Positions 1 through 36,965 of a stretch of 36,965 nucleotides of DNA are shown here, piece after piece (position 1 is the first letter of the stretch; every line of letters begins with the position of its first letter). The notes under the pieces are model-generated. The model saw only the letters and a list, made by a program, of their open reading frames with translations, did not search any database and was not told the origin of the DNA. Origin of the DNA: Actinomycetota bacterium (GTDB lineage Bacteria; Actinomycetota; Acidimicrobiia; Spongiisociales; UBA5794); NCBI GenBank assembly GCA_030123765.1, contig JASJXX010000018.1, positions 1-36,965 on the forward strand, given 5' to 3'. A program made the translations under genes and the position numbers.

Positions 1-45
1 CCTACGCATTACGAGTGCGTTGCTCTACCCCTGAGCTACCCCGGC
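1..45 (-). tRNA. tRNA-Thr (anticodon CGU), 3' part cut off by the window edge
   Basis: On the minus strand the sequence opens with the acceptor strand GCCGGGG at 39-45. It continues with a D-arm of the form GCTC-AGGGGTA-GAGC and an anticodon stem ACGCA/TGCGT closing the loop CTCGTAA. The anticodon CGT reads ACG threonine codons. The variable loop, T-arm and acceptor 3' strand lie outside the window, so pairing of the acceptor stem cannot be verified. Confidence 0.9.
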
Positions 46-55
46 AGGGAGCGCA

Positions 56-61
56 ATGATA
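56..61 (-). promoter_or_regulatory. possible -10 box for tRNA-Thr
   Basis: The minus strand reads TATCAT about 10 nt before the mature 5' end of the tRNA, which is the right place for a -10 element. I see no good -35 at 17 nt, so this is tentative. Confidence 0.35.
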
Positions 62-104
62 CAGAGGACACACGCCTGACGGCGGAGCCGGATCTGCGTG
101 AATG

Positions 105-117
105 CGCCCTGAGGGCG
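105..117 (-). terminator. small hairpin downstream of plsC
   Basis: A 5-bp GC stem (CGCCC/GGGCG) with a 3-nt loop lies about 20 nt after the plsC stop. There is no T-run, and the stem is short. It could end the topA/tmk/holB/plsC-side transcript before the tRNA promoter, or it could be chance in GC-rich DNA. Confidence 0.25.
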
Positions 118-135
118 ATCATGCGTCCTCCTCAG

Positions 136-774
136 TCACGCCCAGTGGTGGACTCGCGCCTCCACCGCGCCATACCAGTCATTCATCATCGCCCCCACCG
201 GATCCTCCTCATCGGCGTACGCGTGCCACCAGATGGGTTCCTCGATCCAGAGCTTCACCGCCGTGCGTCGAAATCCCTCCTCACCCAACGCGAGCGAGTG
301 CTGAGTACCGACGATCGCTATCGGAACGAGTGGAGCGCCGGTGACCCAGGCCAGCCATGCAGCTCCGCGAGCCGGCGGATCTTCCCCCCACCGCTCCACT
401 CGCCGGCCTTCGGGGAACAGCCCGACTACGCCGCCAGACTCAAGGTGGCTGATTGCCTCACGCATGGCACGAACCGGATAGCCGTCTCTGTCAAGAGAGA
501 TCGCGCCGAAGAAGCCCAGGAGAAGATCGAACACGCGCGACTGTCCGAAGATCTCGTCGACCGCCAGAAAGCGAACGTATCTGTCGAGATTCACCGCGAT
601 CAGCGGTGGATCGAGATGAGAGAAATGGTTCGCGGCGATCACGACCGGCCCGTCACTCGGCAGATTCCGCGCACCGCTGACCTCGAGGTCGAAGTAGGTG
701 CGAAGAATCAAGCGGTTCGGTGAGCGCAGCACACGAGAGAGCATCCGGGGGGCGACGGAGGGGATGTCAGGCAT
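136..774 (-). CDS. plsC: 1-acyl-sn-glycerol-3-phosphate acyltransferase (PlsC/LPLAT family)
   Basis: Transfers an acyl chain to lysophosphatidate at the cytoplasmic face of the membrane, making phosphatidate. The protein shows the family block NHFSHLD (NHxxxxD, the catalytic His/Asp) near the N-terminus. The second block FPEGRR (usual FPEGTR, so Thr to Arg) binds the glycerol phosphate. At 212 residues it is normal for a short PlsC. I place the start at the ATG at 774 (MPDIPS), which overlaps the holB stop by 8 nt. A longer in-frame start at 852 would run deep into holB and adds a low-complexity Arg/Ser stretch. It is the last gene of the tmk-holB-plsC run and is probably translationally coupled to holB. 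Other lysophospholipid acyltransferase substrates cannot be excluded. Confidence 0.88.
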   Translation of the reverse strand: MPDIPSVAPRMLSRVLRSPNRLILRTYFDLEVSGARNLPSDGPVVIAANHFSHLDPPLIAVNLDRYVRFLAVDEIFGQSRVFDLLLGFFGAISLDRDGYPVRAMREAISHLESGGVVGLFPEGRRVERWGEDPPARGAAWLAWVTGAPLVPIAIVGTQHSLALGEEGFRRTAVKLWIEEPIWWHAYADEEDPVGAMMNDWYGAVEARVHHWA

Positions 775-1828
775 CGGTGCCGAGGTCGAGAAACAGGGCA
801 GCGAGAGCGAGCTGCGGTCGCTGGTTCGCGCGCAGCGCGTCGATCGCAGCAAACACCCTGGTCACATTCCGGAGAGCAGTCTGCGCGGTCACCCTCGTGA
901 GCGCGGAGACCGAGATATCCGTGTTCTGGATCCGGGCTCCGAGCTGTGCACCCGCCGTGTCACGATAGAACGTTGCCAGAAGCTCAAGGCCTGTGACGTA
1001 GAGTGCGTCTGACGCGCGCCCCAGTTCGCGCTGTTGTCGGTCGAGCACGAGCTTCGGAGCGTCCCCTTCGGGATGGTCCCTCGCTATCTCCGCTTCTTGG
1101 CGCTTCTTCACGGCCGCAAGCAACGGTTCGGTGGCTTCCATTACCTCGGCGGCCAGCCGGTACGCGTCACCAGGGTGGTCCGTGAGCCGCCCCGGGAGAG
1201 AGAGCCAGGTGTCGCGAAACGACGCGACCCGCGGCTCCCTGGCGAGTGCAACCGCGAGACCAGGGCGACCGCCCGAGATGCGCGCCACCTGCGCGGCCAT
1301 GTCAGGCTCCACTCCCTGCTCAACCAACCCTGCGGCAATCTCCGCCTCGGGGACCCGTCCGAAGACGATGGTCCGGCATCGGCTCGCGATCGTCAGGGGA
1401 AGATCATCCTCAGAGTCCGCGACGAGAACAAACGTCGTTGAAGGGGTCGGTTCCTCGATCGTCTTCAGGAGCGCGTTCGCCGCTCCATCGTTGAGCATCG
1501 AAGCCTCCTCGAAGAGAAAGACCTTCCGCTCAGCTTCGAGCGGGGACTTCACGGCCGCAGACACAACCGCGCGGGCCTGGTCGACCGTGATAGACGTCCG
1601 GCCTTCCGGCGCCACAAGAATGAGATCGGGGTGGGAACCTGACTTCGCTCGTCGCACAGACTCGGCATCCTCCCCTCCGACGAGCGCAGCAGCGAAACGT
1701 CTCGCGATACTCGCCTTTCCAACATTCGAAGGGCCGACGAAGAGGTACGCCTGTGCAGGCATCTCGATCTCAGATTCGAGGAGGTCACGGACACCTCCGT
1801 GACCGACGAGGTCGGCGAAGTGTGTCAT
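767..1828 (-). CDS. holB: DNA polymerase III delta' subunit
   Basis: Clamp-loader subunit: with delta and tau/gamma it opens the beta clamp at primer ends. The N-terminus carries a P-loop-like GPSNVGKAS in which the usual Ser/Thr after the lysine is Ala, as expected for delta', which does not hydrolyse ATP itself. An SRC-type block (ASRCRTI) follows in the AAA+ domain, and a helical clamp-loader collar makes up the C-terminal half. Length (353 aa) fits the family. Its ATG overlaps the tmk stop in an ATGA (1825-1828), the classic tmk-holB coupling, and its end overlaps plsC. The start is well fixed by the overlap and by the family-like beginning HFADLVGH. Confidence 0.9.
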   Translation of the reverse strand: MTHFADLVGHGGVRDLLESEIEMPAQAYLFVGPSNVGKASIARRFAAALVGGEDAESVRRAKSGSHPDLILVAPEGRTSITVDQARAVVSAAVKSPLEAERKVFLFEEASMLNDGAANALLKTIEEPTPSTTFVLVADSEDDLPLTIASRCRTIVFGRVPEAEIAAGLVEQGVEPDMAAQVARISGGRPGLAVALAREPRVASFRDTWLSLPGRLTDHPGDAYRLAAEVMEATEPLLAAVKKRQEAEIARDHPEGDAPKLVLDRQQRELGRASDALYVTGLELLATFYRDTAGAQLGARIQNTDISVSALTRVTAQTALRNVTRVFAAIDALRANQRPQLALAALFLDLGTDA

Positions 1829-2451
1829 CGGACGATCCCGAGTTCGGCGAGTACGGCTCGCACTACGTCATCGACGGGAGCCGACGCGTCCACGACAATG
1901 AATCGGTCCGGTTCCGAGGCGGCCAGATCGTCGAAAGCTGCGGCGACCTTCTCATGGAATGCCGTCTCTTCGTTCCCGATGCGATCGCCTCCCGACTGTC
2001 GCTCCAGTCCGACGCGAGGCTCTACACGAAGCAGCACGACCACATCTGGCCACACTCCCGCAAGAGCAATGTCGTTCAACGCGAATACCTCGCCGATGTC
2101 AAGGCCGCGGCCGCCTGCCTGGTAGGCGAGTGAAGAGTATGCCGTGCGATCCGAGAGCACCCACACCCCCTCGGCAATGGCGGGAGACACCGTCTCGGCG
2201 ATGAGTTGAGCACGCGATGCTGCAAACAGCGCCGCCTCTGCACGGGGAGCGACCTCATGGCCCGTTGTGAGGAGAATGTCGCGAATCCGTTCCCCTACCT
2301 CGGTGCCGCCAGGTTCACGCACAAGAACAACTCGCTCACCGAGTTCTTCAAGGAAATCTGCCACTCGCCGGGCAATCGTCGACTTGCCCGCGCCTTCGAC
2401 TCCTTCGAACGCAACGTAACGAGCTCCTCCGAATCGGGAACGGTCATCCAT
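1825..2451 (-). CDS. tmk: thymidylate kinase
   Basis: Phosphorylates dTMP to dTDP in the cytoplasm. Residues about 13-24 hold the Walker A FEGVEGAGKST. The DRX-like block REPGGTEVGERIRDILL binds dTMP, and a LID-region Arg follows DRTAYSSLAYQ. At 208 aa it has the normal size. The ATG at 2451 gives a short lead before the P-loop; the ribosome-binding site in front of it is weak. The gene opens the tmk-holB-plsC operon about 107 nt downstream of topA and may share the topA transcript, since I see no convincing terminator between them. Confidence 0.95.
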   Translation of the reverse strand: MDDRSRFGGARYVAFEGVEGAGKSTIARRVADFLEELGERVVLVREPGGTEVGERIRDILLTTGHEVAPRAEAALFAASRAQLIAETVSPAIAEGVWVLSDRTAYSSLAYQAGGRGLDIGEVFALNDIALAGVWPDVVVLLRVEPRVGLERQSGGDRIGNEETAFHEKVAAAFDDLAASEPDRFIVVDASAPVDDVVRAVLAELGIVR

Positions 2452-2558
2452 AGGGCCAGTCTGACAGGATTCGAAACAATGCGTTCACCGCGTCCGTCCA
2501 CGGCGCTCGGTGGCCGGGAGAGACCGGTCCGGCGGCATCGAACTCGACGACGCGACGC

Positions 2559-5135
2559 TCAACGCTTCTTCTTCGCCGGACCCTTGGCTCGCTTCTCCGC
2601 GAGGCGGTCCGACGCGTGCTCAAGGGTGACGTTCTCGACAGTCTCAGCTTTACGGAACGACACGTTCGTCTCCCCGTCAGTCATGTAAAGCCCGAACCGA
2701 CCGTCCTTGACGAGGATCTCACGACCGGTCACAGGATCCTGGCCTAGCTCCATTATCGGGGGCTTCGCCCCGCGCCGCTGCCGCGGTTTCGCGAGGAGGG
2801 CGAGGGCGTCGTCGAGGGAGACGGTGAAGAGCTGTTCCTCCACCTCGAGTGACCGGGACTCTCCCCCCCACTTCACGTACGGCCCGTATCGACCGTTGAG
2901 CGCCACGATCGGCTCGCCATCGTCAGGATGGTCACCTATCACCCGCGGGAGAGTCAGCAGGGTGAGCGCCTCATCGAGGGTCACCTCTTCGAGTGACATC
3001 GTCTTGAACAGTGATGCGGTCCTGGGCTTCTCCCTGGAGTCCGCGTCGCGTTCACCAAGCTGGATGTAGGGGCCGAAGCGGCCAGCTCTGGCGAGCACCT
3101 CAAGACCCGTGTCAGGATCGGTTCCGAGCGACCGGTCACCGCTTGGAGCGTCGAGCAGCTCAAGCGAGCGCTCACGCGTCAGCTCGTCGGGAGCGAGGTC
3201 AAGCGGGATCGACGCTCTCCTCTCACCGTGCTCGACGTACGGGCCGTACTGGCCAGCTCGTGCAACGATCGGCTCACCGTCGTCACCTACTCCGATCGGG
3301 AACGAGTTGACGGCCTTCGGATCGATCCGATCAAGGACGTCCTCCCCCACGAGTTCTCTGAGGCCGGGTGAGCTGCCGCCGTTGTAGAACGCGTCGAGAT
3401 AGGGGACCATCTCCTGGTCACCCGACGCGATGCGGTCGAGGTCGGCCTCCATCCGGGCGGTGAAGTCGTAGTCGACGTAGTCGGAGAAGAACTGCTCGAG
3501 CAGGCCGATCACGCTGAACGCCAGCCACGTGGGGATGAGAGCCGTTCCCTGTTTCCGTGCGTACTCACGGTCGAGGATGGTTGCGATAATCGACGCGTAC
3601 GTTGAGGGACGCCCGATACCGAGTTCCTCGAGTCGCTTGATCAGCGACGCCTCCGTGTAGCGGGCCGGCGGCTTCGTCTCATGGTCCGTCGGCTCAAGCT
3701 CGACCGCACGCACAGCGTCGCCCTCGCCCATGTGCGGGAGGTGGGTCTCCTTGTTGTCGAGCGCGGCGTCTGGATCGTCCCGCCCCTCGACGTACGCGCG
3801 AAGGAACCCAGGGAACGTGATCGTACGACCCGAAGCCTGGAAGCGGCATGCCCTGCCGTCGAGTGCGTCAGCCTCGATCTGCACGATCAGGCTCTCCCCC
3901 TTCGTGTCCTTCATCTGGGAAGCAACTGTGCGCATCCAGATGAGCTCGTACACGCGTGCTTCGTCTGATGTCGCTCCGAATCTTGCCGCGGCCGCCTCGA
4001 TGTCCTGGAACTGTTCGCCTGCGGGACGAATCGCCTCGTGAGCTTCCTGGGCGCCCTTGGCAACCTTGCCGTAGACACGCGGCTTTTCGGGAAGGAACTC
4101 GGCACCGTACCGGTTCGCGACGAGAGATCGTGCGGCCTGGATCGCTGTAGCGGAGAGGTTCGTCGAGTCGGTTCGCATGTAAGTGATGAGACCGTCCTCG
4201 TAGAGGCGCTGTGCTGCGCTCATCGTCCTGCGTGCGCCAAAGCGCAGCTTGCGTCCCACTTCCTGCTGAAGAGTCGACGTTCTAAAGGGCGCGTACGGAC
4301 GCCGCGTGTACGCCTTGCGTTCGGTGCTTGCAACGGTGAAGTCTGACCCGGCAAGACCGGCAGCAAGGTCGGCTGCGTCTTGCGGGGTGAGCAACAGCCT
4401 GCCCGTACGGAGTTGACCGTCGGCGTTGAAATCTGATCCCTCGGCGACGCGGCCGTCATCGACGGACTTGAGCGCTGCAGGGAACTCCCCTGCGTCAGTG
4501 GCGAACACAGCCTTGAGCCCTGAGTAGCTGGCACGTACGAAGGCCATCCGCTCACGTTCGCGTTCGACGAGAATCCTCGTCGCGGGCGACTGAACCCGTC
4601 CAGCCGAGAGACCCTTCTGCACGCGTCGCCAGAGCACCGGGGAGACCTCGAATCCGAAGAGCCGGTCGAGGATGCGGCGCGTCTCTTGCGCCTGGACAAC
4701 ACGCATGTCGATCTCGCGAGGGTTCGCTGCTGCCTCCTGAATCGCCCGCTCGGTGATCTCGTGGAACACCATGCGACGTACAGGTACCTTCGGCTTCAGC
4801 TCCTCGAGGAGGTGCCACGCAATCGCCTCACCCTCGCGGTCTTCATCGGTCGCGAGATACAGCTCATCGACTTCCTTGAGTTTCCGCCTCAGCAGTCTGA
4901 CCTGCTTCCTCGATGACTCCGTCACGATGTATATGGGTGTGAAGTCGTGATCGACGTCAATGCCGAATCGTGTGCTCTTCCACAGGTCGCGTTTGCTCTC
5001 CGGGAGGTCCGCTGCTCGAGCGGGGATATCCCTGATGTGGCCGATGGAGGACTCGACGATGAAGTCGTCTCCGAGGTAGCGGCTGATCGTATTCGCCTTG
5101 GCAGGCGACTCGACGATGACGAGTTTCTTGGTCAT
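2559..5135 (-). CDS. topA: DNA topoisomerase I (type IA), omega protein
   Basis: Relaxes negative supercoils through a transient 5'-phosphotyrosine. The protein starts MTKKLVIVESPAKANTI (TOPRIM strand one) and has the TOPRIM acidic cluster TDEDREGE near residue 100. The catalytic Tyr lies in GLITYMRTDS, near residue 319. After the core come four C-terminal Topo_C_Rpt modules, each centred on a GR(Y/F)GPY-type or GRFGLY block, and a Lys/Ala tail ending KKKR. There are no Cys4 zinc ribbons, as is normal in Actinobacteria. I choose the ATG at 5135 because GGGG lies just upstream; an in-frame TTG at 5150 is the alternative. The length, 858 aa, is typical. Confidence 0.96.
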   Translation of the reverse strand: MTKKLVIVESPAKANTISRYLGDDFIVESSIGHIRDIPARAADLPESKRDLWKSTRFGIDVDHDFTPIYIVTESSRKQVRLLRRKLKEVDELYLATDEDREGEAIAWHLLEELKPKVPVRRMVFHEITERAIQEAAANPREIDMRVVQAQETRRILDRLFGFEVSPVLWRRVQKGLSAGRVQSPATRILVERERERMAFVRASYSGLKAVFATDAGEFPAALKSVDDGRVAEGSDFNADGQLRTGRLLLTPQDAADLAAGLAGSDFTVASTERKAYTRRPYAPFRTSTLQQEVGRKLRFGARRTMSAAQRLYEDGLITYMRTDSTNLSATAIQAARSLVANRYGAEFLPEKPRVYGKVAKGAQEAHEAIRPAGEQFQDIEAAAARFGATSDEARVYELIWMRTVASQMKDTKGESLIVQIEADALDGRACRFQASGRTITFPGFLRAYVEGRDDPDAALDNKETHLPHMGEGDAVRAVELEPTDHETKPPARYTEASLIKRLEELGIGRPSTYASIIATILDREYARKQGTALIPTWLAFSVIGLLEQFFSDYVDYDFTARMEADLDRIASGDQEMVPYLDAFYNGGSSPGLRELVGEDVLDRIDPKAVNSFPIGVGDDGEPIVARAGQYGPYVEHGERRASIPLDLAPDELTRERSLELLDAPSGDRSLGTDPDTGLEVLARAGRFGPYIQLGERDADSREKPRTASLFKTMSLEEVTLDEALTLLTLPRVIGDHPDDGEPIVALNGRYGPYVKWGGESRSLEVEEQLFTVSLDDALALLAKPRQRRGAKPPIMELGQDPVTGREILVKDGRFGLYMTDGETNVSFRKAETVENVTLEHASDRLAEKRAKGPAKKKR

Positions 5136-5166
5136 GGATCCCCGGTTCAAATACTTTTGGCGTACA

Positions 5167-5195
5167 CAATTATCTCAGTCGTGTCGTTCTGTCAA
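5167..5195 (-). promoter_or_regulatory. sigma70-type promoter of topA
   Basis: A perfect -35 TTGACA (5190-5195) is followed after 17 nt by TAATTG (5167-5172). GATAAT at a 15-nt spacing overlaps it as an alternative -10. The predicted transcript would begin about 25-30 nt before the topA ATG. Confidence 0.6.
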
Positions 5196-5214
5196 GAGGA
5201 CGATGGGCAAGAAG

Positions 5215-6282
5215 TTAGCCCAGATGCGGAGCGAAACCTGCATGCAGCCGTTCAACGACACGCTCCCAGGTGAACTCCTCTTCGACGAATCGGCGTCCCC
5301 GCTCCCCCATCCTGCGAGCCAGGTCACGGTCAGAGAGAAGGATGTCAAGGCCTTCAGCAATCGCGTCCACATCCGCAACAACGAAGCCAGAGTCCCCAGG
5401 GAGCACAGTCTCTGGGGATCCGCCCGAGTCGCCTGCGAGCAGCGGGAGCCCTGAGGCAGCAGCTTCGAGGAACACGAGTCCGAGACCTTCGACCTCCAAA
5501 CCACCCCACCGCGACTTGCACGGCATGCAGAAGACATCCATCTGGTGATAGAGACCGGGAAGTTCTGACCACGGAACATCGACTTCAAAGCGTGTGCGTA
5601 CGCCAAGGGCGTCTGCTCTCTTGCGCAGCCTCGCCTCAGATCTGCCCTTCCCGACGAGGAGCACTTCCACCTCACGGTCGAGCCTTGCAGCAGCCTCAAG
5701 GAGGCGCTCCTGGCCCTTGCGCGGGACGAACCTGCTCACACAGCCGATCACGGGAACGGCGTCGTCCGCGCGTTCCGGGCCGGTGGTGAAAGTGTCGATG
5801 TCGACGCCGGCTCCGAGAAACTCGACAGGTCGCCGCGAGATCCGCTCGACTCTGCGCGCCGTGAAGCGACTCACGGCGAAACGCACGTCCGCGGAACGAA
5901 GCGCTCTGCCGAGCAGCACCCGAAAACCAGGGACCGCGCCGGGGATCGTGATCTCGGCACCGTGGCTGAGCACCCCGATCGGCACACCGAGCCTCTCTCG
6001 CAGCCCCTCTCCGAGGAAGAGCAGTGGATGAGGTGCACCGAACAGGATCGCGTCGGGTTTGAATCGGTCTGCCGCCGACGCGACCGTGCGCACCGTCCTA
6101 GACGTTGGCAGCATGTAGGAACGATGGCCACGGGTGACGCCGCACTCATCCGGGTCACTCCCGTCGTGCAGCGGAGCAACGACGTGCACCTCGTGCGGGT
6201 AAGCCTTGACAAGGTTCTCGAGATACGTCTGGATCCCGCCCCGGGTCGGCGGATAGTCGTTCGTGACGATCAGCAGACGCAC
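5215..6282 (-). CDS. GT4 glycosyltransferase, PimB-like mannosyltransferase
   Basis: A GT-B glycosyltransferase of family 4. The closest pattern I recognise is the actinobacterial phosphatidylinositol mannoside alpha-mannosyltransferase PimB. It has the N-terminal acceptor loop NDYPPTRGGIQTYLENL, the SHGAEI block, the donor-domain phosphate clamp FVPRKG, and the E-x7-E nucleotide-sugar motif EGLGLVFLE followed by GDSGGSPETV. At 355 aa it has family length. I place the start at GTG 6282, 1 nt after the stop of the upstream phosphatase gene; starting at 6336 would add a Pro/Thr-rich leader inside that gene. It probably uses GDP-mannose in phospholipid glycan assembly, but the acceptor cannot be read from sequence. 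Confidence 0.78.
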   Translation of the reverse strand: MRLLIVTNDYPPTRGGIQTYLENLVKAYPHEVHVVAPLHDGSDPDECGVTRGHRSYMLPTSRTVRTVASAADRFKPDAILFGAPHPLLFLGEGLRERLGVPIGVLSHGAEITIPGAVPGFRVLLGRALRSADVRFAVSRFTARRVERISRRPVEFLGAGVDIDTFTTGPERADDAVPVIGCVSRFVPRKGQERLLEAAARLDREVEVLLVGKGRSEARLRKRADALGVRTRFEVDVPWSELPGLYHQMDVFCMPCKSRWGGLEVEGLGLVFLEAAASGLPLLAGDSGGSPETVLPGDSGFVVADVDAIAEGLDILLSDRDLARRMGERGRRFVEEEFTWERVVERLHAGFAPHLG

Positions 6283-6283
6283 G

Positions 6284-7513
6284 TCATGCGTCCAGGTGGG
6301 GGGCGACGTTGTAGGCAGCGAGCACCGGTCCACCATCCGTGTACCTGATCTGGGACATCGACGAGTTCCGTGGGATCGGGAACCGGTCCCGTGTTGCGAA
6401 TGAGAGCCCTATCACGTTGGTGATGTACGCTCGGATCGCTGCACCGTGCGACACGGCCCCGATGTGACCATCATCTGCGGCTCGGGCTATGGATTCGATC
6501 GCCGCATATACGCGCGTGCCAGCCGCGTCGAAAGACTCGCCGTCGCGACCGCGCGGCAGGTCCCGACCTTGTTCGAATATCAGGTCGAAGAGTTCCGGAT
6601 CCGCGGACGCGGCTTCGCTGCTCGTCATGTTCTCCCACCGGCCGAAGGACATCTCGATGAGTCCTTCATCGGGCTGCGGATCCACGCCGAGGACGCTCCC
6701 CATGATCGAAGCGGTCTCAAGGGTTCGTCCCAGCGGTGATGTAAAGAGTGAGTGGATGGGGGGCGCGGTTGCGGATGCGGCGGTCACCTGTTCGCGACCG
6801 AGCGGGGTAAGAGGGCTGTCGGTGTGGCCCTGCCACCGCCCGACAAGATTCGCCTCGGTCTGCCCGTGACGGTACAGCGAAACGGTCCTGCCTGCGGGTC
6901 CAAACTGGGTCGGCACTGCCAACAGGTGCGTGGCGTCGTTGAAGACCGAGACCTGTTTCGCTCCGTCATCACCGACGCGGATGACCGTTGACGCCGTGTT
7001 GTGCGAAGGGATCATCTTGAGGGCGCGCCCCGTGAGACCGAGAACGTGGGACATCACCGCCCAGATCACCCCGCCGTGGGTGACGACCGTGGCGTGTTCG
7101 TCATCGCCGAGAGACGAGATCAGAGAGTCGAGCGCGCTCACGACGCGATCGCCGAATGCCGACATCTGCTCGCCTCCGCCGGGAGCGATGTCCTCACCTC
7201 GGCGAAACGCCTCCATCTGTCCGGGGTAGCGCTCCATGATCTCTACCGTGGTCAGCCCCTCCCAGGTACCGACGCGGAATTCGCGCCACGCCGGGTCGAG
7301 GGTTGGCTCCCCGAGGACCGAAGCGGTGCGGAGCGTACGTGGCAGGTCTGACGAAACAAGTCTGCCGCGCAGGGCTCCGTTCTGGCGGCCAGCGAGAGCG
7401 ACGAGTTGCTCCTCGCCGTGGAGCGAGATGTCCGAGTCGGCGTTCCCCTGCCAGCGGCCGACGCGGTTGGCATTCGTCTCAGCGTGGCGTATGAGGGTGA
7501 TCGTCTTAGCCAA
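6284..7513 (-). CDS. tandem histidine phosphatase (two phosphoglycerate-mutase-family domains)
   Basis: Two complete histidine phosphatase domains lie in one chain. The first begins LIRHAETNANRVGRWQGN and has its second catalytic block at THGGVIWAVMSH. The second begins SLYRHGQTEANLVGRWQGHT, with SHGAAIRAYI later. Both retain the RH nucleophile and the distal His, so both may be active. Typical single-domain members are about 200 aa and this one is 409 aa, a fused duplication. The start is TTG at 7513 with a strong GGGAGA ribosome-binding site 6 nt upstream. The gene runs into the PimB-like gene with 1 nt between. The substrate is unknown; the family includes cobalamin-precursor, sugar-phosphate and phosphoglycerate phosphatases. 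Confidence 0.85.
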   Translation of the reverse strand: MAKTITLIRHAETNANRVGRWQGNADSDISLHGEEQLVALAGRQNGALRGRLVSSDLPRTLRTASVLGEPTLDPAWREFRVGTWEGLTTVEIMERYPGQMEAFRRGEDIAPGGGEQMSAFGDRVVSALDSLISSLGDDEHATVVTHGGVIWAVMSHVLGLTGRALKMIPSHNTASTVIRVGDDGAKQVSVFNDATHLLAVPTQFGPAGRTVSLYRHGQTEANLVGRWQGHTDSPLTPLGREQVTAASATAPPIHSLFTSPLGRTLETASIMGSVLGVDPQPDEGLIEMSFGRWENMTSSEAASADPELFDLIFEQGRDLPRGRDGESFDAAGTRVYAAIESIARAADDGHIGAVSHGAAIRAYITNVIGLSFATRDRFPIPRNSSMSQIRYTDGGPVLAAYNVAPHLDA

Positions 7514-7537
7514 TGGATTCTCCCTGTGGCACCTGCG

Positions 7538-7544
7538 TAGGCTA
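7538..7544. promoter_or_regulatory. overlapping divergent -10 boxes (TAGGCTA)
   Basis: The 36-nt gap between the divergent genes contains TAGGCTA. Read on the plus strand it is TAGGCT, ending 6 nt before the ATG at 7550, which predicts a leaderless mRNA. Read on the minus strand it is TAGCCT, placed so that transcription would begin about 18 nt before the TTG of the tandem phosphatase, just upstream of its GGGAGA site. No good -35 is visible on either side. Confidence 0.45.
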
Positions 7545-7549
7545 GAAGC

Positions 7550-7774
7550 ATGCTCGTGACATCACTGCTGGCACAGGAGACACCGGCGATCCCCGAAGCC
7601 GGCGGCGGGGCGATCATCGTCTGGTCGCTCCTCGTCGTCGGCTTCATCGCGTTGTACGTCGTGATCAGCCGCACCCGTAAGCGCTCCTACAAGGAGTACA
7701 TGACCCGCGTCGAGCGCGAAGCGGAGCTCAAGGCGCGTGATCCCGACATGAGACGGGATCCTGATGACGGGTGA
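7550..7774 (+). CDS. small single-pass membrane protein, unknown function
   Basis: I do not recognise a family. The 74-residue product has a short N-terminal lead, a hydrophobic segment at about residues 22-40 (IIVWSLLVVGFIALYVVISR) that can form one membrane helix, then a charged Arg/Lys/Glu/Asp tail with coiled-coil-like periodicity. The positive residues right after the helix predict a cytoplasmic C-terminus. It resembles the tiny membrane proteins often seen beside actinobacterial housekeeping genes. The start sits 6 nt after TAGGCT without a ribosome-binding site, as in leaderless genes. It converges on trkH, and both stops share one hairpin. Confidence 0.65.
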   Translation: MLVTSLLAQETPAIPEAGGGAIIVWSLLVVGFIALYVVISRTRKRSYKEYMTRVEREAELKARDPDMRRDPDDG

Positions 7775-7789
7775 TAGCCGACGGCTATC
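7773..7789. terminator. compact bidirectional hairpin overlapping both convergent stop codons
   Basis: A perfect 7-bp stem GATAGCC/GGCTATC with loop GAC begins inside the TGA of the small membrane protein gene (7772-7774) and contains the TAG of trkH (7785-7787). There is no T-run on either side. Its position at the meeting point of two convergent genes suggests a shared terminator. Confidence 0.5.
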
Positions 7790-9236
7790 TCCTCCATACC
7801 TCACGGTTGAACAGGATGAGAATTGGAAGGATCTCGAGGCGCCCGATGACCATGAGGCCAGCCAGAAGCAGCTTCCCCGCCCACGGGATGCCGAGATAGT
7901 TCCCCGTAGGTCCAACCCCTCCAAGGCCCGGCCCCACATTTCCTAAGGATGACGCGACCGAGGTGACCGTCGTGATGATGTCAAGGTCCGCTCCCGCAAT
8001 CGCCCCGATGACCGCCATGAGGAACGTTCCCGTCATGAACGCGAACATGTAGAGGAGGAAGAACGTCTGCACTGTCTCTACCACGACGTCTGGCACGGGC
8101 TTATTGCCGATACGTGTGACGAAAACGCCTCTGGGGTGGATCAGGCGCCGCACGTCGGTGCGCGAGGCTCCCGAGAGGATGAGGAGACGGTCGGTCTTGA
8201 TGGCTCCCGCCGTCGAGCCCGCCATGCCGCCGACGAACATGAGGCCAACGATCATGACGCCGAGCGCGGGTATCCAGGTGGCAAAGTCAGCGGTGACGTA
8301 CCCGGTGGTGGTCACGATCGCAAGGGAAGTGAAGAGCGCCTCCCTGATCGTGTCGGAGACCGGACCGCCCCAGGTGCCGATCGTCATCAGGAGAGCAGCA
8401 CCGAGCGCGATGCCGAGGTACACCCTGAGTCCGATGGACTTGAAATACGCCATGGGGTCCCGCCGCACCACCGTGTAATGGAGAGCAAATGACACTCCGG
8501 CGAGAGCCATGAACACGATGACGATCCATTGTGAGTAGGCCGAGAACCCTCCTAGCGAATCGGCATGCGTGCTGAATCCACCTGTCGACATCGTCGTGAG
8601 CGAGTGATTGACGGCCTCGAAGAATGTCATGTCTCCTACCCACAGAAGCACGACCTGGATGCCGGTCAGGACGAGATAGACGAACCAGAGACGCTTCGCC
8701 GTCTCGCGGAAACGCGGAGTGAGCCGGTCTGGCGTCGGACCTGGCGACTCTGCGCGCGCAAGCTGCACGGCTCCCATTCCCAGGAGAGGGAGGACCGCAA
8801 CGGAGAGCACGATGATCCCCATGCCTCCGATCCACTGCGAGAGGGAGCGCCAGAACAGGATTCCGTGAGAGAGCACGCTTGGATCGGGGAAGATGGAAGC
8901 TCCCGTCGTCGTGATTCCCGCAGCAGACTCGAAGATCGCGTCGACGAGATTGCCGATCGATCCGGTGAAGAGGTACGGGAGCGCGCCTGCAAGGGTGAGC
9001 GCTATCCAGGCGAGGCCGACCGCAGCGAACCCCTCTCGGGGACTGAGCTCACCCGGACGGTCAAAGATGCGCCAGAGAACGTATCCAACCAGCGTCGTGA
9101 CCCCGGCTGCGAGGAGCAGGCCAGGGAGTTCAGACCACTCCTGGTAGATGACACCAACGACGGCGGGTATGAACATGAGCAGGCCCGTCGAGCCGAGAAC
9201 CGCGCCCACGACATGCAGGAGATGGCGCAAGGTCAT
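7785..9236 (-). CDS. trkH: TrkH/KtrB-type potassium channel subunit
   Basis: Membrane pore subunit of a Trk/Ktr K+ uptake system. Four P-loop/filter segments are visible, each carrying the conserved filter Gly: AAGITTTGASIF, LTTMSTGGFSTHA, AIVTTTGYVTADF and VASSLGNVGPGL. They are separated by hydrophobic membrane helices across the whole 483-aa chain, the usual length. The gene follows trkA with a 4-nt gap and is surely co-transcribed with it; TrkA gates the channel by nucleotide binding. The ATG at 9236 gives MTLRHLLHVVGAVLG, a plausible membrane start. Confidence 0.93.
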   Translation of the reverse strand: MTLRHLLHVVGAVLGSTGLLMFIPAVVGVIYQEWSELPGLLLAAGVTTLVGYVLWRIFDRPGELSPREGFAAVGLAWIALTLAGALPYLFTGSIGNLVDAIFESAAGITTTGASIFPDPSVLSHGILFWRSLSQWIGGMGIIVLSVAVLPLLGMGAVQLARAESPGPTPDRLTPRFRETAKRLWFVYLVLTGIQVVLLWVGDMTFFEAVNHSLTTMSTGGFSTHADSLGGFSAYSQWIVIVFMALAGVSFALHYTVVRRDPMAYFKSIGLRVYLGIALGAALLMTIGTWGGPVSDTIREALFTSLAIVTTTGYVTADFATWIPALGVMIVGLMFVGGMAGSTAGAIKTDRLLILSGASRTDVRRLIHPRGVFVTRIGNKPVPDVVVETVQTFFLLYMFAFMTGTFLMAVIGAIAGADLDIITTVTSVASSLGNVGPGLGGVGPTGNYLGIPWAGKLLLAGLMVIGRLEILPILILFNREVWRR

Positions 9237-9240
9237 GAGT

Positions 9241-10569
9241 TCAGCCGGAGAGTTTCTCTGCGATCGAGATGGCCTCGGGGAGAGCGATCACGATCAGGTG
9301 GTCACCTTCCTCGATGCGGGTATTCCCACGTGGTACGAACGCCTCGCCCCCCCGTTGGATACCGCCGATGATCAGCGAGTGAGGAAGCGCCAGATCGGCG
9401 AGGGTCTTGCCGATCGCGGCACTGCTCGGACGCACTTCAAGCTCGATCGCCTCGGCATCAGAGTCGGAGAACGTGACGACGGAGTGAATGACGCCCCGAC
9501 GCACGAATCGCAGAATCTCGTTCGCGGCAGACAATCGGGAACTCACTGTGGCATCAATTCCGATTCCAGAGACCAACCCGACAATATCGGTGTTGGAGAA
9601 CCGGGCGATGACCTCACGTGCGCCGAGTGACTTGGCCACAAGTGCGCCCAGCACGTTCTCTCCATCCCATCCGGTGAGGGCCATCACCGTGTCCGTCACG
9701 GCAACTCCCTCTGATTGGAGGAGCTTCGGATCGATTATCTCTCCACGCACGGTGACGACGCCGGGGAGCTCCTCTGCAATGTGGCGACACCGATCTCTAT
9801 CCGGCTCGATGAGCGTTGTGTGAATACCGTGTTCGACGAGCATCATCGCAGTCAACTTCGCAAGGCGCGTACTGCCGAGGATGATGACCTTCTCTGCCGG
9901 CTTGCTCGACAGACCCAGCCATTGATAGGCCTCCTCGGTACGGTTCGCACATGCCATCATCAGAACGTGGTCGTGGGCTTCGAGCGTTGTGGCGCCCCTG
10001 GCGATGTGCGTCTCACCGAACCTGATCACCGCGACAACAAGCCAGTCCCAGCCCTCTATGGACTCCCGGAGATCGGCGAGCGTTCGACCGACGAAGGGTG
10101 CTTCGGGATCGATGTAGGCGCCGAGCAGGACGAGTTCGCCATCGGCAAACTCGATCTTCTCCGCGATGTGGCCACTCGTGGCGAGCTTCAGCAGCTCGCG
10201 GGCTGCGGCTTTGCCGGGATCGATAACCAGGTCAACGCCGAGCGCCTCTGCCTCAGCCTTTAGCTGAGAATCCTCGACCCTCGCTATCTTCCGCGGGATC
10301 TTCAGCTGTGCTCCTGCTGCGCACGCGAGTACGTTGACCGCGTCCGAGGAACTGACGGCTATCAGCAGGTCGGCATCTTCGAGGCCGGCCTCTCTCAGAG
10401 TCGCTACCGACGCGCCATTGCCATGGATGACCAGGCAGTCGATCTCCGCCTGAGCCTCCGCGGCACGGTCGGAATCGGACTCGACGAGTACGACATCCTG
10501 GCCTTCATGCGCGAATTTGTCGGCAAGAAACAGACCGACTGCCCCTGCACCCACGATCACGATACGCAT
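9241..10569 (-). CDS. trkA: Trk potassium uptake regulatory subunit TrkA (two RCK domains)
   Basis: Peripheral gating subunit of the potassium channel. It contains two Rossmann RCK_N modules, each followed by a TrkA_C segment. The first opens MRIVIVGAGAVGLFLADKF with an acidic residue ending strand two (LVES). The second begins near residue 228 with VIILGSTRLAKLTAMML and ends strand two with LIEPD. At 442 aa it matches the two-module TrkA of Actinobacteria and Proteobacteria, unlike the single-module KtrA. It lies directly upstream of trkH. The ATG is 8 nt after a TAGGCT -10 box, so the mRNA may be nearly leaderless. Confidence 0.93.
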   Translation of the reverse strand: MRIVIVGAGAVGLFLADKFAHEGQDVVLVESDSDRAAEAQAEIDCLVIHGNGASVATLREAGLEDADLLIAVSSSDAVNVLACAAGAQLKIPRKIARVEDSQLKAEAEALGVDLVIDPGKAAARELLKLATSGHIAEKIEFADGELVLLGAYIDPEAPFVGRTLADLRESIEGWDWLVVAVIRFGETHIARGATTLEAHDHVLMMACANRTEEAYQWLGLSSKPAEKVIILGSTRLAKLTAMMLVEHGIHTTLIEPDRDRCRHIAEELPGVVTVRGEIIDPKLLQSEGVAVTDTVMALTGWDGENVLGALVAKSLGAREVIARFSNTDIVGLVSGIGIDATVSSRLSAANEILRFVRRGVIHSVVTFSDSDAEAIELEVRPSSAAIGKTLADLALPHSLIIGGIQRGGEAFVPRGNTRIEEGDHLIVIALPEAISIAEKLSG

Positions 10570-10577
10570 AGCACTTC

Positions 10578-10583
10578 AGCCTA
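10578..10583 (-). promoter_or_regulatory. -10 box (TAGGCT) of the trkA-trkH operon
   Basis: Minus-strand TAGGCT lies 8 nt before the trkA ATG. The same hexamer stands at nearly the same distance before the gene at 7550. No clear ribosome-binding site is present in between, consistent with a leaderless or near-leaderless transcript. Confidence 0.45.
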
Positions 10584-10672
10584 GGACTGATTGCCTGGCG
10601 ATTGGCACATCACGAGGGTGCCATCGCGGTCGTCCGGCCGGACCGATCCCTCTCGGCACCGCCGACACGACA

Positions 10673-10700
10673 CGTCTCTCCCCGCGACAGGGGAGAGACG
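10673..10700 (-). terminator. strong hairpin after hppA
   Basis: A perfect 11-bp stem (CGTCTCTCCCC/GGGGAGAGACG) closes a 6-nt loop GCGACA, 8 nt after the hppA stop. No T-run follows, but hairpins without T-runs commonly end actinobacterial genes. The rest of the 139-nt gap to trkA also contains the 12-bp palindrome GTCCGGCCGGAC at 10632-10643. Confidence 0.7.
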
Positions 10701-10708
10701 GAGAGTGG

Positions 10709-12781
10709 CTATAGAATCCCGCCGAAATTAACGAAGGCCGATGCGAAGATCAGGGAGACAATCGTCATCACCTTGATCACGATGTTCATCGACGGACCGG
10801 CAGTGTCCTTGAACGGATCACCGACCGTGTCACCAACTACCGCTGCCTTGTGTGCGTCGGATCCCTTGCCTCCGAAAGCTCCTGCTTCGATGAACTTCTT
10901 CGCGTTGTCCCACGCACCACCAGCGTTCGCCATGTAGATGGCCAACAAGAACCCGGAGACCAGGGCGCCCGCAAGGAGACCGCCCAGCATGTCGATGGAG
11001 ATAAAGCCGACGACGAGCGGCAACGCGACTGCCATTGAGCCAGGGACGACCATCTCGCGCAGCGATGCCTTCGTCGAGATGTCGATGCACTTTTCGTAGT
11101 CGGGCACGACACCGGGCTTGCCTTCGCGAAGCCCCGGAATCTCGCGGAATTGGCGACGTACTTCCTCGATCATCTGGGAGGCGGCACGACCGACAGCCTG
11201 GATCGTGAGCGCAGCAAACAGATACGGGAACATGGCGCCGAGGAAGAGCCCGACGATGACCTCGATATCGAGAATGTTGAAGCCTTCAACACCGACGGCT
11301 TTCGAGAAAGTGAAAAAGAGGGCGAGCGACGTGACGGCTGCCGATGCGATCGCGAAACCCTTCGCAACCGCTGCGGTCGTATTTCCAAGAGCGTCGAGTT
11401 GGTCGGTCGCTTCACGAACCTCAGGATCGAGCCCGGCCATCTCGGCTATACCACCGGCGTTGTCGGCGATCGGACCGTACGCATCAACCGACACGGTGAT
11501 GCCCAGAGTTGCGAGCACGCCGATGGCGGCGATAGCAACTCCGTAGATACCACCATTGTCGACCGCGAGCTCACCTGCCCAGTGGGCCGCGCCCATGCCG
11601 AAAGCGACGACGATGACGGAGAAGGCAGCGGACTTCTTGCCTTCTGCGATCCCGGCAAGAATGACCGTCGCAGGCCCCGTCTCTGACTGTTTCGCGATCG
11701 ACTTGACTATCTTGTAGTGGTCTGAGGTGTACCACTCGGAGATCTTGCCGACAGTGATTCCGACTACGAGACCGACGATGACAGCGAGGAAGAAACCCCA
11801 CGGGTTCTTGACACCTTCGACACCGCTGAACATGAGTGGCGTGAGGATCGCTACTCCTACAACGGTGATCCCGGCTGCGGACCAGGTACCGGCATGGAGC
11901 GCCTTTGCCAGGTTGCCGCCTTTCGGTTTCACGAAGAACGACCCGATGATCGAGGCTCCCATCCCTATGGAAGCGATCATGAGCGGGTAGAAGATTGTCT
12001 GGGGGAGGAAGGCGCTCCCTGAGAACACGAGCGCGGCGAATGCGATGGGAGCGATGAGCGACCCGATGTACGACTCGAAGAGGTCGGCGCCCATGCCTGC
12101 AACATCCCCTACGTTGTCACCGACATTGTCTGCGATCGTCGCAGGGTTACGTGGGTCATCCTCGGGGATCCCGGCTTCGACCTTACCGACGAGGTCTGCG
12201 CCGACGTCCGCCGCCTTGGTGTAAATGCCGCCACCGACGCGAGCAAAGAGGGCAATGGTTGAGGCACCAAGGCCGATCGCAGTGACGATCTGGACCCAGT
12301 TCGGGTCCTTGAGGACGTCAGCGAAGAACCACACGCCGAGAGAGAACCCGAGCAGCCCGAGCCCCGCGACCGTGAAACCCATGACCGCGCCGCCGCGGAA
12401 GGCGACAGGAAGCGCCTTCTCCGCCCCCCCCTGGCGAGCTGCCTCAGCCGTACGAGCGTTGGCGGCTGTAGCGATACGCATACCTATTAGCCCTGCTGTT
12501 CCAGAGAGAACCGCGCCGAACACATATGCGACGGCTCCCCACGGTCTTCCCCAGTCGAGGAGGACGAAGATGAGCACCGCCATGATGGCGACGAATCCGG
12601 CGATCGCCATGTACTCGCGACGCATGAATGTCATCGATCCGGCACGTATGGCGCCCATGAGCTCGACCATCCGGTCGTTTCCGGGCGAGGCCGCCATGAC
12701 CTGTCGAGCGTAAAAGGTCGCCAGGATCAGCGACGCGATGCCCATGGACATGGCAACGAAGAGCCAAATTTCAGGATTCAC
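10709..12781 (-). CDS. hppA: membrane-bound ion-pumping pyrophosphatase (K+-dependent type)
   Basis: Hydrolyses pyrophosphate and pumps H+ (or Na+) out through a 16-helix membrane protein. The catalytic DVGADLVGKVE and the acidic DNVGDNVGDVAGMGADLFESY region are intact, as is the C-terminal VVGDTVGDPFKDTAGP. The segment GNTTAAVAKG has Ala where K+-independent enzymes have Lys (GNTTKA), so this should be a K+-dependent enzyme. I choose GTG 12781 because AGGAG lies 8 nt upstream, giving 690 aa; a GTG at 12817 would add 12 residues and remains possible. H+ versus Na+ specificity cannot be settled from what I can see. Confidence 0.94.
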   Translation of the reverse strand: MNPEIWLFVAMSMGIASLILATFYARQVMAASPGNDRMVELMGAIRAGSMTFMRREYMAIAGFVAIMAVLIFVLLDWGRPWGAVAYVFGAVLSGTAGLIGMRIATAANARTAEAARQGGAEKALPVAFRGGAVMGFTVAGLGLLGFSLGVWFFADVLKDPNWVQIVTAIGLGASTIALFARVGGGIYTKAADVGADLVGKVEAGIPEDDPRNPATIADNVGDNVGDVAGMGADLFESYIGSLIAPIAFAALVFSGSAFLPQTIFYPLMIASIGMGASIIGSFFVKPKGGNLAKALHAGTWSAAGITVVGVAILTPLMFSGVEGVKNPWGFFLAVIVGLVVGITVGKISEWYTSDHYKIVKSIAKQSETGPATVILAGIAEGKKSAAFSVIVVAFGMGAAHWAGELAVDNGGIYGVAIAAIGVLATLGITVSVDAYGPIADNAGGIAEMAGLDPEVREATDQLDALGNTTAAVAKGFAIASAAVTSLALFFTFSKAVGVEGFNILDIEVIVGLFLGAMFPYLFAALTIQAVGRAASQMIEEVRRQFREIPGLREGKPGVVPDYEKCIDISTKASLREMVVPGSMAVALPLVVGFISIDMLGGLLAGALVSGFLLAIYMANAGGAWDNAKKFIEAGAFGGKGSDAHKAAVVGDTVGDPFKDTAGPSMNIVIKVMTIVSLIFASAFVNFGGIL

Positions 12782-12844
12782 AGAAATCACTCCTGATGTT
12801 GTTTCGGGGGAGGCCACTTCAAGGGAGACCTGGGAACCGGCGGC

Positions 12845-12850
12845 AGTATA
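12845..12850 (-). promoter_or_regulatory. -10 box of hppA
   Basis: Minus-strand TATACT about 64 nt before the hppA GTG is a good -10 hexamer. The sequence 17-18 nt further upstream is a poor -35. The rest of the gap to the acyl-CoA ligase stop (12851-12947) shows no other signal. Confidence 0.45.
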
Positions 12851-12947
12851 GGGAAATAGTGCTTTCTAAGCCACGCGGCGACGCTCCATCCACACTGCAG
12901 AAAGTAGTGACTTCGAACGCCGCCGCTCAACGGGCTGAAGTCCGCCC

Positions 12948-14564
12948 TCAGGCCATGTCACGCAGATCCACTCGGCGAATCTTGTCTGAGATTGTCTTGG
13001 GCAGTTCAGCCAGGTACGTGATCTCCCGCGGATACTTGTAGGGGGCCGTGATCGCCTTGACGTGGTCCTGGATCTCGAGGGTGAGTTCGTCCGAGCCCTC
13101 GTACCCGGGGGCCAGCACGATGAAGGCCTTCACGATGTTGCCCCTCGCAGCATCTGGCTTAGCAACTACCGCCGCTTCAGCCACGGCAGGGTGCTCGATT
13201 AGCGCCGACTCCACCTCGAACGGTCCGATCCGGTAAGCCGAGGAGAGGATGACATCGTCGGACCGCCCGATGAACCAGAAGTAGCCATCGGTGTCGCGAT
13301 ACGCCCGGTCCCCGGTGTAGTACCAGCCGTGGCGGAACGCCCCCGCAGTCCGCTCCTCGTCTCGCCAGTACCCGCGAAACAGCCCGACCGGCCACGGGTC
13401 GGTCCGAACGGCGATGGTGCCCTCCACGCCATCGGCACAGACCTCCCCGTCGTCATCGACGACCTCTGTGTCGATGCCCGGGACGGGACGGCCCATCGAG
13501 CCAGGTTTGACAGGGAGGTTCGGGTAGTTCGCGACCAGGCAGATAGTCTCGGTCTGGCCATAACCGTCATAGGGAACCATCCCCGTAGCCGCCTCCCAGG
13601 TCTCGATGACCTCGGGGTTGAGGGGCTCACCGGCACTGGTGCAGTGCCGCAACGTCGACCAGTCATATACGGAGAGATCCATCTGAGCGAATGCTCGATA
13701 GAGAGTTGGCGGAGCACAGAACGACGTGACTCCCAGCTCACCGATCAGGCGCAGCATCCGGTCGAAGTCGGGCTTGCCGACAATGTTCCACATCACGACC
13801 GGAGTACCGACGATCCATTGGCCGAACAGCTTCCCCCAAGCCGCCTTCGCCCATCCGGTGTCCGACACCGTCCAGTGGATGTCGTCCGGGCTCAGGTCGT
13901 GCCAGAACCGGGCGGTGATCTCGTGGCCGAGCGCGTAGGAGCCGACATGCTGGACCATCTTGGGGTGTGCCGTCGTTCCCGACGTGAAGTAGAGGATGAG
14001 TGGGTCATCCGAGCGTGTCGCTTCCATCGGCGCGGGACCGCCCGGCATAGCGTCGAGCGCAGCGCCGAACGCTGTCCAACCGGCCCGCTCGGCACCGACC
14101 ACGAACCGGGCCGTGAGGGAGGGGCACTGGTCGAGGACTTCATCAAGGCGGGCGGCTCCCACTTCGTCGCAGACAGCTGCCACCGCATCCGCCTGGTTGA
14201 TGCGATAGGACTGGTCCTTGGGCATCAGCTGAGTGGTTCCGGGCATCGGGATCGCCCCGATCTGGAAACATCCCAGCAGAACGGCGTACCACTCGACCAC
14301 GCGGGGGAGCTGTACGAAGACGCGATCACCTCTCGCGATCCCGTTGCTCCGAAGGAGGTGGGCGGAGCGGTGGGCGAGGGCGGTGAGTTCGCCGAACGTG
14401 TAACGGTTGATCGTGACACCGTCAGATTCAACAGCGATGAGGGCGACCTTATCGGGAGTCTCGACTGCCCGAGCACCAAGCACATCACCCGTAAAGTTGA
14501 AGTACTCGGGCACCTGGACTCGAAAGTTGGCCCGAATCTCGTCGTAGTCGTCCATGTTTACCAT
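12948..14564 (-). CDS. medium-chain acyl-CoA ligase-like AMP-forming synthetase
   Basis: Activates a carboxylic acid to its CoA thioester via an acyl-AMP. The ANL core motifs are YFTSGTTAHPK (P-loop), YDGYGQTE (A5), YYTGDRAYRD, and FWFIGRSDDVILSSAYRIGPFEVE at the hinge to the small C-terminal domain. The catalytic lysine block reads LPKTISDKIRR, with Asp where most relatives have Gly. The region PMPGTTQLMPKDQSYR and the TVSDTGWAKAAWGK stretch resemble ACSM-type medium-chain ligases. At 538 aa it has normal length, with ATG 14564 behind a GGAGGTG site. It abuts the decayed kinase and does not carry the island promoter, so its link to the island pathway is uncertain. Confidence 0.87.
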   Translation of the reverse strand: MVNMDDYDEIRANFRVQVPEYFNFTGDVLGARAVETPDKVALIAVESDGVTINRYTFGELTALAHRSAHLLRSNGIARGDRVFVQLPRVVEWYAVLLGCFQIGAIPMPGTTQLMPKDQSYRINQADAVAAVCDEVGAARLDEVLDQCPSLTARFVVGAERAGWTAFGAALDAMPGGPAPMEATRSDDPLILYFTSGTTAHPKMVQHVGSYALGHEITARFWHDLSPDDIHWTVSDTGWAKAAWGKLFGQWIVGTPVVMWNIVGKPDFDRMLRLIGELGVTSFCAPPTLYRAFAQMDLSVYDWSTLRHCTSAGEPLNPEVIETWEAATGMVPYDGYGQTETICLVANYPNLPVKPGSMGRPVPGIDTEVVDDDGEVCADGVEGTIAVRTDPWPVGLFRGYWRDEERTAGAFRHGWYYTGDRAYRDTDGYFWFIGRSDDVILSSAYRIGPFEVESALIEHPAVAEAAVVAKPDAARGNIVKAFIVLAPGYEGSDELTLEIQDHVKAITAPYKYPREITYLAELPKTISDKIRRVDLRDMA

Positions 14565-14567
14565 CGA

Positions 14568-14993
14568 TCACACCTCCGTGCAACGATCGTAGTCACTCAC
14601 TCCCTCACCGGCATCCCAGCCAACTTGCGTACCTCGTTGGCTCCCCGGCCTACCCGCTCTCCTCAACCCCGGGGCATCGGCACACACCCAACTCCCGGGG
14701 AGTCGCAGTTCGAACCTGGCGCCACCCGTGGGTGCTTCGGCTACGGTGACGGAGCCCTCTTCGCCCTCAACTATCTCCCTGACGATGGCGAGCCCCAACC
14801 CGGAGCCACCGGTCGAACACACGCTCCCTCGCCTCCTCGGAGATGCCCTCGCCGTCGTCGTCGACACGCAGCACGGCCATGCCGGCATCGTCCCTGAGCG
14901 AGACATCGATCAGGCTGCCACCATGCCCGGCAGCAGTCTCAAAGAGGCTGATGTCCGTGGTGGCCCGCAATCCCTTCCGTTCCGATTTCGATG
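14568..14993 (-). pseudogene. decayed C-terminal ATPase domain of a sensor histidine kinase
   Basis: Two minus-strand frames together spell the end of a HATPase domain. The first frame (down to about 14805) reads VDDDGEGISEEARERVFDRW, a G1/F-box region. The second frame, from about 14817, continues with STGGSGLGLAIVREI and GGARFELRLP, the G2 box and end strand. A deletion near 14805-14817 removed the usual residues between FDR and SGGSGLGL and shifted the frame. The N-box, dimerisation and sensor parts are missing: the SDR stop lies directly upstream. This is a remnant at the left edge of the island, possibly truncated when the island arrived or rearranged. Confidence 0.75.
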
Positions 14994-14994
14994 A

Positions 14995-15768
14995 TCAACC
15001 GTACATGACGGCGCCGGAATTGACATTGATGTCCGCGCCGGTGATCGCCGCGGCTTGGTCAGAAGCGAGGAATACGCAGGCGTCGGCGATATCGCTCGCT
15101 TCGGTCAGTCGATTGAGGGGTGATTCAGCTTCGAACTCGGCTCGGACTTGGGCCGCGGTGATGCCTCTGCCCTCGGCCTGGGCTTGGATGACCCAGTCGA
15201 TACGAGGGCCAGCAACGAACCCGGGGGAGATGAGGTTGACCCGGATCCCGTGAGACCCGGCTTCGAGCGCGAGTGTCCGGGTGAGCCCGATGAGCGCAGC
15301 CTTCGACGTGGTGTAGGGAGTCCGACCCCAGAGGGGCCGCTTGCCACTGATCGACCCGATGATGATCACCGACCCGGAGCCGCGTTCGACCATGTGCGGG
15401 AAGAGCGCCCTACACACCAGAAACACCCCGGTCACGTTCACGGCGAATGTCTGCTCCCAGTCAGCAAGGTCGAGATCCCATAACTGACCGCTTGGGCCCG
15501 CGACGCCACTGTTGATCACCACCACGTCGACTCGACCGAAGCGGTCGAGCAGAGCGGTCGCCATCGCATCGACAGCACCCGCGTCGGTGACGTCGGTGGG
15601 TACCACGAGCGTCTCTACACCGTACTCGCCAGCATCCGCAGCGGTCCTCGTCAGGTTGGCCTCGTTGCGTGCGGCCAACACGAGAGAATCCCCTCTGGCA
15701 GCGAATGCGAGAGAGATCTCTCTGCCGATGCCCTGCCCGGCCCCTGTAACGAGCGTTACCCTGCTCAC
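14995..15768 (-). CDS. short-chain dehydrogenase/reductase (last gene of operon 1)
   Basis: Classical SDR of 257 aa acting on an alcohol/ketone pair with NAD(P). It shows TGAGQGIG (cofactor loop), VVINSG in place of the usual NNAG, the catalytic Ser in IIGSISG and the YTTSK Tyr/Lys pair, then SPGFVAGPR. The C-terminus SGAVMYG ends at the decayed kinase. Its start overlaps the HisD-like dehydrogenase stop in ATGA. Paired with that gene, a two-enzyme oxidation of neighbouring hydroxyl groups is plausible. Substrate not identifiable. Confidence 0.88.
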   Translation of the reverse strand: MSRVTLVTGAGQGIGREISLAFAARGDSLVLAARNEANLTRTAADAGEYGVETLVVPTDVTDAGAVDAMATALLDRFGRVDVVVINSGVAGPSGQLWDLDLADWEQTFAVNVTGVFLVCRALFPHMVERGSGSVIIIGSISGKRPLWGRTPYTTSKAALIGLTRTLALEAGSHGIRVNLISPGFVAGPRIDWVIQAQAEGRGITAAQVRAEFEAESPLNRLTEASDIADACVFLASDQAAAITGADINVNSGAVMYG

Positions 15769-17057
15769 TGCGTCACTCGCAGCGCATCAGGGAAGTATTC
15801 GGGGTTGAGCCGCAGGCGGGAACTGATGGCGTGGCCGTACATCAGCTCGGCATCCGCCACTACAGCGGCATGCTCGGCGATCCTCTGCGATCCCCCCGCC
15901 GTAACGCGCTGCGTCGTCACCGTCTTGAGGTACTTGCCAACCCACAGCCCGCCGGTGTAGCGGCTCGCACCCATCGTCGGTAGCGTGTGGTTCGTACCGA
16001 TGGCTTTGTCGGAGAACGCCACCGTTGCGTGGGTACCGATGAACAAGCTTCCATAATTGGTGAGCCGCGTCACGAACCATTCGGGGTCAGCCACTTGCAC
16101 TTCGAGATGCTCCGGCGCGGCATCGTCGGCAACTTTCGCCATCTCCTCGTCGTCTTCGCACAGGATCACCGTGCCGTAATCGCGCCACGCTGCTCCGGCC
16201 ACATCTGCCGTCGGCCAGGTCTCGAGCCAACGGTCGACCTCGATGATCGTCTCTCGACCAAGATCCCGCGAGGTAGTCACCAAGATTGCGGGTGAGGTTG
16301 GGCCGTGCTCTGCCTGGCCCAACAGGTCGCACGCCACCACCGCGGGGTCTGCGGTATCGTCGGCGATCACCATGATCTCGGTCGGACCCGCAAGCAGGTC
16401 GATGCCAACGGTGCCGAAGAGCTGTCGCTTCGCTTCGGCCACGTAGGCGTTGCCCGGACCAGCGATCAGATCCACCGGGTCGGAACCTTCAAGACCGAAC
16501 GTCATCGCCGCCAGTGCCTGGACGCCTCCCACACAGAAGATCTCATCGGCTCCCGACTTGACCATCGCCCACAACTGCGGTCTGTGCATACCAAGCTCGT
16601 TCCTGGGTGGAGCACACGCAACCACCCTCGGCACTCCGGCAACCTTGGGTGTCACGACAGTCATCACGGCAGACGCTATCAACGGATACTGACCACCCGG
16701 CGAATACGCACCGGCCGAAGCCACCGGGATGTGCTTCTGGCCCAGAATCACCCCGGGCAGCGTCTCGACCTCAAAATCGATCAACGTGTCGCGTTGCAGA
16801 CGCGCGAAATTTGTGACCTGATCGATGAGGAATTGTGCGCTCTCTTCGACCTCTGGCTCTATCTCTCGCAATGCGCGGTCGATTTCTTCGCCACTCACCC
16901 GAAACGACGGTGGGCTCCAGTTGTCGAACCGCTCCGAGTAGCGGCGCACGGCCGCGTCACCCTCTCGCGCCACGTCGCTGATTATCTGCGACACGGTTGC
17001 CCTGATCTCATCCGTTACATGTTCCGGCGCCCTGACGGGCTCTCTCATATACTCCAC
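15765..17057 (-). CDS. histidinol-dehydrogenase-family alcohol dehydrogenase (HpsN-like), probably not HisD
   Basis: Zinc- and NAD-dependent four-electron dehydrogenases of this family oxidise a primary alcohol to a carboxylate. The chain keeps AGAYSPGGQYPL, the IAGPGNAYVAEAKR block, GPTEIMVIAD, the Gln/His zinc pair in LLGQAEHG and the GTNHTLPT block. The C-terminal metal His is in MYGHAISSRLRL. HisD usually has QAEHD and a different segment after NHTLPT; here TGGLWVGKYLKTV recalls sulfopropanediol dehydrogenase HpsN and other catabolic HisD paralogues. It sits in a catabolic operon away from any his genes. The start is GTG 17057 with GAGGAG 8 nt upstream. I am confident of the family but not of the substrate. 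Confidence 0.85.
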   Translation of the reverse strand: MEYMREPVRAPEHVTDEIRATVSQIISDVAREGDAAVRRYSERFDNWSPPSFRVSGEEIDRALREIEPEVEESAQFLIDQVTNFARLQRDTLIDFEVETLPGVILGQKHIPVASAGAYSPGGQYPLIASAVMTVVTPKVAGVPRVVACAPPRNELGMHRPQLWAMVKSGADEIFCVGGVQALAAMTFGLEGSDPVDLIAGPGNAYVAEAKRQLFGTVGIDLLAGPTEIMVIADDTADPAVVACDLLGQAEHGPTSPAILVTTSRDLGRETIIEVDRWLETWPTADVAGAAWRDYGTVILCEDDEEMAKVADDAAPEHLEVQVADPEWFVTRLTNYGSLFIGTHATVAFSDKAIGTNHTLPTMGASRYTGGLWVGKYLKTVTTQRVTAGGSQRIAEHAAVVADAELMYGHAISSRLRLNPEYFPDALRVTQ

Positions 17058-17069
17058 GGTCGGGCTCCT

Positions 17070-17789
17070 CTAGTCTTGTTTCGTATCTGTCGTATGGGCG
17101 GGTCGTGCTAGCCACGATCGCAACGCCGCCGTCACGGCCTCAGGTGCGTCGATCGTCGAGAGGTGGCCAGCCGCGGGAACAATTGCCAGCTCCGCTCCCG
17201 AGATTCGAGCCGCAATCTCCTCATGCAACACGACCGGGCACACGGCATCTTCTGCACCACAAAGGACGAGGGTCGGACATTCGATCTGACCGAGAACGCC
17301 ACTGTTGTCGGGTCTATGGGAGTTCGCGTGGTTCTGGCGGAGAAAAGCTTCCGGCCCGATGGCGGCTGCCATGTCGAGCACCAGCTGCCTCAGCCTCCTG
17401 TCCTCCTGCCTGTGAATCAGAATCGGAGCCAGCCGCTCAGGTGTGATCCGATCGAAGTCGCCATCGAGGGTCATCTGCTCGAATACCGTCCACGTCGCTA
17501 CCTGTGCCTTCGTCGGAGGGGTGTGGTTGGTGTCGAGCAGCGCCAGGTGTGTCACGCGTTGAGGCGCGACGCGCACGACCTCGAGCGCTACGATGCCACC
17601 GAGGGAGAGACCGCCGAGCGCGAATTTCTCTGGCGCGGCGTCGAGCACCGACTCCGCCATGCCCTCGATAGTGTCTGCTGTTGTCAGGTCACCGACTCTC
17701 ACGTCGGCGAGAGCGGACAGCTGTTCAACCTGGTGGGAGAACAAGCGCTCGTCACAGAGCGTGCCCGGCAGCAGGAGAAGGCTGGTCAT
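17070..17789 (-). CDS. alpha/beta hydrolase
   Basis: A 239-aa alpha/beta-fold hydrolase of the esterase/lactonase type. It shows the oxyanion-region start LLLLPGTLCDERLF, the nucleophile elbow GLSLGG, the acid in LVLCGAEDAVCPV and the catalytic His in PAAGHLSTIDAPE. There is no signal peptide, so it is cytoplasmic. Its ATG overlaps the bicupin gene stop in ATGA at 17786-17789. In a pathway context it could open a lactone or ester made by the neighbouring dehydrogenases; this is inference. 3-oxoadipate enol-lactonase-like enzymes have the same architecture. Confidence 0.85.
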   Translation of the reverse strand: MTSLLLLPGTLCDERLFSHQVEQLSALADVRVGDLTTADTIEGMAESVLDAAPEKFALGGLSLGGIVALEVVRVAPQRVTHLALLDTNHTPPTKAQVATWTVFEQMTLDGDFDRITPERLAPILIHRQEDRRLRQLVLDMAAAIGPEAFLRQNHANSHRPDNSGVLGQIECPTLVLCGAEDAVCPVVLHEEIAARISGAELAIVPAAGHLSTIDAPEAVTAALRSWLARPAHTTDTKQD

Positions 17790-18949
17790 GGGATCGCGCG
17801 GAAGTGCTGGCCGAGAAGGTGCTTGGGGGCCAGGTACCCGCTTGCATCAATGCCCCACCCGGCCTTCTCGGCGGCCCCAACCGTCTCGGCCGGCCACTCG
17901 ATGCGGGTCCGGCTTTCGCCGCCGTTGATGACGAGCATCACTGCGTCTTTGTCGCTCTCATTGCGGAATGACCTCCATGCGTTCCGTGGGACAGATACGA
18001 CCGATCCGGGCTCGAGCGATCGCGATAACTTGTCGGGTCCGACGTTGACCTCGAGGGTCCAACCGGGGTCTGCGATGAGCAGGACCTGCGTGTCGGAGTG
18101 CCGGTGTGTCGAGACGCTCTCGCCCCCCGCTACTGCGAGCCATTCAATGCTGAAACCGTGCAGGTTGCGGATGGGGGGCTCGTGGTCCCTGTCCATGGTC
18201 ATTCCCCACCCCAATACCGGTGCGAGGCGACTGGCGTGTCCCGGCAGCACAGCGTCGAGGAGCGCTCGATCACTCCAGGCGAGGTCACCGTCCGCGATCA
18301 GTCTTTCGGCGAGTTCCGCATCGGTGTAACGCCGCAGACTGTCGATATCCGTCTCTGACATCGGAGATACCAGCTCAACGGAATCGTCGATGACGTCCCC
18401 CGATTCCGTGTCCAACAGAACGCCGTCGACGGTGAGGTAAAGACCTGTAAGGGATGCCTGGTGCATGACCTTGGGCGACCACATTATGCCCCCCGTGTCG
18501 TCACCGCCGAGCACCGCGTAGAGAGTGACGTCGTCGGTACCGACGTTGCGAAAGCCGCGGAAGATCCACGTAGGAACCGAGAACACGAAGCGCCCCGAAA
18601 CCGCGATCCGTTGATCGGATTCAACGCCGACACGGAACTCGTACTCACCACCGAGGGAGACGAACACTTCTGCCGTGTAGTGCAGGTGCTGGCTGTTGAT
18701 AGCTCCGCCAGGTAGCCCGGCCGCACCCAGGTTGAATCCGTGAGACTCCCTCACGTTGACGTGTTGGTCCGGGTTCTGCGAGACGCCTGGACCAATCATC
18801 GAATAGTTCAGCTTTCCCTGGGAGTCCGGGAGGCGGACATCGAGGAACGCAGCTTCGTCGGCGACAAAGGCACTTGGCGGGATGATGCGCCGGTCGAAAT
18901 CCTCTGGAGTGACGCTCTCGATCTCAGGCATGTCTGTCTCTTGTCTCAT
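17786..18949 (-). CDS. two-domain cupin protein
   Basis: A 387-aa bicupin. The first cupin (residues about 70-165) has QHLHYTAEVFVSLGGEYEF and FSVPTWIFRGFRN. The second (about 265-355) has STHRHSDTQVLLIADPGW, LEPGSVVSVPRNAWRSFRN and an FRN repeat of the same motif. The HxH-x3-E set in domain one can hold a metal; domain two has HRH without an obvious Glu. It could be a ring-cleaving dioxygenase, an isomerase or a sugar-binding cupin; I cannot choose. It overlaps both neighbours by ATGA and is in the middle of the SnoaL/dehydrogenase operon. An alternative start at 18931 (MPEIES) lacks the overlap. Confidence 0.8.
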   Translation of the reverse strand: MRQETDMPEIESVTPEDFDRRIIPPSAFVADEAAFLDVRLPDSQGKLNYSMIGPGVSQNPDQHVNVRESHGFNLGAAGLPGGAINSQHLHYTAEVFVSLGGEYEFRVGVESDQRIAVSGRFVFSVPTWIFRGFRNVGTDDVTLYAVLGGDDTGGIMWSPKVMHQASLTGLYLTVDGVLLDTESGDVIDDSVELVSPMSETDIDSLRRYTDAELAERLIADGDLAWSDRALLDAVLPGHASRLAPVLGWGMTMDRDHEPPIRNLHGFSIEWLAVAGGESVSTHRHSDTQVLLIADPGWTLEVNVGPDKLSRSLEPGSVVSVPRNAWRSFRNESDKDAVMLVINGGESRTRIEWPAETVGAAEKAGWGIDASGYLAPKHLLGQHFRAIP

Positions 18950-20151
18950 CTGGTCTGACTTCCTCCGGTCGCGTGTCGCTCGAACGTTCTGGATGTGGCG
19001 GGTTCAGTGGCATGGATCTGTTTGAGAAGCGAGAACTCGTCGAAAACAGTCCACTCGGCGGCTATCTGCCCGTTGCGTACAAGGTGGTGAGAGAAGCCGA
19101 TCAGTTGGATCTTGCGGCCGCTCGGTGGCCCATGCGGTCCCGGGCCGTCGTGTGTTCCGTGGAGACGCCAGCGCGTCGCGACGACTCTTCCCCCGTGTCT
19201 CGCGTTCGACATCACGTGCTCGACGTCGATAGTCACGTCGGAGAACTCGGAGAACCAGCCGAGCAGGAAGTGCCGATAGTCGGCCGGGCTGTCCAGTGAC
19301 CGGTTCGTTGAGGTCGAGACAACGGCGTCGGGGCTGAAATAACTCTCGACGAGATCGACACGCCGCTCGTTCCACACGTCGTGAAACATCGAGCGCACGA
19401 GATGCTCCTCCATGACCTGGCCAGGCCGAAGGGTGCCGATCGGCTCCGGTTGGATCCGGAGCGGCGTTCCGTCGGCCACGCCAACGGCCGGGACCACCAA
19501 CCCGCCGCGCGCCTCGGCTTCAAGGCTGCCGATCTCCCTGGCGAGAGCGACCTCATCGAATCCGAGTGACCTCACCAGGTTGAGCTCGTCTCTTGTGAGC
19601 CACTCCTCAATCACCATGTTCTCGCGAACCACCGTATGGGCCACCGTCCGGCGAACGAACGTCAGTCCCGTTGGAGGGCCATAGGCGGTCCTGCCGAGGT
19701 GGGTCCCGGTGTGAGTCATCCGGTGTGAGCAGTGGAAGCCTGCGACGTCATCGCCCGACCAGACAACGTCGTCACCGTGGAGCCGGATGTCGGGATAGGC
19801 CGACTGGGTTGCGATGGTGGATTTAATGATGAGATCCCGGCCGTGCTGAGTGCCTTCGCTCGTGTGGAGGGGGAAGCTGTCGGCGTAGTGCGTGTGGAGA
19901 AGGTCGATCTCGCCCTCCTCCCAGATGCGGTGGGTACATCGAATGATGTAGTGGACGATGTCTGCATAGATCTCATCAAAACCTTCGAGATCCTGTCGCC
20001 GCTTGCCGTCATCGGCAAAAAAGTCTTCGAGCAGCGAACCCGCAGCGACAACTACGGGGTCGAGGGTCCCGGGCACAGCATGCAGCCACGTCATGTCAGG
20101 TAGGTTGGCCCACCCGCCCGAACGCCCGGCATCCGACGCTGTACCTCTCAT
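18946..20151 (-). CDS. tandem SnoaL-like (NTF2-fold) protein
   Basis: Two NTF2-fold SnoaL-type domains in one 401-aa chain. The first (about 60-195) runs through IIRCTHRIWEEGEIDLLHTHYAD to VIEEWLTRDEL. The second (about 245-375) runs from MFHDVWNERRVDLVESYFS to AAEWTVFDEFSLLKQI. The pattern of initial helix, WxxG or NxRR turn, central beta strands with GRxxxFVRR or GRKIQLIGF and final EEW/AEW is typical of the ester cyclase/SnoaL group. Members include cyclases, isomerases, hydrolases and dehydratases. Translational coupling (ATGA) ties it to the next SnoaL gene upstream and the bicupin downstream. The exact reaction is unknown. Confidence 0.8.
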   Translation of the reverse strand: MRGTASDAGRSGGWANLPDMTWLHAVPGTLDPVVVAAGSLLEDFFADDGKRRQDLEGFDEIYADIVHYIIRCTHRIWEEGEIDLLHTHYADSFPLHTSEGTQHGRDLIIKSTIATQSAYPDIRLHGDDVVWSGDDVAGFHCSHRMTHTGTHLGRTAYGPPTGLTFVRRTVAHTVVRENMVIEEWLTRDELNLVRSLGFDEVALAREIGSLEAEARGGLVVPAVGVADGTPLRIQPEPIGTLRPGQVMEEHLVRSMFHDVWNERRVDLVESYFSPDAVVSTSTNRSLDSPADYRHFLLGWFSEFSDVTIDVEHVMSNARHGGRVVATRWRLHGTHDGPGPHGPPSGRKIQLIGFSHHLVRNGQIAAEWTVFDEFSLLKQIHATEPATSRTFERHATGGSQTR

Positions 20152-21152
20152 GTAGCGTCGATCTCTAGCAGTGGAGCTCTGATCGAGCCTCCCGGAAACA
20201 GCTCATGACCTAACTGAGATGCGATATCAGGGAGATCGATCAAGACCCAGTTCTCGGTGAGAAGAGATCCCTCGGCGCGCCACCAGTCCATGACTCGCAT
20301 CGTGACCTCGAGACCGGTCTTCGGAATGCCGAGATACTCGGCTGAGTGGGTTGCGACCAAGCTTGGCCAGCCAGCGGATGCTGCATACGGGCCGTCACCG
20401 AATAACGAGATTTCGCCAGCGCCGCGCCGGTCGGGGAATGATGTGAGGAAGGGCCGCTGATGTTGATCCTCGAACCCTTCGACGCCGACCGTGCTTCCGA
20501 TACCACCCGGTCCGTACCAGAACATGTTGGGGTGCCAGTACTCGCGCATGCGCATCGACTCGAGGCGTTCTCCGTCGTACTGCAGCAGGCCATCGAACAG
20601 CATCCTGTGCACGAGCTCCACCGCTCCGAAACCGTCGGCAGCATCGCTGTGAATGAATCCGTTGTCGGTGGGCGGTCCTGGGACGAGGTCGGCGTCGTAC
20701 CTCCCGTCTGGCAGAAGATCGTGGCCGGCACGGTGTGCGAGGTCGAGAATGTCGAGAAGGAGGAGGGTGTCACCGATCTTGCCACGGGTCATGTCGTGGA
20801 AGACACCAAAGCGCAGCGCTGCGGGAGACCCAGTTGGGGGTATACCGAGCCACTCCGCTGTGAACTCGCCCGTCAAGTAGCCGGTTCCAGTAACCCATAA
20901 CGCGTCCTCCTGTTCTCCGGAGATCAGGACGTGCCATTCGACGTCGAGTTCTCCGAGCGCATGCCGAACGGGCTGCCAGCAGCTCGATCCGAACGCGGAG
21001 GAACGCAGTTCGTTGATCGGGTGAGACACGCTCCAACGACTATCAGGGGCCACTGCTCGCGCAACGACATCGTTGAGATCCTCGGCAGGGGCGTGTCCGA
21101 GGAGATTCCAGAACTCAAGCACATCGTCTCTCGCACGGGTGACGTCTGCCAT
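20148..21152 (-). CDS. tandem SnoaL-like (NTF2-fold) protein, paralogue of its upstream neighbour
   Basis: Another double NTF2-fold protein, 334 aa. Its second half, with HQRPFLTSFPDRRGAGE, SAEYLGIPKTGLEVTMRVMDWWR and ENWVLIDLPDIASQLG, closely matches the single-domain protein encoded just upstream (HQRPFLHAFPDKRADDQ, GDWLGIPATGEPVEVRYMDIWR, ENWVLIDILGFLEQLG). The two therefore share a recent ancestor. The first half is a diverged copy (GYLTGEFTAEWLGIPPTGSPAALRFG spread over residues about 110-135). I take ATG 21152, spaced well from AGGAAG; the GTG one codon earlier overlaps the upstream stop. Its stop overlaps the next gene by ATGA. Confidence 0.8.
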   Translation of the reverse strand: MADVTRARDDVLEFWNLLGHAPAEDLNDVVARAVAPDSRWSVSHPINELRSSAFGSSCWQPVRHALGELDVEWHVLISGEQEDALWVTGTGYLTGEFTAEWLGIPPTGSPAALRFGVFHDMTRGKIGDTLLLLDILDLAHRAGHDLLPDGRYDADLVPGPPTDNGFIHSDAADGFGAVELVHRMLFDGLLQYDGERLESMRMREYWHPNMFWYGPGGIGSTVGVEGFEDQHQRPFLTSFPDRRGAGEISLFGDGPYAASAGWPSLVATHSAEYLGIPKTGLEVTMRVMDWWRAEGSLLTENWVLIDLPDIASQLGHELFPGGSIRAPLLEIDAT

Positions 21153-21655
21153 CACCCTTCCTGCCGATCTGGGTCAGCGACCCGGTCGAAGAACTCAGGC
21201 TGTTTCGATCCTATGAAGCGAAGGACGTTGCCGATGTTGTAGCCGAGCTGTTCCAGGAAGCCGAGGATGTCGATCAGCACCCAGTTCTCCACAAGTCTGC
21301 CATCTTCGGCCCGCCAGATGTCCATGTACCTCACCTCGACCGGCTCACCCGTCGCGGGGATACCGAGCCAGTCCCCATCGTGGGTGGCATGCTGGACTCC
21401 TGCCGCGGCTGCCCACTCTCCACACCCGAAGCGAATCTGGTCATCTGCACGTTTGTCGGGGAACGCGTGCAGAAAGGGGCGCTGATGGTTCTCCTGGAAG
21501 TCGGCGAGTCCATGCTTCGTTCCGATGCCCGCGGGTCCCCGCCACACCATGTCGTCAGACCAGTACGCCTCCTGGCCATCGATCACGTGCTCGTTGAGAG
21601 CCGCGACCATCGCGGCGACGAGTTCGAGTGCGTTGGTGTCCTTCCCCTCCGTCAT
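21152..21655 (-). CDS. single SnoaL-like (NTF2-fold) protein, first enzyme gene of operon 1
   Basis: A 167-aa NTF2-fold protein: AAMVAALNEHVIDGQEAYW, MVWRGPAGIGTKHGLADF and the closing ENWVLIDILGFLEQLGYN. The start ATG at 21655 is behind GGGAG and overlaps the end of the upstream regulator relic in ATGA; a start at 21694 would lie inside the relic. It is the first enzyme gene after promoter A. Its near-copy is fused into the next gene. Function could be cyclisation, dehydration or isomerisation of a pathway intermediate, but no catalytic set can be assigned with confidence. Confidence 0.82.
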   Translation of the reverse strand: MTEGKDTNALELVAAMVAALNEHVIDGQEAYWSDDMVWRGPAGIGTKHGLADFQENHQRPFLHAFPDKRADDQIRFGCGEWAAAAGVQHATHDGDWLGIPATGEPVEVRYMDIWRAEDGRLVENWVLIDILGFLEQLGYNIGNVLRFIGSKQPEFFDRVADPDRQEG

Positions 21656-21918
21656 TGCTCGACTGCTCCCGCCGCCTCTGGAACGGACAGCCACCGCTCA
21701 CTACTCGCGGCGCCAACGACTGTCGCCATGGGGATCCGGCTGATCGCTGCCGTCGCCCCGAGAACACGGACCTTCGGTGTGGGTAGGACGAGAACGGGTG
21801 GTGAGAACGTACGAGCACCACTCGTCCGTGCAACCCGTGGCGCTTCAGAGATGCCCCTCCAATTCGCCAAAGTTGCACCTCTCCGGTTACGCCTCCGTTC
21901 GTAATCTCCCGTGTTCAC
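21652..21918 (-). pseudogene. regulator relic A: decayed LacI-type DNA-binding region ahead of operon 1
   Basis: An open frame of 88 codons starts at GTG 21918, 6 nt after GGAGG, only 28 nt below the -10 of promoter A. It ends in ATGA overlapping the first SnoaL gene. The beginning VNT-DYERRR matches relic B (VNT-EHCERLR) after a 3-nt gap. Further on, ATLANWRGISEAPRVAR and VRVLGATAAISRIP resemble a worn LacI helix-turn-helix and the following helix, but key residues of the HTH are lost. I read it as a decayed 5' end of a LacI-family gene, perhaps kept open because translation of the next gene depends on it. Confidence 0.5.
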
Positions 21919-21946
21919 AAGCATCCTCCGAATCGATATGAGTTAC

Positions 21947-21976
21947 ATTCTATGACTACGTATTCAGAGATTGCAA
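21947..21976 (-). promoter_or_regulatory. promoter/operator A (operon 1)
   Basis: Minus strand: -35 TTGCAA (21971-21976), 18-nt spacer, -10 TAGAAT (21947-21952). The spacer ends with TGAATACGTAGTCA (21953-21966), a 14-bp near-palindrome with one mismatched pair and a central CG, as in LacI-family operators, directly touching the -10. A bound repressor would block RNA polymerase. Identical cores occur at 29574-29587 and 34965-34978. Confidence 0.82.
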
Positions 21977-22028
21977 GCGAAATGATCTCCCTCGCATCGT
22001 CATGGGTCGAGATCAACGGAGACGTCGC

Positions 22029-22144
22029 CGTCTGACCGTCCGTACGTCGCTCTTGGGCCGCGGGACGCTTCTTCGCACGAGCCACCGTGAGCGGGCATCG
22101 GCGCGACCTGTGGAGCTGAACGCAGGAACAGACCCGGTCAGACG
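22029..22144. repeat. 10-bp inverted repeat in the gap between operons 2 and 1
   Basis: CGTCTGACCG at 22029-22038 and its exact reverse complement CGGTCAGACG at 22135-22144 face each other across 96 nt, between the end of operon 2 and promoter A. The arms are too far apart for a standard terminator. I see no gene in 21977-22153. Confidence 0.4.
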
Positions 22145-22153
22145 AGGATGCCT

Positions 22154-22975
22154 TCAGAGGCTGAACAGGCGTTCGTAATCCTCGTCGGTGACGGTCTTGT
22201 ACCCTGGCGTCGGAAGCGCCTGGAACCCTCTTCCACCATCGATATAGATCGACTGGCCGAAGATGAAGTCCGAGTCGTCACTCGCAAGAAACACGGCCAA
22301 CCGTCCGCACTCCCGCGGCGTGCCGACGCGTCCAAGCGGCGTCCGTGAGAGGATCGTGTCCATGAGCTGCTTGTCGGATCCGACCCTGCGCATCAAGTCA
22401 GTCTCTATGGGCCCAGGCGCCATCGCGTTGACCTTGATGTTGTGGGGAGCGAGCGCAACCGCCTGTACTTTGGTCAGCTGCGCGATACCACCCTTGGACG
22501 TGGTGTAGACGACCTGCGAGTCCAAGGCGAGGTGCGCGTTCACGGAGGACATATTGATGATGACGCCCCCATCCCCCTGCTTGATCATCTGTCGGGCAGC
22601 CCTCTGTCCCCCGAAGAACATGCCCTTGAGGTTGACACCCATGATCCGGTCATACTGCTCGGGCGTGACGTCGAGAAAGTGGGTCTTGTCGGCATCGTTG
22701 ATGCCCGCGTTCGCCACGTAAATGTCAAGTCGGCCGAATCGCTCAACCACCCGCTCGATTATCTTGTCCAAGTCAGCGAGACGCGAGACATCACAGTTGA
22801 CGAAGATCGCCTCTCCACCAACGGACTCGATCTCCCTGACACCTGCTTCCCCGGTCTCGTCGGTCGTACCACCGATCACCACCTTCGCTCCTTCGAGCGC
22901 GAACTCCAGCGCAATACCGAGCCCGATGCCTTTGGTTCCACCGGCGATGACCGCCACTCTGTCTCTCAGTTTCAT
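22154..22975 (-). CDS. short-chain dehydrogenase/reductase (last gene of operon 2)
   Basis: Classical SDR, 273 aa, with GGTKGIG cofactor loop, VANAG, catalytic Ser in INMSSVN, YTTSK and APGPIETD. It has IDGGRGFQ near the end, followed by an unusual 20-residue C-terminal tail. NAD(P) dependence is expected, but the acidic-residue test after strand two (IGGTTDE) is not decisive. The gene lies 43 nt after the aldolase and ends operon 2. It probably oxidises or reduces a hydroxyl on the demethylated carbon skeleton; substrate unknown. Confidence 0.88.
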   Translation of the reverse strand: MKLRDRVAVIAGGTKGIGLGIALEFALEGAKVVIGGTTDETGEAGVREIESVGGEAIFVNCDVSRLADLDKIIERVVERFGRLDIYVANAGINDADKTHFLDVTPEQYDRIMGVNLKGMFFGGQRAARQMIKQGDGGVIINMSSVNAHLALDSQVVYTTSKGGIAQLTKVQAVALAPHNIKVNAMAPGPIETDLMRRVGSDKQLMDTILSRTPLGRVGTPRECGRLAVFLASDDSDFIFGQSIYIDGGRGFQALPTPGYKTVTDEDYERLFSL

Positions 22976-23018
22976 GGGCGAAGTCTCCGATCTGCTCTTC
23001 CAACTCGCCGGCTTCTCA

Positions 23019-23804
23019 TCACCCGTCGCCGTATACGCTGCGGAAGGCGGCCACGGCCTCGTCCCCCACTCGTCGCAGCGTCGCGCCGTCCTGCATCACG
23101 ACGATCCACTGATAGCCCTTTTCGAAGTAGGCCCTAGCCTCGTTCCAGTCGGCTGCGAGCGTGCCCAGAAACTTGTCGGAAGCCAGTACGCTCTCCTCGA
23201 TCGCGGCAATCGTCTCCTGCACTTCCGGTTGCGTCGCGTTGCCCAGGTATCCCATGCTGCTCGCGAGATCCATTGGACCGACAAATATGCCGTCCAGCCC
23301 TGCGACCGAGAGTATCTCATCAAGATTCTCCACCGCCTGAGCTGTCTCTACGGCGACGATCACGACGGTTTCTGCGTTGGCCGAAGTGAGATAACGCATG
23401 ACGTCGCCCGTATAGCCCGCGGCGCGCGGACTACCCGCAACACCACGAACTCCTTGCGGCGGATACTTGCAGGCTGCAACCGCGGCCTCTGCTTCCTCGC
23501 GCGTGTTGACGTAGGGGACGAGCACGCCCATCACGCCAGTATCGAGGATTCTCTTGATTGCAACCGCGTCATTCCAGGGAGCTCGCGCGAATGGAACGAC
23601 TCCGGATCCGTTCATGGCCTGTAGCTGGGCCTGTAAGTTCGCGAAGTCGCCTGGGGCATGTTCGAGGTCGACGATGAGCCAGTCGAACCCCGACCGACTC
23701 ATGATCTCTGCTGCAATGGGGCTGATTGTCTGGAGGAAGCCGCCAACGGTCTTCTGACCTCGTTCCAATTTTCGCTTTACCGGGTTTCCTATGGCTCTAT
23801 TCAT
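23019..23804 (-). CDS. HpcH/HpaI-family class II aldolase
   Basis: A TIM-barrel, metal-dependent aldolase that cleaves a 2-oxo-hydroxy acid to pyruvate (or a relative) and an aldehyde. Visible motifs: FDWLIVDLEHAPGDF (catalytic His region), RAPWND (substrate Arg), GVRG, the metal Glu in VAVETAQAVEN and the metal Asp in FVGPMDLASSMG. At 261 aa it has family length. I choose ATG 23804 with TGGGA just upstream; a GTG at 23822 would add six residues. It probably performs the carbon-carbon cleavage at the end of operon 2's pathway. Related members include 2-dehydro-3-deoxyglucarate and 4-hydroxy-2-oxoheptanedioate aldolases. Confidence 0.88.
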   Translation of the reverse strand: MNRAIGNPVKRKLERGQKTVGGFLQTISPIAAEIMSRSGFDWLIVDLEHAPGDFANLQAQLQAMNGSGVVPFARAPWNDAVAIKRILDTGVMGVLVPYVNTREEAEAAVAACKYPPQGVRGVAGSPRAAGYTGDVMRYLTSANAETVVIVAVETAQAVENLDEILSVAGLDGIFVGPMDLASSMGYLGNATQPEVQETIAAIEESVLASDKFLGTLAADWNEARAYFEKGYQWIVVMQDGATLRRVGDEAVAAFRSVYGDG

Positions 23805-23858
23805 GAAATTCCCACAGTTCACCGTCGTTCTGCCTCGTGGAGTTACCTGTAGACATCA

Positions 23859-25079
23859 CTATCCGTGCCGAGCGAAGTACGAGGAATCTCTCTCAAGGAT
23901 GTTCCCCAGACTCGCCGGGTCCTGGCCGAGCTTTCTCGCCTTCTCGAAGAGGGTGACCACGTTCTCTGGGGGGACATCGTGACCGATATTGTGGCAGGGC
24001 GCGAGTATGAAGCCGCCGTTACGACCCAAGTCGTAGATGCGTAGGGCGATCTCCTGTTCCAGTTCATCCGTGGTGGCATTGGGCAACATCTGCTGTACGT
24101 CGATCGCACCGTGGAAAGACAAACGATCGCCGAAGGACTCCTTCAACGCAAACGTGTCTTGCATCCCCGTCAGGGACGTCTGCACCGGATTGAGGATGTC
24201 GACGTTCATCTCCAGGAAGTCGTCAATCAGCGGCAGCACAGCGCCATCGGTGTGGAACATCAGTTGGACATCGGCGAGGCTCTTGATGTGGTCATGCAAC
24301 TCTTTGATCCGAGGCTTGATCATCTCGCGGAACAACTTGGGCGAGATCAGCAGCGAAGTCTGTGAACCAAGATCGTCGGTCAAGTAGACGATCTGAACAA
24401 AGGGCCCAACCTCCTCCATGTAGCGGCTCCACATCTCCTTCAGCGTCGAGAGGATCCGGTCCATCAGCGCCTCGGCGAACTCCTTGTCGATGACAAGGTC
24501 CATGAAGAACTGTTCGAACCCCCGCATCTGCAACGAGTTCATCAGTACGCCAGCTTTGATGGCATCGGCGCCGATCACGTAATCCGTGTTCTCGAAGAGG
24601 TGCTTCGCTTGTTCGCGCATGCCCTTGAACTGGTCCGGGTCATGGGGGTCGGGCCACTGGAAATCGTCGATCGTGTCCACTGTGGCGTGCAGCAGAGGAG
24701 CGCCGTCCACAACGTAGTGGTCTACGGTCTCAGTGGCCTTGTAAGGCACGCCCCACATGTCGACGTAGCCGAGGACGTCCTCGCGTTCGGTGACCTGCAC
24801 CCAATGCGGCACGACCCATCGGAAATCGATGTCGAATCGCTGGAGCAGCGATTCGTCTGGCACAACGGTCTGTGCCATTCGATCCAGAATCGTGTTCTCG
24901 TTGACCATGGTTTCATCGCCGAGATAGTCCCGAAGCTTGATGTAGGCACCGCGGTGAAGGGAACCTATGTGTTTCCCCATGTCGATCAGTAAACGATCCG
25001 GCTGCTCATGGTTCATCGCGGCAGAGAAGCACTCTCGTGGCGTCATCACTCTCTCTCTGCCAGATCCTCTCAACGTCAT
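23859..25079 (-). CDS. uroporphyrinogen-decarboxylase-like (MtaA/CmuA-type) corrinoid methyltransferase
   Basis: A 406-aa UroD-fold protein opening MTPRECFSAAMNHEQPDRLL, a typical start of UroD-like methyltransferases rather than heme-pathway HemE. The likely zinc site is His276-Thr-Asp278 (LMFHTDGAV) with Cys362 (LAPCHNIGHDVPPENV). MtaA/MtbA enzymes have His-x-Cys and a distal Cys, so one Cys is replaced by Asp. In context it would transfer the methyl group of the substrate to the corrinoid protein encoded in the same operon. It lies 21 nt after the isomerase gene, with GAGAGG before ATG 25079. HemE is unlikely because the surrounding genes are catabolic. Confidence 0.82.
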   Translation of the reverse strand: MTLRGSGRERVMTPRECFSAAMNHEQPDRLLIDMGKHIGSLHRGAYIKLRDYLGDETMVNENTILDRMAQTVVPDESLLQRFDIDFRWVVPHWVQVTEREDVLGYVDMWGVPYKATETVDHYVVDGAPLLHATVDTIDDFQWPDPHDPDQFKGMREQAKHLFENTDYVIGADAIKAGVLMNSLQMRGFEQFFMDLVIDKEFAEALMDRILSTLKEMWSRYMEEVGPFVQIVYLTDDLGSQTSLLISPKLFREMIKPRIKELHDHIKSLADVQLMFHTDGAVLPLIDDFLEMNVDILNPVQTSLTGMQDTFALKESFGDRLSFHGAIDVQQMLPNATTDELEQEIALRIYDLGRNGGFILAPCHNIGHDVPPENVVTLFEKARKLGQDPASLGNILERDSSYFARHG

Positions 25080-25100
25080 AATGTCCTCTCCGCCTGATCG

Positions 25101-26543
25101 CTAGAAATTTTCATCCATCACGACGGGCTCGATATTCAGCATCTCGCACAGGAACACGAGGTCTCGTACCCAGATTCCAGCTACTCCAGAGATGTGGTTG
25201 GATCCGAACTCGTCAACGAAGCGGCCCAGATCAGCTTCGACTCTCACAAAGGCAGTCGGCAGCTGGTGCTTTCCCCGTTCCTGTGTGAATGAGGCTAGAT
25301 CCTCGTCCGACATCCTGATGACTTCACCAGGGATGATGGCCATTCGGTACTGACCGGCGACACGGTACAGCCGTGCAAGTGTGATCGGACCCGGCGCGGC
25401 CACGAAATACGTGATCGCGCCGCCTCCTGGCCGGAGCGAGGGACGCAATTCGACGCGCCCCAAATTCTCCGAAACGTTATCCGATCGACCCGCGAACCAG
25501 GTGCACATGCCGCCGCAGTTCGGCAGATACAATATCTTCCGGCTCTCATCCATGTGGCTGACATCAGCAAATAGGGTTGAGCCGCCGCCAGACACCTCCT
25601 TGAGAATCTCCATGCTCAAAGCGCCGTCGCCGTCTGCTTCGCACGACATCGAACAAGGCTGCTTCGCTCCTTCTGCATCATAGGGGCCGGGCATGAGCGC
25701 GGCAGAGATGCACTGCGGGACATAGTTATCCGACAGTTCAGGCATGCACTTGACGGCGATGAAGTCGAGGCCTTTCTCCGCGTTGATGTCCTTGTTGGCG
25801 AGATAGCAGCGGAGCTGAAACTCGAGTTTGTCTTCAGTCAGCTTGTCGTCGTCGAAAGCGATGGAAGCAAATTGCTCGCGTGTCCAGCTCATCATTTTAT
25901 CAACCCGGCTCTGGTCGATGAGCTCCGCCCGGCGCACGATCTCCAGTTGGTCGATGTGCTCAACATCCACGCCAAATTGCGAGCGCCACTGCATCGGGTC
26001 GAAGGTACCGGTGTCGATGCCCAGCGAGCGACCACCGAAGAGACCCATAACCCGGCCTCTCAGCCGGGCTTTCGTCGAGGCGGCGCGGAGATACGGCAGC
26101 ACCTTCTCCTCGAAGACAGGAGCGCCGAAATCGTCTCTCACCCTGATGTGATCGATTCCGACCTGGGAGACGGCACCGGATGCAGCGAGCAGACCGACCA
26201 TGCCATGAGTAGCCGCGCTCGTGCTGGTCATCATCACCGTCGGCAGATCGAGGGCCTGAACCGCTCGCACGACGAGATTGGGGGTGGTCCAGCACGGCGT
26301 GTGCGCGAACAAGGCCTCTACCCCGGCTTCTTTCAGCACCCCGATCTGCCGGTCGATGCTCTCTTTCGAACGAGCAACTTCGTCGAATGTGGTCAGTTCG
26401 ACCGGCAGACTGCGCAGATAATTCACCGCCTCCTCGTGACGCGGTTCGGTCAGGCTCCCGAAGTAGCCCTCCCACATGTAGTCGCGGTCGTCGCCGAAGG
26501 TCATCAGACCCAATTTGGGCCTCGCCATTATCTGGCTGGTCAT
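25101..26543 (-). CDS. L-fucose/L-arabinose isomerase-family protein
   Basis: A 480-aa protein of the FucI/AraA superfamily, which interconverts aldoses and ketoses with Mn2+. The metal set known from FucI can be traced: Glu in SCEADGDGAL, Asp in LFADVSHMDE and His in GSNHISGVAG. Earlier blocks are LFAHTPCWTTP, GLFGGRSLGIDTGTFDP and LDFIAVKCMPELS. The ATG at 26543 follows AGGAG by 7 nt. The gene lies between the creatininase-type hydrolase and the UroD-like methyltransferase. It is the best sign that the skeleton being degraded is a sugar or polyol, but family members outside classic FucI are poorly characterised. Confidence 0.8.
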   Translation of the reverse strand: MTSQIMARPKLGLMTFGDDRDYMWEGYFGSLTEPRHEEAVNYLRSLPVELTTFDEVARSKESIDRQIGVLKEAGVEALFAHTPCWTTPNLVVRAVQALDLPTVMMTSTSAATHGMVGLLAASGAVSQVGIDHIRVRDDFGAPVFEEKVLPYLRAASTKARLRGRVMGLFGGRSLGIDTGTFDPMQWRSQFGVDVEHIDQLEIVRRAELIDQSRVDKMMSWTREQFASIAFDDDKLTEDKLEFQLRCYLANKDINAEKGLDFIAVKCMPELSDNYVPQCISAALMPGPYDAEGAKQPCSMSCEADGDGALSMEILKEVSGGGSTLFADVSHMDESRKILYLPNCGGMCTWFAGRSDNVSENLGRVELRPSLRPGGGAITYFVAAPGPITLARLYRVAGQYRMAIIPGEVIRMSDEDLASFTQERGKHQLPTAFVRVEADLGRFVDEFGSNHISGVAGIWVRDLVFLCEMLNIEPVVMDENF

Positions 26544-26557
26544 GGGGTTGCTCCTGT

Positions 26558-27376
26558 TCAGTTAGTCTGCGGACGCGTGCCGACGGGATACTGCTCCATG
26601 ATTTCACCGATCAGCTTGCTGACGTGACCCACCAGCCGCGTGACGAGGATCTCGCCCTTCTCGCGCGTGGCCTTGGTGGGATCTCCGACGCAACCGTTGG
26701 AATGCTCCAGTTTCTCGGGCAGCGCGAAGGTTCCTTCGAAGTGATACATCTGGCCCGGTTTGGGCATCATGCCGGGGGCGATCTTCCATTTTGGATCAAT
26801 CAACGAGGTGCTCGTACCCGGAGCGGCCTTGCTCATATCCACGAATTCGGGGTAGAGATATAGTCCCACGGAAGTCTCGGCCTCGTCGGCATGCCACATC
26901 TCGGCTTCTAACACGTCCTGGTTGTCGCGCAAGAAGTCATACCAGTGCAGCGATAGCACGAAGTATCCATCGATGCCCAGCTTGTGCACGGCGACGATTG
27001 TAGAAGAGACCTGCCCATGAGCCGACAGCAGGATGAACTTGTTGAACCCAGCAACGGCTGCGCCGCGCACGATGTCTTCCACCAGCGCAATGTGCGTCTC
27101 AAAGCGGAGCGGTATGGTTCCTTTGACACCCCAGTGGTGGTAGGGGTGGGATCCGTACATCGGACATGGGAGTACCGTCGCGCCGGACTTCTGTGCGACC
27201 AGTTCGCTCATGCCGATCGCGTTGAACGCGTCAGTGCCACAGGGGCAGTGTGGCCCGTGCTGCTCGGTGGCGCCCAACGGCAGGATCGCCACATCGTTGA
27301 CGCTTTTCGCGTACTCGACGACTTCTTGACCGGGCATCTCGTGGAACCACACCGACGATCGTTTGTTCTCAGTCAT
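26558..27376 (-). CDS. creatininase-family metal-dependent hydrolase
   Basis: A 272-aa member of the creatininase fold. The metal-binding block PLGATEQHGPHCPCGTDAFNA supplies Glu, His and Asp ligands. SAHGQVSS corresponds to the usual GHGGN-type loop in altered form, and ADEAETSVGL carries the distal Glu (usual HAGxxETS). Members open cyclic amides or act on cyclic ketones and peptides such as mycofactocin. Here the GHGGN Asn is replaced, so classic creatininase activity is doubtful. I place the start at ATG 27376, 7 nt after AAGGA; starting at 27415 would include that site. It sits 14 nt before the isomerase gene. Confidence 0.83.
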   Translation of the reverse strand: MTENKRSSVWFHEMPGQEVVEYAKSVNDVAILPLGATEQHGPHCPCGTDAFNAIGMSELVAQKSGATVLPCPMYGSHPYHHWGVKGTIPLRFETHIALVEDIVRGAAVAGFNKFILLSAHGQVSSTIVAVHKLGIDGYFVLSLHWYDFLRDNQDVLEAEMWHADEAETSVGLYLYPEFVDMSKAAPGTSTSLIDPKWKIAPGMMPKPGQMYHFEGTFALPEKLEHSNGCVGDPTKATREKGEILVTRLVGHVSKLIGEIMEQYPVGTRPQTN

Positions 27377-27442
27377 ATCTTTTCCTTCTTGCTCTCTTGG
27401 TCGTTTGTCTTTCACTTGGTAGTTGCGAGTCGGCCGACCGCT

Positions 27443-28528
27443 TTAGGGGGGCACGAGACTGAGCTCGCGATCGAGGCTCATCTCATCGCCGATCCGCAGC
27501 AGTTCGTCATAGAGCGTTCTCGGTAGTGGGATTCCGCTACGACGGCGCTCCTGTTCCGAGCGATGCTCGATCTCGCCGGGCAGCAACATCTCGCTGTGCT
27601 CGTCCCACATAGGCGATTCCTTGACGGTGTCGAAGAATTCGCCCATGCGGCGTTGCAGAACGTTCTTGCTCATGAAGACAAGCGGATTCATCACGAGCAT
27701 CAGATGGGCTGTCCTGCTCGGGTCGTCTGGATGGCGGTACATGCTCTTCAAGTGCTGCTGAAAGCTGCCGCCGGTGATCACGCCGGTCAGAATGTCGACG
27801 AGCAACGCGATGCCGAAGCCCTTATGTGCGGCCATGGGCAGCAGGAAACCTTCGAAGCCTGTCTTCGGGTCGCTGGTTGGTCGGCCATCCTTGTCCGTCG
27901 CCCACCCGAGGGGGATCTCCTCGCCATTTCTTGCAGCGACGAGGAGCTTCCCTCCTGCCACCGCGGACATTGAGATATCGAGGACGAACGGGAATTCGCC
28001 GAATGTGGGCACCGCAACAGCTACTGGATTGTTGCCGGTGATCGCTTCGCTAGCGCCGGGCATCACCATGTTTGGCGCTACGTTCGACATGGCCACGCCG
28101 ATCATTCCATGTTCGACGGCCATGCGGGCGTAAAGGGCGGTTGCGCCACAGTGATTGCTGTTGATGATGCCAACAGCGGCGATGTTGTCCTGCTCAGCGA
28201 TCTCAATCGCTCGTGACATTGCAGCGCTGGCAGCGACATACCCAGGCCCGTTGTCCGCATCCAGTACCTCAAGACCCGAGTCTGCCTTCAGTGTGCGAAT
28301 GTTGGGTGTCGGGTTCGTGGCGCCGGACCGCAGGCGATCCAGGTACTCCGGCACCCTCAAGACGCCGTGTGAATCGATGCCCCACAGGTTCGTCAGTACG
28401 AGGCAACGCGCCACCGTCGCGGCATGCGACGTGCTGCATCCAGTATGCCGAAACATCCCGGACACGAAGGTCTCGAGGGATTCGGCTGACACGTTGACGG
28501 CATTGTCGGCCATGATGGATTCGCTCAC
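27443..28528 (-). CDS. malate/L-lactate (Ldh2/YiaK-type) NAD(P) dehydrogenase
   Basis: A 361-aa member of the Ldh2 family, which oxidises 2-hydroxy acids or reduces 2-oxo acids and is unrelated to Rossmann-fold lactate dehydrogenase. The family blocks GIDSHGVLRVPEYL, INSNHCGATALYARMA, TGNNPVAVAVP and MAAHKGFGIALLVDILTG are present. I choose GTG 28528, 5 nt after AAGAGG; the ATG at 28513 is a second option, and an upstream extension to 28597 reads as Arg/Thr-rich non-protein. Relatives include ureidoglycolate, 2,3-diketogulonate and sulfolactate dehydrogenases. The product may feed the HpcH/HpaI aldolase. Confidence 0.87.
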   Translation of the reverse strand: MSESIMADNAVNVSAESLETFVSGMFRHTGCSTSHAATVARCLVLTNLWGIDSHGVLRVPEYLDRLRSGATNPTPNIRTLKADSGLEVLDADNGPGYVAASAAMSRAIEIAEQDNIAAVGIINSNHCGATALYARMAVEHGMIGVAMSNVAPNMVMPGASEAITGNNPVAVAVPTFGEFPFVLDISMSAVAGGKLLVAARNGEEIPLGWATDKDGRPTSDPKTGFEGFLLPMAAHKGFGIALLVDILTGVITGGSFQQHLKSMYRHPDDPSRTAHLMLVMNPLVFMSKNVLQRRMGEFFDTVKESPMWDEHSEMLLPGEIEHRSEQERRRSGIPLPRTLYDELLRIGDEMSLDRELSLVPP

Positions 28529-28559
28529 CCCCGCCTCTTCAGTTCGGGTCGTCGTCGGC

Positions 28560-28575
28560 CGTACACGCGTGTACG
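28560..28575. repeat. perfect 16-bp palindrome in the corrinoid-protein/dehydrogenase gap
   Basis: CGTACACGCGTGTACG reads the same on both strands and lies in the 99-nt gap between the corrinoid gene stop and the dehydrogenase GTG. It may be a protein-binding site inside the operon or an mRNA hairpin with almost no loop. No -10/-35 pair is evident around it. Confidence 0.6.
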
Positions 28576-28627
28576 AGTCTCTTGGTGACGGCCGCACAAG
28601 AGGTGACTCATCAGGCGGTCCGGGCGT

Positions 28628-29266
28628 TCACGATGAAACCGACGCGAGTCCGAGGGCTGCCCGTACGGCTCGAACAGCGTCCGAAGCGTCAGCCCCATAC
28701 GCATCCGCGCCGATCTCATCGGCGAAGTCCTGGGTGATCACGGCGCCCCCGACAACGATCCGCACGTCATCGCGGTGTTTGAAGTGGTCGATCACAGACC
28801 GCATCTCGTCCCGGGTTGTGCTCAGCAGAGCACTCAGACAGACAACTTCGGCCCCTCGCTCTACGGCTCCTTCAAAGTCTTCGACCAGGCAATCGACGCC
28901 CAAGTCCTCGACCTCGAAGCCGGATCCTTTGAGCATCATGACGACGAGGTTCTTGCCGATGTCGTGCACGTCACCCTTCACCGTTCCGACGCAGATCTTC
29001 GCTATCGGCTGGTGTCCAGACTTTGCGAGCAGTGGCTCGATAATGTCGATTCCTCCCTGCATCGCCCTTGCGGATACCAGCATCTCGGGCACGAACACTT
29101 CTCCGGTGGAGAACTGATCACCGACCTCGCGAAGCGCGGGAATCATCGTCACGTTGAGCAATTCGGAGACATCCTCATCGTTGGCCACTGCCTCCCGCAC
29201 GATCTCGATCACAACGTCCCGTTCGCCGAACACGATGGCGTCGTACAGTTCGTCATTGATGCTCAA
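28628..29266 (-). CDS. corrinoid (cobalamin-binding) methyl-carrier protein
   Basis: Methyl carrier between a substrate-specific methyltransferase and the tetrahydrofolate enzyme, 212 aa. Residues 1-85 form the helical cap domain (FVPEMLVSARAMQGG). Residues about 88-205 form the B12 Rossmann domain with GDVHDIGKNLV, in which His101 is the lower cobalt ligand, then LSALLSTT and VVGGAVIT. This matches MtaC/MtbC/MtvC-type two-domain carriers. The start is TTG 29266 with AGGAG 5 nt upstream, overlapping the relic stop as TTGA. It is the first enzyme gene of operon 2. Confidence 0.94.
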   Translation of the reverse strand: MSINDELYDAIVFGERDVVIEIVREAVANDEDVSELLNVTMIPALREVGDQFSTGEVFVPEMLVSARAMQGGIDIIEPLLAKSGHQPIAKICVGTVKGDVHDIGKNLVVMMLKGSGFEVEDLGVDCLVEDFEGAVERGAEVVCLSALLSTTRDEMRSVIDHFKHRDDVRIVVGGAVITQDFADEIGADAYGADASDAVRAVRAALGLASVSS

Positions 29267-29541
29267 GGTGTCTCCTCAGGGCATCGGAAAGTCGTCGCCT
29301 CGTCATCTCCGTCGCCCCATCCTTCAACCGGGATTCTTGAGCCGCACTCCTCCCCGGTCGAGTTGGCGCGCGGTCCTCCGTTCGAATCTCGCGAGAGCGA
29401 GACGCTGGTGCATCGGCCCCGCCATGACATACGTGCGACGGTCGATGGGCAAGCCCCTGCGGCTAAAGCGACGTCTCGCGACGTTACCGAGGTTGCCATT
29501 TTCGAGCGGCGCAGTCTTTCGCAATGTTCAGGTGTGTTCAC
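29263..29541 (-). pseudogene. regulator relic B: frameshifted LacI-family DNA-binding domain ahead of operon 2
   Basis: A frame of 92 codons starts at GTG 29541, 5 nt after GGAG, and ends as TTGA overlapping the corrinoid gene. Residues 19-37 read VTSRDVALAAGACPSTVAR, an almost canonical LacI helix-turn-helix (V-T-x-x-D-V-A-x-x-A-G-x-x-P-S-T-V-x-R). Directly after, the frame is lost. In the adjacent frame the family pattern continues as VMAGP and then ALARFERRTARQL, so a 1-2 nt indel near 29430 broke the gene. Hinge and effector domains are absent. The remaining open frame then codes for unrelated residues up to the coupled start of the next gene. Confidence 0.7.
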
Positions 29542-29567
29542 GCGCACTCCAGATCGTCAGAAACTGC

Positions 29568-29597
29568 ATTCTATGACTACGTATTCAGACAATGCAA
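29568..29597 (-). promoter_or_regulatory. promoter/operator B (operon 2)
   Basis: Minus strand: -35 TTGCAT (29592-29597), 18-nt spacer, -10 TAGAAT (29568-29573). TGAATACGTAGTCA (29574-29587) touches the -10, identical to copies A and C. Similarity to copy A continues without gaps for about 40 nt upstream of the -35. The 14-nt imperfect palindrome ACTGACCTGTCAGT lies further up at 29640-29653. Confidence 0.82.
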
Positions 29598-29730
29598 ACG
29601 ACACCCTCGCACTCGCACAATCATCGGTCGGCTCCAGAGACTGACCTGTCAGTTTGACGTGCGAGACGGTCTGGGTCGATCGTCTCATCGACGCGATCGG
29701 AGTGGGCGACATCGGCGACGACCGATCCGG

Positions 29731-29756
29731 CCTGACATCACAACCTGACATCACAA
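29731..29756. repeat. 13-bp direct repeat, two tandem copies
   Basis: CCTGACATCACAA occurs twice in tandem, ending immediately before the MTHFR stop codon complement at 29757. It is thus just downstream of operon 3 and about 135 nt upstream of the -35 of promoter B. It could be replication slippage or a short binding array; no hairpin is formed. Confidence 0.7.
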
Positions 29757-30605
29757 TCACAGCTCCGCTAGGTACTGTCGACGCCAGTTCTCGGTCGTGT
29801 CGCAGGAGTTGAAGGTGAAGATGTGGACTCCCTGGATGCCGATCGTGGGATCGTCCAGCGTCGATCCGAGTTCTTCGAGCAGTTCGGCAGGATTGTGACT
29901 GCCAGGTAGCACGAAGTGAGCCACAACACCCGAGTTCTTGCGAAGGAAGCGAATCGAGTCCCCTACTCCGATCCGAGCGGAGATCTTCAGCAGGCGGCGC
30001 CGATCGGCTACCCCCGGCATTCCGAGCATCACGGGCAGCGAGACGCCAGCGCTGCGCTGGGACTTCAACCAGTCCGCGATGGCCGCACCCTGGAAGCACA
30101 TCTGAGTCGTCATGGAGGATGCGTATGGCTGCTTGTCGAGGATCGCCTGGTCGAGAGCTGCAGTGGAGATGACGGTGTGGCCTTCCGGATGCGCGGCGAT
30201 CCCGATCTCTGTCAGGTCGTGGCCGATCTCGTCCATCGCCATCAGGAGCGAGAGGCTGTCGAAGAACTCAGACGGGTCGCCGTCGCCACCCATCACGAAC
30301 ACCCGGGTAATTCTGAGGCGGTCGAGGCGGTCGAGAATCCGTTCGAGGTGGGCCCGGTCGGTGATGAGTCGGGCGGAGAGGTGCGGCATAACGTCGAAAC
30401 CCATCTGTTGCAAGTCTTCGACGAGGTCGAGCGTGGCGTCCATGCCCTTCGCGGGTGATGCCGTGACCGACACCATTGCACCGTCGGGCAAGTACTTTGC
30501 TTGATCCAGAACGTTCTTCAGGGGGATCAGTTCGAACAGCGGGTTCGTGAGAACCCTCCGGATGGCAGCTCGAGCTGGCGCATCAAGGTGGTCGAGGGCC
30601 GTCAT
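29757..30605 (-). CDS. methylenetetrahydrofolate reductase-family protein (divergent MetF)
   Basis: A 282-aa TIM-barrel protein of the MTHFR family. Recognisable parts are the first strand MVSVTASPAKG, MPHLSARLITDRAHLERILDRL (usual PHLTCRD), VFVMGGDGDPSEF (usual LALRGDxP) and the later SSMTTQMCF (usual ITQxFF). Several flavin/folate positions deviate, so the cofactor may differ. In context it would oxidise methyl-THF, formed by the pterin methyltransferase, to methylene-THF. ATG 30605 has GGAGG 8 nt upstream. The in-frame sequence in the 175-nt gap to the activator gene (30606-30780) stays open and includes MCPMDDPAGNRCNEFF, so a longer protein is possible. Confidence 0.72.
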   Translation of the reverse strand: MTALDHLDAPARAAIRRVLTNPLFELIPLKNVLDQAKYLPDGAMVSVTASPAKGMDATLDLVEDLQQMGFDVMPHLSARLITDRAHLERILDRLDRLRITRVFVMGGDGDPSEFFDSLSLLMAMDEIGHDLTEIGIAAHPEGHTVISTAALDQAILDKQPYASSMTTQMCFQGAAIADWLKSQRSAGVSLPVMLGMPGVADRRRLLKISARIGVGDSIRFLRKNSGVVAHFVLPGSHNPAELLEELGSTLDDPTIGIQGVHIFTFNSCDTTENWRRQYLAEL

Positions 30606-30780
30606 TGGTTGTACCTCCGAGTCAGGGAACGCCAACTTCCGTTGAGCAAAGAATTCGTTGCATCGATTGCCCGCCGGATCGTCCATGGGACACATCTCGT
30701 AGGAGCGGAGCCACGCTCTCCAAATCCTGGTGGGCCGAATGATGTCCTTGCGAATGCCTTCGCCCCGCTTCGCCGGACCC

Positions 30781-32784
30781 TCATGTCGGCTCCTCCGATC
30801 GACCGCGCCGCCGCCGTGTGGAGTGTCGATCACCTACTCTCGGAAGTTGGACAACCGAGGAGAGCACGTGATAGGGCGCGGTCTCGTGCGGAAACGCCAT
30901 CGCCTCAACGAAGTAGTCCTGGAACCTCGGCTCGACTGCCGTCTCGATCTTCTCCACGACGCGCACCACCTTCTCGATCTCAGCGCGGCTCGATCGATCA
31001 AGCAACGCAATGATCGCTCCGGTACCAGCCACGTTCCCAGCAGCGGAGACCCGGTCGAGATCGCAGTCAGGGATCAAGCCGAGCACCATCGCATAGAAGA
31101 CGTCGATGTGGCTGCCGAAGGCACCCGCCAACCGGATCTGACCGACTTCTTCAATTCCCAGACGATCCATCAGCAGACGGACGCCTGCAGAGAGCGCCGC
31201 CTTGGCAAGCTGGATAGCCCGGACGTCGTTCTGGGTCACCGAGATCGAATCTGTGAGCCGGTACGCGATCGAACCTCCATCGACGACGACTCGCGCTGAC
31301 CTGGCGGAAGCGTCGTCGGCGAATCGCCCATCCGGCATCACAATACCGGTCAGGTAGAGCTCGGCAACTGCCTCAATGATGCCGGTCCCGCAGATGCCAG
31401 CGACTCCGCAGTCGGCGACGGCGTCTGCGAAACCTTCCTGGTCCGACCAGAGGTCACAACCGATCACCTTGAACCGGGGTTCGAGGCTCTCCCGGTCTAT
31501 GCGGACCCGATCGATCGCCCCGGGCGCCGCGCGTTGCCCGGCGGAGATCTGGGCACCCTCGAAGGCCGGTCCAGTCGGGCTTGAGGCCGCCAGGACTCGA
31601 TCCACGGACCCCAGGATGATCTCGGCATTGGTACCTACGTCGACGACGAGCCGGATATCGACCGATCGGTGCGGAGCCTCCGACAGGATGGCAGCAGCCG
31701 CGTCGGATCCCACGTGACCGGCGATGCACGGGAGTGCGTAAAGTCGTGCCGTCGGATGAGCTGTGAGACCTAGTAGCGACGCATCTACATCGATCGAGTC
31801 GCCGGTCGCAAGCGTGAACGGAGCCCTGCCGAGCGGACCGACGTCGTATCCGAGAACGAGGTGATGCATGATCGGGTTGCCCACCAACGTGAACTCGAGA
31901 ACATCGTCACGCTTCGAGCCCGCCTCCAGAACCAACTCACCCACCAGATCGTCGAGGGCGAGGCGGACTGTCTCGGTGAGCTGGGAGGCACCGTCCGGGT
32001 TCAACATCACGTGCGACACGCGACTCATGAGATCCTCACCGAATCTGATCTGGGGGTTCATACGCCCGGCAGAGGCCAGCGTCTCACCCGTGAACAGGTC
32101 GCACAGATAGCCAGCGATAGTCGTTGATCCCACATCAAATGCGATACCTAGCGCCACTTCACGGAGACCCGGCCACATCGCAACAATCGTGCACCCGTCA
32201 CGGACGGCCACCGTTCCAGCCCCTTTACCGCTGATCAGCGCGGCCTGGACCGAGGCGATGACGCGGCTGTCGACGGAGATATCGGTCAGCTTCCACTGAT
32301 CGGCCAGAGCCCCGAGGAGGCGCTGAACGTCTCCGTTGGCTGCTTCGAGGCTGGCCGCGGGCACGGTCACGTAGTACAAGCGGATCACCGGATCAACCGT
32401 CAAATCCCGCGCCTCGACGCCCTTGCGCACGACCTGCCGATGGAGCTGGCTCTCGAGTGGTACGTCGATGACCACGTCATCGCGGATCCGCGCCTTACAG
32501 CCGAGGCGTCGCTCCGCTGCAAGACCTCGCTTCTCCCGGTACCGCTCTTCGTCGTCAGTGAAAGCCGCGAGGCTCTTCGGGGTCGAGACGAGGTTATGCG
32601 TGGGAAACTCACCCTCGACGGCGACGATCTGGCAGCGTCCGCAGATGCCGCGTCCGCCACACACGGAGTCGAGGTCTACGCCGAGGGAACGAGCGACCTC
32701 AAGCACCGTGGCGCCGGGCGCGACAGTATCGTGTCGGCCAGAAGGCGTGAACATGACCTGAACTCGGTCAGGTGCTTCCGGCAT
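30781..32784 (-). CDS. corrinoid-activating [2Fe-2S] ATPase (RACo/RamA-like, DUF4445)
   Basis: Reactivates oxidised Co(II) corrinoid proteins by ATP-driven one-electron reduction. The N-terminal plant-type ferredoxin domain has four Cys, DSVCGGRGICGRCQ plus Cys in RRLGCKAR (C42, C48, C51, C96 from this start). After a linker, an ASKHA ATPase domain begins with AFDVGSTTIAGYL and continues with VDVGTNAEIILG, CGTGIIEAVAEL and LAGAFGSHID. At 667 aa it matches RACo length. I choose ATG 32784; GTG 32790 is two codons earlier, and both overlap the end of the methyltransferase gene. It strongly supports redox-active methyl transfer in this locus. It is odd beside potentially oxygen-using enzymes. Confidence 0.93.
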   Translation of the reverse strand: MPEAPDRVQVMFTPSGRHDTVAPGATVLEVARSLGVDLDSVCGGRGICGRCQIVAVEGEFPTHNLVSTPKSLAAFTDDEERYREKRGLAAERRLGCKARIRDDVVIDVPLESQLHRQVVRKGVEARDLTVDPVIRLYYVTVPAASLEAANGDVQRLLGALADQWKLTDISVDSRVIASVQAALISGKGAGTVAVRDGCTIVAMWPGLREVALGIAFDVGSTTIAGYLCDLFTGETLASAGRMNPQIRFGEDLMSRVSHVMLNPDGASQLTETVRLALDDLVGELVLEAGSKRDDVLEFTLVGNPIMHHLVLGYDVGPLGRAPFTLATGDSIDVDASLLGLTAHPTARLYALPCIAGHVGSDAAAAILSEAPHRSVDIRLVVDVGTNAEIILGSVDRVLAASSPTGPAFEGAQISAGQRAAPGAIDRVRIDRESLEPRFKVIGCDLWSDQEGFADAVADCGVAGICGTGIIEAVAELYLTGIVMPDGRFADDASARSARVVVDGGSIAYRLTDSISVTQNDVRAIQLAKAALSAGVRLLMDRLGIEEVGQIRLAGAFGSHIDVFYAMVLGLIPDCDLDRVSAAGNVAGTGAIIALLDRSSRAEIEKVVRVVEKIETAVEPRFQDYFVEAMAFPHETAPYHVLSSVVQLPRVGDRHSTRRRRGRSEEPT

Positions 32785-33679
32785 CCCCACCTCGTCCCTC
32801 GCGTCGGCTGCTTCGTCGTCGTCGTCCCTGATCGGTCATCCGACTCGCGGCGATCCATCTCGTCGCGTCTTTGTCGTGTCCCAGCAGAAGGTCGCCGGCC
32901 ATGATCGCCGCCTTTGCGTCTTTGTGGAGTGGGTTGGCGATCGCGGACGTGAGGCCAGCCATCATCGCCATCGTCAGGAATGCACCGTTTATCCCCTCCC
33001 GATTGGGGAGTCCAAAGCTGATGTTGGACGCGCCGCAGGTTGTGTTGACACCGAGTTCCTCACGGAGCCTCCGTACGAGGTGAAAGACTTGACGGCCAGC
33101 CGTGCCCATCGCCCCGATCGGCATTACGAGCGGGTCGACGACCACGTCTTCCTTCGGGATGCCGTAGTCGGCCGCCGTCATGACGATTCGTTTGGCGACC
33201 TCGAAGCGAACGTCGGGATCTTCTGAGATGCCGGTCTCGTCGTTGGAGACCGCTACGACCGCCGCACCGTGCTTCGCGACCAGCGGGAGAACCCGCTCCA
33301 TCACTTCTACCTCTCCAGTCACCGAGTTCACGAGTGCCTTGCCCTCGTAAACCTCCAGGCCCGCTGCAAGGGCTTCCACGACCGACGAGTCGATGGAGAG
33401 CGGCACCTCCACCAATGACTGCACCAGCCTGACGGCCTCGGCAAGGATCGCTGGCTCGTCCGCACGTGATATCCCTCCGGCGTTGATATCCAACATCTGC
33501 GCCCCTGCCTCCACCTGGGCGAGTGCATCACGCTCCACGCGACTGAAGTCACCGTTCTTCATCTCCTCGGCGAGGAGTTTTCGTCCGGTCGGATTGATCC
33601 GTTCTCCGATGATCACGAAGGGCTCATCGAAGCCGATGACGACTTCGCGGGTGGGGCTTGAGATGACAGTCCGAGTCAC
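32768..33679 (-). CDS. pterin-binding methyltransferase (corrinoid:tetrahydrofolate, MeTr/MtgA-type)
   Basis: A 303-aa TIM barrel of the MeTr/dihydropteroate-synthase family. It shows IIGERINPTG (residues 23-32), LDINAG (63-68), SIDSS, DPLVMPIG and GASNISFGLPNR, in which Asn219 is the conserved folate-protonating residue. Such enzymes move methyl between methyl-THF and a corrinoid. In demethylation loci they run from methyl-corrinoid to THF. It starts at GTG 33679 and follows the 58-aa Cys-rich gene with 14 nt between. The Arg/Gly-rich C-terminal tail (QGRRRRSSRREGRGG) is unusual and overlaps the activator gene start. Confidence 0.92.
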   Translation of the reverse strand: MTRTVISSPTREVVIGFDEPFVIIGERINPTGRKLLAEEMKNGDFSRVERDALAQVEAGAQMLDINAGGISRADEPAILAEAVRLVQSLVEVPLSIDSSVVEALAAGLEVYEGKALVNSVTGEVEVMERVLPLVAKHGAAVVAVSNDETGISEDPDVRFEVAKRIVMTAADYGIPKEDVVVDPLVMPIGAMGTAGRQVFHLVRRLREELGVNTTCGASNISFGLPNREGINGAFLTMAMMAGLTSAIANPLHKDAKAAIMAGDLLLGHDKDATRWIAASRMTDQGRRRRSSRREGRGGDAGST

Positions 33680-33693
33680 AGGCTCTCACTTTC

Positions 33694-33870
33694 CTACTCG
33701 TCGGCGGGTGCGGACCCGCCGGTACATGCACAGTTCTGGAGGACTTCCTCAATGAAGCGTCTCTGCGGCGTCGCGGAGATCCAATCAGCCTCTGCCGAGA
33801 GACCGGGATCACACGCCTGAGGCGCATGGCAGCGGGAGTTACACCGAGCGTTCGGGGTGAGTTGCACCAT
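33694..33870 (-). CDS. 58-residue Cys-rich protein, unknown, between DUF1638 and the methyltransferase
   Basis: I do not recognise this protein. The reading frame ATG 33870 to TAG 33694 begins 5 nt after the DUF1638 stop and ends 14 nt before the GTG of the methyltransferase, filling a gap that otherwise has nothing. It has five Cys at residues 10, 14, 20, 47 and 49: RCNSRCHAPQAC near the start, then a helix-like RRFIEEVLQN, then NCACTGG. No signal peptide. The C-x3-C-x5-C plus C-x-C pattern could hold a metal or iron-sulfur centre, or deliver zinc or a redox partner to the methyltransferases. The ribosome-binding site is weak, so expression may rely on coupling to DUF1638. Homologues beside other DUF1638 genes would prove it. 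Confidence 0.68.
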   Translation of the reverse strand: MVQLTPNARCNSRCHAPQACDPGLSAEADWISATPQRRFIEEVLQNCACTGGSAPADE

Positions 33871-33875
33871 GACGA

Positions 33876-34466
33876 TCAGACCAATCTGAGTTCGACGATT
33901 GCGGTTTCGAGGTCGCCATATCCCACCAAGGTGCGCTCGTAGTCGAGATCCAAGCGCCGAGCAGCATCCCGTCCGCCCTCCTCAAGGAGAGGATCATCCC
34001 GCTGGGCTAGATGCATAACGCGCCGGTAGTTGCCGAAATAGTCGTCACGTAGCCCGGGATTCTGGTCGAGCCCGAGACCCCTGAACACGAGATTATCGAA
34101 GTGCCGGACGAGATAGTCGGTCAAATAGAACGTACCGGGCTCGGCATCATGAATCGCAGCGAACACCGGGGGCGTCGCGTAGAACTCGTTGCAATGGGCT
34201 CCGGGGAGTCGTTCGATCCCCTCCTTCGCGAGAAGACGATCGAGGTCGCCGCCGGTCCCACAGTCGGCGTACGCCACAAAAAGACGTTCATATCGCCCTC
34301 TCGCTTGCTCGATGCGAGCCGCGACGGCCGCTGTGATATCCCCCGGCGTGTTGTGGAGCTTGGCCGGCAGACACTCGATAGTCACGAAATCGAGGTGGTT
34401 CACGGCGACAATGTCTCGCAATTCTCGGGCAAGCGCCCCGCATGCGATGACGAGCGTGGAAGCCAT
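33876..34466 (-). CDS. DUF1638 protein
   Basis: A 196-aa protein of the DUF1638 family, recognised by its N-terminal LVIACGAL, then CLPAKLHNTPGDI, the FVAYADCGTGGDLD block and RLPGAHCNEFYA. Conserved Cys and His residues (YADCGTG, GxHCxEF) suggest metal binding. DUF1638 genes are often found next to corrinoid methyltransferase genes; the biochemical role is not established to my knowledge. ATG 34466 follows AAGGGAG and lies 1 nt after the relic C stop. It is the first enzyme-side gene of operon 3. Confidence 0.88.
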   Translation of the reverse strand: MASTLVIACGALARELRDIVAVNHLDFVTIECLPAKLHNTPGDITAAVAARIEQARGRYERLFVAYADCGTGGDLDRLLAKEGIERLPGAHCNEFYATPPVFAAIHDAEPGTFYLTDYLVRHFDNLVFRGLGLDQNPGLRDDYFGNYRRVMHLAQRDDPLLEEGGRDAARRLDLDYERTLVGYGDLETAIVELRLV

Positions 34467-34467
34467 G

Positions 34468-34932
34468 TCACGCTCCCTTGCTACCGAGAACCGTGCACTC
34501 TTCTACGAGAGCCCTGGCGATCCGCGCTCGCACGGGTGTGATCCGGCCGCGGGGGTGCATCGCCGAATCCGCGCGGCGGGGCTCCTCGAAGATGCGGGTG
34601 GCAGAGCCAGATCCAGACTCGTACTCGTGGGGATCCTCCTTCACATGCGAGCACCTACTGCCAGAGTCAGCGAGTGGTTGTACGGCACTCTCGCGTTGTA
34701 GCTGGTCGGCGGGGGTCATGTCCACCCCGCCCATCGCGAACACATTCCGGTGACCGGCGGCGGCGAGGTGGTCAGCAAGTTCTTTCATGTCCGACGCATC
34801 CGAGATGCACGCGGGGCCTTCGGCGGTCTCAAGAGCGCGGTTATTCGCTTCGCGCGTGACGAGATCGCGTGACGCGACCTCGGATGGCCGAGTCCGGTCG
34901 CGACGTATGTCGCGATCTTCAGCTGTGCCCAC
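34468..34932 (-). pseudogene. regulator relic C: in-frame remnant of a LacI-family gene ahead of operon 3
   Basis: An open frame of 154 codons from GTG 34932, 5 nt after GGAG. Residues 17-24 (SEVASRDL) align position for position with relic B (SVTSRDV ends at residue 24), after which the helix-turn-helix is lost. Near residues 50-80, DMKELADHLAAAGHRNVFAM followed by GGVD resembles the LacI effector-domain motif around GHRRIAxIGG. It therefore looks like a LacI gene with large internal deletions that happened to stay in frame. A small functional protein is the alternative. Its stop is 1 nt before the DUF1638 ATG. Confidence 0.5.
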
Positions 34933-34958
34933 GCATGCTCCGAGTTGTCACAATGCTC

Positions 34959-34988
34959 ATCTTATGACTACGTATTCAGACTTTGCAA
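34959..34988 (-). promoter_or_regulatory. promoter/operator C (operon 3)
   Basis: Minus strand: -35 TTGCAA (34983-34988), 18-nt spacer, -10 TAAGAT (34959-34964). TGAATACGTAGTCA at 34965-34978 is identical to the other two operators. Upstream similarity to copy B resumes after a 9-nt insertion (CAATCGTCGGT versus CAATCATCGGT). Confidence 0.82.
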
Positions 34989-35976
34989 GCCGAGACTCAG
35001 CTCCCGGGCTCAGCGGCCAATCGTCGGTGCTCCTGACACCCGACTGGCTCTGTCGCAGAGGTGTCTCCAGCACGACCGGTCGCTGGAATCAGCTCGGGAG
35101 GTCCAGCGAAGGAGGGTGGCGTACGAATCCACCAGGATCTCCGTCGGGGCGGGCTGTGCCGGATCATGGTGGGCAGCGTGCTTCTGATTTGGATCGGACG
35201 ATGTTCGATCGGTCATCGGGTCGCGGTGGCCTGGCTGGGATCCCGGTTCATCCACGCCGTGGGACTCCGTCGGCGAAATGCTCTCTCAGGTGTCTCGGGT
35301 TGTGTGTCGGCCAGTGTGCCCGGTCATATGGATTCGCCCTGCGTGTGCAGCCGCTTCAGGGTTGGTCTCCCCGCTCTCGATCGTCGTGACCGGCGTTCCA
35401 GACGGGGCGGAGTGCTATCTCGAAGCTGACGGCTCGCCTGACGCCGAGTCGCGCCACGCGGCTCGCCACGGGACTCTGCGCGGGCGAGCTCACGAGCTTC
35501 CCGGCTGCCCGGCATCCCCGACCTGGAATCAGATAGCCTGCCAGGCAGTGGCAAGGTATACGCCATGTTTGCCAATAATTCGCGTATCGTGAAGTACAGA
35601 GAAGTAAGTGACCGCATCGACCGAGAAGGCATCGCGGCCAGGAAGCAGTGCCCGAGAGACGGGGTCTCAGCCAGGCGCGCTCCCAGACTACTGAGAGATC
35701 ATCGCGCCGATCGCGCCGATCAGAAGCAGTTGCGATTCGTCGTACTCGGATGCTTCGCCACCGGTGACCGCGTGGGCCCTAACGCGGCCGGTCACCATTC
35801 AGAGGCCGGGGAGATTCGTCGGTTCTCGGAACAGAGCTCGAGTCTTCGAGTGTCGCGGCGATGTTGTGGGATACAGGGCGAGGAGGCTGGGAGTGGGCGG
35901 CGCCTCGGGCTCCTCCCCCGCGTCGCCACTTGCCTGACATGTGGTGTGGGGCCTTCCACGTGGACAGAGTCTTCGC
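34989..35976. other. 988-nt stretch without a convincing gene
   Basis: Open frames exist on both strands but read as Arg/Ser/Gly-rich shadows without family motifs. The best plus-strand candidate (35565-35984) begins like a winged-helix regulator (KYREVSDRIDREG) but soon loses any protein-like pattern. A doubled CGCGCCGAT lies near 35705-35722. A 10-bp palindrome TCCACGTGGA is at 35955-35964, 13 nt before the next ATG. This may be decayed DNA at the right edge of the island. Confidence 0.5.
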
Positions 35977-36846
35977 ATGATTGAGAGGATCACGACCGAT
36001 CCGGATCTGCTCGGTGAGTGTCCTGTCTGGGACGCCGACTCTGAGGTCCTGTGGTGGGTGGACATTGAGGGTAGAGCTATCCGACGGTACGCGCCGGGGT
36101 CAGGCACGCTTGAGAGCCGCGGGCTTGACTATCGCCCTGGATCGCTTGCGCTCACGTCACAGCCGGATCGCCTCCTGGTGGCGATGGAGCACCAGGTCGG
36201 GTGGTTCGACTGGGCTGCAGGTACGTGGGAGCCCTGGCAGGATCTCGAGTCGGCAGGAACCGGGAACCGCCTCAACGACGGTCGATGCGATCCGGCAGGC
36301 CGCTTCTGGGTCGGGAGCATGTTCGAGCGCGCGGCTGAGGGCCGATTCACTGGGTTGCTTCACCGCTTCGAGGCCTCCGGCGCCTCGTCAACCGTGCGGT
36401 CGGAGATCGGTGTTTCGAACGGTCTGGCTTTCTCGCCCGATGGCCGAACGATGTACCACGCCGACACTCTGCGGGACACCGTCTGGGTCTATGACTACGA
36501 CCTGGCGTCGGGCGAGCGGTCGAACGAACGTGTGTTCACGCAGTACCGTGATCTGCCGGGAAGACCGGACGGTGCGTGCATCGATAGCGACGGGTGCTAT
36601 TGGACGGCGTGCGTGGGTGGCTCTGCCATCGCTCGGTTGACTCCCGAGGGTGAGGTCGACCGCGTAATAGAACTTCCTGTTGTTGCTCCCACCATGCCAG
36701 CCTTCGGAGGTGCCGGGCTATCGACGCTCTTCGTCACATCCTTGCGCCAGGGTGGGGGGGGACTCGCGAGCGGGGAACACGACGGGCACCTCCTGGCGCT
36801 CGATGTAGGTGTCTCCGGGATCCCTGAGCCCGGATTCGCAGGATGA
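35977..36846 (+). CDS. SMP-30/gluconolactonase/LRE-family lactonase
   Basis: A 289-aa six-bladed beta-propeller of the SMP-30 (regucalcin/gluconolactonase) family, calcium or zinc dependent. It shows LLGECPVWDADSEVLWWVDI (first metal Glu), LNDGRCDPAGRFWVGSM (Asn/Asp metal region), VSNGLAFSPDGRTMYHAD and GRPDGACIDSDGCYWTA. These enzymes hydrolyse sugar-acid lactones. I choose ATG 35977 (MIERIT); an in-frame GTG at 35941 adds 12 residues. It is on the opposite strand from the island and lacks the shared promoter, but a sugar lactonase would fit a sugar-degrading island. Confidence 0.9.
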   Translation: MIERITTDPDLLGECPVWDADSEVLWWVDIEGRAIRRYAPGSGTLESRGLDYRPGSLALTSQPDRLLVAMEHQVGWFDWAAGTWEPWQDLESAGTGNRLNDGRCDPAGRFWVGSMFERAAEGRFTGLLHRFEASGASSTVRSEIGVSNGLAFSPDGRTMYHADTLRDTVWVYDYDLASGERSNERVFTQYRDLPGRPDGACIDSDGCYWTACVGGSAIARLTPEGEVDRVIELPVVAPTMPAFGGAGLSTLFVTSLRQGGGGLASGEHDGHLLALDVGVSGIPEPGFAG

Positions 36847-36895
36847 CGACATAGCTCTGCCGCACTGCGGATGATCCGTGTCGCCCAGCTCGCTC

Positions 36896-36965
36896 CTAGA
36901 CGAGGCTCCCAACCTCTTTGACGCTCTTGAGCTCTGTGGTCGGGTCAGGATCGAGATCCGGAATG
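36896..36965 (-). CDS. C-terminal end of a gene cut by the window edge
   Basis: The minus strand reads 22 codons ending in TAG: IPDLDPDPTTELKSVKEVGS then LV. Composition and the convergent position 50 nt after the SMP-30 gene suggest a true C-terminus. The family cannot be named. Confidence 0.4.
   Translation of the reverse strand, partial: IPDLDPDPTTELKSVKEVGSLV

Follow-up and report, generated by a model that had tools for sequence, protein, structure and literature searches.

SnoaL proteins are familiar mainly from polyketide biosynthesis, and the known enzymes of the SnoaL family (PF07366; SnoaL, AknH, IdmH, AclR and SnoaL2) are single-domain, biosynthetic proteins. Cofactorless NTF2-like enzymes also act in catabolism, as single-domain lyases of lignin breakdown. 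Among polyether epoxide hydrolases, Lsd19 is a two-domain chain and MonBI-MonBII a hetero-complex. Here we describe SnoaL-type proteins that resemble the SnoaL family in family score, predicted fold and W..xD motif but differ from its known enzymes in being mostly double-domain and in lying among catabolic genes. Like the lignin lyases, they would be NTF2-like enzymes of a catabolic pathway.

Three coupled SnoaL genes and their relatives of known structure

The locus lies in a stretch of 36,965 nucleotides from an Actinomycetota bacterium (hereafter the window). Gene A (21152-21655, minus strand) encodes a single domain of type A and comprises 167 aa when counted from the ATG at 21655, the mechanical ORF being 180 aa from an upstream GTG. 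Gene B (20148-21155, minus; 335 aa) carries domain types B1 and B2, and gene C (18946-20151, minus; 401 aa) types C1 and C2. As read from the sequence, consecutive genes overlap by 4 nt: GTGA for A/B, ATGA for B/C and ATGA for C and the adjoining cupin gene. All three proteins pass the PF07366 cut-off of 28.4 bits (A 77.6; B 58.5 in two stretches; C 126.6); scored singly, four of the five domains do so, B1 (20742-21071) staying below it at 23.9. The AlphaFold2 model of B contains two complete SnoaL-type folds (mean pLDDT 86.6, pTM 0.88), and that of C reaches a pTM of 0.79, with pLDDT below 50 for the first 40 residues. An earlier note on this DNA had proposed five SnoaL/NTF2 domains in three coupled genes, and the minus-strand ORFs, their overlaps, the family scores and the model of B bear this out. 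The Asp of the W..xD motif, presumably the equivalent of the SnoaL catalytic Asp121, is present in all five domains, whereas the W is lost in B1.

Both models match solved SnoaL-like structures with Z scores of 13-19 and thus have the SnoaL-type alpha+beta fold, SnoaL-type proteins being among their closest solved structures. Most top sequence and fold matches were deposited as (putative) polyketide cyclases, ester cyclases or hydroxylases, names that indicate kinship, not activity. Against the model of SnoaL/DnrD polyketide methyl-ester cyclases (NF033407), A scores 22.7 of the 200 bits required, and neither B nor C gives a match at E 0.1; against the ketosteroid isomerase-related model TIGR02096, A, B and C reach 36.0, 17.2 and 49.7 of 97.1 bits. 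The top Foldseek matches of B are the polyether epoxide hydrolases Lsd19 and MonBI-MonBII, whose structures of about 270-280 residues are matched over a long stretch. Identity is only 13-15%, however, and whole-chain superposition fails (rmsd 15-17 Å, TM 0.31-0.40), so that neither their arrangement nor their chemistry is shown to match B.

Domain types and the age of the duplication

The earlier note had also drawn attention to long motifs common to A and the second half of B. These are real: NHQRPFLHAFPDK in A corresponds to QHQRPFLTSFPDR in B2, LGIPATG to LGIPKTG, and ENWVLID occurs in both. The similarity is far above chance (E 9.2e-31, 50% identity across 116 aa), and A and B2 share 48% identity in the domain alignment, as against 13-23% for the remaining nine pairs of window domains. 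Judged by sequence, A and B2 are true paralogues.

There is no support, however, for a recent date of their duplication. In a tree of 133 domains (three of 136 having been dropped beforehand for covering fewer than 85 model positions), C is separated from A/B with an SH-aLRT support of 100, B1 (36 rows) and B2 (38 rows) are supported at 98 and 97, and A groups with B2. Types A, B1, B2 and C each recur across phyla, B1 and B2 clustering with their counterparts from elsewhere, which places the duplications before the spread of the operon. The window A is 66% identical to an A gene of Chloroflexota but 48% identical to the window B2. The tree and these identities together do not support a recent duplication of A and B2; of the ‘recent duplication and fusion’ suggested before, the paralogy stands but the recency is unsupported. 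A second tree combined 64 of the 133 module domains with 11 outgroup rows, taken from weak matches of relatives to B itself. In it, C, B1 and B2 form one clade apiece (support 99), and a single clade of all module domains is not rejected (p 0.589), a result that does not prove such a clade. The domain-level phylogeny and the gene neighbourhoods point to an operon history common to the domain types across phyla, not to unrelated clades lacking one; on this evidence A, B1, B2 and C are anciently separate domain types.

The two halves of the double proteins are unequally conserved. Leaving aside four-domain fusions, an A-A tandem gene and one of 561 B pairs, conservation is higher in B2 than in B1 for 526 of 560 protein pairs and higher in C1 than in C2 for 207 of 231, the pairs not being independent. 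In A, B2 and C1, both the W..xD Asp and dense motifs show strong conservation. That B1 and C2 are less conserved does not have to mean lost catalysis, as both window domains keep the Asp.

Gene neighbourhood in the window and in related loci

The neighbouring genes of the window all lie on the minus strand. C overlaps a double cupin (17786..18949), followed by an alpha/beta hydrolase (17070..17789; 73.2 of 255.85 bits with the 3-oxoadipate enol-lactonase model), a HisD-family dehydrogenase (15765..17057), an SDR dehydrogenase overlapping it by 4 nt (14995..15768) and an AMP-binding ligase (12948..14564) for which no relative was found in 29 related loci. On the other side of A are a further SDR dehydrogenase (22154..22975), an HpaI-type class II aldolase (23019..23822), a UroD/MtaA-like methyltransferase (23859..25079), an L-fucose isomerase/sulfoquinovose isomerase-like protein below NCBIfam cut-offs (25101..26543), a creatininase-family hydrolase (26558..27415; nearest NCBIfam model IolN, 172.2 of 245 bits) and an Ldh_2 family dehydrogenase (27443..28597). 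Beyond these, a corrinoid (B12-binding) protein (28628..29266), a methylenetetrahydrofolate reductase-like protein (29757..30833; 30.4 bits, cut-off 24), a RACo-type reductive activator of corrinoid proteins (30781..32790), a pterin-binding methyltransferase (32768..33679) and a DUF1638 protein (33876..34466) are encoded. Pfam and NCBIfam assign a corrinoid methyl-transfer set in the window.

The HisD-like protein scores 433.2 bits against TIGR00069 (cut-off 243.8) and belongs to the HisD family. Its genome encodes a paralogue (G000:C10) with a higher score (482.2 versus 439.3 bits for the window copy), so that the window copy is probably not the histidine-biosynthesis enzyme. It is closer to the DHPS dehydrogenase HpsN (389 bits) than to the two best HisD structures (255 and 251 bits). 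In alignments of 14 homologues shorter than 560 aa, the catalytic Glu-His and the metal ligands named for HpsN are conserved in all 14 HisD rows. A study of HpsN gives GRY[A/S]H as its loop motif, as opposed to GSAPL in HisD, and a sulfonate-binding His126 as its distinguishing residue (PMC11382572). Unlike either, the window protein and 12 of 14 homologues carry GG[KQR]YP[LM]; the window has GQYPL at the place of His126, with Leu at the very position, which is Leu or Met in the 12 homologues compared there. In the corresponding 14-row alignment, the N-terminal cupin keeps HxH and E, and at least 90% of the rows have Arg where a third His is usual.

Within 10 kb flanks of B in the 29 related loci, many of which end at contig borders, tblastn at 1e-8 detected relatives of SnoaL C in 23 loci, SDR in 22, HisD in 21, and cupin, alpha/beta hydrolase and HpaI aldolase in 15 each. 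Across phyla these families reappear in differing order and strand, the gene sets being overlapping but not identical; among the loci compared, the window is the only one for which the entire set is shown. The number and order of SnoaL genes also vary, and at least four SnoaL domains occur in 19 of 21 long loci. The abundance of copies that had been called unusual is therefore normal within this gene family. In two Bacteroidota loci (L028 and L032), C and B form one four-domain protein, C1-C2-B1-B2, suggesting joint action of the two; when the fusion was aligned jointly with unfused B and C proteins, C came to lie over the B half. The earlier idea of hetero-oligomers gains indirect support from these fusions, although a fusion is in itself no proof of a complex.

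In the three Halobacillus loci we found an iron-type alcohol dehydrogenase and no HisD; nor does HisD appear in the gene listings of stretches from Halobellus, Vibrio pelagius and a Phaeobacter plasmid, the listing for the plasmid being incomplete. For the corrinoid-block genes, tblastn gave no match in the 29 loci, and their link to the module rests on co-location in one genome. Gene clusters were built from simple-picker ORFs aligning over more than 60% of the longer one and named from one or two representatives, so that their counts are lower bounds: a LacI-type cluster (named from one representative) occurs in 21 of the 34 loci other than the window's. A MetE-like gene is present in 10 of these 34 and was not found in the remaining 24; one also adjoins a SnoaL B gene in G358. 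SDR and LacI genes often turn up beside all kinds of genes, and MetE-like enzymes need not be demethylases. Within the phylum, two of 396 genomes, including that of the window, have a B-type match at 1e-20. The patchy distribution leads us to infer horizontal transfer of the module.

A putative catabolic module and competing explanations

We consider it fairly probable that A, B and C serve as hallmarks of a catabolic module with a patchy distribution, in which the double proteins would be fused pseudo-dimers and B and C would act jointly on one substrate. B2 and C1, the more constrained halves, would probably be catalytic, while B1 and C2 may complete or tune the pocket. The SnoaL chemistry could be acid/base catalysis on enol or keto intermediates, such as isomerization, hydration/elimination, retro-aldol cleavage or ring opening. 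The HisD-like enzyme would oxidize a CH2OH adjacent to a C-OH to the acid, the SDRs a secondary alcohol; the alpha/beta hydrolase would act on an ester, lactone or diketone to open it, and pyruvate would come from the aldolase step. A small polyhydroxylated substrate is suggested by the transporters and LacI regulators that accompany many copies. The corrinoid block of the window, and the MetE-like gene in 10 of 34 loci, hint that this substrate is methylated; the corrinoid methyltransferase set would remove the methyl group, a task that may fall to a MetE-like enzyme in other loci.

Chemical reasoning from compound structures and enzyme classes led us to one specific version, which we regard as decidedly unlikely: the breakdown of mycosporine-type sunscreens. 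The SnoaL proteins would help to remove amine substituents, corrinoid, MetE-like or folate enzymes would take off the enol O-methyl, HisD would oxidize the ring CH2OH next to a tertiary OH, and the metal cupin would cleave the resulting enediol. The ring product would, on paper, be 4-carboxy-4-hydroxy-2-oxoadipate, which an RraA- or HpaI-type aldolase could split into pyruvate and oxaloacetate. A review cites a proposal that Vibrio harveyi converts shinorine and porphyra-334 into mycosporine-glycine by hydrolysis (PMC3083659). Against this version, the RraA proteins encoded at two plasmid loci reach 34.2 and 28.5 of 304.5 bits with the carboxy-hydroxy-oxoadipate aldolase model, and the cupin has Arg in place of the usual third His. 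Halobellus has a DesA-like gene (470 of 800 bits) and a catechol-dioxygenase-like gene (248 of 320), which may belong to a separate adjoining cluster.

In one rival reading the SnoaL proteins would be non-catalytic, serving as binding or scaffold proteins that carry a reactive intermediate or regulate the pathway: proteins with an NTF2-like fold often serve in binding, the structural matches include NTF2 itself and designed binders, and conservation is clearly lower in one half of each double protein. We think this unlikely in view of the strongly conserved Asp and motifs of A, B2 and C1, and of top matches deposited mostly as cyclases or hydroxylases, even if the latter speak to kinship. The variable SnoaL number and order and the incomplete overlap of gene sets would also fit unrelated accessory genes that merely share operons with SnoaL genes expanded lineage by lineage. 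That is very unlikely, and largely refuted: the same families accompany each other across phyla, B1, B2 and C domains each form one group, and HisD, of which the window's genome has two copies, is a low-copy gene that lies in the flanks of 21 of 29 loci. Least probable of all is organosulfonate degradation, despite the closeness of the window HisD to HpsN and a match of the sulfoquinovose-isomerase-like ORF to the SftI model (63.4 of 700 bits). No sulfonate lyase is among the window proteins scanned, and we demoted a DHPS pathway because the His of HpsN is missing from the window HisD and from the 12 homologues compared at that position.

Among the matches listed in open-licence PMC we found no description of the module, and no open-licence PMC paper combines SnoaL or ‘ester cyclase’ with histidinol dehydrogenase; in an isethionate paper, ‘ester cyclase’ denotes chlorophyll-synthesis enzymes (PMC11423573). 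As far as gene content can tell, A, B and C would mark a nutrient-degrading pathway in several phyla. Its fused SnoaL domains and unusual HisD-type enzyme provide testable partners for genes labelled only ‘ester cyclase’. Named cultured strains of Halobacillus, Roseateles, Ruegeria and Paracoccus have SnoaL genes of this type, which opens the function of the module to testing; Ruegeria conchae, for one, carries HisD, cupin and five SnoaL genes within a single stretch. Should the substrate prove to be a common methylated metabolite, its turnover would have a genomic marker in the module.

The SnoaL genes and their surroundings

Our analysis establishes the gene structure of the SnoaL operon, the predicted folds and domain types of its products and its recurring partners. 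The three SnoaL genes, referred to here as A, B and C, lie on the minus strand (18946–21655). A codes for a single SnoaL/NTF2 domain, B for two (B1 and B2) and C likewise for two (C1 and C2), and each neighbouring pair (A/B and B/C) shares 4 nt. These 4-nt overlaps carry on past C, into genes for a double cupin and then an alpha/beta hydrolase, the latter followed after a gap of 12 nt by a HisD-family dehydrogenase gene (15765–17057) that is itself overlapped by an SDR gene. About 500 nt upstream of the SnoaL genes, on the same strand, are found another SDR gene, an HpaI-type aldolase gene and further genes. Immediately upstream of this SDR–aldolase pair is a corrinoid methyl-transfer block (23859–33679, same strand), which encodes a UroD-like methyltransferase, a B12 protein, a RACo activator, a pterin-binding methyltransferase and an MTHFR-like protein. 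The same run also includes fucose/sulfoquinovose isomerase-like and creatininase/IolN-like genes (25101–27415), both scoring under the NCBIfam cut-offs.

The SnoaL proteins belong to the SnoaL family (PF07366), and both B (pTM 0.88) and C (pTM 0.79) are predicted by AlphaFold2 to contain two SnoaL-type folds. The methyl-ester cyclase model and the ketosteroid-isomerase-related model were also tested on these proteins, which stayed below the cut-offs of both.

Evolution of the SnoaL domains

In a tree of 133 domains (quick IQ-TREE analysis of 126 columns, with SH-aLRT as the only support measure), type C was separated from types A and B with a support of 100, and B1 (36 domains) and B2 (38 domains) formed groups supported at 98 and 97. 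The A-type domains joined B2 (support 89) and fell into two groups; the separation of C1 and C2 was not clean (C2 support 74). A further tree included 11 outgroup domains and recovered a single clade each for B1, B2 and C (99), but not for A. The A protein of the window is 66% identical to one A from Chloroflexota versus 48% to the B2 domain of the window; the closest A comes from an Anaerolineae locus (L049) in which C, A and B are adjacent. Judging from the domain trees and the identities of A and B2, the domain duplications thus predate the dispersal of these types across phyla.

Distinct motifs characterize each domain type. B2 is better conserved than B1 in 526 of 560 non-independent pairs (34 B proteins), and C1 better than C2 in 207 of 231 non-independent pairs (22 C proteins). 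The Asp of the W..xD motif is kept in all five domains of the window, and the W has been lost in B1. In two Bacteroidota records, C and B form a single uninterrupted ORF with four SnoaL domains in the order C1-C2-B1-B2 (L028, 8888–10930, 680 aa; L032, 8888–10942, 684 aa). These fusions argue for, but do not prove, cooperation between B and C.

The 2.2 Mb genome encodes 11 PF07366 domains (E 0.001) at two sites, five in the window and six on contig C144. This second cluster (L026, a stretch of C144, 13365–20000) comprises a double gene with both halves in type A (tandem A-A) and two type-C genes, between which sit ABC transporter genes for a solute-binding protein and a permease. Its neighbourhood is incomplete, as C144 stops within the last SnoaL gene.

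Partner enzymes and related loci

The HisD-like protein of the window scored 389 bits with HpsN, a DHPS dehydrogenase, versus 255 and 251 bits with the best HisD structures. However, the sulfonate-binding His described for HpsN (PMC11382572) is missing from the window protein in our alignment. Its loop motif, GG[KQR]YP[LM], is present in 12 of 14 homologues (a search with this pattern found nothing in the remaining two) and differs from the motifs described for HisD and HpsN. From its sequence, the enzyme looks like a third subgroup. The other HisD of the genome (contig C10) has a higher family-model score than the window copy and a different loop. In the N-terminal cupin, HxH and Glu are kept and the usual third-His site is an Arg, so that this domain may bind a metal.

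Near B in 29 related loci, tblastn (1e-8) detected SnoaL C (23/29), SDR (22/29) and HisD (21/29), as well as the hydrolase, the double cupin and HpaI (15/29 each); these counts are lower bounds, since 20 kb was requested per locus and many were shorter. At the same threshold, none of these 29 loci gave a match for the AMP ligase or for the genes of the corrinoid block. Gene sets are incomplete in some loci and differ between loci; HisD had no match in three Halobacillus loci, where an iron-type alcohol dehydrogenase is present. At least four SnoaL domains occur in 19 of the 21 related loci of at least 17 kb, and at least five in 10 of them. ORF clusters from 34 loci, each named via one or two representatives, included a LacI-type gene (21 loci), a TonB receptor (13), an SSS symporter (12) and a MetE-like gene (10).

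On a plasmid of Ruegeria conchae, five ester cyclases are accompanied by sugar ABC genes, HisD, SDR, LacI, cupin, a MetE-like gene, a hydrolase and an RraA protein. A Paracoccus plasmid carries four ester cyclases in a similar set, the MetE-like gene not being among the genes listed. Halobellus combines five ester cyclases with a MetE-like gene, ABC genes and a more distant HpaI-like aldolase; HisD and cupin are absent from the genes listed for this stretch. In Vibrio pelagius and Phaeobacter, the ester cyclases adjoin ABC genes, with neither HisD nor cupin among the genes listed. The five SnoaL genes and the MetE-like gene of Halobellus limi are separated by about 10 kb from a catechol-2,3-dioxygenase-like and a syringate/vanillate O-demethylase-like gene (L057, 1545–3939), neither of which reached its cut-off. 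The other genome of the phylum sample with a match to B (G358) carries, on a single strand, LacI-, HisD-, SDR- and cupin-like ORFs, putative ABC-type ORFs, two SnoaL B genes and, between these, a MetE-like ORF 42% identical to that of Halobellus; an additional double-SnoaL ORF is also present.

Distribution and putative pathway

A search of 98 related genomes revealed weak matches to B in 10 of them (E 7.6e-6 to 9.2e-4) and strong relatives in none. Counting the window's own genome in each case, B had a match at 1e-20 in 2 of the 396 genomes of the phylum sample; for the UroD-like gene, 2 out of 60 relatives gave a match at 1e-60. Short patterns from B retrieved 29 loci from GTDB genomes (32–54% identity), belonging to Bacteroidota, Pseudomonadota, Bacillota, Chloroflexota and Spirochaetota, and plasmid matches amounted to 23 records, among them the haloarchaeon Halobellus limi. 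The SnoaL operon looks accessory and patchy, and from this occurrence we infer horizontal spread.

We found no publication in open-licence PMC that mentions SnoaL or ‘ester cyclase’ together with histidinol dehydrogenase. The SnoaL family is known; within the limits of this literature search, we call the pathway one for which no description was found. Breakdown of mycosporine-type sunscreens, proposed from chemical reasoning with circumstantial support, seems quite improbable as its role, and the RraA scores gave this route no backing. In the reading that we favour, a small polyhydroxylated compound would be taken up and, in some carriers, demethylated; HisD would oxidize a CH2OH group, the SnoaL proteins may perform acid/base steps, and the pathway would also include a hydrolysis step and the freeing of pyruvate by the aldolase.
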